A stretch of DNA of 58,224 bases from the IMG/VR virus record IMGVR_UViG_3300036761_003285, positions 1-58,224 of that record, one strand, 5' to 3'. How positions within the stretch are numbered: the stretch's first letter is position 1; the number at the start of each line of letters is the position of its first letter. The notes below the pieces were generated by a model that saw only the letters and a program-made list of their open reading frames with translations, was not told the DNA's origin and did not search any database. This document shows, piece by piece, positions 1 through 58,224 of the stretch. The DNA is from a virus. A program made the position numbers and the translations under genes.

Positions 1-555
1 TCACTCGAAGGAGCTCCTGTTAGTGTGGGTGGTAGTTTCTACTGTCACCACAACCTCCTCACGTCACTTCGTCGCGGCCCTCGAGATGTAGGTGGAGTTT
101 TCTACTGTAACAACAACCTCCTCACGTCACTAGAAGGAGCTCCTGTTAGTGTAGGTGGAGATTTCTACTGTGACCACAACCACCTCACGTCACTCGAAGG
201 AGCTCCTGTTAGTGTAGGTGGTATTTTCTACTGTCACCACAACCAACTCACGTCACTAGAAGGAGCTCCTGTTAGTGTAGGTGGAGTTTTCTACTGTGAC
301 CACAACCACCTCACGTCACTCAGAGGAGCTCCTGTTAGTGTAGATGGAAGTTTCTTCTGTAGCCACAACCTCCTCACGTCACTAGAAGGAGCTCCTGTTA
401 GTGTAGGTGGAGTTTTCTACTGTGACCACAACCTCCTCACGTCACTCGAAGGAGCTCCTGTTAGTGTAGGTGGAGTTTTCTACTGTAACAACAACCACCT
501 CACGTCACTCAGAGGAGCTCCTGTTAGTGTAGGTGGTGGTTTCTACTGTGACCAC
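1..555 (+). repeat. 63-bp tandem repeat array, copy 1
   Basis: About nine in-frame direct repeats of 63 bp encode the 21-residue units of the truncated protein. Units share most synonymous positions (for example the core ggagctcctgttagtgtagg recurs), with variation concentrated in a few codons after the GG pair and at the C-x-x-N positions. Such homogeneity at silent sites points to recent expansion or gene conversion. Confidence 0.9.
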
Positions 556-663
556 AACTCCGTCGAATTCACGGAAGCTGATATCAAACGAGCCATGGAA
601 CAGAGTAGACGTAGTAGTGTTGAAAGTGTGATAGATGGGCTGGTGGGGCAATGCCTGACGTAA
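1..663 (+). CDS. Leucine-rich-repeat-like protein, 5' truncated (copy 1)
   Basis: The frame is open from base 1, so the gene begins upstream of the window; 220 codons are visible. It consists of about nine 21-residue repeats of the form LTSLEGAPVSVGGxFYCxHN, with variants SLRRGPRDVGG and SLRGAPVSVGG, followed by a C-terminal tail of about 30 residues (SVEFTEADIKRAMEQS...) that looks helical. The regular L-x-x-L and F-x-C-x-x-N spacing suggests a leucine-rich-like solenoid, a type common in uncharacterised phage proteins. It ends 13 bases inside the next gene. It is a paralogue of 10005-10646 and nearly identical at DNA level in the last 135 bases. A binding or adhesin role is inference only. 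Confidence 0.85.
   Translation, partial: SLEGAPVSVGGSFYCHHNLLTSLRRGPRDVGGVFYCNNNLLTSLEGAPVSVGGDFYCDHNHLTSLEGAPVSVGGIFYCHHNQLTSLEGAPVSVGGVFYCDHNHLTSLRGAPVSVDGSFFCSHNLLTSLEGAPVSVGGVFYCDHNLLTSLEGAPVSVGGVFYCNNNHLTSLRGAPVSVGGGFYCDHNSVEFTEADIKRAMEQSRRSSVESVIDGLVGQCLT
514..648 (+). repeat. 135-bp direct repeat, left copy
   Basis: Bases 514-648 match 10506-10640 with a single difference (g at 611, a at 10603). The repeat covers the end of the 63-bp array and nearly the whole C-terminal tail, and stops just before the stop codons, which differ between the copies. The two copies are in direct orientation and bracket about 10 kb of neck, tail and baseplate genes. Confidence 0.9.
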
Positions 664-1253
664 AGCCTTGCACGAGAGGGTCAGCAGCAGATTCGCTTCT
701 GGGTTGTGCTGCCATGAAGAAGGCATTGGAAGAAGCTGCCTTCACGGAAGAGGGATTTCCTCTCAAGCCAAAGTTTCCAAGTGCCACTGAAGTAGAGAAC
801 ATCTACAATCTTACAAAGGGGTACTCTCGACAGTTCTTCCCGATCATTCCTTACAAGCGACTCCTCACACAGGTTAGAGAACTCGATGAGATCCACGGGG
901 AAATCGCTGAACCGCAGAAACGATGGACCCCAAAGGTTGGAGTTCGCGCTTTTGTTGTACCATCAATCATTACCCAGCCGTTGACAAAGCTTGGAGTTGA
1001 AGATGTGCGAACGGCAGAGTTGCAAATCACTGTTCCTGATCTCATCAGTGCCGGTCTAGCTACGCAAAATCCTGATACTTACGAAGTGACTATGGTCGGA
1101 GGGATCGGTGATCACTTCTGGTATCACTACAAGGAGTACGAGATTGATACTTGTGTTCCTTCCGCATGGTGGGGTAATACAGACATTGCTCTCTACTTCC
1201 AGATGAAGGCTCATCTCTATCAGCCGCAGTCGGTTGATGTTGTAGGTCCATAA
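651..1253 (+). CDS. Putative neck or head-tail connector protein
   Basis: A 200-residue protein with no motif I can name. The ATG at 651 overlaps the end of the repeat gene by 13 bases. Its position, followed by three small genes and then the sheath and tube genes, matches the place where myophages encode head-completion and neck proteins (T4 gp13-gp15 region). The sequence looks globular, has no signal peptide or membrane segment, and shows an aromatic stretch (DHFWYHYKEYE) near residue 155. The structural role is inferred from gene order only. Confidence 0.55.
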   Translation: MPDVKPCTRGSAADSLLGCAAMKKALEEAAFTEEGFPLKPKFPSATEVENIYNLTKGYSRQFFPIIPYKRLLTQVRELDEIHGEIAEPQKRWTPKVGVRAFVVPSIITQPLTKLGVEDVRTAELQITVPDLISAGLATQNPDTYEVTMVGGIGDHFWYHYKEYEIDTCVPSAWWGNTDIALYFQMKAHLYQPQSVDVVGP

Positions 1254-1301
1254 CTATCCAGTTGAACTCCTTTCCCTGAGTATAACTATTTGTACCATCA
1301 A

Positions 1302-1323
1302 ACTAGTACTTGCTCACTAGTAC
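1302..1323 (+). repeat. Short repeated palindrome between genes
   Basis: The 8-mer ACTAGTAC occurs at 1302-1309 and 1316-1323, separated by 6 bases. Because ACTAGT is its own reverse complement, the pair can also form a 6-bp hairpin. It lies in the 82-base gap before the gene at 1336 and might be an operator or an RNA structure. No flanking promoter is convincing. Confidence 0.35.
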
Positions 1324-1335
1324 GAGGCAGACAGT

Positions 1336-1782
1336 ATGTTCGGGTTCGAGACACAGTCAACTGATCACCGACCTCCTGAAACGACTGTGTCGTATGAGAA
1401 GAAAAAGCTTCCTACGATGCTGTTGCAGGCCGCCCGGGATCAGCTTATCTTTCGTATTCGGAATCGACTCGGATCCCTGCTCGTCACTGATGACATGAAG
1501 ATCATCTATCCTTTCTTGAAGGATCTGCCAAAGACACTCAAGGATTACATGTCTTGTCTCAAGGTTGATCAACAAGGCGAGCCCGGCGACTGCACAGTTG
1601 TTCTGGTGGTTGATAGGGCAAGGTTGGAGCGGCTTGGATACCCGGCGAATCTTGCAGACATTTTTGAGTACGGAAATCAGACGATGCCTCCGTGTACACA
1701 CATCCGCACAGTAAAAACCGGATTCAGCCATTTGGCTACATTGATGAAGAAGCGAGTGATGGCAGAATGCAAAAGTTCGTAG
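1336..1782 (+). CDS. Hypothetical protein in neck region
   Basis: A 148-residue protein starting at ATG 1336 after an 82-base gap. It appears alpha/beta, with a helical start (residues about 20-70) and a hydrophobic strand (CTVVLVVDRARL) near residue 87. I recognise no family. Its place between the putative connector and the tail terminator suggests a head-completion or neck component; that is inference from synteny. It overlaps the next gene by 16 bases if that gene starts at ATG 1767. Confidence 0.6.
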   Translation: MFGFETQSTDHRPPETTVSYEKKKLPTMLLQAARDQLIFRIRNRLGSLLVTDDMKIIYPFLKDLPKTLKDYMSCLKVDQQGEPGDCTVVLVVDRARLERLGYPANLADIFEYGNQTMPPCTHIRTVKTGFSHLATLMKKRVMAECKSS

Positions 1783-2117
1783 AAAAGTACAAGTTGTGGC
1801 TCGACCGAGAGCTGAAAGCACTCAGGTGCTCCAGATGGCCTGAGGCTGCAATTCTGCTTTCTCGATTTCAGTGCCTTGAGTTGAGAGAATCTCTCTTTGG
1901 TGCTCTGGACCACTCAACCAAGCTGAACGCGGTTTTTGTTGAGTTCTCGAATGAGCGCCAGAATCTCCGTTGGTTGGAAAAGCTCGTTCATGAGAGTAGC
2001 AAGTGGAAGCTTCTCTTTGAGTCGACCATTCGGGCAACGCAGATGAGTCAAGAGGAGATAGTTGAGGCGCTTGTTGAATCTCAGATCGACATTGAATTTG
2101 CCGTGAACTTGTCATGA
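1767..2117 (+). CDS. Hypothetical helical protein in neck region
   Basis: A predicted 116-residue, mostly alpha-helical protein rich in Glu, Leu and Arg. I chose ATG 1767 (MQKFVEKYKLW...); a GTG at 1692 in the same frame would add 25 residues but would overlap the preceding gene by 91 bases and adds unconvincing sequence. It overlaps the next gene by four bases (ATGA). No family recognised; probably part of the head-to-tail joining set by position. Confidence 0.55.
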   Translation: MQKFVEKYKLWLDRELKALRCSRWPEAAILLSRFQCLELRESLFGALDHSTKLNAVFVEFSNERQNLRWLEKLVHESSKWKLLFESTIRATQMSQEEIVEALVESQIDIEFAVNLS

Positions 2118-3205
2118 GTGAAGACGTACCAAAGCGCTACGTGCAGATGTTTGCAAACTATGATAAGTCCATGGTTCAGAAGGTCCACTCTCTTCAGCTA
2201 AGAACACAGGACGCGGCCAAGCAAGATGTCTACTACGGCATTCCTTCTGTGTTTGCCACACCAGAGCGGGCGTTTGCTCAGATCAGGAAGCAGATTGCGC
2301 GAAAGCGAGGTTTGCCTGAAGAAAAAGTTACAGCCTTCCCGCTTCCAATCGCTTCGATTGCTCGGCTTGAGCAGAAACTCGATCTGTCTAGATACGTGCG
2401 GTTCAATTTTTCGAGGCTCACGTGGATTCCAAACTGGCAGAAGTACTGGGGAATGGTGAGGCCGAGTCCGTGGGACATGATCTACCAGGTTGACATCTGG
2501 GCACGACATATTCACGAACTTGATGATCTCACGACGCAACTCGTCCTGTGGTTGAGAGCAGATGAGTTGTACCTGACTGTAGATCATCCAGTTCCGATGG
2601 GCCAGAGAATCGTGTTGACCCAGTTCATGGGAATGACTGATTCTTCCGGTCTTGATACCGGAACGGAGGAAAAACGAACCCTTCGTCGTACCTTTTCTTT
2701 CGTAGTACACGGTTGGATAGTTCATGACCCCACAGAAGTTACACTCATTGATCGAATCATTATCGACCTGTACGACAACATCGATGAACTGGATCCTACA
2801 TGGCTTGAGAGGATTGTCGTGCCGGAAAGCGAGAAAGGGAACCAGATGGGCTCGATAAATACGTCACTCTACGGCGTTTTGATTGTCGGTGTTGCTGAAG
2901 CCGGCAAGACGTACGGTAACTTTATCGTCCCTGCTACTGCTTCCATTACGGGCATGCAAGTTAACTGTCTCGGTCGAGTTCCGACAGGAAGTGATCTGAT
3001 CTTCAAGCTTGTCGTCAACGGGTCAGTGGACGATGATCGAAAGCTCACACTTATGGATGGGGAGCAGAAGGATTCAGTTATTTTTGGCTATCCACTTTCG
3101 GTCATGGCCGGTGACGTGTTGTCTGTTTATGTTTCACAAGTCGGGTCGACAGAGCCAGGGGATTGGCTTGAAGTGAGATTTGACGCATCGTTGTCTGTTA
3201 GTTAA
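2114..3205 (+). CDS. Putative tail terminator / tail completion protein
   Basis: A 363-residue protein immediately upstream of the tail sheath gene, where contractile-tailed phages encode tail-completion or terminator proteins (T4 gp15/gp3 position). Residues about 70-240 hold a stretch rich in Trp and charge (WIPNWQKYWGMVRPSPWDM) typical of neck proteins I have seen in this position, ending with FVVHGWIVHDP. Residues about 250-363 look like a separate beta-sandwich appendage (GKTYGNFIVPATASITG...), resembling the beta-rich units of the virion protein at 54026. The two-part architecture is read from sequence; the terminator role is inferred. Confidence 0.55.
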   Translation: MSEDVPKRYVQMFANYDKSMVQKVHSLQLRTQDAAKQDVYYGIPSVFATPERAFAQIRKQIARKRGLPEEKVTAFPLPIASIARLEQKLDLSRYVRFNFSRLTWIPNWQKYWGMVRPSPWDMIYQVDIWARHIHELDDLTTQLVLWLRADELYLTVDHPVPMGQRIVLTQFMGMTDSSGLDTGTEEKRTLRRTFSFVVHGWIVHDPTEVTLIDRIIIDLYDNIDELDPTWLERIVVPESEKGNQMGSINTSLYGVLIVGVAEAGKTYGNFIVPATASITGMQVNCLGRVPTGSDLIFKLVVNGSVDDDRKLTLMDGEQKDSVIFGYPLSVMAGDVLSVYVSQVGSTEPGDWLEVRFDASLSVS

Positions 3206-3225
3206 TCAAAAAGAAGGAGTTAGCC

Positions 3226-4731
3226 ATGGTAATCGTTAGTCCAGGTGTCTATAGCAGGGAAGTTGACTTGAGTTTGTACACCCCTCAGCTCGCAACGGCC
3301 ATCCTGGGTCTTATCGGGACCGCTTCAAAAGGTCCGGTGAATGAGGTCACTCTCATCACTGATGAGGGTCAACTCGTTGACACCTTTGGACCGCCTTCGG
3401 GGCAGCATTATGCCCTGTTTGCGGCAGTGCGGTTCCTGAGAAAAGGAAACCAGCTCAAGTTTGTCCGGGTGGCAGACTACGATATCGAGGCCACTGGTAC
3501 GATTAAGGACCAAACTCTCGCCGATGCCTTCTCGGTTCTGGCTGTGAGCTCCGGTTCTTGGGGGAACAACATCTCCTTACTGGTTGGTAGCGGAACCGAT
3601 GCGGGCACCTACAAGATTACCGTTCTCTACAACGGAATGTCTGCGGACGTGTATGACCTCTTGAAGGTCGGCCCGCTGAACGTTGATGACGTCAATTACA
3701 TCATGACCAGAATCAATGGTATCAGTGAGTACATCTCTGTGACGGCCCTTGCCAGTTCGACAACGCTCGACTCCGGGACGGTGACTCTTTCTGGTGGCGA
3801 TGACGGGGCACCCGCACAGGTTTCTGACTACATCGGCAGTGTTGGTGATCCGCCGACGATTCCAGCAACGGGATTGCAGCTGTTTGCTAATCCCGAGACT
3901 GAGGACGTCAACGTCATTGCAGTGCCAGGAATCAGTCACCGCTCGGTGATCTCCGCCATGCAGACGTTGTGCGAGAGCAGAGCAGACTGCATCTACATTA
4001 CTGCTCCGCCGTATGGCAAGACAGTGAAGCAGGCAGTGGCTTGGATGAACGGTCTTGGTGGCGGTCCTGAAGATCCCCTCACGTCGATCAACAGTTCCTA
4101 CGGAGCAGTGTTCTATCCGTGGATCAAAGTTTATGATGGTTACAGTGACTCCGAAGTCTGGATTCCACCTGATGGTCACGTTGCGGGTGCGATTGCCTTC
4201 ACTGACTTCGTGGCCGATCCGTGGTGGGCGATACTGGGCCTGAACAGAGGCCTCCTCAGTGACGCCCTCAATGTCGAGTACTCCGCTACTCAGGGCGAGC
4301 GAGACTACATGTACTCGAATGGCAACTCATTGAATCCAATCATCAACATGGCCGGCCAGGGAATTGTCATCTGGGGCCAGCGCACAGCCCAGCGACAGCC
4401 GACGGCTCTTGATCGCATCAACGTCCGCCGCTTGCTGCTGTACATGCGGAAGGCAATCGCAACGGCGACGCTGTCGCTTGTTGGTGAGCCTAACGATGAG
4501 GACACTTGGTCCCGTTTCCGCCTCCTGGTCAGTCCGATCATGGAGGAAATCAGAGGTCGCCGGGGCATCACTGACTATCAGGTCGTGTGCGACGAAACTA
4601 CGAACACTGCGGCCCGGCGTAACCGGAACGAGATGTATGCGAAGGTCATGTTCAAGCCCACCAAGACTGCGGAGATGATCCAGCTTGACTTCGTTATTCT
4701 CAACCAGCAGACCAGCTTCAGTGAGCTGTAG
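3226..4731 (+). CDS. Tail sheath protein
   Basis: 501 residues with the hallmark N-terminus of phage contractile-tail sheath proteins: SPGVYSREVDLS, followed by a hydrophobic LGLIGTASKGP element, and a C-terminal region (GQGIVIWGQRTAQRQPTALDRINVRRLL, split here as GIVIWGQRT and NVRRLLLYMRKAI) that matches the conserved sheath core. It forms the contractile outer cylinder and drives tube insertion. Start ATG 3226 is preceded by an AAGGAG site. It is followed after 32 bases by the tube gene, the usual order. It is the clearest proof that the phage is a myovirus. Confidence 0.97.
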   Translation: MVIVSPGVYSREVDLSLYTPQLATAILGLIGTASKGPVNEVTLITDEGQLVDTFGPPSGQHYALFAAVRFLRKGNQLKFVRVADYDIEATGTIKDQTLADAFSVLAVSSGSWGNNISLLVGSGTDAGTYKITVLYNGMSADVYDLLKVGPLNVDDVNYIMTRINGISEYISVTALASSTTLDSGTVTLSGGDDGAPAQVSDYIGSVGDPPTIPATGLQLFANPETEDVNVIAVPGISHRSVISAMQTLCESRADCIYITAPPYGKTVKQAVAWMNGLGGGPEDPLTSINSSYGAVFYPWIKVYDGYSDSEVWIPPDGHVAGAIAFTDFVADPWWAILGLNRGLLSDALNVEYSATQGERDYMYSNGNSLNPIINMAGQGIVIWGQRTAQRQPTALDRINVRRLLLYMRKAIATATLSLVGEPNDEDTWSRFRLLVSPIMEEIRGRRGITDYQVVCDETTNTAARRNRNEMYAKVMFKPTKTAEMIQLDFVILNQQTSFSEL

Positions 4732-4763
4732 AAGGTTGTCTAACACACTAGGAGGAACAAGAT

Positions 4764-5360
4764 ATGCCGGAATTCATAAGTGCGGATCACATAGCAGCCC
4801 AAAACGGTGCGTTCGAGCCCCAGCGGAAGAACAATTTTACGCTGGTGATTGCGATCGACCAGAACAGGCTGCTCCAGCGGTCGTTGGACTCGTTTCCGCT
4901 TCCGAAGGAAGCAAACGAGGAGGTGGCTGTAAACTATGCAAATGAGGTCAGGAAGGTCGCCGGCAGGGCGGTGTTCGAGAATCTCGAGCTCGTCCTTAAG
5001 GACTTTGCCGATCAAGGTATCGGGCAATTGCTGATCGCCTGGAGACGGCAAGTGTATGATCCTTCTAACGGAAAGATCGGGCTGGCGAAGGACTACAAGA
5101 AGAGCGGGGAGGTCGTCATGTTTGCTCCGGACGGCACCTTGCAGAGGACCTGGACTCTCATTGGCTGCTGGCCGAGCAAGCTCGACCCCGGGGGCGGGGA
5201 TATGAACGCCAACGAGAACAACAAGATCTCGTGCACTCTTACGATCGACAAAGCAATCCCAGGCAAGGCTGGTTCGAAGAGCTCGTCTTCCAGCGGGCAG
5301 CAATTTGGTGGAAACACGGCCAGAGGGTCGTTGGTTGGACAGGGTTCAATTCTGGCCTAA
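4764..5360 (+). CDS. Tail tube protein (gp19-like)
   Basis: 198 residues directly after the sheath gene, with an AGGAGGA ribosome site. The segment WRRQVYDPSNGKIGLAKDYK followed by GEVVMFAPDG and WTLIGCWPSKL is characteristic of T4 gp19-type tube proteins, which stack as hexamers into the inner tube. The C-terminal 30 residues are Ser/Gly-rich and probably flexible. Length is close to that of T4 gp19 (about 160) plus the tail. Confidence 0.9.
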   Translation: MPEFISADHIAAQNGAFEPQRKNNFTLVIAIDQNRLLQRSLDSFPLPKEANEEVAVNYANEVRKVAGRAVFENLELVLKDFADQGIGQLLIAWRRQVYDPSNGKIGLAKDYKKSGEVVMFAPDGTLQRTWTLIGCWPSKLDPGGGDMNANENNKISCTLTIDKAIPGKAGSKSSSSSGQQFGGNTARGSLVGQGSILA

Positions 5361-5387
5361 GTACGAAACACGGAAGGAGGCTGAACC

Positions 5388-6185
5388 ATGGCACAGGAGA
5401 AAACCTCGGCGCCTGCCGCGGCGAAGGAGTTGCCTAAAGGTGCAGCAACACGTAGTCCTTACTCGATGGAGGTAACTCTGCCGAGTAGAGGCAAGTTCTA
5501 CGGAAACGCTCTTCCTGACGGAAAGGTCTGGATTCGTCCGATCACCGTCGCAGAAGAGAAATTGTTTGCCAGCAACACGAACGCAACGGATATTGCGGAC
5601 AGAGTGCTCGCCAGGTGTATTGAGTCAGAGTGCATTTCTCTTCAGGAAATGCTTCAGACTGACAAGTACTACCTTCTTCTGACTCTGCGCTCTCTGAGTT
5701 ACGGGTCAGATTACCCGCATAAGATCAAGTGCCGATGCGGGAAAGAGTACGTCCATAAGATGACAGTTCCTGATGGGCTGATGCTCAAGATGGCGACAGA
5801 GACTGACGTCGAGCCGTTCGAGGTCGACCTGCCGATGGTGAAGAAGAAGGTGACATTACGGTTCCTTCGAGGCAAGGACGAAGACCTAGTTGACCAGTAC
5901 ATCGCGCAACTCGAAGGAGCAAATGCAAATGATGGCGATCCGGGGTATGGGTATCGTCTGTCTTTACATATCGTCGCGATCGACGGTGCTGAGCCCAGTA
6001 GTCTCGAGCGACTTCGCTTTGTTGAAAGCATGCATGGCAGAGACTCTCAGACGATCCGTCGGGCGATAAGCGTAAGAGAGACAGGCGTCGATCTAACCTT
6101 GAAGGCAGTTTGTCCCTTCTGTCAGGCAGAGTTCGAAACGCTCCTGACTCTGACCCGCGAGTTTTTTCGCCCGAACGTTTCCTAG
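5388..6185 (+). CDS. gp26-like baseplate/tail assembly protein
   Basis: 265 residues. After a disordered Ala/Pro-rich start, residues about 24-60 read MEVTLPSRGKFYG...VWIRPITVAEEKL, the typical opening of the T4 baseplate gp26 family. It carries two cysteine pairs (CRCGKEY near residue 119 and CPFCQAEF near residue 246) that could bind zinc. It lies between tube and tape-measure genes, the usual location of the tail assembly chaperone. The 3' end overlaps an open +1 frame (6154-6408) through a T6 run, so a longer frameshift product is likely. Start ATG 5388 has a GGAGG site. Confidence 0.85.
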   Translation: MAQEKTSAPAAAKELPKGAATRSPYSMEVTLPSRGKFYGNALPDGKVWIRPITVAEEKLFASNTNATDIADRVLARCIESECISLQEMLQTDKYYLLLTLRSLSYGSDYPHKIKCRCGKEYVHKMTVPDGLMLKMATETDVEPFEVDLPMVKKKVTLRFLRGKDEDLVDQYIAQLEGANANDGDPGYGYRLSLHIVAIDGAEPSSLERLRFVESMHGRDSQTIRRAISVRETGVDLTLKAVCPFCQAEFETLLTLTREFFRPNVS

Positions 6186-6408
6186 CGGTCGTGAGTTTCT
6201 GACTGCTCGGTACAAGCGTCAGTTGGCGTTGGCGATCGGAGGAAACGTGACAATCACCGAGTCATCAGCGATGACCATTCCTGAGTTCGAGCACTTCGAA
6301 CGTGCTTTCAACGAGTTGATGGAAGAGGCAAGAAAGGCTCAGGCAAAGTCAGGTTCGTACGACGCACCTTCGATGCCGGGAACGCTCGGTAGGGCGAGGA
6401 TTCACTGA
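6154..6408 (+). CDS. Frameshift extension of tail assembly protein (or small separate ORF)
   Basis: In the frame +1 to the preceding gene, codons are open from 6154 to the stop at 6406-6408 and encode a plausible helical protein (REFLTARYKRQLALAIGG...FEHFERAFNELMEEARK). There is no ATG before 6271. Possible independent starts are TTG 6223 without a good ribosome site and GTG 6247 four bases after GGAGGA. In tailed phages the two ORFs between tube and tape measure are usually joined by programmed frameshifting. If so, the fused protein would have about 340 residues. The TGATG junction couples it to the tape measure gene. Confidence 0.65.
   Translation, partial: PASFFARTFPSGREFLTARYKRQLALAIGGNVTITESSAMTIPEFEHFERAFNELMEEARKAQAKSGSYDAPSMPGTLGRARIH
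6160..6170 (+). other. Candidate programmed frameshift site
   Basis: The gp26-like frame reads GAG TTT TTT CGC. The six T residues at 6162-6167 followed by C allow tRNA-Phe on the second TTT to re-pair on TTC (+1) or TTT (-2), both giving the frame that stays open to 6408. The overlap of the two frames is only 6154-6185, so any shift must happen here. Confidence 0.55.
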
Positions 6409-7919
6409 TGGCTGAAGAACTTCTAACTGAGCAGATCTTTAGGGCAAAGTTTGACGACCAAGTAACAGGTCCGGCCCAAGAGGCTGTTGACAAAGCGAGG
6501 AAGATGTTTGAAGACTTGGCCTCTTCAATGAAGGCAGAGATCAATTCTGTGCGAGGTGGGGCAGAAGGCGGTCCAAAGTTGTCAGGTACATTCAGAGCAG
6601 AAGTCACGCCCGGGGCTGCAACAACAGCGTCAGCTTCAATTGGGATGACTGATGATTTTCGAATATCAATGATCTACCTCGGTAAGGCTCTTCTCGGAAT
6701 AGTCCAACTTCTCAGAAAGGCTGAGGGGAAAAAGAAACCAGAGGAAGAAGGGGGTACTCTTGCTGAAAAGACAAGGAGATGGGCCGGATTCAAGGAACTG
6801 GCAAGATCTTTCAAAGATGAGATGCACAAGAATTTTTCTCTCATCAAGGGATTCTTGGTCGGTACAATACTGGGCCCGGCAATAGAGGAGTTCTTTGCGT
6901 TTCTTGAGCCTGTTATCACACCATTCATCGAGATGTTTAGGTCACTGATCCGTCATCCTGAGGTGAGAAAGTTCTTGGACTGGATCACCATAAAATCACA
7001 AGAGGCGGCTCGTTCGCTTACTCGAGTATTCGGCCTTTGGATTGAGAAGCATGTTCCGAGGATCACGAAGTGGCTTCAAGCTGAGCTTCCCCGTTGGTGG
7101 GATGAGTTCATCGCTCGTTGGAAGATTCGCGGCAAAGAAATACTGGATTGGATTTCAAACTTTTACGAGAGGTGGATCAAGCCTGTTGTTAAGGCTTTTC
7201 AGGACATGAGCAAAGTTCAGATTGGGGGACAATCACTGGCGGCCTGGATTTTCGATATTGGTATTGCACTCTTTATCATCGGGCAACTCTTTGGGTGGAT
7301 GCTTCCTCTGGTTATGATGTTAGGAAGTGGGCTAGGCTGGCTGTTCCGTTCAGCGCTGATACCATTGGTTCGGTTTCTGTTCTTGACACCCTGGGGTTTA
7401 TTGATTGCGGGATTGTTGGCACTCGGATGGGCAATTCACAAACTCGTTCCTGGAGAGGATTTTCTGGTGAAGTTGAAGAACGCTGGACTGATCATCTGGG
7501 ACTACTGGAGTTGGTTATTCACGAATCTAGGCGGATTCATTGCACACTGGGCAAAAGGGTTGTGGGGGCGGATTACTGGCCGCGGCGGTGAGACAGGAGA
7601 ATACAAGTGGACAAAAAGGGAGTGGGAGCATCTTCCGATTGAGAAGAAGGGCGGTGGCCTTACAGCTGAAGGCGCTGCGGCTGCGATCCCGATCGAGCCG
7701 ACTCTTGAAGGAATGGCTCCTGAGTGGTTAAAGGGTATGTTGCCCGGAGCTACCCCTTCCGTCTCGGGTGCAGAAGGGTCGTCAGCAGGAAGAGTGGAAG
7801 ATCTGCTTTTGAACATCAATAACACACTGAAGGGCGGATTCACGGATACTGCTGACGCGCTTGTTGGCGGCGGAAAAGATCTTGATTTCGGAATGGATCT
7901 TGATTGGAACCCTGCATGA
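6408..7919 (+). CDS. Putative tape measure protein (short)
   Basis: 503 residues. Position directly after the assembly-chaperone pair is where the tape measure is encoded. The sequence is helical, with an amphipathic first half, then hydrophobic segments at about 270-350 (AWIFDIGIALFIIGQLFGW, LLIAGLLALGW) and 360-385, as expected for a tape measure that passes through the host membrane. It is short for the class; at about 1.5 angstrom per residue it would set a tail near 75 nm. Start ATG 6408 overlaps the previous stop. Assignment rests on synteny and hydrophobic pattern. Confidence 0.7.
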   Translation: MAEELLTEQIFRAKFDDQVTGPAQEAVDKARKMFEDLASSMKAEINSVRGGAEGGPKLSGTFRAEVTPGAATTASASIGMTDDFRISMIYLGKALLGIVQLLRKAEGKKKPEEEGGTLAEKTRRWAGFKELARSFKDEMHKNFSLIKGFLVGTILGPAIEEFFAFLEPVITPFIEMFRSLIRHPEVRKFLDWITIKSQEAARSLTRVFGLWIEKHVPRITKWLQAELPRWWDEFIARWKIRGKEILDWISNFYERWIKPVVKAFQDMSKVQIGGQSLAAWIFDIGIALFIIGQLFGWMLPLVMMLGSGLGWLFRSALIPLVRFLFLTPWGLLIAGLLALGWAIHKLVPGEDFLVKLKNAGLIIWDYWSWLFTNLGGFIAHWAKGLWGRITGRGGETGEYKWTKREWEHLPIEKKGGGLTAEGAAAAIPIEPTLEGMAPEWLKGMLPGATPSVSGAEGSSAGRVEDLLLNINNTLKGGFTDTADALVGGGKDLDFGMDLDWNPA

Positions 7920-8476
7920 ATGACAACACAGCAGGTTCAGCAAGGTTGCGAATCAGCGCAAAGGGGATAACCCTCGACTTTGAACTCGAGCAAGGGTTCA
8001 GTGATGGGTACGAGAATCGCTTTGAGGTTCCTGGAGAGACCAAGCAGAGGGCGTCGAATCCGAAAGGTTATGACTGGCGGGGCGGCAAGTTCAAGCCGAT
8101 GCGAGTTGAGATCAATCTTGTCGTGGGTGTGCAGAACGCAATTCAAACTCCGGAGAAGCTCAAAGAAGTCGTTCTGGCCTTTTTCAAGATCGCTCTTCCC
8201 GACAACGTTGAGACTATTCGAACACCGGTTACTGTTCAGGTAGGATCTTGGTTTAGTAGAATCGGATACATCGTAGATTTGACTGTGAAGTGGGACGAGC
8301 CATATGATATTGATACCGGGATGCCTTACCGAGCCAATGTTCAGTTTGAGTTCATCGCTGACTTCTACAACAAGGAGTCAGATCTAACTCTTGACAAGAA
8401 TCCAAAGTCGGCAGATTTTGACTTCCAGTTTATAGGCAAGGCGCGAGGAGGGGGGACGCCCGCCGCGTCTTGGTAA
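7916..8476 (+). CDS. Putative baseplate / tube-initiator protein
   Basis: 186 residues; ATG 7916 overlaps the previous stop as ATGA (a TTG at 7904 is less likely). It is beta-rich, with GYENRFEVPGE near residue 35 and TVQVGSWFSRIGYIVDLTVKW near 105. The latter resembles the core of Afp7/Pvc7-type and related baseplate proteins that adapt the tube to the spike, including the strand IDTGMPYRANVQFEFIADFY (residues about 135-155). It is encoded between the tape measure and a LysM/gp53-like gene, which supports a baseplate role. The precise equivalent is uncertain. Confidence 0.6.
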   Translation: MNDNTAGSARLRISAKGITLDFELEQGFSDGYENRFEVPGETKQRASNPKGYDWRGGKFKPMRVEINLVVGVQNAIQTPEKLKEVVLAFFKIALPDNVETIRTPVTVQVGSWFSRIGYIVDLTVKWDEPYDIDTGMPYRANVQFEFIADFYNKESDLTLDKNPKSADFDFQFIGKARGGGTPAASW

Positions 8477-8488
8477 GGAGCCCGGTAA

Positions 8489-8857
8489 ATGATCAAGCAT
8501 CTTGAAAAACGAGTTGTTGTTGACAACAGGTACGCACTGACTGATATTCATGTTGACGATTTCGTGGGCCCCGGCCGTCGCCGCTATGGCTTGTGGAAGG
8601 CTCCGGCGATCAAGACACTTCCAGAGCTCCCTCTGAGCGAAGGTACGTACTTTAGGTACACAATCACTGCTGCAGATATCGGACGAATTGATCTCATTGC
8701 TTGGAGACACTATCAGGACGTGAATCTCTGGTGGGTCATTGCCCGGTGTAACGGGATTGCGAACCCGTTTGAGGATTTGGTCATAGGGCGGGTTCTTCTG
8801 ATTCCATACAAAGCGCTGGTGGTACAGGCCATCGAGCAAGGTAGAACTTTCGTATGA
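8489..8857 (+). CDS. LysM/gp53-like baseplate wedge protein
   Basis: 122 residues. The C-terminal half (DLIAWRHYQDVNLWWVIAR, then NGIANPFEDLVIGRVLLIP) has the LysM-like pattern of tail X and T4 gp53-type baseplate proteins, in which a residue pair such as LW precedes a strand ending in LxIP. It probably joins wedge or hub parts. Ribosome site AGGAG before ATG 8489; four-base overlap with the next gene. Confidence 0.75.
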   Translation: MIKHLEKRVVVDNRYALTDIHVDDFVGPGRRRYGLWKAPAIKTLPELPLSEGTYFRYTITAADIGRIDLIAWRHYQDVNLWWVIARCNGIANPFEDLVIGRVLLIPYKALVVQAIEQGRTFV

Positions 8858-10005
8858 TAATTGCTGATACTGTAGATGTTCAGGTGGGTGGCAACACTGT
8901 GAATTTTCAAAAGGTGGGTTCGCTTTCCGTTCGAGTATTCGAATCGATCTATGGCAAGTCTCAGTATCATCTTCGCTTTATGGACAGGGATGCGTCGCGG
9001 TGGAACAAGATCGCACAACAGACCGATATCTTAGTGAATATACGAATAGGTGCTGTTACGAACGTTGACACAAAGGGATTTTGGTCGAAGTGGAAGGAAG
9101 CAAGAGTTACAGGGTTGAAGCTTGTGTCGACCGCGGACAAGATTGATGTGACAATCACTGCCGAAGACGAGTTTTTTGACTTCAAAAGAAGGGCCACTCA
9201 GCGAGTCTTCATCAAGAAGTCCATTTCGGAGATGATCGAAGCTATTGCCAAAGAATACATTCTTGATACTGACCTGATTGAGACCACTGACAAGTATACA
9301 CTTCGGCAGGGATGGATGACTGATTTTGAGTTTCTTACCGAAGAGTTGCTTCCTCGAGCGCGGGCAAAGAATCCTGAGGAAGTTTTTCTTCTTTACATCA
9401 GACAGGATAGCCCCCCAAAGTTGGTTTTTACTTCGCTGGATAAGCAATCGCGGTCAGGAGAACCAAAGCTGAAGTTTCGTTGGGAGCCCACCGGGGCGTC
9501 GAAATCCGAGTTTGATCCTCTTGGCAGAGCATTCATCACTGAGTATACATCTACAACTAAGTTGGATCCCTCCAACTTCGGGACGAAAACAGTGACATTT
9601 GATGTGAATAAAGCCCAGGGTGTTCCTTACATGGTTTCCTTTCTTGCGAATGATAGTACTTACAACTATCCACTACTCGGAGCAACAAAACCTGACCCGG
9701 TATCGCCCCTGCCCGCAAAAGTGCAGAGCATCTTAATGGACGCTCTCGATCTTGACTTTCCAACTGAGCTCAAGACACGAACAGATTGGAAGTTGCGAAT
9801 GAATGAGCGGGTAGCAATTTCAACTCTACTTCTTCATGCCGCACAGATTGGTGAGATAGCCGAGATTGACGCAAAGGTTGTAGGCGGGCAGAAGCTTTTC
9901 AGCTCAGGAAGATATCTGATCTACGCGCTGTATCATATCATTTCTGGTAGAGGTTCGAAAACACTGACATTCTTGGAGCGTCGTGGTACTGTAAAGGGAA
10001 AATAA
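8854..10005 (+). CDS. Baseplate hub protein (gp27 / late control D-like)
   Basis: 383 residues following the LysM-like protein. The pattern of a beta-rich N-terminus (ADTVDVQVGGNTVNF...), a central region with SISEMIEAIAKEYIL near residue 123, and a C-terminal QIGEIAEIDAKVVGG...FSSGRYLIYALYHIISG matches hub proteins of the gpD/gp27 group. There, the last segment is the conserved tail in which the hub gains its loaded LysM partner. It forms the ring on which tube and spike sit. Its stop overlaps the next start (TAATG). Confidence 0.75.
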   Translation: MIIADTVDVQVGGNTVNFQKVGSLSVRVFESIYGKSQYHLRFMDRDASRWNKIAQQTDILVNIRIGAVTNVDTKGFWSKWKEARVTGLKLVSTADKIDVTITAEDEFFDFKRRATQRVFIKKSISEMIEAIAKEYILDTDLIETTDKYTLRQGWMTDFEFLTEELLPRARAKNPEEVFLLYIRQDSPPKLVFTSLDKQSRSGEPKLKFRWEPTGASKSEFDPLGRAFITEYTSTTKLDPSNFGTKTVTFDVNKAQGVPYMVSFLANDSTYNYPLLGATKPDPVSPLPAKVQSILMDALDLDFPTELKTRTDWKLRMNERVAISTLLLHAAQIGEIAEIDAKVVGGQKLFSSGRYLIYALYHIISGRGSKTLTFLERRGTVKGK

Positions 10006-10646
10006 TGACCCCACAACAATTTCTACAACTACTCAGACAAAGGAAAGTCAAGTACAAGGTGGTTGATCGTTATGTAGATGTAGAAGGTGACTGTAACATA
10101 GGTGGTCTAGGTCTAGTTGAGATTCCCGTACAGTTTCGTGTAGTTACAGGAAATTTCCACTGTGACCACAACCAACTCACGTCACTAGAAGGAGCTCCTG
10201 TTAGTGTGGGTGGTCGTTTCCACTGTGACCACAACCAACTCACGTCACTCGAAGGAGCTCCTGTTAGTGTAGGTGGAGATTTCTACTGTTATTCCAACCA
10301 ACTCACGTCACTTCGTCGCGGTCCTCGAGATGTAGGTGGAGATTTCTACTGTTATTCCAACCAACTCACGTCACTCGAAGGAGCTCCTGTTAGTGTAGGT
10401 GGTATTTTCTACTGTCACCACAACCTCCTCACGTCACTTCGTCGCGGCCCTCGAGATGTAGGTGGTCGTTTCCACTGTGACCACAACCAACTCACGTCAC
10501 TAGAAGGAGCTCCTGTTAGTGTAGGTGGTGGTTTCTACTGTGACCACAACTCCGTCGAATTCACGGAAGCTGATATCAAACGAGCCATGGAACAGAGTAG
10601 ACATAGTAGTGTTGAAAGTGTGATAGATGGGCTGGTGGGGTGTTGA
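10005..10646 (+). CDS. Leucine-rich-repeat-like protein (copy 2, complete)
   Basis: 213 residues and the complete counterpart of the truncated gene at the window start. Residues 1-48 (MTPQQFLQLLRQRKVKYKVV...) form a unique N-terminal cap; then come about six full 21-residue units with core LTSLEGAPVSVGG or LTSLRRGPRDVGG and F-x-C-x-x-N, then the helical tail SVEFTEADIKRAMEQS. Unit order differs from copy 1 although individual units are almost identical. It sits within the baseplate operon, with its start overlapping the hub stop. Function unknown; a solenoid binding protein or virion decoration is a guess. Confidence 0.9.
   Translation: MTPQQFLQLLRQRKVKYKVVDRYVDVEGDCNIGGLGLVEIPVQFRVVTGNFHCDHNQLTSLEGAPVSVGGRFHCDHNQLTSLEGAPVSVGGDFYCYSNQLTSLRRGPRDVGGDFYCYSNQLTSLEGAPVSVGGIFYCHHNLLTSLRRGPRDVGGRFHCDHNQLTSLEGAPVSVGGGFYCDHNSVEFTEADIKRAMEQSRHSSVESVIDGLVGC
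10147..10551 (+). repeat. 63-bp tandem repeat array, copy 2
   Basis: Six complete 63-bp in-frame units plus a partial first unit. The SLRRGPRDVGG variant occurs twice here and once in copy 1. Units such as GGIFYCHHN followed by SLRRGPRDVGG are shared with copy 1 in a different order, as expected from recombination between repeats. Confidence 0.9.
10506..10640 (+). repeat. 135-bp direct repeat, right copy
   Basis: Matches 514-648 except at one base (a at 10603). Same orientation and same reading frame as the left copy. Beyond 10640 the two sequences diverge at once (tgttgag here, cagcc-type context in the left copy differs), so the end is sharp. Confidence 0.9.
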
Positions 10647-10648
10647 GT

Positions 10649-13045
10649 ATGGATTTGTATTCACTACTTCCGGCTGTCATCAGATTCAAAGACTCGCTCA
10701 CTAAGGGAAGTGTCGGTGAGGGCGTCGTTGAGCGAATCATCTACATGATGGAGCAGGAAGGAGAAACAACAGGAGATCTCATAGCGGGGTTACTTGATCA
10801 GATCAATCCTGATGAATGCGATGCAAAGTTCTTGATCTACATCTCGTTGACCCTCGGGTTTGCCGTTTCAGAGAATGCCGGTCAACCTCCGTCTGAAGAC
10901 TTTGCCCGTTGGTTTACAAAGAATCTCGTCAATTTCTACAAGATACGCGGGCGTCCGTTCTCATGGAAGAAGCAGTGGCAGTACTTAGAGACTGGTGGTG
11001 ACAGATATCTTGAGGCCTGGGAGCTGTGGAAGGACATTCCATACGAGAGGGGTCACTACTATAGGTACGGCGGCGGGGATGCGTACTATGGGCTACTTCA
11101 TGCTGCCCGTGTAGATCTCTTTAGAGAGATCAGCGGCATCAAAGAGTTCCTGCCTGTTCTCGAAGCCATGGGTCACATGCCTACTATTGAGTGGGTTCGG
11201 CCGATCCATGTTCTGCTTCGGATGAACTACTTCACTCCTGATTTCTACGAGACCGCCGAGTTGATCTCGGATGACAATCGTGATTTTGAAGCGCTTTACC
11301 AGCCCGCAGATCAGTTGTTGAATCCATCAGATGAGTTGGACATCATCATTTCCTGTCTTGCCTCGTGTGAAACAGTGTGTGAGTCCGGGCAAGAAACAGG
11401 CTGCCTGACTTCATGCGAAGCTGATTGTGAACCGATGTACGAAGCAGCCGGCCCGCCCGGCCCGCCCGGACCCCCGGGCCCGCCAGGAGGACCCGGAGCT
11501 GATGGGTGCGACGCATGCGTTCAAGGTGTGGTCTTCCCATCAGATTCAGGAGGGAAGATTGTTATTGTACTTTTCGACTACTTTGAATGCTGGGAAGTGG
11601 GAGAGTTGATCTGCGTTGAGATTCTTGATAAGCCATCTGGTCCTGTCCCGCCCACTGCTCCAAACCTCTTTAAGTTCGAGACAACCATAACCCAGATTGA
11701 GCACTACGGCGGTGTTCTGGCAAAGATTCATCTGGACAAGTTCCAGGCAGGCACAGGCATCAAGACTGATGATTATGCGATTGTGTGCCATGGAGCGTGT
11801 TCTTGTGACGCTTGTGAAACGCAAACAACCTTTGACGCGTCCACAGGAGCTCAGCTAATCACGTTCGAAACTCACAATCCATACTGCTGGCGGAAAGATG
11901 AGCCTGTCTGTGTCTATGTTCCTGATCCTACGTGGAGATATGTCAGTACAGGCAATGTAACACAGAAGCCTACTTTCAATCTGTCAAAAAAGAAGTGGTA
12001 CGTTGAGCTTTCCGTTCAGAAGCCGCCCATTGCCAGCGGAACGATCAATCTGAAGATCGTTATCTGCCATGGAGGGTGCCCTTACACAGGACCTACCGGA
12101 CCTCGTGGTCCTACAGGACCAGCCGGGAGACCCACTGGTTTTACTGGTCCTCAGGGTCCTACAGGACCAGCAGGAGGCGGTACCGGAGGAGGCCCCACAG
12201 GACCAACCGGAGAAACTGGTTGTGACGCGTGTGTCATTGCGACGTATCTCGGAGTGGATGGTTCAGGCAGGATCAAATTCACTGTTCCTGATGATGAGCG
12301 ATGTTGGACTGTGGGAGAAGATGTTTGTGTTTCAAACATCATTCCAACGGGCGGTTCTGAACCGCCAAAGAGATTCACTGGTGTAGTGATTGACAAAGGC
12401 GCTGGATACATCACTACGGACATGCTGAATAGCAATGTGTTCATGGATTGGCAGACAAATGAGAAAGCTACAATCTGTCACGGCCCTTGCGCTTGTGATG
12501 CATGTGAAATCGTTACTGATTATGAGACTGAAAGTGCGGGGAAGTGGCTCAAGTTTTATACACTTCACTACCGGTGCTGGAAGGTAGGAGAATCTGTTTG
12601 TGCAAGTGTGATTTCGTGGAATTACCAATCAGATGGTACGATTGCGTCAGTGACAAGATTGCCCAGCCTAAATTGGGAAGTAAAGATTGATCTGGATCTT
12701 GATCCTGCTCATACTGGTTCCTACATCGGCATTGTGACTGAGATTTGTCATGGGAGTTGTGCTCCTACTGGCCCTACTGGCCCTACTGGTGCAGGTTTTA
12801 CTGGTCCTCGTGGTCCCACCGGTCCTGCGGGAAGTGGTACCGGAGGAGGTGGTCCCGGTACTTGTCCTGCTTGCTCTACATATCCACCTCCGGGAACTAT
12901 GAAAGTGCTCTGGCAGACAACAGGGGGGAGTTATCAAACCTCGAAGCCAACGCTCAAGGCTGGGGCGTTCTGGGAAACGACCTTGTATTGTTCTAATAAC
13001 CAGTACTGTTTGGTAAACGATCAAGTTTGTCTGCCACTGACCTGA
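10649..13045 (+). CDS. Tail protein I-like N-terminus fused to collagen-like, Cys-module fibre
   Basis: 798 residues from ATG 10649 (GTG 10640 in frame is unlikely). Residues about 1-240 resemble phage tail protein I / baseplate wedge proteins: a helical start, then RWFTKNLVNFYKIRGRPFSW, a typical feature of that family. After an acidic Cys-rich linker comes collagen-like GPPGPPGPPGPP (DNA about 11448-11500), then four modules with the pattern CDAC...CW-x-x-x-E-x-x-C...ICHGxC and a fifth partial one. GPTGPRGPTGPAG blocks (about 12088-12220 and 12763-12860) separate them in pairs. Likely a trimeric receptor-binding fibre attached to the baseplate. Gly-X-Y tracts in phage fibres form trimeric stalks. 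Confidence 0.75.
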   Translation: MDLYSLLPAVIRFKDSLTKGSVGEGVVERIIYMMEQEGETTGDLIAGLLDQINPDECDAKFLIYISLTLGFAVSENAGQPPSEDFARWFTKNLVNFYKIRGRPFSWKKQWQYLETGGDRYLEAWELWKDIPYERGHYYRYGGGDAYYGLLHAARVDLFREISGIKEFLPVLEAMGHMPTIEWVRPIHVLLRMNYFTPDFYETAELISDDNRDFEALYQPADQLLNPSDELDIIISCLASCETVCESGQETGCLTSCEADCEPMYEAAGPPGPPGPPGPPGGPGADGCDACVQGVVFPSDSGGKIVIVLFDYFECWEVGELICVEILDKPSGPVPPTAPNLFKFETTITQIEHYGGVLAKIHLDKFQAGTGIKTDDYAIVCHGACSCDACETQTTFDASTGAQLITFETHNPYCWRKDEPVCVYVPDPTWRYVSTGNVTQKPTFNLSKKKWYVELSVQKPPIASGTINLKIVICHGGCPYTGPTGPRGPTGPAGRPTGFTGPQGPTGPAGGGTGGGPTGPTGETGCDACVIATYLGVDGSGRIKFTVPDDERCWTVGEDVCVSNIIPTGGSEPPKRFTGVVIDKGAGYITTDMLNSNVFMDWQTNEKATICHGPCACDACEIVTDYETESAGKWLKFYTLHYRCWKVGESVCASVISWNYQSDGTIASVTRLPSLNWEVKIDLDLDPAHTGSYIGIVTEICHGSCAPTGPTGPTGAGFTGPRGPTGPAGSGTGGGGPGTCPACSTYPPPGTMKVLWQTTGGSYQTSKPTLKAGAFWETTLYCSNNQYCLVNDQVCLPLT

Positions 13046-13047
13046 GT

Positions 13048-14439
13048 ATGTCTTCTCCTTGTGATATTGCTACAAAGATGGGACTTGCCAAGGAAGCGAT
13101 TGACGGCCTTGTTAGTCGCTGTTTCACCGGAGTAACTCCCCCAGCAAAAGTTCCTACAGTTTGGTCTGACATGTGTGGTGACACGAGCGTCAGTCTGGCT
13201 CGCCAGATGTATGTGGATGTCGTGGCCCTGGTGGCAAGAACAGATAACACAGGCCATTTAACTGGTTGGGTTGATCCCGGAGCTCCTCCTACTTGTATCA
13301 CAGGTGCTTGGCTTGATAGCTTCATTGCTGCAGTCAATGCAGTTCTGTGTGAGTGTTGTCCTGATGGGATGGATGATTGCACAAGCAACTATTCTCCCTC
13401 AAGCACGCTTCAGATCAAGATCTGCTATCGTTCAGTCACGCTTACTTGGGACGGGGAAGCTGATGATTATTGGGTTGAGTACTGTTTTGTCGCTCCTCCG
13501 TATCCTTCGTATCCGTATATCTGCCTTCAGAAAACTGAAATGCCCGGTTCGTGTATAAAGTCAGGGAATAGTGGCTGGATAACTCCAAAAACTTACACAA
13601 TCCCTGCTGATACGGCTTGCAGTCGTTCAGAAAACTGGTGCTTGTACTGGCGTGTTAAGCCGAGATGTTGTGACAGAACGGAGGGAGATCCTTGTCCTAC
13701 TTGGGAGGAGGGGCCTTTTTCTGCAATCCAAAAAATACCTGTTGAAAATGGAAACGAGGGGTTCGCACCAGATGGATATCTTGATTGGTATCCGCCCGGA
13801 TCGAACTGTATTCCTTGCAGCGGAAGTTCAAAGCTTTGCGTGAAGTGGAAAGTTGGTCCTTGTTCTCGGCTTCTCAAACTCTGGGTGCGTCTCTTCACTG
13901 GTGGTGGAGCATGGACGGAAATAGTTCTAGATCAAATTGACGTTACAACGCAGAAGCAAGGGCAATCAGAGTATCCAATCAATCCAGCGTGGTGCACAGG
14001 AGGGGGGCCGTATGTGTCCGCGTGTGTTTTTGGAAAAGTATTCTCGAGCTCAGGAGTTGAGTGTGATATTCGTACTACGTCAACACTTCCTTTTCTGCCT
14101 CCTGGTCCTAGTTGTGCTTCGATGAATGGGTGTCAGGGTACTCATCAGCCATGCACGCCCGGGGCGATTTACCCGCTTACTTCATGGATAGTTATTAACG
14201 GAGGTCCAACCAAGAATCTGACGCCGTGGAAATGTGCGGGAGCGCCCGGCGGAGTACTCTACACGGTCTGGAGAGTAGTTGAGACAGTATACAACAGAAC
14301 TTATGCGTACGGGAATGTCAGTCAAGTTGCCACGCCCGACTGCCCGAACGGATTCCAGCTTATTGATCTTCCACCGTCGTGGACCCCCGAATACTTTACA
14401 TATCCCGGTTATATGAGACTTGAACTCGGTTGTTTCTGA
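13048..14439 (+). CDS. Cys-rich putative tail fibre or virion protein
   Basis: 463 residues from ATG 13048, directly after the collagen-like fibre (a TTG at 13027 would overlap it). About 30 cysteines are spread along the chain, often as CC or C-x-x-C (LCECCPDG, RCCDRTEGDPC, CIPCSG). The middle looks like repeated beta-domains of fibronectin type III flavour (VTLTWDGEADDYWVEYCF; LCVKWKVGPCSRLLKLWV). No enzyme motif and no signal peptide. Context suggests a second component of the host-contact apparatus. The cysteine abundance, shared with the upstream fibre, is unusual for a cytoplasmically folded phage protein. Confidence 0.65.
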   Translation: MSSPCDIATKMGLAKEAIDGLVSRCFTGVTPPAKVPTVWSDMCGDTSVSLARQMYVDVVALVARTDNTGHLTGWVDPGAPPTCITGAWLDSFIAAVNAVLCECCPDGMDDCTSNYSPSSTLQIKICYRSVTLTWDGEADDYWVEYCFVAPPYPSYPYICLQKTEMPGSCIKSGNSGWITPKTYTIPADTACSRSENWCLYWRVKPRCCDRTEGDPCPTWEEGPFSAIQKIPVENGNEGFAPDGYLDWYPPGSNCIPCSGSSKLCVKWKVGPCSRLLKLWVRLFTGGGAWTEIVLDQIDVTTQKQGQSEYPINPAWCTGGGPYVSACVFGKVFSSSGVECDIRTTSTLPFLPPGPSCASMNGCQGTHQPCTPGAIYPLTSWIVINGGPTKNLTPWKCAGAPGGVLYTVWRVVETVYNRTYAYGNVSQVATPDCPNGFQLIDLPPSWTPEYFTYPGYMRLELGCF

Positions 14440-14441
14440 CA

Positions 14442-15311
14442 ATGAAGCTGCTCGAAAACGCCCACATGCCATACGTAGCGGTGATAAGCTCCGTCCCCCA
14501 TCTGTTCTTCTGCAGAGGGAGCAGGAAAACATCCACTTTTGGAGAAAGTACGTATTCATATGTGGACTGGCACATATACTGCGCTCTTCTTAGAGACCCT
14601 TCAATTTCTGTTCAACTCGCGCAAGGGCGTTTTGTTGAACCAGTAATTCAGTGCAACCCCTGTGTGCGCACTGAAGAAGGGCTGGTAAAACTAAGCTTTG
14701 TTTGTTCGGAAGTTCGAAGAAACACACCAACAAATTACTTGCTTTACACTCTGTCGGGCTCTTCTCTTGCTGATCTTAGCAATTTCTCTTTTGTGAACAT
14801 AGGTGCATACAGAATGTTCAACGGCGTGACACTTTCTGGTTGTACTGTTTTCTGCCGTTTGAGTGATATTCGTGTGAATCGAAAGGACGGTGGAGTAGAT
14901 GCGTTTCGAACCAGTTTTGATGAGGTGCTTCGAGTAATTCAAGGACGAAGCTCTTCAGAGATTATTGTCACCGGAAGGTCTGGTGCGGAGTATCGATCAG
15001 TTCTGTTTGATCTCGAAGACTACAAGTGTAAAGGGGAGATTTTTGCCGATCGAAATCCCGTGTACAAATGCTGTATCTATGGTGACAAAGTCTATCACGC
15101 TGTTCGAACAGGAGACTTTGAGGGCCGAGAGATTCACTCAGGGGATTTGTCGATTGAGCCTTGTAACATAACATTCACAGTTTCAGACAATTTGCGAAAT
15201 TCGCAACGTCCAGTTTCCGACAGAGAGATCATGACAAAGATCTTGTCTATGGGCGTGAATAACATGTCTGCTGGAGTTCTCAAAGGTCTCCTTGAAAAGG
15301 AGTTGGTATAA
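14442..15311 (+). CDS. Hypothetical protein, probable tail-associated
   Basis: 289 residues from ATG 14442, two bases after the previous stop. It is beta-rich with scattered Cys, and its C-terminal 35 residues (SDREIMTKILSMGVNNMSAGV) look helical. I recognise no family. It is co-transcribed with fibre and glycosyltransferase genes and could be a virion or chaperone protein. Its stop overlaps the next start by one base (AATGG). Confidence 0.55.
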   Translation: MKLLENAHMPYVAVISSVPHLFFCRGSRKTSTFGESTYSYVDWHIYCALLRDPSISVQLAQGRFVEPVIQCNPCVRTEEGLVKLSFVCSEVRRNTPTNYLLYTLSGSSLADLSNFSFVNIGAYRMFNGVTLSGCTVFCRLSDIRVNRKDGGVDAFRTSFDEVLRVIQGRSSSEIIVTGRSGAEYRSVLFDLEDYKCKGEIFADRNPVYKCCIYGDKVYHAVRTGDFEGREIHSGDLSIEPCNITFTVSDNLRNSQRPVSDREIMTKILSMGVNNMSAGVLKGLLEKELV

Positions 15312-15754
15312 TGGGTTGTTGTGGAGACAAAGTCCCGAAGGTGCACTCGTTGCAGGCGGTAGTGGTAAACACACCACAAAACTTGATTCCTGTTACCTCT
15401 GTTCCTCCAATCAATCCAGAACTGAGGCTTCAGTTCGAGGCTTTTATTCGAGGTGGTGAGGTCACCCGCCCCTCTTGCAAGAACTGTGCTTGCAAACATC
15501 TTTCCCAGGCTCGCGCAATCATCAGCGAGAAGCAGAAAGCTCCTGAGTACAGACACTACTACTGGTTTGCCATGGGTCACATTGCCGAAGCAGAGGACGA
15601 GCTCGTTCGTTCCTACCCACAGATGGCTGCGGTGATCCGAGCAGAACGACTCAAGCTTGAGCATGACCCAAACTACTTGATATCTTTCGAGAGTCTAGTT
15701 GATGCCGTAACAAGCCTGCCCGACGCACAATTTGGGCCTGCAGAGAAGAAGTGA
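15311..15754 (+). CDS. Hypothetical protein with CxxCxC cluster
   Basis: 147 residues. The N-terminus is MGCCGDK; near residue 56 a CKNCACKHL cluster precedes a helical block (YYWFAMGHIAEAEDELVRSY) of the kind seen in small phage proteins of unknown function that sit near glycosyltransferases. The cysteines could bind a metal. The 3' end is six bases before the next start. No function assigned. Confidence 0.6.
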   Translation: MGCCGDKVPKVHSLQAVVVNTPQNLIPVTSVPPINPELRLQFEAFIRGGEVTRPSCKNCACKHLSQARAIISEKQKAPEYRHYYWFAMGHIAEAEDELVRSYPQMAAVIRAERLKLEHDPNYLISFESLVDAVTSLPDAQFGPAEKK

Positions 15755-15760
15755 GGGGTA

Positions 15761-17926
15761 ATGGCTTTGTGGTACGAGTGCGGTGCTGGATTTGTAAAAA
15801 CCCAAGTTGCCAGGGCAACAATTGGGGCAGATGTTTACTTGTGTTGCCCCGGGCCCTCTCTTGCCAAAGTCAATGATTTAGATCTTCATATTCCCGGAGT
15901 GGTGGTAGCCGCAATCAACACAGCATATCCAAAGATTAGACCGAATATCTGGTTGGGATTGGATGAACCGCAGTGTTACGACCGTCGCCTGTGGTTTGAG
16001 GGATTTGTGAAGATTACTCGAGGAAATTATAAGTTACTTGAGTGTGAAGGGAAGCCCATCAAAGATCTACCTTTCGTGTTTTTTGCTGACTGTGATTCAC
16101 CGAGTGCTGGAATTCGTGAAGTTGACTACATCCTTCAGCAGCGCGCTCACGATGTGAGGTTTGTTTGGGCGAAGAACACCTTGGTGTTTGCAATTCATGT
16201 TCTTGTGTGGTTAGGGGCTCGAAAGATCCATTTTGTTGGTTGTGATATGGGCGGGAACAAAGACTACTACGATTCTCGCATTCTTTCTGATGAAGAGCGG
16301 GCGAAGAATCAACTGCTCTATACACAGCAAGTTGAGTGGTTGCGTGAGTTTGTCCTGAAAGCCAAGGTTAGTGCAATCGAGTGCGTCAGTTGTACGGAAG
16401 GGTCTCCGTTGAATTCGATTATGCCATTTGTTCAACTAAGTGATGCTCTGAAAGCCTCTCGGAAACAGGCGCCCGAAGAGGCAGGTGAACTGATGCATTC
16501 GTCGAAATCATTTGAAGTTACAGCGACTCGAGAGTGGGCTAATGTTGTTCCTACGATTCCCGAAGCTGTGATGGTGGGAATCTCAAAGGCTGATGAAGAT
16601 CTCATTGATTGGTGGTGGTATTGGTTTTCAAAGACAAACTCTTACCCCGTACAGTTTGTTGATTTTGGCATGTCTGAAGAGGCCAGAAAGAAGTGTCGTT
16701 CTCTTGGTACTGTGATAGATCTCAATGACCCAATCAAAGAAGACGGGCAGCGGGGCTCGCTGAGAAAGCCGTTTGCTGCGCTTCTGACACACGCTGCACG
16801 GACAGTTTTCACAGATATTGATGCCGAGATTCGTGGCAATCTTGTATCTTTGTTCAAGCAAGATCTTGGTCCTCGAAAGTTCGCTGCAGCACAAGATTGG
16901 GCTGCTTCGCTAGCCTATCGAAAGAAAAACCCAAACACGGGACCTGTCATTTGCTCGGGTGTGTTTGTCTTTGATTACGGATCTGAAGTTGTAAAGAAGT
17001 GGGCTGATGCCATTCATACCCAGAAGGCAAAGTACAATGGTGATCAGTTGTATCTCAATGAGCTCTACTACAAGTGCGGCCTGTCAGACATCGTCCTTCT
17101 TGATGGCAAGGTTCATCGAACGCCACAGGAAGGCGATGATCCCGGAGTGTTGATCATGCACTACGGGGGCACGGCAAAGAATGCAGCCAGACGCGCGTGG
17201 GCTGCATTCAATTCAGGAATTCTTAGTGACCTATCCAAGGCCTATGAGTACAACTGGCGCCAGGCTTCGTTCAGTTTCACAAGAGGTGTAATTCTGGGGG
17301 CAGATCAAGCACAGGAGTGGATGCTCGAATGGTGGTGGGAGAACTACGATGCGCATAATACTCTACCTGTTTGCTTTGTTGATTTTGGTATGACCAAAGG
17401 GGCGCTTGATTGGTGCAGGCATCACGGAACAGTTACAGACCCAATTCACTTTGGTGGATACGCATGGTTCAAGAAGCCTTTGGCTACACTTGAAACCGTA
17501 TTTGCGAAAACGATCTGGCTCGATATAGACTGCCAAGTTCTGGGCAATCTTGATCCGCTCTTTGAGTACTGTAAAAGCAACGGTATCGGCATGACAGTGG
17601 ATCGAGGAACACCTGATCGGTACAAGCAGAGGTTGCCTCCCGAGGCAACCATCTACAACAGCGGCTGCATCGTGTACAACTTCAGAGACCCGGTCATGCC
17701 CCAGTGGGCGAAGATGACAGCGATCGTCTACGAGCAGCAGCCCGGGGATCAAGAAACGCTGGCACTGACGCTCAGAAGGTATGCAGTCGGCAGGATTCGT
17801 TCTATACCGAAAGAGCTTGTTCGACTACGCCTCGAAGAAGACGGCCCATGTATTGTGAGGCATTGGACTGGGCCCGTCGGCAAGGACAGAATCAGAGCAA
17901 TGAGTGTACAGGCAGAACTCAGATGA
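15761..17926 (+). CDS. Three-domain glycosyltransferase (DUF115-like plus two GT8-like domains)
   Basis: 721 residues. Residues 1-245: CCPGPSLAKVND (28-39), AINTAY and FVGCDMGGNKDYYD (158-171), the pattern of DUF115/Maf-type sugar transferases. Residues about 265-490 and 505-715 are two homologous GT-A-like domains. Each has a W-W-W helix (DWWWYWFSKTNSYPV; EWWWENYDAHNTLPV), then F-V-D-F-G-M, and a metal-binding DxD (TDIDAEIRGNL, D352/D354; LDIDCQVLGNL, D588/D590). Each also carries a late GDQ motif that fits GT8-type enzymes. The following gene is a third copy of this domain. Acceptor unknown; virion proteins or host surface glycans are both possible. Confidence 0.75.
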   Translation: MALWYECGAGFVKTQVARATIGADVYLCCPGPSLAKVNDLDLHIPGVVVAAINTAYPKIRPNIWLGLDEPQCYDRRLWFEGFVKITRGNYKLLECEGKPIKDLPFVFFADCDSPSAGIREVDYILQQRAHDVRFVWAKNTLVFAIHVLVWLGARKIHFVGCDMGGNKDYYDSRILSDEERAKNQLLYTQQVEWLREFVLKAKVSAIECVSCTEGSPLNSIMPFVQLSDALKASRKQAPEEAGELMHSSKSFEVTATREWANVVPTIPEAVMVGISKADEDLIDWWWYWFSKTNSYPVQFVDFGMSEEARKKCRSLGTVIDLNDPIKEDGQRGSLRKPFAALLTHAARTVFTDIDAEIRGNLVSLFKQDLGPRKFAAAQDWAASLAYRKKNPNTGPVICSGVFVFDYGSEVVKKWADAIHTQKAKYNGDQLYLNELYYKCGLSDIVLLDGKVHRTPQEGDDPGVLIMHYGGTAKNAARRAWAAFNSGILSDLSKAYEYNWRQASFSFTRGVILGADQAQEWMLEWWWENYDAHNTLPVCFVDFGMTKGALDWCRHHGTVTDPIHFGGYAWFKKPLATLETVFAKTIWLDIDCQVLGNLDPLFEYCKSNGIGMTVDRGTPDRYKQRLPPEATIYNSGCIVYNFRDPVMPQWAKMTAIVYEQQPGDQETLALTLRRYAVGRIRSIPKELVRLRLEEDGPCIVRHWTGPVGKDRIRAMSVQAELR

Positions 17927-18585
17927 AGCAAGGTGTTCTAGTTGGTTGTTCGAGAGAGCAAGAGGACTTGCTCGAATGGTGGTGGGGGTGCTACAGTAAG
18001 CACAATACCCTTCCAGTCTGTTTTGTCACTTACGAGTTTGATCTAAAGGACAGTCTTCGTTTGTTGGAAAGAGGCGAAGTGGTTCAAAGTAACGAACCTT
18101 TCTCCAAAGGGACATTCAGGAAGGTGACAGCATTTAGTTTGTCGCCATTTGATGTTAATCTCTGGCTGGATCTTGACTGTGAAGTTCGAGGCGATCTCAG
18201 TCCGATTTTCTCGCTCTTTTCCTCGGGTTGTGTTTTCTGCCCCCGGGGCCCTCGCAAGTGCGGAACAAATGATCCATATGGTTGGTTCAAGATGTGTAAC
18301 TCCGGGTCATGGGTGAGAGATACTGGTCTCATTCTTGCTGATCGAGACGGTCGTTTGTATCGAAAGTGGTTTGCTGATGTGCAAGCTTTCAGCCATATGT
18401 ATCACGGTGAAAACGAGACGCTTGTGGTTGTTGCTGACCGTGAAGGACTTCCGATTGGCGAGGTTTCAGATCAGATGTTTCAATCGTGTCATCTTAATGT
18501 ATACCCGAATCCACTCGTGTTCCACTGGATCGGAGGCCGCGGGAAGTATCTACTCAGAGAGAGGATCGCCCGTGAAAGACTTTGA
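17923..18585 (+). CDS. GT8-like glycosyltransferase, single domain
   Basis: 220 residues from ATG 17923, overlapping the previous stop as ATGA; the open frame extends to 17704, but that part is antisense-like noise inside the preceding gene. It is a paralogue of the two GT8-like domains upstream: LLEWWWGCYSKHNTLPVCFV (17-36) and LDLDCEVRGDLSP with DxD at 83-85. The middle contains FCPRGPRKCG. Tandem duplication of one domain is the simplest origin. Acceptor unknown. Confidence 0.75.
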   Translation: MKQGVLVGCSREQEDLLEWWWGCYSKHNTLPVCFVTYEFDLKDSLRLLERGEVVQSNEPFSKGTFRKVTAFSLSPFDVNLWLDLDCEVRGDLSPIFSLFSSGCVFCPRGPRKCGTNDPYGWFKMCNSGSWVRDTGLILADRDGRLYRKWFADVQAFSHMYHGENETLVVVADREGLPIGEVSDQMFQSCHLNVYPNPLVFHWIGGRGKYLLRERIARERL

Positions 18586-20962
18586 AGTTATTAACCCTAT
18601 TATTACTGGGAAACAAGAGCTGAGCTACCGAACAGGGCAAGGGAAGTATTATCACTTCAACGTGAGGGGTGATACTTTTGCTCTTGATGTGAACTCACTG
18701 ATGTTAATTCGAGGCCTGAAAGAGAATCTACCTCCTCCAAGTGACGAAGTTTCTCAGTTTCCATTCTGTCCTAATCGCAATGTGCTGGCACTTCTATTCT
18801 GTCTTACTCATCAGTGCAATCTGAAGTGCAAGTATTGTTACGTTGATCGGTTGTATTCATCTAACGATCGGATGACTCCCGAGATTGCCGCTACAGCGTT
18901 GACAACCTTGGTCAATCCTGATGCTGTGAGAAAGCAGGGGCTTCGGATCAGCTTTTTCGGAGGAGAGGCACTACTTGAATTCGAACTTCTCAAGCAGATT
19001 GTCTCGCTAGTCAGAACAGCTTTCCCGTCCCCCTGCCCTGTGCAGTTCAGTCTCACGACGAACGGGACGTTGTTGACTAAACCGATTGCTAAGTTCTTGG
19101 TTGAGCATAGCTTTTCAGTGATACTCTCGTTGGATGGCCCTCGTGAGCTCCACAATGAGACACGAATCTCTAGAGGAGGAGCGGGCTCCTTTGATGTTGC
19201 TCTTGAAGGACTCACTTTGTTGAACGAAGTAGCTCTGAAGAAGATTACTCTGAGAGCAACTTTCTTTCCCGAAAATCCTCGAATCATGGAGCGATTGGTG
19301 TTCTTGAATGCACTTTGTGATCAGGGCTTGGCTGCGAATGTCTCAATTGAACCTTCGATCTTGACTGAAAGTGAATGTGCCGCACAAGAGATTGATCAGT
19401 TTCAGGACAAGATCAACGCGGCAAGACTCGAGGCTGAGTACGCTGAGGCTACTGATTGGCTCCTCGGGCGATTGCGGCAGAAGAAGCCTGCGCGTTTCCA
19501 CAATATCATGCTCTATGCTGAGCGATTACTCTATCGTCGAAAGTACTGCAGTGATTGCGGAGCTGGCGTTGGGTATATCTCCATAGGACCAACAGGGAAG
19601 ATCTTTGCCTGCCACAGAGAGACCAACAGCTTGATCGGTGATCTCTCTCAGGGAGGGATAGACGAAGCACTAAGAGCACAGTGGGTAGACAATCGCTACT
19701 ATGTCAACAAAGAGTGTCGGCGGTGTGATCTTCGAAACGTTTGCGGAGGAACTTGCCGAGAGCATTCGCTTGGATCAATGGGTGATATCTTTGATGTTGA
19801 TCCGGTTCGTTGTACTTTCAAGCGACTGTGGATCCACTCAGCTGTGTATCTGATCTCCGAGCTTCCATCTGCTGATCGGACAAGTCTGATTCTGCAGAAG
19901 AAGCCACAGAAGGTCGAACTTCCTGATTCAAAGAAGGAGCGGTTCAACCTTGTTCGGGAAGCTGGCGGGTTTGGTGATATCATCTCCATTGGAGGTGCTG
20001 CTGTTCAGATCAAGAAGGAGTTCCCGAACTCGGAGATTTGCTTGTACTTGCCTGATGATTTCGTTGATGTTGCGAAGCATCTTCGTGAAATCGACCAAGT
20101 AGTAGGTCTTGGTTCTGTTGAGACACTATCTAAGCAACGTCGTGTTCGAGGCGAGAAGTTTGATTCTGGAAAGTACACATACCTTTCGAAAGTGGCTAAC
20201 CGGGGCTTAGTTGTTGATCTCTGGTGTCCTGCAGTCAAGTACGAGCAGCAAGAGAAGGATCGCATTCAGCACACACGTTCGCAGATCTTTGCAAGTGTGA
20301 TATGTAAGGAAGACTCACATGCGATTCCTCGTTGGTTCTCAACTCCTGCAGAACGTGTAAAAGCAAGTAGCTATCTGAACAAGGCATTTGGAGATCCTAG
20401 TGATACTGGACCAACAATCGCCCTGGCTGCAAGAGGCACAAAGGCGGAGAAGAATATTTCAGAGCACCATTTGCAGGATCTGCTTACTTGGTTGATCTCT
20501 AAGAACAGCAATGTTGTGTGGATGGATTGTTTGGATCCCTCTGTCATTCTACACGGGTTTGCCAACAACAAGATAGTTTGGCCGAATGTATCATTCTGTG
20601 AATCCGTAGCAATTCTCGAGCAGTGTGATCTTCTCATTTCTGTTGATACTGGAATCTTTCATGCTGGTGTGGCTGCTCGAGTTCCTACTGTTGGTGTGTT
20701 TGGGATGACAGATGGGAACCCTTATATTGGATTCTACCCCTTGACGTACGTCGTACAGAATGAAGTGCCCCATGAAGGCATTTGCACGATACCTTGCAAT
20801 TCATCTTCGGAAAAAGGACACATTGTAGGTTGTAGTCTGGCATGCGCGCGGATGCAGAACTTGTCGTTTGATGAGTTGAAGCTGGCTGTTCTTTCGGCAA
20901 TGAAGACGGCATCAGCTCCTCAGTTTCAGGAGTACCGGTTGCGCCTATTTGATGAGAAATGA
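18572..20962 (+). CDS. Radical SAM/SPASM enzyme fused to GT9-type glycosyltransferase
   Basis: 796 residues from GTG 18572, chosen because AGAGAGG lies just upstream and the longer frame is noise within the previous gene. Residues about 70-300: radical SAM domain with CNLKCKYC (C82, C86, C89), FFGGEALLE (128-136), TTNGTLL and LSLDGP (186-190). Residues 326-414: SPASM Cys set (CSDCG, CHRE, CRRC, CGGTC, C414) for auxiliary Fe-S clusters. Residues about 455-796: GT9/heptosyltransferase-like domain with GGFGDIISIGG (465-475) and SVDTGIFHAGVAARVPTVGVFG (split: SVDTGIFHAG at 690-699). SPASM enzymes usually modify peptides. Fusion with a glycosyltransferase is rare to my knowledge. Confidence 0.85.
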   Translation: MKDFEVINPIITGKQELSYRTGQGKYYHFNVRGDTFALDVNSLMLIRGLKENLPPPSDEVSQFPFCPNRNVLALLFCLTHQCNLKCKYCYVDRLYSSNDRMTPEIAATALTTLVNPDAVRKQGLRISFFGGEALLEFELLKQIVSLVRTAFPSPCPVQFSLTTNGTLLTKPIAKFLVEHSFSVILSLDGPRELHNETRISRGGAGSFDVALEGLTLLNEVALKKITLRATFFPENPRIMERLVFLNALCDQGLAANVSIEPSILTESECAAQEIDQFQDKINAARLEAEYAEATDWLLGRLRQKKPARFHNIMLYAERLLYRRKYCSDCGAGVGYISIGPTGKIFACHRETNSLIGDLSQGGIDEALRAQWVDNRYYVNKECRRCDLRNVCGGTCREHSLGSMGDIFDVDPVRCTFKRLWIHSAVYLISELPSADRTSLILQKKPQKVELPDSKKERFNLVREAGGFGDIISIGGAAVQIKKEFPNSEICLYLPDDFVDVAKHLREIDQVVGLGSVETLSKQRRVRGEKFDSGKYTYLSKVANRGLVVDLWCPAVKYEQQEKDRIQHTRSQIFASVICKEDSHAIPRWFSTPAERVKASSYLNKAFGDPSDTGPTIALAARGTKAEKNISEHHLQDLLTWLISKNSNVVWMDCLDPSVILHGFANNKIVWPNVSFCESVAILEQCDLLISVDTGIFHAGVAARVPTVGVFGMTDGNPYIGFYPLTYVVQNEVPHEGICTIPCNSSSEKGHIVGCSLACARMQNLSFDELKLAVLSAMKTASAPQFQEYRLRLFDEK

Positions 20963-21798
20963 AAACGATTGACGTTGCTGTTTTCGTGAGGGACAGATAC
21001 GAGCATCTCGTGTTCTGTACTTCCTGGTTGAAGAACAGCAAGGAGTGCCCCGGAGTCGTGTTTAATCGGGTTGCCTATGACGACAGTAGTGCTGATTCAA
21101 GGGTTGGCGAGTTTCTTGGGGGTTCATATGACAAAGTAGAGTCGGTGCCGAGAGAAGTCACTGCTGTTGATCCTGAGCAGCGAATCGGATGGGCGCGGAG
21201 ATTGGCAGTACAGAACTTCCTGAAAAAGTCGATTGCAAACTTTCTGCTGCTTCTCGATAGTGATATCATCGTCACAAAAGAAACAATTGCAGAAGCTGTA
21301 AGAGATTACGAGGCGCTTAATGATTGGGTTGAGGTCGGAGGAGGTACCCTCTACGCCATCAGTCATACAACCGGGCAGATTCATGCGAACGGGAAACACT
21401 TCTCGAAGGTGGCTCTTACAGGTGATGCCCATATGCTGTTCAAGAGAGAGCATCTTGAGCGCATTGGAAACCACTTCAGTACGAAGCCAAAAGGATTTGC
21501 TGACAACCAGATTCAAGCGATTCGTGATCAAGGTAAGGTCTACTTTACTCGTATCAGTCCTCCTTATCAAGTGCAACACATTGGGTTCGGTGAGGGCGTA
21601 TCACTTGTCTACAAGCAGGAGAAGTTCAAACCCTCGTGGACAATGCGACCGTACTGGACCCATGAATCTAATCGAAGGATTCTTCAGGTGGAGAACTTTG
21701 ACGTATTACACTACATCAATTGCATCAATGCTGTGGGCGGCATCAGCGCACCTGAGGAGTACACGAAAACCAAAGGAATAGCCAATGAACACAAGTGA
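20959..21798 (+). CDS. GT2-like glycosyltransferase
   Basis: 279 residues, ATG 20959 overlapping the previous stop. It has a GT-A layout: AVFVRDRYEHLVFCTSWL at the N-terminus in place of the usual family-2 start, AYDDSS (nucleotide contact region), and LLLLDSDIIV with DSD at 100-102 for metal/UDP-sugar binding. GGGTLYAISH and a histidine near residue 213 follow, consistent with an inverting enzyme. It ends the cluster of sugar enzymes behind the fibre genes. The acceptor is unknown. Confidence 0.75.
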   Translation: MKTIDVAVFVRDRYEHLVFCTSWLKNSKECPGVVFNRVAYDDSSADSRVGEFLGGSYDKVESVPREVTAVDPEQRIGWARRLAVQNFLKKSIANFLLLLDSDIIVTKETIAEAVRDYEALNDWVEVGGGTLYAISHTTGQIHANGKHFSKVALTGDAHMLFKREHLERIGNHFSTKPKGFADNQIQAIRDQGKVYFTRISPPYQVQHIGFGEGVSLVYKQEKFKPSWTMRPYWTHESNRRILQVENFDVLHYINCINAVGGISAPEEYTKTKGIANEHK

Positions 21799-22231
21799 TG
21801 TGGTACGGAAAGAACTTCGGGGTGAAGTTGTCTTCACACAGGTTTCTGCCTTCGGTGAGCGCCGTTTAGTACAGACAAATCTAGTTGTTAACAACGCCTA
21901 CAGGCAGCTTGCATATCTTCTTGGGTATACAAGCCTTGCCTGTGTCAATCGCATGCGATTCGGAACCAGTGGGACCGCGCCGGCAATGGGAGATCTCAAC
22001 GTCGTTCCCGTACCGGCTGTTGGTTTTCTCGTTACCACTAACACCTTTCCTAGTGCCACAAGTGTGAAGTTCACAGCGAGTTGGGGCCCGGCAGAATCAT
22101 CCCCGGCGTCCTTTCAAGAGGTGGGCCTTTTCTCCTCTGACGGCATACTGGTTGCACGAGTTGTGTTTTCTCCAATGATGAAGTCTGTCGGGTGGACCTG
22201 GACGATCGAATGGACGCTGGCATACGTATGA
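21785..22231 (+). CDS. Small appendage/tail fibre protein
   Basis: 148 residues, overlapping the previous gene by 14 bases. Beta-rich, with RMRFGTSGTAPA near residue 57 and SFQEVGLFSSDGILVARVVF near 108, then WTWTIEWTL. This pattern is common in small phage tail and fibre-tip proteins. It is paralogous to the next gene (shared order MxFGTG/S, EVGL/EAGL, VxRxVF, W-T/N-W-T). Likely a virion surface component. Confidence 0.65.
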   Translation: MNTSDVVRKELRGEVVFTQVSAFGERRLVQTNLVVNNAYRQLAYLLGYTSLACVNRMRFGTSGTAPAMGDLNVVPVPAVGFLVTTNTFPSATSVKFTASWGPAESSPASFQEVGLFSSDGILVARVVFSPMMKSVGWTWTIEWTLAYV

Positions 22232-22238
22232 GGTGAAT

Positions 22239-22673
22239 ATGAAAGGCAGATTGGTCGTTTCTGAGCACAACCTGAAAACAGGGAAGCGTCGAGTGGTTGT
22301 TGACGTACAGAACATGATTCTGAACAACATGTACGAGCAGTTCATCAAGTTGTTCGGATGTGCGGGGAATGAGGCTTACTTGGCCAAGATGATCTTTGGG
22401 ACGGGGAACGATGCCCCTGATCCTACTCAGAGCTTTCTCAGTCGTCCCATCACTCCTGCAAAGAATGTGATTTGCACTGTTGATCCAGTCAACTATTCGG
22501 TGCTGGCTACTGCATCACTGCTATCTGATGAGGGAAATGGCTTTCCGATTTCCGAAGCTGGCCTGCTGACCTACGACAACGTTCTGGTCACTCGAGCGGT
22601 TTTCGATACTAGGATGAAGACTTCAGATTTTGTATTCAATTTCAACTGGACGGTCTATACCAAGGCACCGTAG
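22239..22673 (+). CDS. Small appendage/tail fibre protein, paralogue
   Basis: 144 residues from ATG 22239, eight bases after the previous stop (AGGTG site; GTG 22233 also possible). Shares FGTGNDAPDP, SEAGLLTYDNVLVTRAVF and FNFNWTVY with the preceding protein, so the pair is a tandem duplication. It closes the structural and glycosylation transcription block; a 188-base gap follows. Confidence 0.65.
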   Translation: MKGRLVVSEHNLKTGKRRVVVDVQNMILNNMYEQFIKLFGCAGNEAYLAKMIFGTGNDAPDPTQSFLSRPITPAKNVICTVDPVNYSVLATASLLSDEGNGFPISEAGLLTYDNVLVTRAVFDTRMKTSDFVFNFNWTVYTKAP

Positions 22674-22797
22674 GAACGGCGGGGACTTACAGCTGAACCG
22701 CACATGCTTCTTCGTATTTCTGAAAGATTTTTTTAGGATGAATTGAGGAGGCCCAGTTCTCTAGGCTCAACCCCAAAAGAAAGTTTTGGGTTGGCTA
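22674..22797 (+). other. Gap after structural block, with hairpin
   Basis: Non-coding. It holds a T-run at about 22727-22733 (gatttttttagg) with no clear stem before it, and a hairpin at 22768-22793: CAACCCCAAAA, loop GAAAG, TTTTGGGTTG, ten pairs with one bulged C. No T-run follows this stem, so it may be an RNA-stability or weak termination element rather than a classic terminator. Confidence 0.5.
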
Positions 22798-22826
22798 TTG
22801 CCGTTTCATGCGAGATACTATATAAT
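22798..22826 (+). promoter_or_regulatory. Sigma70-type promoter
   Basis: TTGCCG at 22798-22803 and a perfect TATAAT at 22821-22826 with a 17-base spacer, 36 bases ahead of the ATG at 22862 and its AGGAGG ribosome site (22851-22856). Four of six bases match the -35 consensus. Probably used by host RNA polymerase early in infection. Confidence 0.75.
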
Positions 22827-22861
22827 GTATACAAGGAACAACAAAGTCACAGGAGGCAGTC

Positions 22862-23440
22862 ATGAAAGTCTACACTACTGAGGCAGAACTGGAGAAATAC
22901 ATACTCGAGAAGAAGTGGATTGCAGAGAGTGAAGCAAACCGGTTCTGGAGACGCTTCTTCGTTAAGACCGGAACCGTCGATCACGACGACATTCTTCAGG
23001 AAGCCTACAAGGCGCTGCACATCTCCTTGCAGTACTTCAACAAGTCTGCATCTGTGTTTGAGGCTTTGGATCCATATCTGAGGCTTGGCATTCGCGGTGA
23101 GTTGACCAACTGGGTGAACAAGACGAAGCGTCAGTTTGATCTCACCTACGATGATCCTTCCATCATCGAGAATATTCCTGAGGACATCCAAGACCTGATG
23201 CCAACGATGGAAGACATCGAGATCCTCTCGCCGCTGAGTCCGGGGGCGATGGGTTTTCTGAAGTGCATCTTCACGCCGAGCGATGAACTCAAGGCTCGGA
23301 TCAAGGCGAAGCTCACATCGGGCCGGCCTTACGCAAAACACATCCTCCCAACCATCCTTGAGTGGATGGGGATCACCTACGAGCAGTACTACGAGATTCA
23401 GAAGGAACTCCAAGAGAAGTGCTTGTACGAGCCAGCTTGA
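22862..23440 (+). CDS. RNA polymerase sigma factor-like protein
   Basis: 192 residues. Residues about 38-90 match sigma region 2: VDHDDILQEAYKALHISLQ then FNKSASVFEALDPYLRLGIR and GELTNWVNK, as in sigma proteins that bind RNA polymerase and the -10 element. The C-terminal part (ILEWMGITYEQYYEIQKELQ) could be a diverged region 4. It is the first gene behind the strongest promoter in the window, as expected of a regulator switching transcription to phage middle or late genes. A second sigma-like gene lies at 35842. Confidence 0.65.
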   Translation: MKVYTTEAELEKYILEKKWIAESEANRFWRRFFVKTGTVDHDDILQEAYKALHISLQYFNKSASVFEALDPYLRLGIRGELTNWVNKTKRQFDLTYDDPSIIENIPEDIQDLMPTMEDIEILSPLSPGAMGFLKCIFTPSDELKARIKAKLTSGRPYAKHILPTILEWMGITYEQYYEIQKELQEKCLYEPA

Positions 23441-23492
23441 AGCTCTGAATTCGTGACCGAAAGTTGTAATACATACAGGCGGAGGTACAGTC

Positions 23493-24380
23493 ATGAAGGT
23501 CACAGGAGTAGTAGGAACAACCAGAGGAAGCGCTCATTTTGGAATCAAGCCTTATCCTGTTGTGGTTGAGAGACCGCTGTGTGCAGCGGACAGGACAATC
23601 ATTCATATTGTCGTTTACACTGACTTCAAGGCTATCGGTGAGTCGGAATTTGAGGTTGATAAAACGGCGAGGTATCATTTCAGTCCTCTGGTAGTTTCTC
23701 TTACACCTCAACTTGAGCAGTTGTATACGTCCTTGGGTGGAGATATTGAAGTGCTCAAGCGCCAGTTCTTGGCAGAAGAAGAGGCAAGAGCAAGTGAACG
23801 TGAGAGGTTGATAAGGAGACGGCGGATGAAAGGCGAATCAACATGCCCCGGATTCGAGAAGGCATACGATCCTGACGTCATCGAGTGCAAGGAATGCAAG
23901 ACGTTCTTCCCCACCGAGTTTGAAGCTTGTAGGCGAGCCTGCATGAAGCAGGCCGAAGGTGAAGGCGGTAAGAGCATGACAGACAAGGAGGCACAGAATA
24001 TGTCACCCGCAACCGCCCAGACAACGCAGCAGCCCGCCGCGGCACCGGCCCCGGTGGCACCGCCCGCAGCTCCTCAGGTCCCGAAGGAGCCGAAGGTGAC
24101 GGTGGAGAAGAAGACCGGGAAGTACGAGGGGTTCCGCGAGGGCAGCAATGCCGATGCCCTGCAGAAGTTCTTGATGGGCAAGGGCAAGGCTACCGTCGAG
24201 GAGTGCGCGACGTACCTCGTCGGAGTGTCGAAGAAGCCCCTGGACCTCAAGAAGGCCACCGAGACGGTGAAGGCCTATCTGTGGGAGTGGAAGAAGGGCG
24301 AGTGGGCCGGCGTGAAGCGGCCGTTCCCTTTCACCGTGAAGGTCGACGGAGCGAACGTCGAATACACGAAGAAGGCCTGA
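23493..24380 (+). CDS. Hypothetical zinc-ribbon protein with Ala/Pro-rich linker
   Basis: 295 residues, AGGCGGAGG site before ATG 23493. Residues 1-100 are a beta-rich domain; a basic helix (ERERLIRRRRMKG) follows; residues about 118-150 hold CPGF...CKECKTFFP...CRRAC, a probable zinc site. An Ala/Pro/Gln linker (about 178-205) leads to a lysine-rich C-terminal domain (GFREGSNADALQKFLMGKGK...) that looks like a winged-helix fold. The GC content of the last third is clearly higher than that of neighbours. It ends just before an intrinsic terminator. Function unknown. Confidence 0.65.
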   Translation: MKVTGVVGTTRGSAHFGIKPYPVVVERPLCAADRTIIHIVVYTDFKAIGESEFEVDKTARYHFSPLVVSLTPQLEQLYTSLGGDIEVLKRQFLAEEEARASERERLIRRRRMKGESTCPGFEKAYDPDVIECKECKTFFPTEFEACRRACMKQAEGEGGKSMTDKEAQNMSPATAQTTQQPAAAPAPVAPPAAPQVPKEPKVTVEKKTGKYEGFREGSNADALQKFLMGKGKATVEECATYLVGVSKKPLDLKKATETVKAYLWEWKKGEWAGVKRPFPFTVKVDGANVEYTKKA

Positions 24381-24401
24381 CCCCGGCGACGAAGGTCTTG
24401 G

Positions 24402-24437
24402 AGTAGAGGGCTGGCTGTCCGGCCCTCTACTCTTTTC
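24402..24437 (+). terminator. Intrinsic terminator
   Basis: Perfect 10-bp stem AGTAGAGGGC (24402-24411) with GCCCTCTACT (24422-24431), loop of ten bases, followed by CTTTTC. It closes the 22862-24380 transcription unit 22 bases past the last stop codon. Confidence 0.85.
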
Positions 24438-24453
24438 ATGAAAGGCCAATCAG

Positions 24454-25122
24454 ATGGATTCAAAGTTTGATGGTGTAATCATTGTCAGCGGGGGTTTGGA
24501 TTCTACAACTCTTCTGTATCATCTTGTCAAGCAGAATCTCAAGATCACGGCACTCAGTTTCGACTACGGTCAGCGTCACTCAAGAGAACTCGTTTGTGCC
24601 TGCTGGCAGTGTGACTCCCTGAAGGTTCCTCACAAGATCATTGATCTCGGTAACATCAAGCAGCTTCTTCAGGGCAGTTCTCTCACTAGTCCTGAGATTG
24701 TCACACCTGAGGGGCACTACGCGCAGGAGAACATGAAGTTGACGGTTGTTCCAAACAGGAACATGATCATGTTATCCTTAGCGATCGCCTGTGCAATCTC
24801 TCTCAAGGCACCCAAGGTGTGGTATGGCGCTCACGCCGGAGATCACGCAATCTACCCAGATTGCCGCCCGGCGTTTGTCAAGGCCATGCAGAGGACGGCT
24901 GATCTTTGTGACTGGAATCCTGTTGACATCGAAGCTCCCTTTCTGGGAATCGACAAGGCTGGGATTGTTTCGATAGGTCTCGAGCTGGGTGTGAGGTACG
25001 ACCAGACCTGGACCTGCTACAGTGGCAGGGAGAAAGCCTGTGGGAAGTGTGGTTCTTGCAGTGAGCGGCTCGAAGCGTTTGAGAAGAACCATTTGAAGGA
25101 TCCACTTGAGTATGAGCATTGA
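24454..25122 (+). CDS. queC: 7-cyano-7-deazaguanine (preQ0) synthase QueC
   Basis: 222 residues, the usual QueC length. It has the ATP-pyrophosphatase motif SGGLDS (12-17), FDYGQRH (36-42), and the C-terminal zinc site CYSGREKACGKCGSC with C188, C196, C199 and C202. QueC converts 7-carboxy-7-deazaguanine to preQ0 with ATP and ammonia. It starts a deazaguanine group with folE, queF and dpdA downstream. The end overlaps folE by 17 bases. Such genes in phages serve DNA modification. Confidence 0.95.
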   Translation: MDSKFDGVIIVSGGLDSTTLLYHLVKQNLKITALSFDYGQRHSRELVCACWQCDSLKVPHKIIDLGNIKQLLQGSSLTSPEIVTPEGHYAQENMKLTVVPNRNMIMLSLAIACAISLKAPKVWYGAHAGDHAIYPDCRPAFVKAMQRTADLCDWNPVDIEAPFLGIDKAGIVSIGLELGVRYDQTWTCYSGREKACGKCGSCSERLEAFEKNHLKDPLEYEH

Positions 25123-25669
25123 CCAGAAGAAGCTCGAGCAGGCGACTCTGTTGTTCCTGGAAGGACTTGGTCTTGATACAGAAGATCAGCACTTCAAGAA
25201 CACTCCGGCTCGAGTGGCTCGTGCGTGGAAGCAAGACTTCGGTGCTGGTTACGAGATGGATCCCGAGAAGGTCCTCACAGTGACCTTCTCGGATGACTAT
25301 GATGAGATGATCGTTGTGAAGGACATTCCCGTCCTGAGTTACTGCGCGCATCATGTGGTGCCTTTCTTTGGCAAGGCCAAGGTGGGTTACGTACCAAACA
25401 ACCGGCGTATCACCGGGCTCTCCAAGTTGGCGCGCATTGTCGATGTCTTTGCTAAGAGGCTTCAGGTCCAGGAGAGATTGACCCGGCAGGTTGCCAGTGC
25501 CATCAATGATATTCTCAAACCCAAAGGGGTTGGTGTAGTGATTTCAGCGAGTCACATGTGCATGAGTCACAGAGGTGTTCGTGCGGTGGGGAGTGAGACT
25601 GTCACGAGCTGCCTCATAGGGTGCATGAGAGATGAGCCAGAAACGCGAGCTGAGTTCCTCCAGTTCTAA
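25106..25669 (+). CDS. folE: GTP cyclohydrolase I FolE
   Basis: 187 residues, close to the normal length of FolE. Zinc and catalytic residues are visible: SYCAHHVVPFFG (C80, H82, H83), GLSKLARIVDVFAKRLQVQE (104-123) and SASHMCMSHRG (C152). It makes 7,8-dihydroneopterin triphosphate from GTP, the first step to 7-deazaguanines. The start is either ATG 25106 or ATG 25112. It overlaps the next gene by 38 bases. Confidence 0.95.
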   Translation: MSMSIDQKKLEQATLLFLEGLGLDTEDQHFKNTPARVARAWKQDFGAGYEMDPEKVLTVTFSDDYDEMIVVKDIPVLSYCAHHVVPFFGKAKVGYVPNNRRITGLSKLARIVDVFAKRLQVQERLTRQVASAINDILKPKGVGVVISASHMCMSHRGVRAVGSETVTSCLIGCMRDEPETRAEFLQF

Positions 25670-26108
25670 GCCCGAGGTAGTAAAGCGTTATTTGTGTTGG
25701 GATGAGTACTACGGGCTTGTTGTGGATCTTGCCGAGATGATTCTTCAACACGCACCTGGAACAAAGCCGATCTACCTGATTGGTATCCCTCGAGCAGGGG
25801 GGCTGCTCGCTCTTCTCATGACTTACCTTCATGACCGGTTTTTCATGTTTGATCAAGGTGCAGTGATTGACCCAAAAAGAGCACACATCTTCGTTGTCGA
25901 TGACATCCTCGATACGGGCACCACACGAAAGGCCTACGGAACCTTATATCCCTGGGCAGTATTGATTGACAAATCGCCAATCACGAAGATTCCGCCTGCA
26001 GATCTCGCTGCCGACACATTGACCCATAGGCAGTGGGTTGTATTTCCTTATGAGGTGGATAATAGCAAATCAGAGAATATCAGCAGAAAGGCGCGCGGGT
26101 ATGATTAG
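25632..26108 (+). CDS. Phosphoribosyltransferase-family protein
   Basis: 158 residues. IFVVDDILDTGTT (86-98) is the PRPP-binding loop of type I phosphoribosyltransferases; IGIPRAGG (50-57) is the upstream pyrophosphate-loop strand; QWVVFPYE (134-141) is the conserved end strand seen in purine PRTases. Substrate unknown. It is embedded between folE and queF with overlaps on both sides, so a purine or 7-deazapurine related role is possible, but that is inference from location. Confidence 0.8.
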   Translation: MSQKRELSSSSSKPEVVKRYLCWDEYYGLVVDLAEMILQHAPGTKPIYLIGIPRAGGLLALLMTYLHDRFFMFDQGAVIDPKRAHIFVVDDILDTGTTRKAYGTLYPWAVLIDKSPITKIPPADLAADTLTHRQWVVFPYEVDNSKSENISRKARGYD

Positions 26109-26562
26109 GAGAGCAAAAGATGACGTTTCGAAGCTGAAGTCGCTCGGAAGTAAGGTGACGATCTACCCAAATTGTTCCGGAGCGAATGTGCTTCTGCTCG
26201 AGCGCTTCCCAAACAAGTTTGAGGCTCCTTACATGGTCGAGCTCAGAACGAGTGAGTTTACCTCACTCTGTCCCAAGACCGGACAACCTGACTTTGGTAA
26301 GATCAGGGTCAGATACATTCCGAACAGGTGGTGCATCGAGTCCAAGGGGTTCAAGTTGTACATGTTCTCGTACCGTGGCGAGCATAGCTTCATGGAGACC
26401 ATCACGAACAACATTCTGAAGGCTCTCTCCTTACTGGTCCATCCAAACTGGATGGAGGTCACCGGAGACTTTGCTGCTCGAGGCGGTGTCGGGATCAAGG
26501 TTGTTGCCACCTACGTCAAGGGCCAGGTACCATCCTCTCGGATGTCGAGAAAGGGCCGATGA
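26101..26562 (+). CDS. queF: NADPH-dependent preQ0 reductase QueF
   Basis: 153 residues from ATG 26101 (overlapping the previous stop). The QueF signature is present: SLCPKTGQPDFG with nucleophile C57 and D64, and ESKGFKLYMFSYR (80-92), the NADPH-binding motif that amidinotransferase relatives lack. H95 and E99 follow. It reduces preQ0 to preQ1. With QueC and DpdA this predicts preQ1 as the base put into phage DNA. The length equals the single-domain (Bacillus-type) form. Confidence 0.93.
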   Translation: MIRRAKDDVSKLKSLGSKVTIYPNCSGANVLLLERFPNKFEAPYMVELRTSEFTSLCPKTGQPDFGKIRVRYIPNRWCIESKGFKLYMFSYRGEHSFMETITNNILKALSLLVHPNWMEVTGDFAARGGVGIKVVATYVKGQVPSSRMSRKGR

Positions 26563-27554
26563 AGATTCTCTATGCATCTGCATCCTTCGCGGCGCAATAT
26601 CATCTTGTTGCTACGGCACAGAACATTCTTGAGGCCTGGCCTAAGTTGTCGTCGGCGAAGGACCTGATGGAGTTTCTGAAAAGTAATCCAGACCCGGAGC
26701 GAACTGCTCTGCTCGATAGCGGAGTGTTCAGTACGTGGAGTCGAGGTGATGAGGTAAATATCGACGCCTATATCAAGACCTGCCATGAACTGATCAATGC
26801 CGGGATCTTTTCTGAGACTGTCAACGTTGACGTAATTCCCGGTAAGTGGGGCCAGATTCCTAGTCCACAGCAGGTCGAGGAGTCTGCTGCAAAGGGCTGG
26901 CAGAACTACATGTATATGATCGAGCACGGTCTTGCTCCTCACAAGATCGTTCACGTCTTTCACCAGGGCGAGGAATTCAAGTGGATCCAGAAGCTCGTTG
27001 ATTATCATGACTACACTGTGAGGCAGGGAGGCGAGGGCCTCTATGTCGGCATCTCTCCGGCCAACGATCGAACAACCAAGCAGAGAATGCTCTGGCTTGA
27101 GCAGGTGATGCCTTATATCACCAACAAGGACGGGACAGCGAAGATGCGCTGGCATGGATTCGGAGTCACATCTTACGAGATCATGAAGCGTTATCCGTGG
27201 TTCAGTTGTGATTCTACGAGCTGGATGCGGGCCGGTGCCATGGGGCAGATCAAAGTTCCTCAGATTGATATCAAAGAACGTCCTTTCATGAACAGCAAGA
27301 TCCAGGTTGCACTTACGAAGCGATCGGGTATGAGTGCGAGTAATCTTCACTTTGACAGTCTATCTCCTGCTGAGCAGGAGTTTGTTCGTGAGTATCTCAA
27401 ACGTATCAACGTGTCGTTTGACGAAGCCTCTGCGGATGGCTCGTCAGGAGTTTCCGCTCGCCAGCATGCGAATCTACACTACTGGAAACAAGTCGAGAAG
27501 GAAATCAACACGTTGGACCTTCGGTGGAAGCCGATGCATCCAACATTCATCTGA
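26559..27554 (+). CDS. dpdA: DpdA-type DNA guanine transglycosylase
   Basis: 331 residues, ATG 26559 overlapping the queF stop. A TGT-like barrel: LLDSGVFSTWSRG (51-63), NVDVIPG with D91, GLYVGISP (160-167), and WHGFGVTS plus PWFSCDSTSW (213-222, D218). Phage DpdA proteins replace guanine in DNA with a 7-deazaguanine base, protecting the genome from restriction. Directly following QueF, it would most likely use preQ1. Assigned from motifs and gene neighbourhood. Confidence 0.88.
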   Translation: MKILYASASFAAQYHLVATAQNILEAWPKLSSAKDLMEFLKSNPDPERTALLDSGVFSTWSRGDEVNIDAYIKTCHELINAGIFSETVNVDVIPGKWGQIPSPQQVEESAAKGWQNYMYMIEHGLAPHKIVHVFHQGEEFKWIQKLVDYHDYTVRQGGEGLYVGISPANDRTTKQRMLWLEQVMPYITNKDGTAKMRWHGFGVTSYEIMKRYPWFSCDSTSWMRAGAMGQIKVPQIDIKERPFMNSKIQVALTKRSGMSASNLHFDSLSPAEQEFVREYLKRINVSFDEASADGSSGVSARQHANLHYWKQVEKEINTLDLRWKPMHPTFI

Positions 27555-27563
27555 GAGGAGCGC

Positions 27564-28607
27564 ATGAAAGTAGCACCCCTGAGAGAAGCAACAGCCCGAC
27601 TCCTGCCCGCTATTGACTCAAAGGGTATCGTGAAAGAGTTTACTTACTTCTACTTCAATGGTGACTGCGTCGAAGCTTCTAACGGGTCACTGCTTATCAG
27701 GTCCTATCTTGATGAGAAGTCACCCGTCTTTGCCGTTGAAGCTCTTACATTCTACTCGATTCTGAAGTCCTTAACAGATGAGGATGTCGAGATCATCGTC
27801 ACGGAGAAGACCGTTGAGCTGAAGACCAAGACGGTAAAATCCGAGCTCACCCTTCCTGCCACTCCTGCCAAGAGTACAATTGACTTCAATGTCAGTACAT
27901 GGCAACCGCTTCCTGAAGGACTGATCTATGGCTTGGGGTTGTGCCGATACACAGCCTGTCCGGATCAGACCGCCGGTGCGCTGACAGGAGTTCGTGTTGA
28001 AGACGACATTATTCTTTCGTGCGATCGCTGGCGCATCTCATTCTTCAACCTGGACAAGGAGTCAAAGCTCACGGCAACTCTTCCCGCAGATCTGATCGAC
28101 GAGCTGGGTCGTTTTTCTAAAACCCTTACTCAGTTTGCCGTGAAGGGTAACACAATCTATTTCAGGATGGAGAAGGTCATCATTGGGGCACAGATGCTCA
28201 GCGGGGACTATCCTTCGGCGAAGCTCCTGGATGCGATCAAGATGACTGAGAGTACTATGGAGCTCAAACTCACGAAGGAGCTGAAGCAGAAGATCGCTGA
28301 GGCGAGTAACCGTCAGAATATCATCCAGGAGAAGGTGATGGAGTACGACCGTTTGAGCAAGTTTACCTTCGAGAAGAACAGAGTAATTCTCTTTGCCCAG
28401 AATGATACGGTTGGTAAGATCGAGGAGCAGATCGAGTGTCCGGGTTCTGCTGCAGTAGTGTTTTCCTTCTTTGTCAATCCGGTTTTCCTGTTGAAGATGT
28501 TTGAAGAGACTGATCAGCTTACCTACTCCGCCGAGCACTCCGTTGCATCCTTTCTCGGGCCTCAGTTTGTACATATGGTGAAGACAAAGGCCCCAGCCCA
28601 GGCGTGA
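27564..28607 (+). CDS. DNA polymerase sliding clamp (DnaN-like)
   Basis: 347 residues, close to bacterial beta clamps (about 366). It shows the alternating strand-helix pattern of three clamp domains: FYFNGDCVEASNGSLLIRS near residue 30, GVRVEDDIILSCDRWRISF near 142, and the C-terminal end SFLGPQFVHMVKTKA, which replaces the beta-clamp MPMR end. It tethers the polymerase and is followed at once by the polymerase gene. GAGAGGAG site before ATG 27564. Confidence 0.8.
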   Translation: MKVAPLREATARLLPAIDSKGIVKEFTYFYFNGDCVEASNGSLLIRSYLDEKSPVFAVEALTFYSILKSLTDEDVEIIVTEKTVELKTKTVKSELTLPATPAKSTIDFNVSTWQPLPEGLIYGLGLCRYTACPDQTAGALTGVRVEDDIILSCDRWRISFFNLDKESKLTATLPADLIDELGRFSKTLTQFAVKGNTIYFRMEKVIIGAQMLSGDYPSAKLLDAIKMTESTMELKLTKELKQKIAEASNRQNIIQEKVMEYDRLSKFTFEKNRVILFAQNDTVGKIEEQIECPGSAAVVFSFFVNPVFLLKMFEETDQLTYSAEHSVASFLGPQFVHMVKTKAPAQA

Positions 28608-28613
28608 GTGACC

Positions 28614-31202
28614 ATGGAAGATCTGACTCAACGAGCGTTCATAGTTGATGCCAACGTCTTGGCCAAGATGAATCGACGACGTCGCGTTTCACGCAAGGAC
28701 GTTGATGGCCCGAAGCGACCCGCCACGCCGGGCCGAAAGAGAACGATATCTCCGGTTGTTCGAGATTGTACTGTCTGCGGACTTGATAAAGAGTGTCAAT
28801 CACCAAAGATGGAGCCTACGGGTAACGGGCAGATGCAGATTCTGCTCTGTGGAGAGGCGCCGGGTGATGTTGAAGATCACAAAGGTGTGCAGTTTGTTGG
28901 ACCTACTGGATCGCATCTTGATGATAGTATAAGAGAGCTTGGGATTGAGATGCATCGAGATTGCTTTCTTACTAACGCAATCCAGTGCAAGCTGCTTGCA
29001 GGGTCGGGAAAGAAGAAGGCTAAGATGGACTTTTGGGCCGACTGCTGTAGAGCTCGGCTTGAAACTCAGATACTCCGTATGAAGCCTCGGCTAATCATTG
29101 CCTTTGGCGCTCCGGCGATGCGAGCAATACTCAGGCCAAAGTTTGGTGATCCGGGCTCTACACAGTACCACGGTCTCGTCTTTCCCTCTCTGAAGTTCAA
29201 CTGCTGGGTAGGGTGCTGCTGGCATCCATCATACGTGACCAGGGAGATCGAGAAAGGCAACGAGAGCATCCAAGAGTTGTTCTTGCAAGCGCTGGCAACC
29301 TTTCTTGATTTCCTAGGAAAGCCGATTCCTGCACCCCTTCCAGAGAATCACATTGTTCTCAAAGACTTCGACCTCGCCCGTGAGTTTCTTCAGGGCATGT
29401 GTCAGTGTACTTTGCCCACAGCATTTGACTACGAGACAACCAGATTGCACCCATCTGGTGGACCTGAGTCGCGAATCTACTGTGCGTCTTTCTCTACTAA
29501 CCCCGAAGAGGGGTTTTGGCTTCCTCTCCAGATGCCTGCATTTTGGACTCCCGAACAGCAAGTTGAGCTTCTCGTTCTCCTCGGTGAGTGGCTGAGATCA
29601 CCGTGCCCGAAGGTGATTCAGAATCGATCGATGGAAGAGCGTTGGTCAGCATCAGAGCTTGCCACGGAGATCGAGAATGTTATCAACGATACCATGGTAA
29701 CACATCACGTCATCTACAACCGGGCTCGTACGACGAATCTGGGCTTTCAGTCGTTCATGCTGAGGGGTGTTGACTACAAAGGTGAGGTCAACGTCGAGCA
29801 GAACGATTGGTGTGACCACGAACCAATTGATAAAGTCATCAAGTATTCGTGTTACGATTCGCAGTATACCCTTCTTGCTCACCAGGAGCAACAGAAGATT
29901 CTAGATCGAGAACCTGTCCTCAAGCAGGCAGCGGGATTCTTTCTTAAGTGCCTCAAGCCACTGATCAGAATGGAGGTTAGAGGCTTTGCCGTGGATAAGA
30001 AGAGGCTTGCTGATCAGCGCAAGGAGGCCGAGACCAAGCAGGCCGAGTGTGCTAATTTCATTGCCAAGCATGAGTTTGTCGAGCAGTTCAAGAAGAAGTT
30101 CGATCGTGACTCATGGGGACCGGGATCGGACAAGGATTTCATTGATCTCTTCTACCGCACTCTCGGATTGAAACCTCCGCCGTGGACTACAGAGGGCGGA
30201 GGCTACCCGTCGGACAAGGACGCCGTTGCATTCATTCTGAAGAGTGTGCAAGACGCCAAGCTGAAAGAGTTCTTTGAAAAGATGCTATCTTGGCGGAGGT
30301 ACGACACTCTGCTGTCAACTTTCATTGGCGGGTTCGAGAGAGCTCTTCAACCAGACGGTCTTATTCATCCAAGTTTTCTTCTCAACACTGTGGCTAGTTA
30401 CAGGTCGAGTTCTTCCAATCCCAATCTCCAGAATCTGCCAAAACGAGCGGAGGAGCATTCCGAGTTTCGCAAGATCGTGATTCCCCACGTTGGCAGCCTG
30501 ATCACAGAGGCAGATGCGAGCGGATCAGAGGTTGTAACGATTGCGATGATGTCGGGTGACGCGGTGTTGATCCAGCAGATCAAAGAAAAGTTTGATCCTC
30601 ATCGCTACTGGGCTACAAAGTTGTGGGAGTGGGATGATCCTTCCAAGGTGACGAAGAATCAGCGGTTCCTCTCCAAGAACAAGTTTGTCTTTCCTGAGTT
30701 TTATGGGTCCTACTACAAGACCTGCGCTGCAGATCTCGAACTTCCCGAGCGCCACGTCATGAGGGTTGAGAGAGAGTTCTGGCAGATGTACAAGGGCGTT
30801 AAAAGATGGCAGGAACTACTTGTAAAAGCTTACGACCGGACAGGTTACGTTGAGTTGCCGCTTGGGTTTAGGCGGTATGCTCCACTGTCGAAGAACCAGA
30901 TTCTCAATACTCCTGTTCAGGGAACGAGTTTTCACATGCTTCTTGAAGCCATTCGAGAGTCGGACGAGGAGATGGTTCGTCGACAGATGAGGAGTCTGAT
31001 TGAGCTCGAAGTACACGACAGTATGGTAACCGATGTGGTTCTGGAAGAGCTCGACGATGTCCGGAAGATCCAGTTGACGGCGATGACGAGACATCAGTGG
31101 GATTGGCAACGTGACGTGCCGAGAAGCGCTGAATGGCTCGAGGGTCCAAATTGGGGCGAGCAGAAAGAGGTCAAGGATGCTCTACCAACAAGTAAGGCCT
31201 AA
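28614..31202 (+). CDS. Uracil-DNA glycosylase / family A DNA polymerase fusion
   Basis: 862 residues from ATG 28614 (GTG 28608 possible). Residues 45-235: family 4-type uracil-DNA glycosylase with CTVCGLDKEC (C52, C55, C61) and CCWHPSY (C201/C202, H204) for a 4Fe-4S site, GEAPGDVED (80-88) and VGPTG. Residues 265-430: 3'-5' exonuclease (FDYE, D272/E274; CYDSQYT, D415). Residues 440-862: family A polymerase with SSSSNPNLQNLP (598-609), motif A TEADASGSEV (D633), motif B with FYGSYYK (696-702) and motif C EVHDSMVTD (D802; HDS instead of HDE). SPO1-type polymerases carry a similar glycosylase domain. The replicative polymerase of the phage. Confidence 0.92.
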   Translation: MEDLTQRAFIVDANVLAKMNRRRRVSRKDVDGPKRPATPGRKRTISPVVRDCTVCGLDKECQSPKMEPTGNGQMQILLCGEAPGDVEDHKGVQFVGPTGSHLDDSIRELGIEMHRDCFLTNAIQCKLLAGSGKKKAKMDFWADCCRARLETQILRMKPRLIIAFGAPAMRAILRPKFGDPGSTQYHGLVFPSLKFNCWVGCCWHPSYVTREIEKGNESIQELFLQALATFLDFLGKPIPAPLPENHIVLKDFDLAREFLQGMCQCTLPTAFDYETTRLHPSGGPESRIYCASFSTNPEEGFWLPLQMPAFWTPEQQVELLVLLGEWLRSPCPKVIQNRSMEERWSASELATEIENVINDTMVTHHVIYNRARTTNLGFQSFMLRGVDYKGEVNVEQNDWCDHEPIDKVIKYSCYDSQYTLLAHQEQQKILDREPVLKQAAGFFLKCLKPLIRMEVRGFAVDKKRLADQRKEAETKQAECANFIAKHEFVEQFKKKFDRDSWGPGSDKDFIDLFYRTLGLKPPPWTTEGGGYPSDKDAVAFILKSVQDAKLKEFFEKMLSWRRYDTLLSTFIGGFERALQPDGLIHPSFLLNTVASYRSSSSNPNLQNLPKRAEEHSEFRKIVIPHVGSLITEADASGSEVVTIAMMSGDAVLIQQIKEKFDPHRYWATKLWEWDDPSKVTKNQRFLSKNKFVFPEFYGSYYKTCAADLELPERHVMRVEREFWQMYKGVKRWQELLVKAYDRTGYVELPLGFRRYAPLSKNQILNTPVQGTSFHMLLEAIRESDEEMVRRQMRSLIELEVHDSMVTDVVLEELDDVRKIQLTAMTRHQWDWQRDVPRSAEWLEGPNWGEQKEVKDALPTSKA

Positions 31203-32136
31203 CACGTTTGATAAAGTTATCGGAAACAAGGCTGTTATCCTGGGATTAAAGGGTCTGGTGGCGAAGAGGCCGGCTGATCGTCCTCATACCTTTCTTCTAC
31301 ACGGGCCGAGCGGCTGTGGAAAGACGACGCTTGCGAGAATCATTGCCAAAGAGTTTGGGTGTGATGATGTCAATACTATTGAGATCAACGCCGCAAACTG
31401 TCGAGGAATTGACACTATCAGGGACATTTCCAACTCGGCTGATTTGATGCCGATGTTTGGGGTGGCAAAGAGCTACATACTTGATGAATCGCATCAGCTC
31501 ACCTCGGCAGCACAAGAGGCTCTTCTGAAGATCATCGAAGACTGCCCACTCCATGTCTACTTCATCTTCTGCACGACTGACCCTTCTAAGATCATTCTTA
31601 CTATTCGAAATCGTTGTGCGAAGTACGAGGTTGTACCCCTCAGGCCGTCGGAGCTACGAAAGGTGCTTGAAGATGCCACGGTACGAATGGTGCAGGAACT
31701 CAAGCTGGATGATCCACCTCCTGCAGAGGTCATCGATGCCATTGTCAAAGCCTCTAATGGGTGCCCGCGGCAGGCAGTGATGCTCCTGGAGCAGATTCAG
31801 AGTTGTACGTCTGTTGAAGACGCTCTGGAATCAATTGAGTACCTCTCAACGGCTGAAAGCGTTTCAAAGGAGATCTTTGAAATCGTGCAACTGGTGGCTT
31901 CGAAGAAATCCACTCGCTGGGAGAGGATCGCGAAGTTGTATCGAGAACTCAAGCCCGATCCCGAGAAGGTCCGGCTATCAGTTCTTGGTTACTGCAAGAC
32001 TATTCTGCTCACAACCGCAGATCTTGATGAAGCTGGTCGGATGGCAGAGGTGATTTCGATCTTTGAGAAACCTGTATATACAGCAGGAGAGGCCCTTCTT
32101 GCTCGCATGCTATTCGAGTCAACTCTGCTAGATTAA
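31177..32136 (+). CDS. Clamp loader ATPase subunit (DnaX/RFC-like)
   Basis: 319 residues from ATG 31177 behind an AGAAAGAGG site. AAA+ features: GPSGCGKTT (43-51, Walker A), ILDESHQLTS (101-110, Walker B), FCTTD (131-135, sensor 1) and NRCAKYE (145-151, arginine-finger region), followed by the helical collar domain. It opens the sliding clamp onto primed DNA. It overlaps the polymerase gene by 26 bases. No second loader subunit is visible in the window. Confidence 0.9.
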   Translation: MLYQQVRPNTFDKVIGNKAVILGLKGLVAKRPADRPHTFLLHGPSGCGKTTLARIIAKEFGCDDVNTIEINAANCRGIDTIRDISNSADLMPMFGVAKSYILDESHQLTSAAQEALLKIIEDCPLHVYFIFCTTDPSKIILTIRNRCAKYEVVPLRPSELRKVLEDATVRMVQELKLDDPPPAEVIDAIVKASNGCPRQAVMLLEQIQSCTSVEDALESIEYLSTAESVSKEIFEIVQLVASKKSTRWERIAKLYRELKPDPEKVRLSVLGYCKTILLTTADLDEAGRMAEVISIFEKPVYTAGEALLARMLFESTLLD

Positions 32137-32154
32137 CTTGTAAGAGAAAACATC

Positions 32155-32319
32155 ATGGAATATATTATTGAAGTGCTGAAAGTTTTGGGATTTACAGCTA
32201 TAGGGGTGGCGGGGTTTGGCATCCTGATGCTGGTGGTGTTTGTTCTAGTCAGGACAATGACGATTGGGTTCTATTCAGGAAAAGATGCCGTTGAGAAGCG
32301 GCGCAAACAGAAGGAGTAA
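32155..32319 (+). CDS. Small single-pass membrane protein
   Basis: 54 residues, between the clamp loader and the ssDNA-binding gene. ATG 32155 is preceded by AAGAGAAA. Residues about 11-34 are hydrophobic (GFTAIGVAGFGILMLVVFVL), then a basic tail (EKRRKQKE) suggests the C-terminus stays in the cytoplasm. Small membrane proteins inside phage replication operons are often uncharacterised. Function unknown. Confidence 0.6.
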   Translation: MEYIIEVLKVLGFTAIGVAGFGILMLVVFVLVRTMTIGFYSGKDAVEKRRKQKE

Positions 32320-32323
32320 GGTT

Positions 32324-33367
32324 ATGGGAAGGCTGGATGCTATTCAGAAAACCGCAAAGGAGAGCGCGGAGGGTTCTTTCGGACCGAAGAGGGTGTGGTA
32401 CCTCAATACTGCTCTTCTTGAGGAGCTCGGGATTGACCAGTACAAAGCGAAGGTGGGGACAAACTTCCTTCGCATTCTTCCTCCTGAGAGTCTGGAAGAG
32501 TACTTTGGTAGGCGCATCTTCGTCCATTACAACATCGGTCCGAACGACGATGCATATCTGTGCCCGAAGCTGATGAAGAATCAGCGGTGCCCAATCTGCG
32601 AGCGTCGTGACGCTCTTCTGGCCAAGGAAGCCGACAAGGAAGTGTTGAGGATGTACTCGTGCTTCCCGCCTCGATATCTCTTTTTCGTTATGGACGTCTC
32701 GTCCAAGGAGACCGAGGAGAAGGGCCCGCAGATCTATGACGCTCCGCAGGGAGTGAACGAGGAGATCCTGGGCCTGAGCAAGGATCGTCGAACCGGTGAG
32801 GTGATTGACATCAGTGATCCAGATAAGGGCAAGGTCATCATCTTCGATCGGAAGGGCACCAAGGCGATGAATACTCGCTACAGTGCTTTCGAGCTCGAGG
32901 ATGCCGATGCGGTTCCGGATGACTGGCTCGAGATTCCTACCTTTGACGAAGTTCTGAAGTTTGCAACGACGGAGGAGCTCGAGAAGGCCTTGGCAAGTAT
33001 GGGTCAGAGGGAAGTCGAGCCCCAGCTTGAGCCCGAAGAAGAAGCCGCCGGGCCGAGAAGGAGACAGAGGGAGTCTGCTCCTGTGGTTACTCTACCCCCT
33101 CCCCCGCCCCCGCCTCCTCCACCTCCTCCTGCGGCTCCGCCTACTCCTCCTCCTGTAGCTGAGCCGCCCGTTCGGAGGCGCCGGAGAACTGAGGAAGTTC
33201 CGGTTCCTACCACTTCCCAGCCTCCCCTGGCCGCGGCACCGGCGCCGGCGCCTGCTACGACCCCCGCTCCTGCGGCCCCTGCACCCGCGCCTGCGGCTGT
33301 CGGAACCGATGATGATGTCAGACATCGTGTTCGTGAGCGCTTGGCACGTCACCGTCAGGGGGCCTGA
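32324..33367 (+). CDS. ssDNA-binding protein, gp32-like, with poly-Pro/Ala tail
   Basis: 347 residues from ATG 32324 (AAGGAG site overlapping the previous stop). FLRILPPES (48-56), YFGRRIFVHYNIG (60-72), and a zinc-type cluster YLCPKLMKNQRCPICERRD (C80, C89, C92) match the core of T4 gp32-family proteins, followed by YDAPQGVNEEI. From about residue 235 the tail becomes Glu, Arg and Pro rich, with 11 prolines at 258-268 and Pro/Ala repeats to the end. The tail ends basic, unlike the acidic tail of most SSBs. It coats unwound DNA during replication. Confidence 0.8.
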   Translation: MGRLDAIQKTAKESAEGSFGPKRVWYLNTALLEELGIDQYKAKVGTNFLRILPPESLEEYFGRRIFVHYNIGPNDDAYLCPKLMKNQRCPICERRDALLAKEADKEVLRMYSCFPPRYLFFVMDVSSKETEEKGPQIYDAPQGVNEEILGLSKDRRTGEVIDISDPDKGKVIIFDRKGTKAMNTRYSAFELEDADAVPDDWLEIPTFDEVLKFATTEELEKALASMGQREVEPQLEPEEEAAGPRRRQRESAPVVTLPPPPPPPPPPPPAAPPTPPPVAEPPVRRRRRTEEVPVPTTSQPPLAAAPAPAPATTPAPAAPAPAPAAVGTDDDVRHRVRERLARHRQGA

Positions 33368-33861
33368 TGCTTAGCTATGACGAACTTCGGGGGCGGGTAG
33401 CCATCAATGCGAATGCTCTGAGTGAGCAATGCTCCAATCACCCAGAGCTGTTCATGGAAGCTGGTGACCTTGCCTCCGAAGCTCGAGCGGCTGCAAAGGC
33501 CGCGAAGCACAATCTCGAGCAAGTTCAGGCGACAGTTCAACTTGGGTATCGAAACGGAACGACGCACACTGAGGCCAAGATTACCGAGACTTCTATCCTT
33601 GCCTTGGTAGCAACCGACCTCGCGGTTATCAAGGCCAAGCGAGAGCTAGTCGAAACAGAGCTGCTCTCATCGAAGTGTGATTCTCTAGTGAACGCATACG
33701 ATCATCGACGGAGTATGCTCACCAATGAGGTAACACTTGCTACGCAGACGTTTTACCAGACGGGTGATATCAAGTCTCGCAGAGTTTTGAACGAGGCTAC
33801 TGAGGAAGAGATCAGAAAGAGAAGGGCTGAGGAACATGGCAGAGGAGAAAGCGAAAGCTAG
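33367..33861 (+). CDS. Hypothetical helical protein between ssDNA-binding protein and RecA-like genes
   Basis: 164 residues, almost entirely helical with heptad-like Ala/Leu/Glu spacing (ARAAAKAAKHNLEQVQATVQ near 41; DLAVIKAKRELVETELLSS near 85). No catalytic motif. One-base overlap with the gene before and 26-base overlap with the RecA-like gene. A recombination-mediator or replisome accessory function is suggested only by its position. Confidence 0.65.
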   Translation: MLSYDELRGRVAINANALSEQCSNHPELFMEAGDLASEARAAAKAAKHNLEQVQATVQLGYRNGTTHTEAKITETSILALVATDLAVIKAKRELVETELLSSKCDSLVNAYDHRRSMLTNEVTLATQTFYQTGDIKSRRVLNEATEEEIRKRRAEEHGRGESES

Positions 33862-34891
33862 TGATTTCATCAAAGACCTAGGACCTGTCAAGTACTTTCT
33901 GTCATCAGGGTCTACTTTGTTGGATCTTGCCATTGCCAATCGACTACCGGGAGGCTTCCCTGCTGGACGTATCTCTCATATCTACGGCAATGAGTCGACG
34001 GGGAAATCACTGCTAGGAGGAGAGGTCCTCGGCAGTGCTCAGCGCCAGGGGGGAAGAGCATCCCTCAACGATTCAGAAGGCACTTGGGATCTTCAGCGAG
34101 CGCATGACATCAATGCCGTACAAATTGACAACCCAGCAATCTGGTCTTACGACTCGTCGGAGACAATCGAAGACCTGTTTGACAGGTTCATCTTTGACGA
34201 GGTCGTTGCATGTCACAACCTCAAAGTTCCTTCATGTTCGTGTGCTGTCATTGATACTCTATCAGCCATTCCATCCAAGGTGGAGAAGGAAACTAAGCTC
34301 GAAGCACCTACTATGGGGCAGAGCCGCCCCAAGCAGCTCAGTGTTGCATTCCGGAAGTACATTGACGCCATTAACAGTGTGAATCTCGCCCTGGTGTTTC
34401 TAGATCAAACTCGGGAGAATGTTGGGGTAACCTTTGGTGATTCACTGACTACATCTGGTGGTAAGGCGCTGAGATTTTATGCGTCAGTTCGGGTGATTCT
34501 GTCCCACATTGACAAGATCAAGAATTCAGCTGAGCGAGCGGTTGGTGTAAAGCTTGGCTTCTACGTGAAGAAAAACAAGATCGGGCCGCCTTTCAGAGAA
34601 GGCGAATTCAGAATCCTTTTCGACTACGGTATTGATGACATCGGCTCCAACTTGGAGTGGCTTCATGAGAACGACCCAGAGCAGATCAAGGTACCAAAGA
34701 AGGATAGGCCGTGGGTGTTCAGAGCGAGTGCTGCTGACTCGAAGCCAATTGATCTTAAAGGTCGTGGTTTGAATGCACTGATTGAGAAGGTCGAAGCCGA
34801 GAATCTCGAGAAGTGTCTGATCTCTGAAGTTGAGCGTGTGTGGAAGGTTGTCTACATGCCACCAGATAGAAAGCCCCGGCAAAGGGTATAG
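33836..34891 (+). CDS. RecA/UvsX-like recombinase
   Basis: 351 residues. Walker A GNESTGKS (51-58) follows PAGRISHIY; Walker B-like SCAVIDTLSAIPS near 138-150; LVFLDQTRENVGVTFGD near 192-210 corresponds to the L1-loop region; TTSGGKALRFYASVRVIL follows, the typical RecA core strand. It catalyses strand invasion for recombination-dependent replication and repair. It is surrounded by ssDNA-binding and primase genes as in T4-like replication clusters. Confidence 0.9.
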   Translation: MAEEKAKASDFIKDLGPVKYFLSSGSTLLDLAIANRLPGGFPAGRISHIYGNESTGKSLLGGEVLGSAQRQGGRASLNDSEGTWDLQRAHDINAVQIDNPAIWSYDSSETIEDLFDRFIFDEVVACHNLKVPSCSCAVIDTLSAIPSKVEKETKLEAPTMGQSRPKQLSVAFRKYIDAINSVNLALVFLDQTRENVGVTFGDSLTTSGGKALRFYASVRVILSHIDKIKNSAERAVGVKLGFYVKKNKIGPPFREGEFRILFDYGIDDIGSNLEWLHENDPEQIKVPKKDRPWVFRASAADSKPIDLKGRGLNALIEKVEAENLEKCLISEVERVWKVVYMPPDRKPRQRV

Positions 34892-35845
34892 ATGGAGAAC
34901 GAGAATAAAGAGCGCCTTGAGCGCGTCCTGAAGGAGCTGGGCATTCCTTGGCAGGTGAAGGCGAAGAACTCCTTGAACATCAACTGTCCATACTGTTCGA
35001 GTGATGAGGGGTTTCATTTGGGAATCTACCTTGACAACTTCACTTTTAGTTGCTGGAAGTGTAAAGTTGGGGGTTCGTTATTTGATGTGTTGAATGAGAT
35101 TACTCACATTCGTTACTCAGAGTTTGAGACACTTTTCACCAAGCCAAGAGATCAAGGTGACCTAACTGCAGAACAGGCAATTTTGGCAATGATGAAGCAG
35201 GCTGTCGATAAAGAGAAGAGAGCTGAGAGCGGAGTGCAATGGCCTCCGCCGTGCGGAATGCCTCTAGGGAAGATGTGTAATGAAGCCCTTGTCCGTGATT
35301 TCATGACGAAGAGAAACCTTAACGTCAACTTCTGCTGTTGCCGAGGTGTTTACATCGGTGTTGCATCGAAGTGGACGGCTCGTTTCATCATTCCTGTGTC
35401 ACACGGAGGAAGGGTTGTGGCCTACCAAGGCAGAGATATGACAGGGAAGATCGAGCCACGGTACCGAACTGAAGGTGATGTCAGCAAGTACTTGTATGGT
35501 TTCGACGACATTGACTACACCAAACCAGTGGCAATCACAGAAGGGGTAATCAACGCTTGGACTATTGAGGAGAACGCCGTCGCAGCCTTCACGCAGAGCC
35601 TTTCTTCTGATCAGCTTGCACTGATGTGGAGTATGAGAGAAGTACCGATGTGGATCCTGTGCTGGGATATCGGACAGGATGGTTCCGATGCATTCTGGAC
35701 TGCTCGAAAGATGGGCCAAGAGCTTGTGAGTATGTTTGGCCAAGGCAAGGTTGGATACATCGAGTTTCCTCCCGGAAAGGATTGCAACGACATGGGACGA
35801 GACTGGATGCGAGCTGAGCTTGAACACCCAAAACTCTTTGAATGA
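34892..35845 (+). CDS. DnaG-type DNA primase
   Basis: 317 residues, start adjacent to the previous stop. Zinc-binding CPYC (C32, C35) and CWKC (C54, C57) at the N-terminus, then a TOPRIM catalytic core with AITEGVINAWT (E217) and CWDIGQDGSD (D259, D263). It makes RNA primers for the lagging strand. Shorter than bacterial DnaG because the helicase-interacting domain is missing; the helicase is a separate gene at 38503. Overlaps the next gene by four bases. Confidence 0.88.
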   Translation: MENENKERLERVLKELGIPWQVKAKNSLNINCPYCSSDEGFHLGIYLDNFTFSCWKCKVGGSLFDVLNEITHIRYSEFETLFTKPRDQGDLTAEQAILAMMKQAVDKEKRAESGVQWPPPCGMPLGKMCNEALVRDFMTKRNLNVNFCCCRGVYIGVASKWTARFIIPVSHGGRVVAYQGRDMTGKIEPRYRTEGDVSKYLYGFDDIDYTKPVAITEGVINAWTIEENAVAAFTQSLSSDQLALMWSMREVPMWILCWDIGQDGSDAFWTARKMGQELVSMFGQGKVGYIEFPPGKDCNDMGRDWMRAELEHPKLFE

Positions 35846-36378
35846 ACCCTCAAGATGAAAGCTCATTATTTGATACTTTGACTGAGGCGGAGGTAACATC
35901 GATTGCCAAGATTATCGTTTCACTTGCGGCAAAGTTTGCGCAGAAATTTCCTTTCTTGGTGGCCGATGATCTGATACAGGATGGATGGAAGGAAATCATC
36001 CGATATCAAACTTACTTTGACCCAGCCAAGGGCAAGCTCACTTCCTGGGTATACATGGTCGTCCAGGACATCTTCACAAGCATCGCGCAGAAGGAGTACA
36101 ACAAGACACAGAAGTGGGAGGACATCGAAGGTCACGTCTTCAAAGATACGACGGTTAGTGATCCTTGCCACCAAGTAGCACTTTTGGATATGATTGTGAC
36201 TCTTCAGAAAACACTCTCGCCTGTCTGCTTCAAGTACTTGTTGGAATTGGAGAAGAATCCTCAGATCTGCCTCAATACACTGTCGCAGATACTTGGGTTG
36301 TCCGAGAGGGATCTGAGCTATCTGCGAGATGAATTGAGATCAACAACAGAGCACATCATGGGCAGAGCATATGAATGA
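35842..36378 (+). CDS. Second sigma factor-like protein
   Basis: 178 residues. VADDLIQDGWKEIIRYQTYF then DPAKGKLTSWVYMVVQDIF (residues about 41-80) resemble sigma region 2.1-2.4; LSPVCFKYLLELE then NTLSQILGLSERDLSYLRDE (about 126-165) resemble a region 4 helix-turn-helix. It is distinct in sequence from the sigma-like protein at 22862. Probably a late-transcription or class-switching factor; an anti-sigma or other DNA-binding function is not excluded. Confidence 0.65.
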   Translation: MNPQDESSLFDTLTEAEVTSIAKIIVSLAAKFAQKFPFLVADDLIQDGWKEIIRYQTYFDPAKGKLTSWVYMVVQDIFTSIAQKEYNKTQKWEDIEGHVFKDTTVSDPCHQVALLDMIVTLQKTLSPVCFKYLLELEKNPQICLNTLSQILGLSERDLSYLRDELRSTTEHIMGRAYE

Positions 36379-36694
36379 ACAACTTCAGCACTGCTTCGGG
36401 AAGTTGTATGATCATCGCGCCAAAGAGTGTCAGGTCTGCTGTTGCTCTCCTGAGTGCTGGAAAGAAACGGTGCCTTTACAAGGCCGCCCTGTAATCAAAA
36501 GTGGGTATGCTCTGGCGATTGCAAACATCATCTCGACGAAACGAAGAGCTACAGTGGAAGAGATCAAAGAGGAGTTGGTCAAGCGATTTGGGAAAGATGA
36601 ACGAAACATCTACTACTACCTGAGCATGCTCAAGAAAGAAGGATTGATTGATGTTCAGATTCGGGGTAGACAACGCTACTACACGGTGAGGTGA
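36371..36694 (+). CDS. Winged-helix protein with Cys cluster
   Basis: 107 residues. The N-terminal part carries CFGKLYDHRAKECQVCCC then ECW, enough cysteines for a metal site. The C-terminal part (ATVEEIKEELVKRFG...NIYYYLSMLKKEGLIDVQIRG) is a winged helix-turn-helix with an arginine-rich wing (RGRQRYYTVR). A DNA-binding regulator, target unknown. It follows the sigma-like gene (8-base overlap) and precedes queE. Confidence 0.65.
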   Translation: MNEQLQHCFGKLYDHRAKECQVCCCSPECWKETVPLQGRPVIKSGYALAIANIISTKRRATVEEIKEELVKRFGKDERNIYYYLSMLKKEGLIDVQIRGRQRYYTVR

Positions 36695-36697
36695 GAA

Positions 36698-37384
36698 ATG
36701 AAAGTGGTTGAGATTTTTCAAACTATCCAAGGTGAAGGGCTCTTTTCTGGGGCTGTGACAGTTTTTGTGCGATTCGCGGGCTGCTCTCTCAGATGCCCTG
36801 AGTGCGATACCAAGTATGCCTGGGAAAACAAAGATATTCAGGAGGTTGGGGCCCCATTCGTTGTTGACAAGATCATCGATATCTCAGCTCGTCCTCGCCA
36901 CATCTGTATTACCGGCGGAGAGCCCCTCGAGCAACCCAAGAGTGACCTGTTCAACCTCCTTCAGATCTTCCATGGATGGGTCGGTAATAGGGGTCTTCAA
37001 TCAGTTGTAATTGAGACCAACGGTGCCCAAGATGTCAGCTGGGTGTTTGGCAAGCCATTCAGACCAATCACTCATTTGTCTGTTGACTACAAACTGCCCA
37101 GTTGCGGCAGAGAGGGAAGTATGCTGTTCAACAACTTCACCAAGTTGGGTAGTACGGATGTCATCAAGTTCGTCTGTGCAAACGTTGATGACGTCAACTA
37201 TGCCGGGATGGTACTGCAGAAACTCGCGGGCAACGTCGAAGCCTGTCCGGTGATTCTCTTTCACGCCCTTGGCGGGCAACCTGCAAATTGGCTTCCTCGA
37301 ATCATCTTGGGGTGGGAAGGCCTCCTCGAGCGATTTGACGTCCGGGTCGGTGTTCAGTTACACAAGTTGTATAAGGTGAGGTAA
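36698..37384 (+). CDS. queE: 7-carboxy-7-deazaguanine synthase QueE
   Basis: 228 residues. IFQTIQGEGLFSGAVTVFVR at the N-terminus is the QueE hallmark; radical SAM CSLRCPEC (C29, C33, C36) binds the 4Fe-4S cluster; ITGGEPLEQ (residues about 71-79) binds SAM. It converts 6-carboxytetrahydropterin to 7-carboxy-7-deazaguanine, the step before QueC. It lies 11 kb from queC/folE/queF/dpdA within the replication genes. The step before it (QueD) is not encoded in the window. Confidence 0.93.
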   Translation: MKVVEIFQTIQGEGLFSGAVTVFVRFAGCSLRCPECDTKYAWENKDIQEVGAPFVVDKIIDISARPRHICITGGEPLEQPKSDLFNLLQIFHGWVGNRGLQSVVIETNGAQDVSWVFGKPFRPITHLSVDYKLPSCGREGSMLFNNFTKLGSTDVIKFVCANVDDVNYAGMVLQKLAGNVEACPVILFHALGGQPANWLPRIILGWEGLLERFDVRVGVQLHKLYKVR

Positions 37385-37386
37385 TC

Positions 37387-37722
37387 ATGCCTGACGAGCA
37401 AATTCTGCTTCGGATGTTTTTCGAGAACGGACGAATCGAGACTCGCCCCCTTGCGTGGGTGCGAATAGTCAGCTGTCAAGAGGATTTTGACTTTGTTGAG
37501 GAGGAGGAAAAAGCAATAGTGGAAGGGGGAGGAGAGGTCTACATTGTTCTTGTGGAAAAGCTGATTTCGATACAGGTGTTCAAGGGGCATTTCACTAATG
37601 CAAGAGTTGAGCGAGAAGGTAATCGTCCAGGCAGTTATTCAGAGCGGCGACCTTACCCTTCACGGTCGTCTCGTTACTATCGAGATGACCAAAGAGGCCG
37701 TGATCAGGATGAACGAAGGTGA
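37387..37722 (+). CDS. Hypothetical protein, Arg-rich tail
   Basis: 111 residues from ATG 37387. The first 65 residues look like a small beta-barrel (LLRMFFENGRIETRPLAWVR; VYIVLVEKLISIQVFKGHF). The last 40 are Arg, Ser and Tyr rich (SERRPYPSRSSRYYRDDQRG) and overlap the next gene in another frame, so they may be a disordered RNA-binding type tail or a product of the overlap. See the separate finding. Confidence 0.55.
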   Translation: MPDEQILLRMFFENGRIETRPLAWVRIVSCQEDFDFVEEEEKAIVEGGGEVYIVLVEKLISIQVFKGHFTNARVEREGNRPGSYSERRPYPSRSSRYYRDDQRGRDQDERR

Positions 37723-38503
37723 GCGGTGGTCGGGGCAGTCAGCACTTCAACTCACTAGGCCAAGATCAATCCCAGTCACGAATAGACAGGTTGCCATTCA
37801 GAATCAGATAGGAAACGATAAGAAGTTTCATCACAAGAACTCCCTCCGAGCGACTGTCAACGAGAGGCTAGTAATCCAGGCCTGGAACCTGAGTCCTTAC
37901 ATTCAATCACAAGAGCGACGGCGCAAAGATCCTCGAAATCATCCTGTTCTCTTCAAGCAGATTTCAGCAGTCCTGCCGATTATCAGAAAGGCACTAAGAG
38001 ATATTGGTTTGGAGAAGATTGATGAGCAGATAGTAAAGTACTTCGAGTACTGTGGGTCAGGCCGCCATATCCAAGATGGCCGAAGTTATGGGTTCAAGAG
38101 TCTGGGGGGTTTCTTGGAGAAGCTCCTTACCGTCACGAAGGAAAAGTCGGTAGCTTGGTGGGACGAAGGAGAGGCAGAGAGTGGAGTACAAGACGATCCC
38201 TTGACTAAACGAATTGCAGAGTCGTTTGAGATGACCTTTGCAGAAAACTCAGGGTTAGTTGCTCAGCTTGATGAAAAAGGTTGGCAGCACTTCAGCAGGT
38301 CAGCAGTAAAGATACGTCGCTTCATCGACAGGCAGAAGAGGCGAGGAGTAGCTTTTACTGAAGGCGAAATGATTGCACATCTTCTTGAGTGTATCGACGA
38401 GACATTTGCCATGAAGGGTGAGTCGGTGTATCCCGCACATGTCAGCTCCGATGCGGTCTGGGCCCTGCTATCTCAATTGCTGTCTGAGAAAGGCATAGTC
38501 TGA
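37598..38503 (+). CDS. Hypothetical replication-region protein
   Basis: 301 residues if ATG 37598 is used, overlapping the previous gene by 125 bases; ATG 37685 or ATG 37709 would reduce this. The N-terminal segment (VIVQAVIQSGDLTLHGRLVT) is well-formed beta sequence, which favours the long start. The remainder is helical and basic (SAVKIRRFIDRQKRRG), with no motif I can name. Located just before the DnaB-like helicase gene, where helicase loaders are often found. That role is inference. Confidence 0.6.
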   Translation: MQELSEKVIVQAVIQSGDLTLHGRLVTIEMTKEAVIRMNEGERWSGQSALQLTRPRSIPVTNRQVAIQNQIGNDKKFHHKNSLRATVNERLVIQAWNLSPYIQSQERRRKDPRNHPVLFKQISAVLPIIRKALRDIGLEKIDEQIVKYFEYCGSGRHIQDGRSYGFKSLGGFLEKLLTVTKEKSVAWWDEGEAESGVQDDPLTKRIAESFEMTFAENSGLVAQLDEKGWQHFSRSAVKIRRFIDRQKRRGVAFTEGEMIAHLLECIDETFAMKGESVYPAHVSSDAVWALLSQLLSEKGIV

Positions 38504-39945
38504 TGGTAGAGAAGAAAGAACTCACTGTCCACATCCAGGATAGTATTGCCTTTCTGGCTATTACCTCTACTGAGTTTCTCAAAATCGTTCGCAACGCACT
38601 CCGTGTTGATCTTCTTCCATCCGATCCGATCTATTACACGTTGAAGACGTGTTACAACTACTTCGATCTCACCAGAGAAGCCCCAGGAGATCACTTCTGT
38701 GATGCCTTGGATCAGAGTTTGATTGGTATAGAGGAGAAAAAGAAGGAGATCGTCTTTGGATTTGTTGATCGCATTTCGCAGATGCGACCTCCAAACACTG
38801 ATTATGTCGTATCTCGCCTGAATGAATATGTGAAGACCAGGGAGTTTGAGCACGCCGCTCTGGAGTTTGTGCGCCTTGTCGATCGAAAGCAGTTCAAGCA
38901 GGCAGAGTTGATCATGTACAATGCGCTTCGTGCTGGAGTAGAGAGAGAAAACATTGGACTTGATTACTTCAAAGATCTCAACTTCGAAAGTCGTCGGCTA
39001 CACAAACAGGCCATAATGAGGTTGGGGCTGAAGCATTTTGACATCTACCGGCAGTTTCATCGCAAAGAGCTTGTCTGTGTTCTAGGTGGAATGAAAGGCA
39101 AGAAATCTTGGGCCGGGCATCATTTCGGTGTGCAAGCACTGATGCACGGCCTGAATGTGCTCCATATCAGCCATGAGAATTCTGAGGAGGAATGCGAGGA
39201 GAGGTATGACCGGATGGCGGGGGCGATCGCCAACGACAAGTTTGAGTTTGACCCTGTTACCATTCGATTCTATGACGAAGAGCATCAGACTCTGGCGTCG
39301 GAGAAGCGAATGCGACCTTGTATCAAGGACTCGGCTGCTCGGACGGAGGCTCGCCGTCTACTGCAGAAGTTTGGCGGTCGATTGATCATCAAGAAGTATC
39401 CGATGTACTTTGCGGACATGCGAGAGGTTGAGCGCCACATGGACTATCTAGAGACGTTCGAAGGCTTCGTTCCTGATCTGTTGATCAACGACTATCCGGA
39501 TGTTCAGAAGCCCCTGGATGGCAAAAAAGTTACCAGAGATCAGGTGAACGAGACCTATATGTACAACAAGCGATTGGTAGACGAGCGAAACATGCTTGGG
39601 CTGGTTTTTTCGCAAGCTACAAGAGCAGCGATCAGGGCCAAGCGATTGACCCGGAAAGACTTTGCCGAGGACATCCGTAAACTTGCCAACGTCGACACTG
39701 CAATCGGTGTTTGCCAGACAGATGCTCAGGCAAAGATGGATATCGCTACACTGTTCGTGATTGCTGCTCGTGTTGGTGTAGAGGATGTGGGGTGCGGAAT
39801 AGTGATGAATCTAGATATTGGCCAGTTCGCTTCTGATAGCTTTCCAGTGAAGTTTGGGGTTGAGGTGGCAGACGAGGACAAAGAGAAGGACAAGAAGAGT
39901 GGAGCTGATAAGTCAGAGCGACGCAAAGAGACTGACAAGGGATGA
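38503..39945 (+). CDS. Replicative DNA helicase (DnaB-like)
   Basis: 480 residues. RecA-fold ATPase domain in the C-terminal half: VLGGMKGKKSW (193-203) as a variant Walker A, LHISHENSEEE (220-230) equivalent to the S-x-E motif of DnaB, and DLLINDYPD as Walker B. The N-terminal 170 residues are helical, as in DnaB. The 3' end is Lys/Glu rich and overlaps the next gene. It unwinds the fork ahead of the polymerase. The Walker A lacks the usual final T/S-G-K-T form but keeps K-K-S. Confidence 0.82.
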   Translation: MVEKKELTVHIQDSIAFLAITSTEFLKIVRNALRVDLLPSDPIYYTLKTCYNYFDLTREAPGDHFCDALDQSLIGIEEKKKEIVFGFVDRISQMRPPNTDYVVSRLNEYVKTREFEHAALEFVRLVDRKQFKQAELIMYNALRAGVERENIGLDYFKDLNFESRRLHKQAIMRLGLKHFDIYRQFHRKELVCVLGGMKGKKSWAGHHFGVQALMHGLNVLHISHENSEEECEERYDRMAGAIANDKFEFDPVTIRFYDEEHQTLASEKRMRPCIKDSAARTEARRLLQKFGGRLIIKKYPMYFADMREVERHMDYLETFEGFVPDLLINDYPDVQKPLDGKKVTRDQVNETYMYNKRLVDERNMLGLVFSQATRAAIRAKRLTRKDFAEDIRKLANVDTAIGVCQTDAQAKMDIATLFVIAARVGVEDVGCGIVMNLDIGQFASDSFPVKFGVEVADEDKEKDKKSGADKSERRKETDKG

Positions 39946-41422
39946 TTTTCGGTTCATCTTTGAAGGGACAAAGCTCAAAACCGAGCCGATGGTCCATCAG
40001 TACGCGTCAATGCTCTGGAGTCTGTATCGAGACCGGGTAATCTTCTTCCACGCGATAGGTACAGGGAAAACACTTGCTGCTCTTTACACCAATCTGCTGT
40101 GGAAGGTGAAGCGGACCTTGGTTGTCTGTCCCTGCTCGGTAGTGAAGACTTGGATTGATGAGATTGAAAAGCACACCGATCTCGGACATACGGTTCTCAC
40201 CGGACCAGCAGAAGAGCGCAGGGCGATGACGGAAGAGTCGAAGTCACCGATTCACATTATCAACTATGAGGGACTCAAGCTGGTGTATGGAAAGAGAGTT
40301 CCACGAAAGCCAGCACAGCACCAAGACCCAGATGAGCGGATGCCAACTAGATGGGTAGCAGACAAAGAGTTGATTGAACGATGCTCTTATGATTCGCTTG
40401 TCTTTGATGAGTGCCATCACCTTAAGAACTGGGATTCCATCCAGACCACCATTGCACACTTTCTTGCTCGCCAAGTACAGAAGATTATACTGCTTACAGG
40501 TACTCCAATGGCAAGGGATATTCGAGACTTCTGGGCGGAGCTGATGGTACTTGACAATGGGGCAACTCTGGGGCCGAATCTCTTTGAGTTTCTCCACACG
40601 TACATGAATCGCGTGCAGTTCAAAGTGAAGAACAGACACTTCTACGAGTGGTTCCCGAAGAAAGGGTCAATGGAGACTATCGTTGAGAAGGTAGCCCCGG
40701 TTGCAATCAGATATGACACCGAAGAGTGTGCTGATCTTCCAGAGGTGATCTACGAGCGGCGGTACATTGAAGTCACTGCTGAGCAACGAAAACTAATCAA
40801 TGTGGTCATGGCGGGGTTGAAGGAAGATCTGAAGCAGCTCAAACTGGATAGGTCGAAGCTCCTGAACAAAGCAGCAAAACTGGCCCAGATTGCATCAGGA
40901 TTCATGCTCCTTGACAATGATCAGGAGATGTTTCTGAAGTCGAATCCAAAGATGGATGAGCTGGTAGGTCTGCTACTCATCGAAATTCCTGGCAAGTGTA
41001 TTGTCTTTCACAACTTCGTTGCTGTGGGGCGGATGATAGAGCAAGCACTGAAAAAGCACAACCTCAAGTTCAGGTCGTTGCGAGGAGAGATCAAGAACAA
41101 GTTGGAGCAGATCGACGATTTTCAGAAAGACCCGTCGGTGAAAGTGCTGGTTGCCAATTCGCAATCAGGAGGAGAGGGTCTTAATCTACAAGTGGCAAAT
41201 GTTATCATCTATTTCGACCAGATCTGGAGTCCAATCGCTCGGTCACAGTGCGACGGCCGGGTGGTGCGAACAGGGCAGAAGCAGCACTGTCTGATCATTG
41301 ACCTATTGCAGAGCCTCTCTTCAAAGACGCAGAGCATCGACGAGCGGATACACAACAGCTGCAGAGATAAGCAGGACATCTGCGAGAACGTCCTGCAGTA
41401 TATCAGAGACTACGATGATTGA
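39899..41422 (+). CDS. SNF2-family DNA helicase/translocase
   Basis: 507 residues from GTG 39899, with AGAAGGA eight bases upstream; ATG 39989 is later. SF2 motifs: AIGTGKT (52-58), FDECHH (169-174), LLTGTPM (199-204), then SGGEGLNLQVANVIIYFD and CDGRVVRTGQ in the C-terminal lobe. The set fits SNF2-like ATPases found in phage replication clusters (compare T4 UvsW role). Likely branch migration or remodelling of replication intermediates. Overlaps the helicase gene by 47 bases. Confidence 0.9.
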   Translation: MELISQSDAKRLTRDDFRFIFEGTKLKTEPMVHQYASMLWSLYRDRVIFFHAIGTGKTLAALYTNLLWKVKRTLVVCPCSVVKTWIDEIEKHTDLGHTVLTGPAEERRAMTEESKSPIHIINYEGLKLVYGKRVPRKPAQHQDPDERMPTRWVADKELIERCSYDSLVFDECHHLKNWDSIQTTIAHFLARQVQKIILLTGTPMARDIRDFWAELMVLDNGATLGPNLFEFLHTYMNRVQFKVKNRHFYEWFPKKGSMETIVEKVAPVAIRYDTEECADLPEVIYERRYIEVTAEQRKLINVVMAGLKEDLKQLKLDRSKLLNKAAKLAQIASGFMLLDNDQEMFLKSNPKMDELVGLLLIEIPGKCIVFHNFVAVGRMIEQALKKHNLKFRSLRGEIKNKLEQIDDFQKDPSVKVLVANSQSGGEGLNLQVANVIIYFDQIWSPIARSQCDGRVVRTGQKQHCLIIDLLQSLSSKTQSIDERIHNSCRDKQDICENVLQYIRDYDD

Positions 41423-41450
41423 TTTGTAAGTTAGAAGAGGAGACAGAAAA

Positions 41451-41651
41451 ATGTATTGTACAAAGTGCCACTTTGGATCTGAGATCTGCAAGTTTCCGTC
41501 AATTGGAGAGGAAAAAAGGAGAAAGGACGGGTCGACGTTCACTGCTTATCTGTTCCGCTGTCCTCAGTGTGGCTGTCTTGACAAGAGCCACTTGCGTACG
41601 AAGCCCCACGGCGTCCAGACGAGGAAGAATGATCGCAAAACTGGAGATTGA
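41451..41651 (+). CDS. Small zinc-ribbon protein
   Basis: 66 residues, GAGGAG site before ATG 41451. MYCTKCHFG...YLFRCPQCGCLDK gives two C-x-x-C pairs 35 residues apart, a rubredoxin-like zinc ribbon; the tail is basic. Function unknown; it overlaps the Rad50-like gene by 23 bases, so translation is coupled. Confidence 0.7.
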   Translation: MYCTKCHFGSEICKFPSIGEEKRRKDGSTFTAYLFRCPQCGCLDKSHLRTKPHGVQTRKNDRKTGD

Positions 41652-42837
41652 GAACTTTCAGTCGCATGAAAGTTCTGCCTTGGACTTTTGCCCGGGTGTT
41701 AACGTAATCGTTGGCAGCAGTGACAGTGGCAAGAGTGCGATTCTTCGGGCAATCTACTGGGTACTTTACAACCGGCCCGCAACTACATCAATCATTCGCA
41801 ACGGGTCAGGGACAACGGGGAGCCGAGGAGCGTCGCGGCTTGGTACAGCCCGAGTAGACCTATCAGTGGTTCGAAAGGACGGCATTGCCGGCAAGGTGGG
41901 CAGAGTTCGCGGCCATGAGGCTAACCAGTACTTCGTCGACGCCAAGAAGTTTTCGGCAATCGGCAAGGATATTCCAGAAGAGGTACTGCATATTCTCAAT
42001 CTGGACAAGATCAACGTTCAGCGTCAGCTCGATCTGCCCTATCTTCTACTTGACCCATCAGGAGAAGTGGCCCTCACCTTCAACAAGTTCACTAATCTGG
42101 ATCAAATTGACAAGCTTATTCTCCTCATTGGAGTAGAGATGAGAGACGCCCAGGCGGGGAAGAAGTTTGCCGAGGAGACTCTCGCAAAGCTGTCGGAAGA
42201 GCTGAAGAAGTTTGAGTCTGTCGATAACTTGGAGGCTCTTGTTGGCGCCTTCGAAGAGGTTGACAAGGAGATTCAGGAGAAGACAGCGAAGGAATCTCGT
42301 TTGACCGAAGCTGCTGATACCATCGTCGAGGTGAAAGCTGAAAGAGACTCCAATCTCTCCAGACTTACCGACTGTAACATTCTGCTTTCGAAATTGCTGG
42401 CCAAGAGAGATGACCTGGTTGCAATGAAGGCGTCGATTGATGCGATAAGTAAATGTCGAGATGACTGTCTGACACTTGCCAGTAACATCCGAAGTACCCG
42501 GGGGAGAATAGACGAGATCAATAAGTACCTGCCTGGCAGGATAGAGCAGATGGATAGCCTCAAGAAGGCCGTTGTACACGGTCGCATGCTAGAAGAGGTA
42601 GAAGGATCGATCTCTCAAGTTTCTTTGAAGAGGTCGAGGGTATGCAACTTGCGTGACATTGTGGATAGTCTGTCCGGTCAGCTCGACGTGCTGGATGAAA
42701 ACACGATTGGTCACAGAGTTCTACTTGATGATGCTAGGAAAGAGCTCGCATCTGTAGATATTTGTATTCTGTGCGGGCAGAAGCTTGCAACAGATGAAGC
42801 CAAGGCGACAATGCTTGCGAACGTGAGGAAGGCATGA
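41629..42837 (+). CDS. Rad50/SbcC-like N-terminal half with zinc hook (split gene, part 1)
   Basis: 402 residues from ATG 41629 (GAGG site). ABC-type Walker A GSSDSGKS (29-36) after IENFQSHESSALDF, the standard start of Rad50/gp46 proteins. About 170-370 is coiled coil. CILCGQKL (C379, C382) is the zinc hook, after which only 20 residues remain. The signature, Walker B and descending coil are absent. They occur in the gene at 44168. The protein normally dimerises through the hook and works with the Mre11-like nuclease, encoded next (4-base overlap). Confidence 0.88.
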   Translation: MIAKLEIENFQSHESSALDFCPGVNVIVGSSDSGKSAILRAIYWVLYNRPATTSIIRNGSGTTGSRGASRLGTARVDLSVVRKDGIAGKVGRVRGHEANQYFVDAKKFSAIGKDIPEEVLHILNLDKINVQRQLDLPYLLLDPSGEVALTFNKFTNLDQIDKLILLIGVEMRDAQAGKKFAEETLAKLSEELKKFESVDNLEALVGAFEEVDKEIQEKTAKESRLTEAADTIVEVKAERDSNLSRLTDCNILLSKLLAKRDDLVAMKASIDAISKCRDDCLTLASNIRSTRGRIDEINKYLPGRIEQMDSLKKAVVHGRMLEEVEGSISQVSLKRSRVCNLRDIVDSLSGQLDVLDENTIGHRVLLDDARKELASVDICILCGQKLATDEAKATMLANVRKA

Positions 42838-43796
42838 AGTTACTGCTGATAAGTGATATCCATGCACGGTATCTGCCACCGATCAACAGAACCGAAAAGG
42901 ACTTCTTTGCTGAGGCAGTTATTAACAAGCTCTATCAGGTACTGGAGATCGCAAGGCAGCGGCAGTGTAGAGTGATTCTTCAAGCCGGAGACCTCTTTGA
43001 CAACCCGAACCCGAGTAAGTATGTGATCGCTTCACTCATGCGATTGTTCAAGTCTTTCGACATTCCAATCTTGACTGTGCTTGGGCAGCATGATATGGTG
43101 ATGCGAAACTTTGATGCTGTCAACAGGACCGGAACATACCTGTTAGAGGCTGGAGAAGCGGTGGCGATACTCGGACTCATGCAATGTCAACACAGGATCG
43201 TCTTGCTTGACGACATACTGGTTCACGGGCTGAACTTTGAGCAAGACTTTGATTTGCCAGTACCAGATACGAGTCGAAGGAACATCTTGATTGCTCATGC
43301 TTCAGTAGGGACGGACCCATTGTTTCCCGGCCATGTCATCCAATCACCAAGGGAGTTTATCAGGAAGAACCCGGGTTACGAGATGATACTTGTGGGTGAT
43401 TATCACTACACTTTCGAAGATGAGTGGAAGGGATGCAAGATATACAACACCGGATGCATGATTCGCAAGACGATCAAGCAGGAAGATCTGAACCACCGTC
43501 CTTGTGTGTTTGTCTACGATACAGAAACTCATTCAGCCGAGAAGGTCTTTCTGAAAATCAGCCCTGTTGAGGTTGCCTTCTCAATCAACAGAGCGGAGAA
43601 GAAAGACGATACGAAGCTGAAACGCTTCATTGAGATCCTATCCGAGCAGAAGCAGTTGTCGGTGTCGTTTGATGACAATCTTCGAGTCTATTATCAGAAC
43701 AACCAAGTGCCCGATGCGGTGAAGAAGCTGATTGCGGCGAAGATGTATCAGGTTGGCCTGATAGGGACAAGTGAGTTTAGAGAAGTGACAAAGTGA
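42834..43796 (+). CDS. Mre11/SbcD-like nuclease (gp47-like)
   Basis: 320 residues. Metallophosphoesterase motifs in order: SDIH (7-10), GDLFD (52-56), GQHD (84-87, instead of GNHD), AHAS (154-157) and GDYHY (188-192). It processes DNA ends with the Rad50-like ATPase. The gene lies between the two halves of that ATPase, with 4-base overlaps. The start ATG 42834 shares bases with the previous stop. Confidence 0.9.
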   Translation: MKLLLISDIHARYLPPINRTEKDFFAEAVINKLYQVLEIARQRQCRVILQAGDLFDNPNPSKYVIASLMRLFKSFDIPILTVLGQHDMVMRNFDAVNRTGTYLLEAGEAVAILGLMQCQHRIVLLDDILVHGLNFEQDFDLPVPDTSRRNILIAHASVGTDPLFPGHVIQSPREFIRKNPGYEMILVGDYHYTFEDEWKGCKIYNTGCMIRKTIKQEDLNHRPCVFVYDTETHSAEKVFLKISPVEVAFSINRAEKKDDTKLKRFIEILSEQKQLSVSFDDNLRVYYQNNQVPDAVKKLIAAKMYQVGLIGTSEFREVTK

Positions 43797-43987
43797 AACA
43801 GGCAGTCAAATGTGTACTTTTCTTTACTGCTGGCACGCTGATACTTCTAAGCACACCGCTTTTTGTGCTCATTGGGCTACTTCTAGTCCTAGGTATGTAC
43901 ATGGATGAAAGGATCGAATATGGACGTCAAAGAAATTCAGAAGCGGATCGACGATCTCCAGACTGTGATCAAGCAGGAGGAGAATAA
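43793..43987 (+). CDS. Small membrane protein within Mre11/Rad50 operon
   Basis: 64 residues, GTG 43793 overlapping the nuclease stop (GTGA). Residues about 5-35 are a hydrophobic hairpin (LFFTAGTLILLSTPLFVLIG, then LLLVLGMYM), followed by a charged tail. The last 68 bases overlap the coiled-coil gene in a different frame. Function unknown; a membrane anchor for the complex is speculation. Confidence 0.5.
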   Translation: MKQAVKCVLFFTAGTLILLSTPLFVLIGLLLVLGMYMDERIEYGRQRNSEADRRSPDCDQAGGE

Positions 43988-44171
43988 CCGAGCAAAACTT
44001 GAAGGGCGGCTTCAGGAGCTGCAGTTGCAACTCGAGAAGGAGTTCAGCGTTAAGACGAGTGACGAAGTCTCGGCACTGATCACCAAGCTCGATTCTGAGC
44101 TGAAGGCGCTGGGCGAGGAGCGATTGCATATCATGGAAGAGTTGGATAAACTTTTGGCAGGGTCAAAGTGA
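43920..44171 (+). CDS. Coiled-coil protein between Rad50 halves
   Basis: 83 residues from ATG 43920 (AAAGGA site; ATG 43905 also possible). Two coiled-coil stretches with heptad spacing (IQKRIDDLQTVIKQEENNRA; LITKLDSELKALGEERLH) flank a short polar break (SVKTSDEVS). It sits between the nuclease and the C-terminal Rad50 half with a 4-base overlap. It could supply part of the missing coil, but it has no CxxC hook. Confidence 0.65.
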   Translation: MDVKEIQKRIDDLQTVIKQEENNRAKLEGRLQELQLQLEKEFSVKTSDEVSALITKLDSELKALGEERLHIMEELDKLLAGSK

Positions 44172-44770
44172 CCAGTTACAGAGAGACACTGAACAAGCTC
44201 AAGGGAATGCGAGACATCTATCGTCAGCAGCATCAGGATGCTGAGAAGAAGATCTTGTCTCTGTCTCAGCAGATAGCTGAGCTTGAATCTGCCAGAGAGG
44301 TCGTTAACTCCGTGATGGTCGCAACACAGAGTACTGTCAAGGGCTTCATCGAAGAGGTCGTATCCTTGGCACTCAAGACCGTGTTCGGTGATACCTATGC
44401 TCTGAAAGTAGCCTATGAGATCAAACGCAACAAGCCCGAAGCTTCGCTGATGATCCTGAAGGATGGCATTGAGTTTGATCCAACTGATGAAGTCGGCGGG
44501 GGAGTAATTGACGTTGCCGCACTTGGCCTGCGAATGGCAATGTGGGCCTTGGCCAACCCCAAACCGGAGCCAGTACTTATTCTTGACGAGCCTGGAAAGT
44601 TTGTATCCAGGGACTTGATCGAAGAGTTTGGCAAGATGATCAAGATTTGTTCGGAAATGCTCAGCCTACAGATCATTATGGTTTCTCATGATCCAGCGAT
44701 GATCGCCGTTGCTGACCGCTCGTTTGAGGTGACCCAAACCAACGGCGTGTCAAAGGTGAACGTTGTATAA
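44168..44770 (+). CDS. Rad50/SbcC-like C-terminal half (split gene, part 2)
   Basis: 200 residues from GTG 44168. A coiled-coil start (residues 1-45) leads to the C-terminal ABC lobe: signature region EVGGGVIDVAALGLR (108-122), Walker B and D-loop VLILDEPGKFVS (136-147), and H-loop VSHD (172-175). Walker A and hook are absent and are found in 41629-42837. Together they restore one complete Rad50-type ATPase site. The block is closed by a terminator-like hairpin at 44819. Confidence 0.85.
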   Translation: MTSYRETLNKLKGMRDIYRQQHQDAEKKILSLSQQIAELESAREVVNSVMVATQSTVKGFIEEVVSLALKTVFGDTYALKVAYEIKRNKPEASLMILKDGIEFDPTDEVGGGVIDVAALGLRMAMWALANPKPEPVLILDEPGKFVSRDLIEEFGKMIKICSEMLSLQIIMVSHDPAMIAVADRSFEVTQTNGVSKVNVV

Positions 44771-44818
44771 CCATATGTCTAGTCAGTCCTCAGTAATAGT
44801 TGGTTGTTCCTTGGTGCC

Positions 44819-44860
44819 GGGGCGGTCGTTCGTGACTGGCGATCGCCCCTTCCTACTTTT
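44819..44860 (+). terminator. Probable intrinsic terminator closing the replication block
   Basis: Stem GGGGCGGTCG (44819-44828) with CGATCGCCCC (44840-44849), ten pairs including one G-U, loop 11 bases, followed by TTCCTACTTTT. It lies in a 115-base gap after the last replication gene; no promoter is evident in the rest of the gap. Confidence 0.7.
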
Positions 44861-44885
44861 ACGACCTGATCTGTAAGAACAATCA

Positions 44886-45602
44886 ATGACCACTCTCCTG
44901 ACAGTTGACTGGGACTACTTCATAGACGAAGATCCCATGTGGGATCTGGGTCACAAAGAATCAGTGACGCATCTTGACCTGATCTGGAGAGCTAGAGGAA
45001 ATCTAATTGGGAAGATGCACACGACGGGAGTGGAGAAGTCCTTCTGGAAGAAGTTGCCAGTCACTACAGATTGTCCTGTATTTGTATCTGACTCTCACTG
45101 CTTTGCCTATGAGTTTGCTAAGCAAGTTGATCATGTACTTCTTGTGGATCGGCATCATGATTGCTGGCCGGCGGAGAAGAACAGAATCGAATGCGATACT
45201 TGGCTCGGTGAGTGGTTGCGTCGGCGTGCCAAGCGAAAGGTTACCTGGTTGCGGCCGAAGAATGCGAAGATGATCTATGAGGTCCCCAAAGTGTTTGATA
45301 CCAGATTCATTGTGACAGATGATATCATGACTATCCAGCCCTATGTAGCGGAGATAGTTCACATCTGCAGAAGTGGTTGCTGGTGTCCGCCGTGGCTCGA
45401 CATTGACTTTGTCAACTTCCTCAAAGATCTCCGCCCGCTGAAGGATGTCGTATCTATTCCTCAAGAGGCCAAAGACACGAAGTGGAATCCAATCAAGTTC
45501 AGATGGTCTCTTGAGGAGTTTAAGCAGGCGCGCGAAGCGGCCAAGGTGATCGAAGTTGGCAAGAAGGAGGATCTTGATGTCGATCGACGAATTGCTCCAT
45601 GA
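44886..45602 (+). CDS. Hypothetical protein, possible arginase-fold (UPF0489-like)
   Basis: 238 residues. LLTVDWDYFIDE at the N-terminus, LLVDRHHDCWP (98-108) and WLDIDFVNF (171-179) give three Asp/His-rich strand ends in the order seen in arginase/deacetylase-fold proteins such as UPF0489. No family match is certain. It opens the accessory region after the terminator. Substrate unknown; the assignment is a pattern guess. Confidence 0.5.
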   Translation: MTTLLTVDWDYFIDEDPMWDLGHKESVTHLDLIWRARGNLIGKMHTTGVEKSFWKKLPVTTDCPVFVSDSHCFAYEFAKQVDHVLLVDRHHDCWPAEKNRIECDTWLGEWLRRRAKRKVTWLRPKNAKMIYEVPKVFDTRFIVTDDIMTIQPYVAEIVHICRSGCWCPPWLDIDFVNFLKDLRPLKDVVSIPQEAKDTKWNPIKFRWSLEEFKQAREAAKVIEVGKKEDLDVDRRIAP

Positions 45603-45786
45603 TCTTCCTCTGACCTGGCGGGTGGCGTTACAGCAGAGTGACACACCCTCGGCATCTGGCAAGTGGTGGTGTCATATCACCACGACAAAGTCAGTTATGA
45701 CGCTTGCTCTTGGACCTTACAAAGACACTCCAAATGAGGCACTAGTATGTGCCCTGGACATGGCGCTGGAAAGCGATCCAAAGTGA
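45577..45786 (+). CDS. Hypothetical small protein
   Basis: 69 residues from ATG 45577, chosen because AAGAAGGAGG lies about 8 bases upstream; TTG 45556 in the same frame lacks such a site. Sequence MSIDELLHDLPLTWRVAL... then WWCHITTTKSVMTLALGP resembles small phage proteins with a single beta-alpha domain. Overlaps both neighbours. Unknown function. Confidence 0.6.
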   Translation: MSIDELLHDLPLTWRVALQQSDTPSASGKWWCHITTTKSVMTLALGPYKDTPNEALVCALDMALESDPK

Positions 45787-46280
45787 TTGACCGCCAGACA
45801 ATCTTTTCTCCAGACAGAGTCTACCGCTACACTCTCTGGCGGGAGTGGGATATCCTCAATCATGATTATGCAATGTTCATTGGACTCAATCCGTCGACTG
45901 CTGACGAGACGAAGAATGATCCTACAGTGCGAAGGTGTATCGGCTTCGCCAAAGCTTTTGGATTTGGGGCATTGTGTATGATGAATCTGTTTGCTTACAG
46001 GGCGACGAAACCAGAAGATATGATGAATCATCCAGATCCTGTTGGTTCAGACAACGACAAGTGGCTTCAGGAGTGTGCGAGAGAAGCAAAGGTTGTCGTT
46101 GCGGCCTGGGGCACACTCGGAGCATACATTGATCGAGATATTGCTGTCTGTCGTTTGATTCCGAATCTCAAGTGTCTTTGCCCAAGAGAAAAGAGTCTTC
46201 CACCACATCCTTTGTACCTTCCGTCTGATTCTACACTGATTGACTTTCAGCCGAGGAGTTTAGATGCCCAAACTTACTGA
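45783..46280 (+). CDS. DUF1643 family protein
   Basis: 165 residues from GTG 45783 (GTGA overlap; ATG 45747 inside the previous gene is an alternative). YAMFIGLNPSTADETKNDPT then RRCIGFAKAFGFGALCMMNL (residues about 30-70) and the later VVAAWGTLG are diagnostic of DUF1643, found in many phages and bacteria and of unknown function. It probably binds a nucleotide or nucleic acid; no evidence here. Confidence 0.85.
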   Translation: MIDRQTIFSPDRVYRYTLWREWDILNHDYAMFIGLNPSTADETKNDPTVRRCIGFAKAFGFGALCMMNLFAYRATKPEDMMNHPDPVGSDNDKWLQECAREAKVVVAAWGTLGAYIDRDIAVCRLIPNLKCLCPREKSLPPHPLYLPSDSTLIDFQPRSLDAQTY

Positions 46281-46473
46281 TCAATCCCCAATGCCATTTG
46301 GCAAGTACAAGGGCAGAAAGATGGAAGATGTACCAGCAACGTACTTGAAGTGGCTGATGGAGGAACCTTGGATAGGGGATTGGCCAGATGTACTTGATTA
46401 TCTGGAGCAGAATGTAGCGGCTATTGAAGCCGAGCTTAAAGATCAAGGATACTACGAAGGCTGGGAAAGATAG
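46264..46473 (+). CDS. DUF3820-like small protein
   Basis: 69 residues. PMPFGKYKGRKMEDVPATYL then KWLMEEPW is the conserved core of DUF3820, a small domain also found at the end of some exonucleases. Function unknown. Overlaps the DUF1643 gene by 17 bases and ends directly before the next start. Confidence 0.8.
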   Translation: MPKLTDQSPMPFGKYKGRKMEDVPATYLKWLMEEPWIGDWPDVLDYLEQNVAAIEAELKDQGYYEGWER

Positions 46474-47262
46474 TTGAGCATTGCCCTCATAGTTCCTACC
46501 AGAAGCAGACCCGGGAATGTACGGAGATTGTTAGAGAGTGTTTTTGAGACAGCAGACAAATGCTCCAACGTCTCGGTCTATCTCGGAGTAGATGATGACG
46601 ATCCTTTCCGTGAAGAGATTGACCGTGAAGCTGCAGTGTTTGCATTCTTTGTCAACATCGTTGAAATCCACAGTGAGGGAAAGTTTCAGGGCGTCGGGAA
46701 GTTGTGGAATCTTTGTGCTAAGGAAGCGCCAGATAACATCCTTGGCCTGATTGGGGATGATGTTGTCTTCAGGACCAAAGGATGGGATACAAAAGTGCTG
46801 GCAGAATACGCCCCTGACCGATGTCCTGCTGACAACTTCAAGTTGGTCTACGGGGATGACGGAGGAATGCACGAGAAGATTTCTACGCATCCATTCATTC
46901 ACAGAAGGTACATTGACATCACCGGACACTATGTCCGTGAAGAGTTTGTAACTGATTACATTGACTTGTGGTTGTACCAGATGTATTTCTACTTCAATCG
47001 CGTGACCTATCTTCCTGATCTTGTGACGGAGCACATGCACCCCGCATGGGGCAAGGGAGAGGTAGATTGGACGATGATTCGGATGCAGCAAGCCAATCGC
47101 GAGTCTCCTTGTAAGTACAGCTGGGCCGAGATGGAGCCGCTTCGAGTCAAGGAGGCCTTTCTTATTGCCAGTGTGATAGGCGTGCAACCAGATTTCTCCA
47201 GGATAGTACCTTTCGTGATAGAACGAGGTTGGGTCAAACAAAAGAAAGGGGTAGTGGTATGA
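46474..47262 (+). CDS. GT2-like glycosyltransferase
   Basis: 262 residues. The start appears to be TTG 46474, adjacent to the previous stop; no ATG is near. SIALIVPTRSRPGNVRRLLE opens the protein as in GT2 enzymes, VYLGVDDDDPF (35-45) and ILGLIGDDVVFRTKGWD (about 88-104) provide nucleotide- and metal-binding acidic residues, and TEHMHPAWGKG follows. Acceptor unknown. The region also encodes a GT25-like enzyme 1.4 kb downstream. Confidence 0.75.
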   Translation: MSIALIVPTRSRPGNVRRLLESVFETADKCSNVSVYLGVDDDDPFREEIDREAAVFAFFVNIVEIHSEGKFQGVGKLWNLCAKEAPDNILGLIGDDVVFRTKGWDTKVLAEYAPDRCPADNFKLVYGDDGGMHEKISTHPFIHRRYIDITGHYVREEFVTDYIDLWLYQMYFYFNRVTYLPDLVTEHMHPAWGKGEVDWTMIRMQQANRESPCKYSWAEMEPLRVKEAFLIASVIGVQPDFSRIVPFVIERGWVKQKKGVVV

Positions 47263-47663
47263 GACGGTTACTGTGTCTGTGTCTGTGTCTGGTCGGTCTG
47301 GCCGCGGTGGCGGAGGAGCCGCTGTTCAAAGTGGTAGGGATGGACTATCCGATGAACGGTACGGAGCAGGAGCGTCCGCTGTCCTTGGGAGTGTGCTCCT
47401 GGACGGACAAAGAGAATGACTTTTCCGTGGGCGCCTACTTCGACTTCGCGTTCATCTCTGTTCTCAAGGATCATCTGAGACTCGGAACGGGATTTGTCTT
47501 TGCCCCGACGGTGGATCGACGGGTAGACATGCGACTGGAAACGTCCCTTACGGTCCGGTTTGACTGGCTGACAGTCGGTGTTTACTATGCTCCCTTCTGG
47601 GGTTTGGTGGAAAACATTGATAACCCTTACGGCTTTCTCGTCGGCTATTCATTCAAGTTCTAG
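47259..47663 (+). CDS. Small exported outer-membrane-like protein
   Basis: 134 residues from ATG 47259 (ATGA overlap). MRRLLCLCLCLVGLAAVAEE is a signal peptide (basic start, hydrophobic core, likely cut after AVA). The mature part alternates hydrophobic and polar residues in about six to eight strands (FSVGAYFDFAF, LRLGTGFVFAP, LTVRFDWLTVGVYYAPFWG) and ends GYSFKF, a C-terminal Phe as used for insertion into the outer membrane. Phage-encoded exported proteins often block superinfection or assist lysis; neither is proven here. Implies a Gram-negative host. Confidence 0.7.
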   Translation: MRRLLCLCLCLVGLAAVAEEPLFKVVGMDYPMNGTEQERPLSLGVCSWTDKENDFSVGAYFDFAFISVLKDHLRLGTGFVFAPTVDRRVDMRLETSLTVRFDWLTVGVYYAPFWGLVENIDNPYGFLVGYSFKF

Positions 47664-47671
47664 GAGGAAAA

Positions 47672-47857
47672 ATGCGGAAGAAAGTGGTGAGTGGAGATTT
47701 GTGCGGTCTGAGTGGCAACAACAGAGATCGGCGTAGGCAGTTCCGGGAGCTGGTCAAGAAGTATGGCGAAGGGAATGTCATCCGCGTCGACAATCCTGAG
47801 GCAAAGTGCAAGAACACTTTTGTCAGGATCAGGCTTCCTGTTGTTGCAGGGACATGA
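47672..47857 (+). CDS. Hypothetical small basic protein
   Basis: 61 residues, AGGAGG site before ATG 47672. Basic, with GLSGNNRDRRRQFRELVKKY and a beta-strand end (NTFVRIRLPVV). No recognisable domain. Overlaps the next gene by four bases. Confidence 0.6.
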   Translation: MRKKVVSGDLCGLSGNNRDRRRQFRELVKKYGEGNVIRVDNPEAKCKNTFVRIRLPVVAGT

Positions 47858-48642
47858 CCGCAGATGAGATAGTGCACCTCATCCAACTCAAACACTCTCA
47901 AGATGTAGTCGTCACTGAGTGTAAGACCGGAGCAAGCCAAGGTCGAAAGGCCGAGGGCATGCGGATTTTCGACGTTTGGGTAGTCCCTCGCTCCTATAGC
48001 ACTCCATGGATCACTGGATATGAGGTAAAGGTCGACCGATCTGATTTTGTCAATGACAATAAGTGGCCAGGTTATCTGCCATACTGCAACTACTTTTACT
48101 TTGCTTGCCCAAAGGATCTCATAGGCGTAGTGGAAGTTTCAGGAGATGCGGGGCTGATGTATGCTACGGGAAAAGGCCTGCGCGTCGTGAAGAAAGCACC
48201 TCTGCGACAGATAGAAATTCCCGATAGCATTTTCAGGTATGTGTTGATGACGCGAGTGAAGGTCACTCGATCGACTTACTACGACGAGATTGATACGGAC
48301 AAGCGAAAGTTCTTCAAGCAGTGGTTAGAAGAGAAAGAGGTCGATCATCTCCTCGGCCTACAAATCAGTCAGTCGCTGCGGCGAAGGGTCGACGAAGAAG
48401 TCCTCAAAGCACGCGAGGAGAATGAGAGACTCGAGACAAAGATCGCTACTTATTCCAGATTGAAGGAGTTCTTGATCGCGATGGGCCTCGACCTCGACAA
48501 GAGCAGTATATGGCGCGTGGAGCAGGTCATCAAGCAGAAGACAACACGTGTTCCTGATGGAATGCAATCGCGTATCACTGAACTACTGCAGCTGATGTTG
48601 GAGCTCGACGAGTTTTGTAGTGAAAAGGACCAAAGTAGATGA
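47854..48642 (+). CDS. MmcB-like nuclease-fold protein with coiled-coil tail
   Basis: 262 residues from ATG 47854. Residues about 20-95 carry RIFDVWVVPR, GYEVKVDRSDFVNDNKWPGY then CNYFYFACP, matching the MmcB family (PD-(D/E)XK fold; D...ExK order) linked to DNA repair. Residues about 160-262 are helical with a coiled coil (EEVLKAREENERLETKI), absent from short MmcB proteins. Could be a DNA-processing or anti-host nuclease. The active-site lysine is present (EVK). Confidence 0.7.
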   Translation: MTADEIVHLIQLKHSQDVVVTECKTGASQGRKAEGMRIFDVWVVPRSYSTPWITGYEVKVDRSDFVNDNKWPGYLPYCNYFYFACPKDLIGVVEVSGDAGLMYATGKGLRVVKKAPLRQIEIPDSIFRYVLMTRVKVTRSTYYDEIDTDKRKFFKQWLEEKEVDHLLGLQISQSLRRRVDEEVLKAREENERLETKIATYSRLKEFLIAMGLDLDKSSIWRVEQVIKQKTTRVPDGMQSRITELLQLMLELDEFCSEKDQSR

Positions 48643-49271
48643 TTTATGGCTACTTCAATTCCTGCTACTTGCTGAATCTTGAGCGAAGGTATGACAGGCT
48701 CCTCGCCGTCAAAGCCGAGTGCGCCCGAGTGGGCATTGCCTTTCGGCGAGTGATAGGCAAGATTTTCACCGAGAAGGACTATCCGCATCTTCCCCAGGAA
48801 GGGATACTCCGAGAGCGTCTGCCAGCCATTGGAAACGCCAATAGTCACAGAGAGGCCATTCGTCTGGGGAAAGAACTTAACGCAACGGCGTGCATCATCC
48901 TTGAAGATGATGCAATGTTTAGTGAAGCCTTCCCGGTGCAGATTCCAAAAATCGTAGAGTACTTGAGAGGGCACGAATGGGATCTTCTACAGTTCTGGTC
49001 CAGGCATGATCATAGTGTGAAAGTTACTAAAGAGCTCAAACGACTGACAGATGGAACTACAGGAGCTCATGCGTATGCGATTCACCGCAGATTCTTTGAC
49101 AGATTCCTCCGTGAGTTTAACCCGCCCAAAAGTGGAGGGACACTGTTTGTCGACGTCTACTTTCTCCGTCTGAAAAATGCGGTTAAACTCGCAACCGTTG
49201 ATAATCTTGTTCTGCAGCGGTCAGGATACAGTGACATTCGAGGCTGTCTTTCACACATTTCCTCGGTGTAG
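48639..49271 (+). CDS. GT25-like glycosyltransferase
   Basis: 210 residues. CYLLNLERRYDRL (9-21) and CIILEDDAMF (85-94) are the two diagnostic parts of glycosyltransferase family 25 (LPS galactosyl/glucosyl transferases), and the end QRSGYSDI matches the family's terminal motif. It could alter LPS of the host during infection or sugars on virions. Four-base overlap with the preceding gene. Confidence 0.85.
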   Translation: MIYGYFNSCYLLNLERRYDRLLAVKAECARVGIAFRRVIGKIFTEKDYPHLPQEGILRERLPAIGNANSHREAIRLGKELNATACIILEDDAMFSEAFPVQIPKIVEYLRGHEWDLLQFWSRHDHSVKVTKELKRLTDGTTGAHAYAIHRRFFDRFLREFNPPKSGGTLFVDVYFLRLKNAVKLATVDNLVLQRSGYSDIRGCLSHISSV

Positions 49272-49370
49272 GATATGATGAAAATTTCATGATGAGGAGC
49301 TTGATGCGGTGATGACGCGATTGTCTGATTCATGATCTGAAACGGCAACGAGCGAACACGAGGGACTCCC

Positions 49371-49604
49371 ATGAGAATAGAGCTATGGAACAGATTGAAC
49401 GTACTCCTAGACCAGGCACGCATTGAAACAGTAGTCACGGAGAGCTCCGTTGAGCACGTGATAGGATGCGATATCTGCAAAACGAAGGTTCCTACTAGAG
49501 AGATAGAAGTTCTCACTTACCAGGAGAGCCATACGTTGGTCTGTCGTACGTGCGGTAATCGACTGATGGCGCGGCTGGCAGCACTCGCCCTTGAGAAAAG
49601 TTAA
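49371..49604 (+). CDS. Small zinc-binding protein
   Basis: 77 residues, 99 bases after the previous gene. VIGCDICKTKVPTRE and LVCRTCGNRL form two C-x-x-C pairs about 25 residues apart, a treble-clef or zinc-ribbon style site. Unknown function. Confidence 0.6.
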   Translation: MRIELWNRLNVLLDQARIETVVTESSVEHVIGCDICKTKVPTREIEVLTYQESHTLVCRTCGNRLMARLAALALEKS

Positions 49605-49774
49605 AACAACAGATTTCTCTTTCATCAGTATTACTCTGACTTCTGTATTATACGTGTAGGCAGCATCATGAGTGTCATAGGAGTCATCAGATCATAGGCA
49701 AATCAATGAAGAAGCAGCAGAACATGGGGTGAGTAGTGGGGAAGAAGAGGGCCTCTTTAATCATGAGGTGAAGT
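49605..49774 (+). other. Non-coding gap, possible weak promoter
   Basis: 170 bases with no ORF above 10 codons. TATTAT at 49646-49651 could be a -10 element, but the sequence at the -35 distance (about 49622-49628) is not a match. An in-frame ribosome site is present only near the next gene. I see no hairpin or tRNA. Confidence 0.4.
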
Positions 49775-49996
49775 ATGAGTGATTCAACCAACGGAATCGG
49801 ACCAATGGGAACCAACGGTCGCTGGCGCTACAAGGACAAGGCTCCTTGCCGAGTGCACTGTTCGGAATGCGACGCGTGGTATGATGAAGACCTCGTAACC
49901 TTCGTCAACATCGAAGAGGACATTCAGGGCCAGGACCTGATGACCTTCGAATGTCACGTCTGTAAGACACGTCAGACCAGCCATCGAGTGCGATAA
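49775..49996 (+). CDS. Small zinc-ribbon protein
   Basis: 73 residues. CRVHCSECDAWYDEDLV then FECHVCKTRQTS give two cysteine pairs suited to zinc binding. The gene is followed by a perfect inverted repeat. Unknown function. Confidence 0.65.
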   Translation: MSDSTNGIGPMGTNGRWRYKDKAPCRVHCSECDAWYDEDLVTFVNIEEDIQGQDLMTFECHVCKTRQTSHRVR

Positions 49997-49999
49997 GGT

Positions 50000-50022
50000 C
50001 ACCCGTTACTACGTAACGGGTG
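50000..50022 (+). repeat. Perfect inverted repeat downstream of zinc-ribbon gene
   Basis: CACCCGTTAC (50000-50009), TAC, GTAACGGGTG (50013-50022). Ten perfect pairs with a 3-base loop and no T-run after it, so it is not a standard terminator. Its centre falls 31 bases before the GTG 50043 start of the next gene, where it could act as operator or mRNA structure. Confidence 0.7.
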
Positions 50023-50042
50023 AAAGTGAGTAGGAGTTGAAA

Positions 50043-50441
50043 GTGAAACCTTTTACGTCATTTCCGTACAGCTCGCCGAGAGGGCATTTGCTTGCAACAA
50101 ATTCCGGTGACGTTGCTGCCAGTAACGTTGCTCCGCAGATCGCTGTTGAGTTGTACGAGAAGTGGTATCACCTCTTCGTGATTTTTCCAGGAGGGAGGGT
50201 CGAGACATTTGCTTCTAGCCTGTACGAAAATGGGTTCCTGAAGGAGTTTCCGGGCCAGTCAGCTTTCGGTGATCATATCTTCAATCCGCTCTTTGTCCTG
50301 TATCTAGCCAAAGTGCTTGGGTATGAAGTGGCAGCCCTCAGTCTGGAACTGCTGATCGGTCGATGGGAGCTGGAGGGCAAACGGTCGTACCCAGCCGGGC
50401 CAGAGGCACTCGACAAAGCTAAAGAGGGACAGCGTGAGTGA
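50043..50441 (+). CDS. Hypothetical protein
   Basis: 132 residues from GTG 50043, with TAGGAG six bases upstream (TTG 50037 is an alternative). Central strands (YHLFVIFPGGRVETF) and helices (FVLYLAKVLGYEVAALSLEL) look like an alpha/beta domain. No family. Eight-base overlap with the following gene. Confidence 0.55.
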   Translation: MKPFTSFPYSSPRGHLLATNSGDVAASNVAPQIAVELYEKWYHLFVIFPGGRVETFASSLYENGFLKEFPGQSAFGDHIFNPLFVLYLAKVLGYEVAALSLELLIGRWELEGKRSYPAGPEALDKAKEGQRE

Positions 50442-50667
50442 TCTCCTCGCAAACGCAATGGCGGAATACATGGAACGCGTATTGCCCGCCCAAGCGGGGC
50501 CTGAACAGGTTCAGGAAACTCGAAGGGCGTTCTACGCCGGGGCCTTTTCGATTCTGTCAATTTTCAACGCAATGCCTGAAGACGACAAAGTAATCGAAGA
50601 AGAGATTGCCGGGCTTGCACAAGAGGTCAAAGAATTTCTTGAGAAAGTCAAACGAGGTCAAGCATGA
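50434..50667 (+). CDS. Hypothetical small helical protein
   Basis: 77 residues from GTG 50434. Entirely helical and acidic (DDKVIEEEIAGLAQEVKEFLE). Four-base overlap with the next gene. No function. Confidence 0.55.
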   Translation: MSDLLANAMAEYMERVLPAQAGPEQVQETRRAFYAGAFSILSIFNAMPEDDKVIEEEIAGLAQEVKEFLEKVKRGQA

Positions 50668-50870
50668 GTGAGGTACTGCCTCTCTTGGAATCCATTGCCA
50701 CAGAGCTCTCCCGTCAGTGGGGCTTACTCGGTCTTCGCATGACTCAGCTTCGTAAGGGGAAGATCGCTACGGAGAAGTTCCGTGCAGATTCGAGAGTGGC
50801 AATCGACGAGATAAACCTGCTAACAAAGCAGTTTCATGATCAGTTACGAGAACAACGAGAAGGGATGTAG
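50664..50870 (+). CDS. Hypothetical small helical protein
   Basis: 68 residues. Helical with leucine spacing (ESIATELSRQWGLLGLRMTQ). It begins within the previous stop and ends on the next start (TAGTG). No function assigned. Confidence 0.55.
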   Translation: MSEVLPLLESIATELSRQWGLLGLRMTQLRKGKIATEKFRADSRVAIDEINLLTKQFHDQLREQREGM

Positions 50871-51340
50871 TGCGAACTGAAGAAATTTCCTTTCAGACGC
50901 CCTGTCCTGCGTGCAAAAGCACAAATGGATGGAAGGAGACAATGCCGGCGGGCTGTCTGTTTGGAATCTTCCGCAGGTGTTCATGCGGATGGTCAAAGCA
51001 GGTCTCGGGGTCATTTTCTAGTAAAAAGCTAGCGGAGCGATACACTAAGGTTTCTGGAGGATGTGTTGCGCGATTCACAATAAGTTGTGAGAAACAGCTC
51101 TCCACTGACCTCTGTATTCATACATATGAGAGAGTCATGGAAACTCGCGGGCGAGAGGGTTGCCTCAGACGTACTACTCCGCGGCTCAAAGACCCTCTCT
51201 CGCGAGGCCGTCCGGCGATGGTATCAGGATTACTGGGAGCAGCAAACGACGAAGTGGCTTCGAGGAGAGATCATCAGTACTTCCGAGCGCATCGTGTGCC
51301 GGTCGGAGATTGGAGCTCAACTTCGGGAGTGGGAAGATAG
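50870..51340 (+). CDS. Zinc-ribbon protein, 3' part overlapping another gene
   Basis: 156 residues in the open frame from GTG 50870. Residues 1-70 look genuine: CPACKSTNGWKETMPAGC then FRRCSCGWSKQV provide four cysteines of a zinc ribbon. From about residue 85 the sequence (RGREGCLRRTTPRLKDPLSR...) looks like an out-of-frame reading of the gene starting at 51126. The natural stop may have been lost. Confidence is for the N-terminal part. Confidence 0.5.
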   Translation: MRTEEISFQTPCPACKSTNGWKETMPAGCLFGIFRRCSCGWSKQVSGSFSSKKLAERYTKVSGGCVARFTISCEKQLSTDLCIHTYERVMETRGREGCLRRTTPRLKDPLSRGRPAMVSGLLGAANDEVASRRDHQYFRAHRVPVGDWSSTSGVGR

Positions 51341-51479
51341 CGGATTCGAAATTGAGGGGTTCAATCCCAAGCGGAACAACAATCTGCCCGATGAGGTTGC
51401 GTGGGAGGTAGCAATGGGTCTACCTCAGCTCACGAAGAAGATGATCAAACGTGCTAGGGAGAGGGAAGCCTTACAGTGA
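51126..51479 (+). CDS. Hypothetical protein
   Basis: 117 residues from ATG 51126 (GTG 51087 would add 13 residues). Helical and basic, WKLAGERVASDVLLRG...WYQDYWEQQTTKWL. It overlaps the preceding open frame by 215 bases. The composition (balanced, helix-forming) favours this frame as real. No family. Confidence 0.6.
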   Translation: MRESWKLAGERVASDVLLRGSKTLSREAVRRWYQDYWEQQTTKWLRGEIISTSERIVCRSEIGAQLREWEDSGFEIEGFNPKRNNNLPDEVAWEVAMGLPQLTKKMIKRAREREALQ

Positions 51480-51847
51480 AAATCATTCACAAAGGTCGCA
51501 AGGTACAGATCCAGGCCTGGCGGTGCATCGTCAAGGAAAAGTTTATTGAGGCCTATCAGTTCAATACTGTCGAGAAGTACCCGTGTCCTGAAGGATACAG
51601 CGACTGTGCAGTGTTTATTGGAGTGGGGGAGGGGAGCCCAGACTTTACCCGAGTGGCGCCCGCACCTGATACTGAGATTAGATTCAAAGTGCGTTGGGGG
51701 TGGTCGGTGTATGCCACCGGTAACGGCCGCTACAGCTTTACGGTCTTCTACGTGAAGTCCAAGCACAACATTGCCACTCCACACTGGCACTTTCCTCGGG
51801 TGTACTCGTCAAAGCGGCTAATTCCATTTGATCCACATCATGGATAA
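51476..51847 (+). CDS. Hypothetical protein
   Basis: 123 residues from GTG 51476 (4-base overlap). Beta-rich: KVQIQAWRCIVKEKFIEAY, IRFKVRWGWSVYATGNGRYS. No motif known to me; composition and coupling support a real gene. Confidence 0.55.
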   Translation: MKIIHKGRKVQIQAWRCIVKEKFIEAYQFNTVEKYPCPEGYSDCAVFIGVGEGSPDFTRVAPAPDTEIRFKVRWGWSVYATGNGRYSFTVFYVKSKHNIATPHWHFPRVYSSKRLIPFDPHHG

Positions 51848-51855
51848 GGAGGTAG

Positions 51856-52176
51856 ATGATGAACCGAAAGAGCGAAATCACCGGCCTCCGCAGTACAGGT
51901 ACGGTCTTCATCGACGGAGTAGAGCTGAGTCCTGCACGATCTCAAGCAGTTTACAACCACTCTCCTGACGGATTCAATTGGGGCTATGGTGGCAGCGGGC
52001 CGGCACAGTTGGCCTTGGCTTTGTTGCTGGAGGCGACGGACAAGTTCAATTCTCAGCGGTACTATCAAGACTTCAAGTTCGCTGTTGTGTCTCATTTAGA
52101 CGAGAACTTTGTCTTGCAGGCGTCAGTAATCTACGACTGGTTGGAAAAGAGGAAGACAGAAGATGGCCGATTCTGA
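51856..52176 (+). CDS. DUF6166-like protein
   Basis: 106 residues, GGAGG site before ATG ATG at 51856/51859. The phrase SPDGFNWGYGGSGPAQLALA followed by LLLEATDKF is characteristic of a widespread family of small phage and plasmid proteins (DUF6166, as far as I recall). Function unknown. Confidence 0.65.
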   Translation: MMNRKSEITGLRSTGTVFIDGVELSPARSQAVYNHSPDGFNWGYGGSGPAQLALALLLEATDKFNSQRYYQDFKFAVVSHLDENFVLQASVIYDWLEKRKTEDGRF

Positions 52177-52549
52177 TAATGTTTGTCACAGATTGCCGCC
52201 GAAAGAGATCTATGATGTCCTCCACGCAGCCGAAGAAAAAGGTATCGAGTTGCCTAAGAGTGTCGAGCTCTGGTGGGAACTCGAGACTGATATGGGGCAA
52301 GGCCTGACGAAAGAACAAGCCGAAGTACAGGCCCAGCACCCGGATTACACAGTGGTCTATCTGGCAATCTGCGGGTGGCAATCGGCACTGATGACTTGGA
52401 CTCTGGCAGAGGGTCCCGGAGGTGGATTCTACGAGCCTTTTACAACAGGACTGGGGCCATACGGCCACAATGACAAGGGTCGACAGCGGGCAGTCGCTGA
52501 GGCAAAACAATGGGCAGAAGATGAAGGCATTCAGTATAAGGGGCCATGA
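52163..52549 (+). CDS. Hypothetical protein
   Basis: 128 residues, overlapping the preceding gene by 14 bases. LTKEQAEVQAQHPDYTVVYL then CGWQSALMTWTLAEGPGGGF; no known motif. The aromatic-rich centre suggests a compact globular domain. Confidence 0.55.
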   Translation: MADSDNVCHRLPPKEIYDVLHAAEEKGIELPKSVELWWELETDMGQGLTKEQAEVQAQHPDYTVVYLAICGWQSALMTWTLAEGPGGGFYEPFTTGLGPYGHNDKGRQRAVAEAKQWAEDEGIQYKGP

Positions 52550-52959
52550 TGAAAATTGCGATGTTAGTTGACTTCATGGGGTCGGGAGAGAAAACTGCTG
52601 AGGACGAGTATGACGAGATAGAAGAGAAGTTCTCGGATGTTCTTGGCAAAGAGAATACGTTCATTCGGCAGGTGCGGCCTGATGAGCTTTCGAACAACCC
52701 TGTAGACGTCTATGTCTTTGATTTTGGTGGCTTGCTCCCCGGGGTTTCTTCCCTAATAAATTCCTATCACAGAGAACTGGCCAAGCAAGTTGAGGACCAC
52801 CCCAACACGCTGTTCGTCATCTGGAGTTCTTTCACAGGTAACGAGTACAATCAATTTCTCTGTGAGGAAGCCCAAGAACGGGTAGGAAAGCAGCACAATC
52901 TGATCGTCTGTAACGGGATGGATGATGAACTCGTTGAGAGGCTGAAGCATCTGAAATGA
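52546..52959 (+). CDS. Hypothetical Rossmann-like protein
   Basis: 137 residues, ATG ATG at 52546/52549. Alternation of strands and helices (IAMLVDFMGSG, VDVYVFDFGGLL, TLFVIWSSFTG, HNLIVCNGMDD) suggests a Rossmann-type fold of a receiver or PIN-like kind. No catalytic residues are convincing. Four-base overlap with the next gene. Confidence 0.55.
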   Translation: MMKIAMLVDFMGSGEKTAEDEYDEIEEKFSDVLGKENTFIRQVRPDELSNNPVDVYVFDFGGLLPGVSSLINSYHRELAKQVEDHPNTLFVIWSSFTGNEYNQFLCEEAQERVGKQHNLIVCNGMDDELVERLKHLK

Positions 52960-53702
52960 GTTCGCCCCTTCGAAAATTCGTGATGAAAGCAGACGTCACT
53001 TTCTGGGCTGCGTCTACAGGTGATGCGCTGAAGAAGTTGAGAGATCACTTTGACTTTGCCTTTGCCGGCGAAGACAGCGGATTGCTCGAGTCCGGTACTA
53101 TCATCGTTGGTGAACCGGGTCAGCTAGAAAGTGATGTTCCGCCATCTGGAGACAAGGCTTTATCAAGGAGTCTTCTCCTGGACGGAGGTGAGGCGGTTGG
53201 ACGGCTCTGTGCGTGTTGCCACAAGCGGGCACCGTTTCCTGGGTGGACGATCTGCGAGGAATGTCGGCAAGAAAACGTGCCGGAAAGATGTGATATGCCC
53301 CACCCCCGCCAAGGGAGGAGCACCGCCATGAGTGAAAGAATCTTTTGCAAGTATCTGGTCAAAGGCAACGCACCAGACAGTCCTGATTATGATTGTGAAC
53401 TCGGGATCGGAGATGATTGTGACGACTGTCCACTTGAACAGGCCAACCGACAACTCGCCGCCGTGACGGCAGCGCGGGACCACCTACTGGCTAGAGTTGC
53501 CAGCGACAAAGAAGCGCTAGACCGCAAGGACGCAATGCTGGATTCCATGACGGAGGAGAACGCCCGGATGCGGAAGGGGCTAGAGGAAGTGAGGGAGAAA
53601 TTTGATCCCGCATTGGGCACCACGCCCGACTTGTCTGACCTGGTGGACATAGAGGAAAGCGTTGACCGAGCCCTCGCCCCGGCTGAGGCGGGGAAGGGAT
53701 GA
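52956..53702 (+). CDS. Long open frame, probably two stacked genes
   Basis: 248 residues from ATG 52956. Residues about 85-105 contain RLCACCHKRAPFPGWTICEE, a zinc-type cluster. At 53328 an in-frame ATG follows a strong AAGGGAGGAG site, and the 124 residues after it (MSERIFCKYLVKGN...) begin a distinct domain with CDDCPLEQANRQ and a long helix. The upstream 124 residues may be a separate small protein that lost its stop, or the full frame may be translated as a fusion. Confidence 0.5.
   Translation: MSSPLRKFVMKADVTFWAASTGDALKKLRDHFDFAFAGEDSGLLESGTIIVGEPGQLESDVPPSGDKALSRSLLLDGGEAVGRLCACCHKRAPFPGWTICEECRQENVPERCDMPHPRQGRSTAMSERIFCKYLVKGNAPDSPDYDCELGIGDDCDDCPLEQANRQLAAVTAARDHLLARVASDKEALDRKDAMLDSMTEENARMRKGLEEVREKFDPALGTTPDLSDLVDIEESVDRALAPAEAGKG
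53311..53320 (+). promoter_or_regulatory. Internal ribosome binding site
   Basis: AAGGGAGGAG, seven bases before ATG 53328, inside the longer frame 52956-53702. It is among the strongest Shine-Dalgarno sites in the region and argues for internal initiation. Confidence 0.65.
53328..53702 (+). CDS. Internal-start product: small Cys and coiled-coil protein
   Basis: 124 residues from ATG 53328. CKYLVKGNAPDSPDYDCELG then CDDCPLEQANRQLAAVTAAR: four cysteines and then a helical coil (DSMTEENARMRKGLEEVREK). Same frame as the longer reading but with its own ribosome site. Function unknown. Confidence 0.55.
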   Translation: MSERIFCKYLVKGNAPDSPDYDCELGIGDDCDDCPLEQANRQLAAVTAARDHLLARVASDKEALDRKDAMLDSMTEENARMRKGLEEVREKFDPALGTTPDLSDLVDIEESVDRALAPAEAGKG

Positions 53703-53712
53703 AAGAAGAAAG

Positions 53713-53931
53713 ATGAGTAAAGCTGCATACACGTTGGATGAGGTCAGATTTGATGTCCGTGATGAGAAGTTGACTAAGGTTTATGCGTTTGTCACTGCAA
53801 AAGGAGATTGCCCGCACAATTTTCAGGGGTGGCATCACAGGACCTTTCCCTCAAGCATGACGGTTCAGGAAATTGTGAATGTGCATTTGATGGACTTCAT
53901 TTGTTGGCCTTTGCAAGCTCCCAAAGAGTGA
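53713..53931 (+). CDS. Hypothetical small protein
   Basis: 72 residues from ATG 53713 after GAAAGAAG. YTLDEVRFDVRDEKLTKVYA then ITVQ-type strand residues are not enough to name a family. It ends the accessory block; a 94-base gap with a promoter follows. Confidence 0.55.
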   Translation: MSKAAYTLDEVRFDVRDEKLTKVYAFVTAKGDCPHNFQGWHHRTFPSSMTVQEIVNVHLMDFICWPLQAPKE

Positions 53932-53955
53932 TTCTCCTTCACTCTCCAGAATAGT

Positions 53956-53984
53956 TTGCTTTACTTCATCAGTTTTTGTATAAC
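53956..53984 (+). promoter_or_regulatory. Sigma70-like promoter before appendage gene
   Basis: TTGCTT at 53956-53961 and TATAAC at 53979-53984 with a 17-base spacer, 42 bases before ATG 54026, which has its own AAGGAG site. The arrangement parallels the promoter at 22798. Confidence 0.6.
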
Positions 53985-54025
53985 ACCATTCGGATAACTG
54001 CTGTATTTGAAGGAGTTGGTCTTCG

Positions 54026-56797
54026 ATGCAACAAGTAATCATGGGCGGCTTCAACGACGCCCTCAGCCAGGCCGCAAGTGAGTACAACTCCGTAATGGGA
54101 GGGATGGCCTGGAATGCGACAGAGTCTACTGTCTACCAGGTCGTGCCCACAGCGGGCTACTTCAGTAAGTTGTGTGTCAACCTTTCCGCTGTTGTAGCCA
54201 CTGGAAGCAATACCTTTGTGTTCACGCTGATGGTTGACGGTGTGCCATCTGCCTTGGCTGTCACAATTGGCAAAGGAAGCTTGTCAGGGAGAAGCTTCAA
54301 CACCGCTGTGGCAGTGACTGCTGGCCAGACAGTTTCCATTCGTTCTTCCTATACAGGTGCTCCTGGAACACCAACGGCTGCGTGGACGATCTGCTTTGCT
54401 TCTACTACTGCTGGTGAGTCGATTTGTATGACGAATGGCTTGGCAAACACCGGTGCAGATCGTTTTGTCCCAATTCAAGGGGCAGGCGGAGCGGATGCCA
54501 CAGAAGCCAATGCCAACAATCCAATCCCAACAGCGGGCACGCTCAAGAAGTTGTATGTGAAGCTCTCGGCTGACCCTGGCACTGACCCAGATGCGTATTC
54601 ATTCACGTTGCAGAAAGGAGGAGTGCCACAGACACTCACTTGTACGATCACAGCGGATGCGACTACAGGGAACGATTTGGTCAACACTGTCGCTGTGGCC
54701 GCTGGTGATCTAGTAGACGTGCTCATTCACTTTCTCAATACACCTGCGGTGGCTCCTACGGCCGCAATCGGCATGGTCTTTGTCTCTGATACTGAGGGCG
54801 AATCTCTGATCTTAGGAGGTTCAACTTCTCAGGCATCTACGAGTGTTGCAAACTTCAATCATGTGATGACAGGCAACACTGCTTGGGTAGCAGCGGCGGC
54901 AGAAGCTACGGTGATGTCTAGTAGTCAGAAGTGTATCTTGAGTAAGTTGTATGTGAAGTTAGATGCTGCTCCCGGAAATGCCAAGTCTTATACTGTGAAT
55001 GTCCGCTATCGAGATTCAAACGGGACTTGGGGGAATACGGGAATCACTACTGGAGCAATCACAGGCGCAGCAGTTACAACCGGAAGTGATACGTCAAACA
55101 CTTACACGACTGATGACTTCTACTTGCAGACCATCTGTGCTACGCCAGCAAGCACTCCCGCCGCGGCCCGCATCCATTGGGGCATGGTCTGTCATTATGC
55201 CCCAAGACTGATCCCCAATCTGACTCTGATTGCCAAAGGTGATGCTACTACGGAGAATGGTGGGGCTTGGGCGGGAGACGCTACACCAGCAGCAGATACC
55301 GAATTCTACAGAGAGGCAGCGGGTTCCATTGGTGGGGCAATTCGTCCCGGTGTAGCGGGTGGTACAGGGTCACTCTGGTTTGCTCCTCTTATTGCATTGA
55401 ACCTTTCTAGTACGCACATCTACATCTGGTTCTGCACCTCAGCCATCAGCTTTTTGCAGACGAAGGCAAACGGAGGGATATACGTCTATGCTTGGACAGA
55501 CGCTACGCATATTTCTCAGTGGTACGTAGACGGTATTGACACCTACAAGGGTGGTTGGAAGTGCTACGTCATTGATACCGCGTCTACACCAAGCGCAAAA
55601 CTTGGAGTGGCTAACTATGCGACAATGTCATCGGTGGCACGAATCGGGATGGGCATTACCACTACAGGCAACCCCGCCAACAGAACCAACAGCTGGGTAG
55701 ACGTTATTCGCTATGGTGACGGCATTACGCTTGAGGGCGGAACAAGCAATGCTCCTGCAACACTGGCACTCATTGAAACTGATGAGTTGAGTATTGCCAG
55801 CGGGAAAGCGTATGGCGTCTGCCGAATTGAAGGCGGCGCTGTGATTTCTCGTGGGAAGCTCCGAATCGGAAGTACGGTTGGAGGAGAAATCACTTACTTC
55901 AAAGACACATCAAAGATTGTGATTTTCGAAGATCGGTCATGGGTGAGTGCTACTTTGTACGATGTAATTCTGCAAGGCAATGCTTCGGCAGATACAGAAA
56001 TCTATTTTGGAGCCAAATCAGGGACGGCGGGAATCTCCGGATGTGTGTTCAAGTCAGAGGGTACGAAGAAGTTCGACGTCACTGCTTCGGACACAAACAT
56101 CACTAAGTTCGGTCTTTACGGCTGTTCGTTTCTTGATGCAGATGTCGTCACTCTACAGGCGTACAATGCCAACAAGAAAGTACTGAACTGTAACTTTGAA
56201 GCCTGCAATGAAGTCGTAGCAAGTTCATGCATTGTTAAGTACTGCAACTTCATTAACGCAGATGACCACGGTGTCTTGCTCCCGTCGCCTAACTACCTTT
56301 CCTATTGCAACTTCATCGGTTGTCCGGTTGGCGTGAGAATCGCCACGATTGACACATACGACTTCTACGGAATGATTTTCACGAACTGCACTGTTGATCT
56401 GGAGAACTCCAGCGCTGGTCTAGTCACAATCCTGAATGATAACGCTTCGGGTTCCAATACAGACACACACACTGAGACCGGAGGCGGGAGTACAGCGATT
56501 GAAAACTCTGTTAATCTCTACGTCAAAGTTGTCGACGAAAACAACGATGCGATTGTTGGAGTAAGAGTCTACATCTTCCTGTCTGCTGATGGGACGATGC
56601 TGCTCGACGACGCAACGGACGGGTCAGGAGAGGTGCAGACTGGCTACACTGATAGTATTCCTGCTAGTATTGGTATTCATATTCGCCACAGCAGCTCTAA
56701 CCCAAGGTATTACCCGATCCAAACCGGCGGAACCATTCTGGCTTCAGGCTTTTCGCTTACGGCAGTTATGATTGAGGACTTGATCGCTGAAGGGTAA
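54026..56797 (+). CDS. Large modular virion/appendage protein
   Basis: 923 residues. Three beta-sandwich repeats in residues 1-390, each with a TAG-x-x-SKL or LKKLYVKL core (YFSKLCVNLSA, LKKLYVKLSAD, LSKLYVKLDAA) followed by a GMVF or HWGMV strand. Residues about 390-600 form a globular lectin-like domain; about 600-830 a right-handed beta-helix type series (GCVFKSEG, GCSFLDAD, NCNFEACN, YCNFINAD, YCNFIGCP); about 840-915 a carboxypeptidase-regulatory-like beta domain (NLYVKVVDENNDAIVGVRVY). Likely a fibre or capsid decoration that binds polysaccharide. No catalytic motif is obvious. Confidence 0.7.
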   Translation: MQQVIMGGFNDALSQAASEYNSVMGGMAWNATESTVYQVVPTAGYFSKLCVNLSAVVATGSNTFVFTLMVDGVPSALAVTIGKGSLSGRSFNTAVAVTAGQTVSIRSSYTGAPGTPTAAWTICFASTTAGESICMTNGLANTGADRFVPIQGAGGADATEANANNPIPTAGTLKKLYVKLSADPGTDPDAYSFTLQKGGVPQTLTCTITADATTGNDLVNTVAVAAGDLVDVLIHFLNTPAVAPTAAIGMVFVSDTEGESLILGGSTSQASTSVANFNHVMTGNTAWVAAAAEATVMSSSQKCILSKLYVKLDAAPGNAKSYTVNVRYRDSNGTWGNTGITTGAITGAAVTTGSDTSNTYTTDDFYLQTICATPASTPAAARIHWGMVCHYAPRLIPNLTLIAKGDATTENGGAWAGDATPAADTEFYREAAGSIGGAIRPGVAGGTGSLWFAPLIALNLSSTHIYIWFCTSAISFLQTKANGGIYVYAWTDATHISQWYVDGIDTYKGGWKCYVIDTASTPSAKLGVANYATMSSVARIGMGITTTGNPANRTNSWVDVIRYGDGITLEGGTSNAPATLALIETDELSIASGKAYGVCRIEGGAVISRGKLRIGSTVGGEITYFKDTSKIVIFEDRSWVSATLYDVILQGNASADTEIYFGAKSGTAGISGCVFKSEGTKKFDVTASDTNITKFGLYGCSFLDADVVTLQAYNANKKVLNCNFEACNEVVASSCIVKYCNFINADDHGVLLPSPNYLSYCNFIGCPVGVRIATIDTYDFYGMIFTNCTVDLENSSAGLVTILNDNASGSNTDTHTETGGGSTAIENSVNLYVKVVDENNDAIVGVRVYIFLSADGTMLLDDATDGSGEVQTGYTDSIPASIGIHIRHSSSNPRYYPIQTGGTILASGFSLTAVMIEDLIAEG

Positions 56798-56884
56798 GCG
56801 GAAACCTTTGAACAGGTTTGAAGAAGATAAGAGGAAAACGTATTACAACGACACTTGGGGTCGTTAATCAAAGGAGACTGACAT
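56798..56884 (+). other. Short intergenic region with small hairpins
   Basis: AAACCT (56802-56807), loop ttgaac, AGGTTT (56814-56819), then a second small inverted repeat around AACGAC...GTCGTT (about 56846-56864). Both have 6-bp stems; neither is followed by a T-run. The ribosome site AAAGGAG precedes ATG 56885. Confidence 0.45.
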
Positions 56885-58224
56885 ATGGGTATCAGCGCTG
56901 ACATTCTCATCGACACCGTCAACAAGCGAATCTACATGGACCACGCCTATGACAAGGATGCTGATACGGCGTATTCGGCCCAGGCATTGTACACGTACTT
57001 GATGGATGAGTTTGACGCGCAGGCGAAGATGGATGACACAGTGCCCATCTCGGCCCAGACGCCAAATGCGTTTACGATGATCAACGGCTGGTTCATCGAC
57101 GATGAGACAATCAAGTGGTTCAAAGATGGTTCGATTGGCACTTCGGGCTGGACCCACCCCACCAACCCGACGGGAATTCGTCTCATCACTGTGGATGGTT
57201 CATTGGCTGCTTTGCAGGCGTCGGATATCGGCTTGGCAGTGACCGGCGGGGTGACGGGTGACACTGGTACACTTCTGGCATATGATGCTGCTCGGAAGAC
57301 CCTTTGGGTAAGATGCGACGCTGCCGGGGACACCTTCCAAGATGCTGATGAGGCCATCACTGTCGATGTTCATGCCGTTGGGAACATGACCGGCGTTTCG
57401 ATCACAGGCGAAAACCTCTACGTCAATCTTTATACGCTGGGTACGCTGACAAGCGTTGATGACACTATTTACATCATCCAGGACGGGGCAAAGATCCCGG
57501 CGTGGTGGGATACGGGCATCACTGGTTGCGACGTTCTGGTCAAGGTCAAGGAACTCGGTGTAACGATTGACAGTGGCAACGTTGTCGTTTACTGTCGTTA
57601 CTATCCGTCTGCCGGCAACGCAGCTTTGTTCGATCATTTCCCGATTACGCTTACCGGCGGCCGACAGGCTGTGCCTCTGAGCACCGGTCTCGACTTGAAC
57701 AACACGTCTGCACAGGCGGATGTGATCAAGTACATCAACGGCGTCACTTATACCATCACGTTTTCCTTTGCCGGGCCTTACAGCAGAACGCTTGGTGGTG
57801 TAACGAAGAACTACGATGTCGAGATCGACTGTGACAATGCTCGGTTGTCAGAGGCGTACGAAGCCTTCAAGTACGTCTGCCGTGAAGGCAGCACGACACC
57901 GCTGGACGCTATGGACGGCGAGCAGTACATTTCTGCAAATCCTGTCTACACTCCGTCGAAGCAGTCGCCTTTCGGCACATTTGCAGGCGGTAAGTTCTTC
58001 GGTGCCAGAGGTGTATGGTTGAAGGATTACAACGACCTTGACGCCAAGAACTTCCAGCTCATCAGCTCAGACGGTACGACCGTCTATCCGCCAAACACGG
58101 TCATCTGTGCTGTTACCAGTTTGGTAGCAGGTGACTCCGTGGCGATGTTTCTCAAGACGGGTGAAACTGGTGACATCGAGAAAGACACGTACACGCTTGA
58201 CGGCCAGCATCTGGCGAATGCCAC
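56885..58224 (+). CDS. Large virion protein, 3' truncated
   Basis: Open from ATG 56885 to the window end without a stop, at least 446 residues. Sequence begins MGISADILIDTVNKRIYMDH; it is acidic, Gly/Thr rich and beta-structured with aromatic strands (TIYIIQDGAKIPAWWDTG), as in large phage capsid-decoration or tail structural proteins. It follows the appendage protein at 54026. I cannot name its family; no membrane segment is seen. Confidence 0.65.
   Translation, partial: MGISADILIDTVNKRIYMDHAYDKDADTAYSAQALYTYLMDEFDAQAKMDDTVPISAQTPNAFTMINGWFIDDETIKWFKDGSIGTSGWTHPTNPTGIRLITVDGSLAALQASDIGLAVTGGVTGDTGTLLAYDAARKTLWVRCDAAGDTFQDADEAITVDVHAVGNMTGVSITGENLYVNLYTLGTLTSVDDTIYIIQDGAKIPAWWDTGITGCDVLVKVKELGVTIDSGNVVVYCRYYPSAGNAALFDHFPITLTGGRQAVPLSTGLDLNNTSAQADVIKYINGVTYTITFSFAGPYSRTLGGVTKNYDVEIDCDNARLSEAYEAFKYVCREGSTTPLDAMDGEQYISANPVYTPSKQSPFGTFAGGKFFGARGVWLKDYNDLDAKNFQLISSDGTTVYPPNTVICAVTSLVAGDSVAMFLKTGETGDIEKDTYTLDGQHLANA

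Follow-up and report, generated by a model that had tools for sequence, protein, structure and literature searches.

What is known of radical-SAM (rSAM) maturases of the SPASM type comes mostly from peptide natural products, along with a handful of enzymes. Those closest to the protein described here are the thioether maturases PapB, SCIFF/CteB and QhpD. PapB, the freyrasin ranthipeptide maturase (NF047865), forms Cys–Asp/Glu thioethers and takes Cys-Xn-Asp, with n = 0-6, as well as Glu (PMC9413430), its substrate being a small peptide with CX3D motifs. SCIFF enzymes install a Cys–Thr link, and QhpD (TIGR03906) makes thioethers on a protein subunit (PMC8172795); the SCIFF maturase CteB (TIGR03974; 5wgg and 5why) has a clostridial 45-residue peptide as its substrate, and QhpD, which is non-viral, makes few links in an enzyme subunit. 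Among glycosyltransferases of family 9 (GT9) the points of comparison are WaaC, WaaF and TibC (BAHT), of which TibC glycosylates a protein (PMC4358343).

We analysed a stretch of 58,224 nucleotides of viral DNA (IMG/VR record IMGVR_UViG_3300036761_003285, hereafter the window), which encodes a single genuine two-part enzyme composed of an rSAM half and a heptosyltransferase-like GT9 half (Table 1). Where PapB has a small peptide, the window system has a large tail protein bearing the motif C-[E/Q]-x-x (C[EQ]xx) as its probable substrate; it also includes a GT9, which CteB and QhpD lack as well.

Table 1. Positions of the fusion gene, its parts and its neighbours in the window
Feature	Position	Strand	Basis
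Probable substrate fibre: Tail_P2_I-like N-terminus, C[EQ]xx segment, collagen-like repeats, Cys-rich domains	10640..13045	+	PHROG tail-fibre matches; L298; 14-fibre alignment
CLASCETVCESGQETGCLTSCEADCEP segment, candidate modification site	11354..11434	+	C[EQ]xx motif, before collagen-like repeats
Second Cys-rich protein, 30 Cys, possible extra substrate or fibre part	13027..14439	+	Sequence alone; no family match
Probable multidomain glycosyltransferase	15761..17926	+	Glyco_transf_8 0.0051, below cut-off; G010 homologue in matching place
Probable GT8-like glycosyltransferase, true start likely near 17923	17704..18585	+	C-terminal repeat domains of 15761-17926 are similar; unmatched in Pfam
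Radical-SAM/SPASM–GT9 fusion protein, 796 aa	18572..20962	+	Pfam, NCBIfam, AlphaFold2 and Foldseek; fusion also in G010
CX3CX2C motif of the radical-SAM core (C82, C86, C89)	18815..18838	+	Invariant or nearly so in 16 relatives
SPASM cysteines C329-C414	19556..19813	+	Alignments, full-length CteB match
GT9 (heptosyltransferase-like) domain	19946..20959	+	Pfam 1.4e-7; family profile vs 3tov 2.1e-22, WaaC 8.1e-21
GGFGD motif	19964-19978	+	In GT9 domain
SVDTG motif	20639-20653	+	In GT9 domain
Four C-terminal Cys	20783-20845	+	In GT9 domain
Probable GT2-like glycosyltransferase	20959..21798	+	Glycos_transf_2 0.0039, below cut-off; usual GT9 neighbour, order conserved in relatives
Two short tail-associated phrog_5417-family proteins	21785-22231 and 22233-22673	+	PHROG 1.5e-15, 5.7e-13; conserved downstream neighbours

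The preliminary description of this DNA had reported rSAM, SPASM and GT9 parts in one unbroken frame, and had proposed to check this by profile searches, structure prediction and a search for the same fusion in other phages; each of these bore it out. The frame runs from a GTG start to its stop with no internal stop codon. Pfam Radical_SAM (PF04055) matches residues 78-242 at 3.1e-13 (50.7 bits, above the cut-off of 29.5) and Glyco_transf_9 (PF01075) residues 615-715 at 1.4e-7 (31.5 bits, above the cut-off of 22). The Pfam SPASM match is sub-threshold (0.036, 14.8 of 21.5 bits); this part is recognized through NCBIfam SPASM-maturase models covering residues 69-440, with PapB (7.3e-55) the best and the SCIFF maturase at 1.4e-50, and through its cysteines. 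The SPASM set, previously placed at residues 326-414, is complete (C329, GX4C347, C382X2C385X5C391X3C395 and C414) and invariant or nearly so in the alignment of 16 relatives, its first conserved member being C329 and not C326. Judged by these sequence features, with the seven-Cys auxiliary-cluster pattern present, the first half belongs to the radical SAM superfamily and its SPASM subfamily. The NCBIfam scores for PapB (186 of 340 bits), SCIFF (172 of 425) and QhpD (166 of 453) fall, like every listed equivalog match, under the curated cut-offs, so that the window rSAM is filed as a member of none of these families and its exact reaction is not readable from the family. The AlphaFold2 model (mean pLDDT 88.8) has two confident domains separated by a low-confidence linker at residues 445-451. 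Foldseek matches the first to CteB (5why, 1.7e-22) and the second to GT9/WaaF/WaaC/TibC, with 3tov, 1psw and WaaC among the matches. CteB is also the best solved match of the rSAM family profile (1.1e-82); it aligns over the entire rSAM part with all SPASM Cys, and its N-terminal beta segment is similar.

The second half shares with WaaC/WaaF and TibC the predicted GT-B fold and the GxGD and SVDxG motifs, which, together with a Pfam match above cut-off, place it in glycosyltransferase family 9. Its GGFGD (D469) and SVDTG (D692) motifs align with WaaC Asp13 and Asp261; the position of WaaC Lys192 is taken by Arg in the alignment, and the donor may therefore not be ADP-heptose. Four cysteines lie towards the C-terminus, as in TibC (PMC4358343), with a spacing (CX3C-X11-CX3C) unlike that of TibC (339/342/358/370), and a TibC-type iron finger was rejected. 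Unlike WaaC, WaaF and TibC, the window GT9 is fused to an rSAM.

A single-protein scan of viral contigs with the window enzyme returned no relatives; phage relatives were gathered through the tail sheath of the window and then through an rSAM alignment. The same rSAM is present in about 20 related viruses, of which most have the GT9 as well. The independent contig G010 has the same fusion intact, with 41% identity running through the junction, and was the only hit of a scan for fused forms. A third fusion, L158 (IMGVR_3300009149_008379, within 4570-7017), is interrupted by one TAG codon in frame, at a position that is Gln in the window; amber recoding was considered and set aside, with no sign of TAG recoding across the remaining locus. 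In G011/G015, G013 and most later relatives the rSAM and GT9 are separate adjoining genes, often followed by a GT2 homologue and then by phrog_5417-like genes, which makes the fusion a local variant of a wider system. Fusion in some genomes and adjacency in others is a classic sign of shared function, and we read the two halves accordingly. The GT9 is not obligatory, since none was seen in L165, L170 and L322 within the flanks, of up to 10 kb, from which gene contexts were read. In L175 (10387-12774) the GT9 gene is joined to an apparent additional glycosyltransferase domain.

Upstream of the enzyme genes, related phages encode tail proteins with tandem C[EQ]xx repeats. Their cysteine content is extreme: G013 has one protein of 850 aa with 108 Cys and another of 493 aa with 74, and the maximum, in L171, is 131 in 615 aa. 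Over 1045 repeats the +1 residue is Glu in 51% and Gln in 32%; Thr, Val and Ser are favoured at +2 (Thr 31%), and Gly, Ala, Ser and Thr at +3. The carriers vary between Tail_P2_I-like fibres and proteins that we call siphophage-like tail-tip proteins from their sequence and position, without a Pfam match. When a C[EQ]xx array was modelled with AlphaFold2, the result was a long helix (pLDDT 52), which was set aside as uninformative. The 1045-aa Baseplate-J-like ORF of G013 (L028:4529-7666) has, by eye from its translation, an apparent intein-like insert (CLAGETEISL...VHNC).

The association of these repeats with the rSAM clade was scored with a single criterion, used alike for clade members and cellular controls, namely at least 4 matches to C[EQ]xxC or CxxxC[EQ] in a non-rSAM ORF, beating shuffles; it replaced an earlier strict Cys-content filter on the cellular controls, which would miss several weak clade members. 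The viral records are metagenomic and mostly fragments, with gene contexts from flanks of at most 10 kb, and were collected by tail-sheath or rSAM similarity, save L311, G019, G024, G048 and G049, which came from repeat patterns. A C[EQ]xx protein lies nearby in 19 of 21 clade members and near none of 78 cellular rSAM relatives, whose best score is 1; a family GT9 is likewise absent near all 78. The remaining two clade members, L170 and L175, score 3, a value reached in 0 of 500 shuffles. Without the four pattern-derived entries among the 21 the counts are 15/17 against 0/78. The Fisher probability of the pairing (p = 2e-18) overstates the evidence, since the clade members are related.

The reverse direction gave a concordant picture. 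Many matches of a CExx x4 scan were of low complexity, and a whole-record search found, among the matches listed, an rSAM in 12 of 14 records with genuine arrays and in 0 of 14 decoys, diverse arrays having been split from low-complexity decoys by the variety of their xx dipeptides with a line set after seeing the data. Of the two genuine-array records without an rSAM, L200 has an array that reaches the contig end, and the contig of G002 stops right after the fibre. A CETGCExxCETG scan yielded 12 genuine-array records, seven with an rSAM, one with a weak rSAM-like neighbour (L413) and four with none (L200, L410, L412 and L415), the array or fibre of these four lying at or near the end of the examined stretch. 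A DNA pattern search for seven Cys at i+4 returned mostly antisense or low-complexity sequence. We consider it well supported that members of the rSAM clade are paired in the genome with C[EQ]xx tail proteins and, in most cases, with a GT9. This pairing speaks against the idea that the repeats form a metal- or disulphide-based structural cord while the rSAM modifies something else nearby: Cys-richness makes metal binding or disulphides plausible from sequence alone, but the co-occurrence of rSAM and repeats in both search directions would go unexplained, and we hold this idea to be improbable. Still less probable, to the point of being very doubtful, is a phage-made secreted RiPP-like peptide, signal or toxin that is no part of the virion; the closest cellular families are indeed RiPP maturases, yet the C[EQ]xx segment sits inside large tail proteins, encoded, wherever the sequence upstream is complete, after the baseplate genes V, W and J.

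In the window, the C[EQ]xx segment of the fibre at 10640-13045 (SCETVCE...SCEADCE) is followed by collagen-like GPP/GPT repeats. Its motif score is 4, against a shuffled mean of 0.27 (0 of 500 shuffles as high), and in an alignment of 14 fibres C240 is invariant and C236, E241, C256 and C260 are nearly so. Its homologue L298, encoded directly after a Baseplate_J gene, matches Tail_P2_I (PF09684) at 1.5e-6 (28.6 bits, cut-off 20.6); the match falls just short of the cut-off in L027 and is absent from the window fibre, which aligns with L298. No C[EQ]xx array was seen in the second Cys-rich protein (13027-14439). The preliminary description had taken the upstream Cys-rich fibre proteins for the substrate of the fusion. 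Genome context, in both search directions, speaks strongly for the fibre at 10640-13045; the fusion itself proved not essential, and the conserved feature is the C[EQ]xx segment of that fibre, not Cys-richness in general.

The assembly of this neighbourhood calls for some caution. G002 (L036, L298) is about 99% identical to window positions 1-10487 and continues with baseplate V, W, J and a first fibre gene, which the window is without; the break, at about 10005-10646, falls inside an LRR-like repeat gene, so that the window is possibly misassembled or deleted there. A misassembly near 10.5 kb would leave the fusion untouched and may affect the exact fibre neighbourhood. The LRR-like repeat genes (LTSLEGAPVSVGG..FYC; window 1-663 and 10005-10646) vary in copy number among near-identical phages. 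The two Cys-rich fibre genes of G011 flank a 38% homologue (L027:12680-13378) of the probable glycosyltransferase at window 48639-49271.

What could be the role of the fused enzyme? We favour, with a probability of roughly 0.55, a phage-encoded tail-maturation enzyme whose rSAM half would cross-link the fibre and whose GT9 half would glycosylate it; the genomic pairing, the reverse searches and the fusion or adjacency of the two genes all count towards this reading. Our inferences are that the fibre is the substrate and that thioethers are formed, as well as what we say of sugar and acceptor. The substrate of the rSAM half is very probably the C[EQ]xx tail protein, in the window the fibre at 10640-13045, where the enzyme would join a Cys sulfur to a nearby side-chain carbon (of Glu/Asp or Thr) inside C[EQ]xx, and such cross-links would stiffen or protect the fibre. 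That the product is a non-alpha thioether we put at about even odds. The closest models and structures are thioether maturases, the PapB, SCIFF, nif11 and QhpD models match 16 of 16 members, and the repeats offer Glu at +1 and Thr at +2. With the Asp/Glu precedent of PapB, the Thr precedent of SCIFF and the protein-subunit precedent of QhpD, our leading guess is a thioether formed by Cys inside C[EQ]xx; Glu cannot be the sole acceptor, given the share of Gln at +1. The rSAM might act on the same tail protein to give Cys–C-alpha bonds, C–C cyclophanes, epimerisation or inter-chain fibre bonds, since sactipeptide, cyclophane and other peptide-maturase models match 16/16 members too; over the full length, however, CteB and PapB, both of which form non-alpha thioethers, match best, and Cys is invariant in the repeats, so we rate these other products as rather unlikely.

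For the GT9 half of the proposed tail-maturation enzyme, transfer of a nucleotide-activated sugar to the same protein seems probable, the acceptor being perhaps Ser/Thr, Cys or the collagen-like part, and the glycan may be lengthened by the glycosyltransferases encoded nearby. In favour of fibre glycosylation, the GT9 half matches in structure TibC, which glycosylates a protein. A role on the host surface, in which the GT9 half would alter lipopolysaccharide or capsule (to keep out other phages, for instance) and the fusion would only co-regulate two activities, would fit the solved GT9 relatives found by sequence, mostly lipopolysaccharide heptosyltransferases, and the several further glycosyltransferases nearby. 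It fits poorly with the position of the GT9 in most members, where the gene is joined to the rSAM or next to it and close to tail genes, and with its absence near the cellular relatives, and we hold such a role to be unlikely.

In the rSAM tree (75 rows, quick search, SH-aLRT support only) the 25 family rows and L322, which is repeat-paired too, are split from the cellular homologues by a branch with support 96. The viral rSAMs L178-L180, L319-L321 and L323, some of them tandem pairs, adjoin C[EQ]-rich proteins yet lie outside the clade; the pairing may therefore have more than one origin. L330, on a Planctomycetota MAG contig with ordinary cellular genes alongside, is probably a prophage.

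The data show a phage clade of rSAMs consistently paired with extremely Cys-rich structural tail proteins, usually together with a sugar transferase. The preliminary description knew of no such phage system, and no matching one was found in the open-access full text and cultured-phage records searched. Tentatively, and at somewhat less than even odds, these loci might represent an undescribed class of virion maturation, in which a few to more than 100 C[EQ]xx repeats per tail-tip or fibre protein would receive multi-site rSAM cross-links and GT9 sugars to give stapled, sugar-coated tails. If true, these phages would use radical chemistry to harden or decorate the virion part in contact with the host, and the rSAM/repeat pairs would be natural multi-site cross-linking systems.

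The rSAM matches from human-gut 'Bacteriophage sp.' records were set aside: in the two that were inspected, L421 and L422 (MT836452, MT835472), the rSAM resembles a SCIFF maturase and has neighbours of bacterial appearance. In a cultured phage, Erwinia phage Huxley (NC_031127), tandem Cys-rich ORFs with SCSGxCSGGCSGCSG repeats (L423:3170-3559 and 3569-3961) precede two radical-SAM genes and either run antisense to annotated hypothetical genes or overlap them; this locus is a possible analogue.

Follow-up and report, generated by a model that had tools for sequence, protein, structure and literature searches.

A phage gene cluster predicted to place preQ1 in DNA encodes an XGPRT-like protein, a putative partner of FolE

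Described DpdA phages and the present gene cluster

Streptococcus phage Dp-1, which possesses DpdA and a QueF homologue, carries the cluster queF-queC-queD-queE-folE-queT-dpdA, and its DNA contains dPreQ1 (about 1.7% of G), without dG+ (archaeosine) (PMC6884629). HVTV-1, which also has a QueF homologue, contains mainly dPreQ1, with traces of dG+, and the DNA of CAjan and Rosebush contains dPreQ0 (PMC6884629). The same authors pointed out that, for a phage protein, the sequence makes it difficult to tell QueF from QueF-L (Hutinet et al., PMC6884629).

The DNA studied here, referred to as the window, is the whole virus record IMGVR_UViG_3300036761_003285 (58,224 bases), analysed at full length; it is a genome fragment, with open frames cut at both ends (220 codons on the left and 447 codons on the right). 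FolE, QueE, QueC and DpdA, members of the gene set used by phages for 7-deazaguanine DNA modification, are all found in it. Five genes of the + strand follow one another with overlaps of a few bases between neighbours, as in a single operon, namely those of QueC (24454-25122; PF06508, E=4e-64; TIGR00364, 203 bits for a cut-off of 150; 63% identity with the collinear relative G002); FolE (25112-25669), a GTP cyclohydrolase I of type IA with the CAHH and HMCMSHRG motifs (PF01227, E=2e-65; PRK09347 subfamily, above cut-off); an XGPRT-like phosphoribosyltransferase (PRT) domain protein (25632-26108); QueF (26101-26562) and DpdA (26559-27554). The operon adjoins DNA polymerase and clamp genes. QueE, a radical SAM 7-carboxy-7-deazaguanine synthase with the CX3CX2C motif, is encoded on the same strand (36698-37384; PHROG 2076, E=1.4e-33), at a position shared with the relatives G001 and G002; its top NCBIfam matches are QueE models, with scores below the model cut-offs. 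The original prediction had placed QueC, FolE, QueF and DpdA between 24454 and 27554 and QueE at 36698, and Pfam, NCBIfam and PHROG recovered all of them there. It had overlooked the gene at 25632-26108, though this gene overlaps those of FolE and QueF in the operon. No preQ1 riboswitch, other Rfam family or tRNA was found in the window.

Similarly to Dp-1, the window encodes DpdA (36% identical), QueF, QueC, QueE and FolE, with a clamp gene downstream, whereas Dp-1 has QueD and QueT in its cluster and shows no XGPRT-like gene there. With the Nipunavirus and Queuovirinae phages (PaMx25, NP1 and Quinobequin-P09), the window shares DpdA, the preQ0 genes, the downstream polymerase and clamp genes and the XGPRT-like domain, but in these phages the domain is fused to FolE and Gat-QueC stands in place of QueF (dG+ being predicted). 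The Nanhaivirus phages (Dinoroseobacter R5C and R26L; Pan1) have the same QueC-FolE-QueF-DpdA order, with QueE ahead of the polymerase, but their QueF is of the His type, QueD lies in the cluster, and no XGPRT-like domain was detected in the regions examined. The phage joins the DpdA/7-deazaguanine phages already known, and its likely product is dPreQ1.

QueD, which the original prediction had reported as absent, indeed gave no PF01242 match in the window, even at E<=10, an absence which says little as the window ends are open. That prediction left the supply of QueD to the host or to another part of the genome, and the second option is the one favoured by the collinear relative G002, the 135-kb record behind locus L012. 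G002 matches the window from 651 to 44770, with protein identities of about 27-67%, and it encodes a QueD with the HGH motif (58976-59368 of G002), about 11.5 kb upstream of the point matching the first base of the window. Because the window is a fragment and the collinear G002 has QueD, we expect QueD in the missing part of this phage genome; by analogy with G002 this is the simplest reading, and QueD is probably not supplied by the host.

QueF, DpdA and the predicted DNA modification

The window QueF (unimodular) matches TIGR03139 with 141.1 bits for a cut-off of 86.9. QueF proteins are defined by Cys55, Asp62, Glu97 and the QueF motif with Glu78 (PMC5372742), and the equivalents are all kept in the window protein, as C57, D64, E99 and E80, the latter within ESKGFKLY, a motif that departs from the family at a single position (G in place of S/A). 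C57, D64 and the NADPH motif (ESKGFK) stand where the original prediction had put them, as numbered from the start at 26101. The catalytic Cys, Asp and Glu of the T-fold nitrile-binding site are common to the window protein, the unimodular B. subtilis QueF and the Pyrobaculum QueF-L. The NADPH-binding motif, however, is shared with B. subtilis QueF and absent from QueF-L (5jyx), so that in this trait the window protein sides with QueF rather than with QueF-L, and its similarity is higher to B. subtilis QueF (E=5e-27) than to QueF-L (E=1.6e-6).

At two positions the window protein departs from B. subtilis QueF, with Met98 for His96 and Ile101 for Cys99, and given these two replacements its activity is not certain. 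Viral relatives of QueF and DpdA were retrieved with alignments; the window QueF or DpdA protein, used as a lone query against viral contigs, gave no matches. About 30 Met-type proteins occur among the QueF sequences of 80 viral loci plus references, including that of L012, and they form one clade in the tree (28 phage rows, support 96/76). Several apparent phage QueF hits (H49 and H50) come from contigs whose genes are bacterial in character, and these served as QueF references only. FME-type QueF is found in bacteria as well, at five loci (Mailhella, Bilophila, Humidesulfovibrio, a Desulfovibrio and a Planctomycetota MAG), with a canonical TGT in three of the genomes (E about 1e-160) and DpdA in none. 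Since three of these Met-type bacterial genomes have TGT and none has DpdA, the Met98 QueF most likely works there in ordinary queuosine synthesis. We considered Met98 as the mark of a new, phage-only activity, and rejected this view on account of the same bacterial loci. From these comparisons, Met98 is most likely a natural variation compatible with preQ1 synthesis, and the Met-type proteins suggest that nature tolerates another residue in place of the conserved active-site His of QueF.

DpdA (26559-27554) matches the phage DpdA families of PHROG 887 (E=1.5e-37). A Pfam search, the TGT model included, gave no match, nor did phmmer against the PDB, where the fold search alone succeeded. With tblastn, 171 phage records were matched, including the known DpdA phages 9g and Dp-1, the latter among the top matches by bit score. 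The structure model, built from 17 relatives (mean pLDDT 90), superimposes on 7ui4, the solved DNA preQ0 insertase DpdA, with a Z of 19.9 (3.0 A over 271 residues); TGTs tie with 7ui4 as the top structural match (~3 A, ~270 residues), and Foldseek ranks TGTs first too. Residues D53, D91, H135, H199 and D218 are invariant (D53, D91 and D218 across the 17 relatives). Inspected by eye, the protein has two cysteines only (C75 and C217), hence no TGT zinc site. From its sequence and model, we predict that this protein is a DNA transglycosylase inserting a 7-deazaguanine.

We propose that GTP would be converted by FolE, QueD (which should lie in the part of the phage genome yet to be sequenced), QueE and QueC to preQ0, which QueF would reduce with NADPH to preQ1; DpdA would then swap guanine in DNA for this 7-deazaguanine, and the resulting dPreQ1 would block host restriction enzymes. 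We hold it likely that the cluster works in this way, i.e. that it makes free preQ1, with reduction preceding insertion, and inserts it into the phage's own DNA, the XGPRT-like domain acting on or with FolE. The QueF score and the retained NADPH motif, together with the published chemistry of Dp-1 and HVTV-1, make dPreQ1 the best prediction, and the phage DNA very probably contains it as a partial replacement of guanine. The preQ1-type modification originally predicted thus stands as the best reading, upheld by the QueF family assignment and the analogy with Dp-1 and HVTV-1, in an account that had missed the fifth gene of the operon. The accompanying statement that QueF distinguishes preQ1 needs to be narrowed: the presence of a QueF homologue is not decisive in itself (PMC6884629), and QueF is favoured here by the TIGR03139 match and by the NADPH motif that the protein has kept.

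Other products may be envisaged. If the QueF homologue were a QueF-L, an amidotransferase whose substrate is the preQ0 of DNA, the phage DNA would carry dG+; two reports give HHpred labels of QueF-L for phage QueF homologues (PMC6884629; PMC7472734), and HVTV-1 does have its traces of dG+. We regard this reading as unlikely, since the window protein keeps the ESKGFKLY motif that QueF-L 5jyx lacks, is closer to B. subtilis QueF than to QueF-L by the E-values given above, and scores far above the TIGR03139 cut-off, and since dPreQ1 was found without dG+ in Dp-1. Alternatively, Met98 in place of the conserved His (along with Ile101 for Cys99) could leave QueF inactive, or acting late, so that the DNA would carry mainly dPreQ0, as that of CAjan and Rosebush does. 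By analogy with other phages, whose DpdA can insert preQ0 itself, dPreQ0 or a mixture is possible; dPreQ0 as the main product is nonetheless quite unlikely, in view of the occurrence of the Met variant in the phage clade and in the five bacterial loci, where three genomes have TGT and none has DpdA, and of the retention of all four QueF-defining residues (PMC5372742).

The genes could also raise queuosine in host tRNA rather than modify DNA, a role proposed for those phages that have preQ0 genes without DpdA (PMC6884629). Here DpdA is present, has neither a TGT Pfam match nor the zinc site, and shares an operon with QueF beside the DNA polymerase and clamp genes, all of which makes a tRNA role very improbable.

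An XGPRT-like protein without the flexible loop region

The gene at 25632-26108 escapes routine annotation because the PF00156 score of its product (23 bits) falls below the cut-off of 26.3. A family profile made of 22 relatives matched purine PRTases in the PDB (1vdm, E=9e-20; E. coli XGPRT, about 5e-14), and the xanthine PRTase model was matched by 20 of the 22 family members, the window protein itself being below the cut-off of that model. The structure model of the window protein (pLDDT 91) superimposes on 1vdm with a Z of 13.8 (2.5 A over 121 residues). Compared with E. coli XGPRT (Gpt) and the archaeal purine PRTases 1vdm and 4z1o, the family has in common the fold (Z 12-13.8), the PRGG-type loop (PRAGG in the window protein), the VVDDxxDTGxT PRPP motif (VVDDILDTGTT) and the W..FP.E base-binding end, and the purine-stacking Trp is invariant in it.

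The XGPRT-like family differs from these enzymes in being fused to or adjoining FolE, and in being devoid of 15-25 residues between strand 2 and the PRPP motif. In type I PRTases, the flexible loop that shuts over the active site lies in this region. The distance between the GG and DD pairs is 33 residues in the window protein and 23-35 in the cluster relatives, as against 48-56 in full-length PRTases (48 in the Yersinia XGPRT, 52 in 1vdm and 56 in the relative from phage MaInes). The window protein has the fold and the PRPP motif of type I PRTases, seemingly without the flexible catalytic loop. With the region closing the active site missing, catalytic salvage by this domain is doubtful; judging from the sequence and the model, the protein has the look of one that binds purines or PRPP, and its competence as a catalyst is in doubt.

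Distribution and putative role of the XGPRT-like domain

Searched with an iterated profile, 80 viral QueF loci yielded the domain in 30, each of which also has DpdA, and 80 bacterial QueF loci yielded it in none; these counts are not independent, as many viral loci are near-copies, and they refer to flanks of 10 kb in viruses and 6 kb in bacteria. PF00156 matches in L066 (far from QueF) and L089 are not of the loop-deleted family and were left uncounted. The QueC-FolE-PRT-QueF-DpdA order of the window recurs in L011 and L012, and the placements of the gene include FolE-PRT-QueF, QueD-PRT-QueE and QueE-PRT-QueC. The domain also occurs as the N-terminal domain of FolE, in 11 metagenomic loci, 10 of them distinct (L020, L021, L024, L032, L040, L043, L055, L079, L084 and L085/L086), and in the phages PaMx25, VpKK5, Quinobequin-P09 and VPv64. 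The fusions of the isolated phages PaMx25, Quinobequin-P09 and VpKK5 are annotated only as "GTP cyclohydrolase". Sphingomonas phage MMDA13, a cultured relative with DpdA and QueF, likewise carries a PRT-FolE fusion, a gene named only FolE in passages of the MMDA13 description.

When the PaMx25 domain was run against 50,697 phage records, 34 of them matched, including Pseudomonas, Xanthomonas, Stenotrophomonas, Vibrio, Variovorax and Sphingomonas phages; in annotated records, the matches lie in or overlap the GTP cyclohydrolase gene, with the exception of PIP, where there is no feature beneath. In Brevundimonas phage MaInes, the full-length, loop-bearing relative adjoins FolE. As some carriers use Gat-QueC in place of QueF, the domain is tied to FolE and DpdA, not to QueF. 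It is not essential, as none was seen in the examined cluster region of Dp-1, the best characterised phage with DpdA and QueF. Our literature search, which did not extend to subscription papers and supports a claim of novelty within that limit, found no paper on this domain in the context of phage 7-deazaguanine, FolE, DpdA or queuosine, and the word phosphoribosyltransferase is absent from PMC6884629.

The fifth protein probably feeds or controls FolE; its likeliest role would be to handle purines at the step where the pathway starts. One guanine would be freed per DpdA exchange and GTP is used by FolE, so that a FolE-linked domain could recycle the former into the latter, or sense purine supply and gate FolE; it might regulate FolE through the binding of guanine, GMP or PRPP, or salvage the guanine released by DpdA. 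On balance, we favour the view that the loop-deleted domain belongs to the machinery of 7-deazaguanine DNA modification in phages, as a recurrent part that has gone unrecognised, and is a purine-sensing or guanine-recycling FolE module that would couple DpdA exchange to precursor synthesis. That the protein is an active guanine phosphoribosyltransferase, supplying FolE with GMP made from the guanine that DpdA expels, is a more tentative proposal. It draws on the XGPRT similarity, on the retention of the PRPP motif and of the invariant Trp that stacks on the purine, on the fusion to FolE and on the loop-bearing MaInes relative beside FolE, and it is made doubtful by the short GG-DD distance of the dpd-cluster members, from which the catalytic loop is seemingly missing. 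As regards the role, the missing loop speaks for sensing, and the kept PRPP motif and acidic residue for catalysis.

The pathway itself being already known, the weightier point is this overlooked XGPRT-like FolE partner, which recurs in phages from a number of bacterial groups, cultured phages of Pseudomonas and Vibrio among them, hidden within GTP cyclohydrolase annotations. It makes testable how phages balance the drain on GTP against the guanine released by DpdA during base replacement.

A related PRTase with a full loop occurs in Cellulophaga phage phi13:1, the genome of which is without QueC; it is an exception to the association, and is not of the loop-deleted type.

Intein-like inserts in QueF and FolE

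In two viral loci, L085 and L086, QueF occurs as two pieces (8825-8986 and 10001-10246) that lie within a single open frame and are separated by about 340 residues. The insertion point falls exactly at the catalytic cysteine, and this placement is what would be expected of an intein. In a third locus (L084), the 652-aa fusion of an XGPRT-like phosphoribosyltransferase domain to FolE (12092-14047) contains an intein-like insertion, which interrupts its FolE part past the zinc-binding cysteine.

Neighbouring genes in other phages' clusters

The QueC-FolE-DpdA cluster of Edwardsiella phage ZHS comprises, between DpdA and a clamp gene, a gene annotated as nucleoside 2-deoxyribosyltransferase (9736-10146). 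The cluster of Flavobacterium phage immuto_3-5A (5974-9609) combines PRTase, FolE, DpdA and QueF with a phosphoribosylglycinamide formyltransferase; its annotated DpdA was not matched by our DpdA profile.

Other genes of the window

A single 796-aa protein (18572-20962), also kept in the relatives' genomes G001 and G002, joins a radical SAM domain to a family 9 glycosyltransferase domain. Several further genes that resemble glycosyltransferases flank structural genes, at 15761-18585, 20959-21798, 46528-47262 and 48639-49271, only the last having a Pfam match (GT25). The 44886-49271 region encodes a DUF1643 protein (E=1e-41) at 45747-46280, along with a number of small uncharacterised genes; for most of this region G002 had no counterpart. 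At the left end (1-660), a repetitive protein with GAPVSVGGxFYCxxNxLTSLE repeats is truncated by the contig end. The DNA polymerase A (28608-31202; E=2e-47) carries an N-terminal uracil-DNA-glycosylase domain (E=2e-20).

Follow-up and report, generated by a model that had tools for sequence, protein, structure and literature searches.

A widespread split variant of SbcCD (Mre11-Rad50) in phages, with circularly permuted relatives on large plasmids

In the DNA stretch analysed here SbcC/Rad50 is encoded as two proteins, and the same division is conserved in a large group of phages. The stretch, hereafter called the window, comprises 58,224 nucleotides of viral DNA (IMG/VR record IMGVR_UViG_3300036761_003285). 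To our knowledge Rad50/SbcC, which occurs across life, has always been drawn as a single chain that ascends the coiled coil, passes the zinc hook and returns. In the window the chain is cut at the hook. The N-terminal half carries Walker A and ends shortly after a CxxC motif, the C-terminal half carries the remaining motifs of the ATPase, and the genes for an SbcD-like nuclease and for a small coiled-coil protein, designated s, lie between the two. We consider it highly likely that these genes specify a split SbcCD (Mre11-Rad50-like) nuclease, in which the halves associate in trans, the arms are joined by hooks, and the complex works like Mre11-Rad50. The parts were already known as PHROG families; we regard the whole as a split variant of Mre11-Rad50 that is widespread in phages. 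We found no description of a split SbcC/Rad50, or of its permutation, in the open-access literature (subscription papers lay outside the search).

The genes and motifs of the operon are located in the window as follows:

41629..42837, plus strand: SbcC/Rad50 N-half, 402 aa; N-lobe with Walker A, arm, and CxxC hook near the C-terminus
41713..41736, plus strand: Walker A GSSDSGKS, N-half residues 29-36, from the sequence
42763..42774, plus strand: CILC zinc-hook half-site, residues 379-382, 24 residues before the end of the N-half, from the sequence
42834..43796, plus strand: SbcD/Mre11-like metallophosphoesterase, 320 aa (PF00149 Metallophos, E 3.6e-11)
43793..43987, plus strand: short hydrophobic ORF, 64 aa, doubtful
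43920..44171, plus strand: small helical-hairpin coiled-coil protein s, 83 aa (alternative start 43905)
44168..44770, plus strand: SbcC/Rad50 C-half, 200 aa; coil, signature, Walker B, D-loop, H-loop
44492..44500, plus strand: signature region GGG (motif DEVGGGVIDVAALGLRMA), C-half residues 109-111, from sequence and alignment
44573..44590, plus strand: Walker B VLILDE, C-half residues 136-141, from the sequence
44687..44689, plus strand: H-loop histidine, H174 of the C-half, from the alignment

A preceding inspection of the DNA (the sequence-only reading) had assigned Walker A and a CxxC hook close to the C-terminus to the first gene, and the signature, Walker B and H-loop to a separate gene downstream; the coordinates and motifs confirm both assignments. 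The N-half is matched by Pfam AAA_23 (E 2.7e-18) and by phrog_16465 (E 3.8e-28), the latter covering residues 2-235 of 402. Its Walker A residues G29, G34 and K35 are invariant in 22 relatives. In 207 of 208 complete N-halves the distance between the CxxC motif and the C-terminus is 6-34 residues; the sole exception is locus L032, where the motif has been lost. Zinc binding and dimerisation through this motif are predicted. The C-half is matched over most of its length by phrog_15167 (E 1.5e-36), and D140 and E141 of Walker B as well as H174 of the H-loop are invariant in alignment A1.

The two proteins correspond to complementary ends of Rad50. On one and the same NCBIfam Rad50 model (NF003034, 878 positions) the N-half of the window occupies positions 3-49 and the C-half positions 694-878. 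In the head of M. jannaschii Rad50 (3aux_A) the family profile of the N-half matches residues 5-163 and that of the C-half residues 169-370. Among solved structures the C-half is best matched by the C chains of P. furiosus Rad50, a protein crystallised as two polypeptides (chains A and B of 1f2t, 1ii8 and 3qkr). Checked against the features of SbcCD/Mre11-Rad50, the window has a Rad50-type N-lobe with Walker A, a Rad50-type C-lobe with signature, Walker B and H-loop on a protein of its own, and a partner Mre11/SbcD phosphoesterase with metal-binding motifs, two ligand positions of which are substituted. It does not have both lobes in one chain connected by a coiled coil and a central hook: the hook is terminal, and no ORF running from N to C was found in the 234 loci described below. 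Since the single-chain feature is missing from an SbcCD-like, homologous system, we class it as a split variant and not as ordinary SbcC.

The nuclease gene is also matched by phrog_100 (SbcD-like, E 6.9e-9). Its motifs read DIH, GDLFD, GQHD and GDYH, the last two with substitutions of usual metal ligands (GQHD for GNHD, GDYH for GHxH); such changes are found in about half of the family. Overlaps of 4 bases connect the N-half with SbcD, SbcD with the hydrophobic ORF, and s with the C-half. For s the start at 43920, which is preceded by AAAGGA, is more likely than that at 43905. The sequence-only reading had counted a membrane protein among the parts of the system. A comparable hydrophobic ORF between SbcD and s is present in only 16 of 197 relatives, and owing to this sporadic occurrence we do not regard it as a conserved part. 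The phage itself is contractile-tailed, with the tail sheath encoded at 3226-4731 and a DNA polymerase at 28608-31202. A separate full-length Rad50 had been named as the observation that would speak against a split enzyme; none was found in the 58 kb contig, which may be a fragment of the genome, and the N-half is its sole AAA_23 match.

Searches starting from cultured phages and IMG/VR yielded 234 non-redundant loci with split halves. Recurrence of the halves in the same operon at so many loci is far more than chance would give. What had been taken for an oddity is thus a widespread lineage. All four genes (N-half, SbcD, s and C-half) are present in 183 of the 234 loci, in the order N-SbcD-s-C in 142 loci and N-s-C-SbcD in 40. 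The cultured Bacillus phage vB_BboS-125 has the split form too: its gp32, gp35 and gp34 are members of the N-half, C-half and s PHROGs, respectively. In 24 whole records of relatives the N-half is the only AAA_23 match above the cut-off. A frameshift, an assembly error or a recently broken pseudogene could be suspected from the small gene overlaps only, and we assign this explanation a negligible probability. The same split recurs in all these loci, in the cultured Bacillus phage and in plasmids, the halves have their own starts, and the hook stands at the end each time; conservation of the split rules out an artefact. The initial view that the halves are open, with their own starts and short overlaps, and do not result from a simple frameshift is upheld.

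The survey of relatives for a fused form, which had been suggested as a check, revealed none: among the 234 loci no ORF was matched by both the N and the C profiles. With E. coli SbcC the N and C profiles pick up the two ends (E 1.7e-11 and 4e-6), therefore a fusion of the E. coli type would have shown. The C-terminal end of T4 gp46 is only weakly recognised by the C profile, and for this reason a T4-like fusion could escape the double match, but not the observation that the N-half ends at the hook. A fusion of another kind does occur. In six contigs (nine loci) SbcD is fused to the N-half, giving proteins of 707-805 aa. L054 (218,948 bp) is among them, and in L054 and L214 the C-half is a separate gene downstream of the SbcD-N fusion.

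The genes of the two halves can be far apart. Microbacterium phage Magritte has its single AAA_23 (N-lobe) match at 93.8 kb and the C-half at 0.3 kb, and in the jumbo record LR745208 the single AAA_23 match is located about 8 kb upstream of the C-half. Distances such as that in Magritte would suit halves that are independent of each other, each dimerising or acting alone and forming no joint ABC head. We consider such independence very improbable, because each half is without motifs needed for ATP hydrolysis, N and C almost always co-occur, the two-chain Rad50 that was crystallised provides a precedent for a joint head, and a circularly permuted fusion of the halves exists in nature (see below). 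The family distances of all four proteins correlate strongly (N-C 0.82, C-SbcD 0.84, SbcD-s 0.78). In a direct-coupling analysis of N versus C (254 pairs, Neff 168) inter-protein pairs made up 39 of the top 100 with the true pairing, and none of the top 100 after shuffling or neighbour swapping. As phylogeny alone could yield such couplings, we use them only as evidence of close co-inheritance.

The composition of the head was approached through L065, a divergent relative without a recognised s, which served as a stand-in for the window's own proteins. The N- and C-genes of L065 are adjacent and in frame, and were read through two stops as one chain with a short linker. In the AlphaFold2 model of this chain both lobes were predicted mostly with pLDDT values of about 80-97, and the arm was poorly predicted. 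The two lobes together aligned to Rad50 heads, with an rmsd of 5.9 Å over 310 residues for 3qku_A (Z 14.8) and of 5.0 Å over 269 residues for 3qkt_D (Z 14.6). The sequence-only reading had proposed a head closed by protein-protein contact. The one-chain model of L065 and the permuted homologues argue in its favour, and the N- and C-halves of the window very probably form one ABC head in this way.

The permuted homologues were detected by a tblastn search of plasmids, in which the C-half matched the beginning of a 635-aa protein encoded by pMPPla107. In this protein phrog_15167 (C-half) matches residues 46-196, phrog_16465 (N-half) follows from residue 238, and a CPTC hook stands at the end. 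Relatives of the protein are found in 21 plasmid records. Seven plasmids (Pseudomonas, Vibrio, Variovorax, Bosea, Alteromonas, Aeromonas) were examined, and in all of them both profiles matched, that of the C-half ahead of that of the N-half. Wherever the pattern finds both Walker motifs, Walker B comes first. A CxxC lies near the C-terminus. By these sequence criteria a circularly permuted SbcC, with the order C-lobe, N-lobe, arm and hook, is encoded on at least seven large plasmids. An s-type gene upstream of it was confirmed by profile in three plasmids and assigned by position in others, and the SbcD-like gene downstream is clear in two, diverged in three and unrecognised by profile in two. 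The plasmid halves are joined at the head and not through the hook, and we therefore take them as the strongest evidence that both halves constitute one unit. The split form (L314) and the SbcD-N fusion (L313) are found on other plasmids. A pattern scan of viral contigs found no permuted protein, a result that does not prove its absence there.

The small protein s is a genuine conserved partner, co-inherited with the N-half, SbcD and the C-half. The s of the window belongs to a conserved family adjoining SbcD or the C-half (HMM E 2.6e-15). The profile of this family matched 73 of the first 90 loci and none of the reversed ORFs; s was recognised in 194 of the 234 loci, and was not recognised in 18 loci holding N, SbcD and C. 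phrog_18563 matches the Bacillus and L045 members and is not listed for the s of the window, which is tied to PHROG 18563 only through the s family HMM. Locus L036, a candidate natural s-C fusion, was rejected: its s HMM match (6544-6789) is in another frame and overlaps an over-long C ORF.

In the sequence-only reading the coiled-coil protein was the third part of a three-part Rad50. Its standing as a conserved, co-inherited part was borne out; its role as a simple third length of arm was not. The arm of the N-half ranges from 127 to 352 residues and varies in steps of about 47 residues, a 47-residue autocorrelation is present in every length class, and the breaks of the arm helix in the model of L210 are about 47-50 residues apart. 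The length of s is constant (77-101 residues) and uncorrelated with that of the arm (-0.07), thus s is not simply missing arm length. The L210 model predicts a helical hairpin for s (helices 486-529 and 534-560). We think it unlikely that s supplies the distal part absent from the descending arm, so that N, s and C together would rebuild a Rad50 with equal arms. The N-s-C order of 40 loci is colinear with Rad50, s follows N in frame with one stop codon between them in L012, L202, L205 and L210, and the arm of the commonest class (about 182 residues) is near the sum of s and the C coil (about 156). Against these points stand the lack of length correlation, the arm's own 47-residue repeat, the predicted hairpin where one strand would be required, and the 18 loci in which s was not recognised.

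Somewhat doubtful, though quite possible, is a role of s outside the arm, in which it would belong to SbcD or to the C-half base as an accessory subunit regulating DNA or the nuclease. When the C-half is displaced (L009, L032, L033, L048) s still adjoins SbcD, and its distance correlation with SbcD exceeds those with N and C. The differences between the correlations are, however, small, in 129 of 183 loci no more than 60 bases separate s from the C-half, and in plasmids s is found directly upstream of the permuted C-N protein. A wider reading, just short of probable in our estimate, regards the system as a separate Rad50 lineage in which the N-chain alone builds the arm with its 47-residue repeats and terminal hook, the C-lobe is detachable, s regulates or bridges, and split, SbcD-fused and permuted forms occur. 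In the usual view, hook-to-head signalling in Rad50 centres on a single chain that passes covalently through the hook; if the separate-lineage reading is true, such passage would be unnecessary.

In the split SbcCD nuclease that we favour, the N-half and the C-half would come together in trans as a single ABC ATPase head. The complex would contain a pair of these heads with the SbcD nuclease at their base, and the two N-half arms would be linked tip to tip by their terminal CxxC hooks through zinc. The C-half brings only a short coil, therefore most of the arm, made of helical repeats of about 47 residues, would belong to the N-half. As a conserved further subunit, s would probably pack against the arm, the hook or the base formed by SbcD and the C-half. 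The complex would work like Mre11-Rad50 or T4 gp46/47: it would bind, tether and nucleolytically process the ends of phage DNA in an ATP-dependent manner, and these activities may serve recombination-dependent replication and repair.

Since a large lineage of phages and plasmids cuts the Rad50 chain at the hook, or permutes it, the covalent loop is not obligatory. The lineage offers a natural separable system for studying communication between the hook and the ATPase head, and it explains hundreds of phage genes annotated only as 'exonuclease', 'ATPase' or 'hypothetical'. In PHROG only the parts are recorded (16465, 15167 and 18563, as 'exonuclease', 'ATPase' and unknown), not the split complex.

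Compared with SbcCD/Mre11-Rad50 of the E. coli SbcC-SbcD and archaeal Rad50 type, the N-lobe, the C-lobe, the hook motif and the partner nuclease are homologous, but the phage form consists of two polypeptides and has a terminal hook, 47-residue arm repeats and an extra small protein. The hook CxxC of E. coli SbcC is at residue 506 of 1048, whereas in the phage N-half it is at the chain end. T4 gp46/gp47 is an SbcC/SbcD pair encoded in an operon, like that of the window, and the same role in recombination-dependent replication is likely. Unlike the split form, T4 gp46 is a single chain of 560 aa, and its CxxC stands at residue 288. Between gp46 and gp47 lie the small T4 genes 46.1 and 46.2, which differ from s; a comparison of the two with s gave no match. 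In P. furiosus Rad50 (1f2t, 1ii8, 3qkr) separate N and C chains make up one ABC head, as proposed here for the phage proteins; that two-chain Rad50 is a laboratory construct, whereas the phage split is natural.

Bacillus phage 0305phi8-36 was described as having an Mre11/Rad50 fusion without one NTPase segment (Yoshida 2011, PMC3175470). In that fusion SbcD is joined to the N-half, unlike the separate genes of the window. L054 is probably this phage, and the missing NTPase segment is probably the separate C-half gene found downstream of the fusion in L054 and L214. Plasmid AAA family ATPases such as WP_162305755.1 of pMPPla107 share with the phage system both lobes, the terminal hook and the s-type and SbcD-like neighbours, and differ in having the halves joined, C-lobe first, by circular permutation. 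Universal enzymes are likewise cut into separate proteins in jumbo phages, which have a split DNA polymerase III alpha and a multi-part RNA polymerase (PMC7824862), proteins unrelated to those described here.

In all relatives the arm of the N-half, its coiled-coil part, carries a tandemly repeated helical unit of about 47 residues (for example in L210:4281-5723), and arm lengths fall into classes near 133, 182, 230, 297 and 345 residues. In six surveyed viral contigs (L045, L051, L054, L221, L224 and L227) SbcD and the N-half form one protein, the C-half being still separate. Three further loci contain the following:

L032:2209-3312, N-half lacking CxxC, the only such case among the complete N-halves
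L280:2716-3944, N-half apparently broken into two overlapping ORFs (193 aa and 247 aa)
L003:4849-5982, sliding-clamp-like gene of the jumbo phage record LR745208

The hook region of the L032 protein reads GLCPIVEEFGSC. The break in L280 is possibly a frameshift. The sliding-clamp-like gene is flanked by the small coiled-coil gene on one side and the C-half on the other.

Among the viral protein models of BFVD, two unnamed proteins, A0A516LLJ2 (193 aa, C-half-like in appearance) and A0A516LLJ5 (338 aa, N-half-like in appearance), have accessions three apart, and look like the two halves from a single virus.

Also present in the window are:

18335-20962, second radical SAM protein
36698-37384, QueE-like radical SAM protein, a possible hint of 7-deazaguanine DNA modification
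41451-41651, small ORF with zinc-ribbon cysteines, immediately 5′ of the N-half and overlapping its start

Large proteobacterial plasmids carry a circularly permuted SbcC, found in the plasmid locus L312 and 20 further plasmid records:

L312:3923-5830, permuted SbcC in the order C-lobe, N-lobe, arm, hook

Where detected, its neighbours are a gene of the small helical-hairpin type on the upstream side and an SbcD-like gene on the downstream side.
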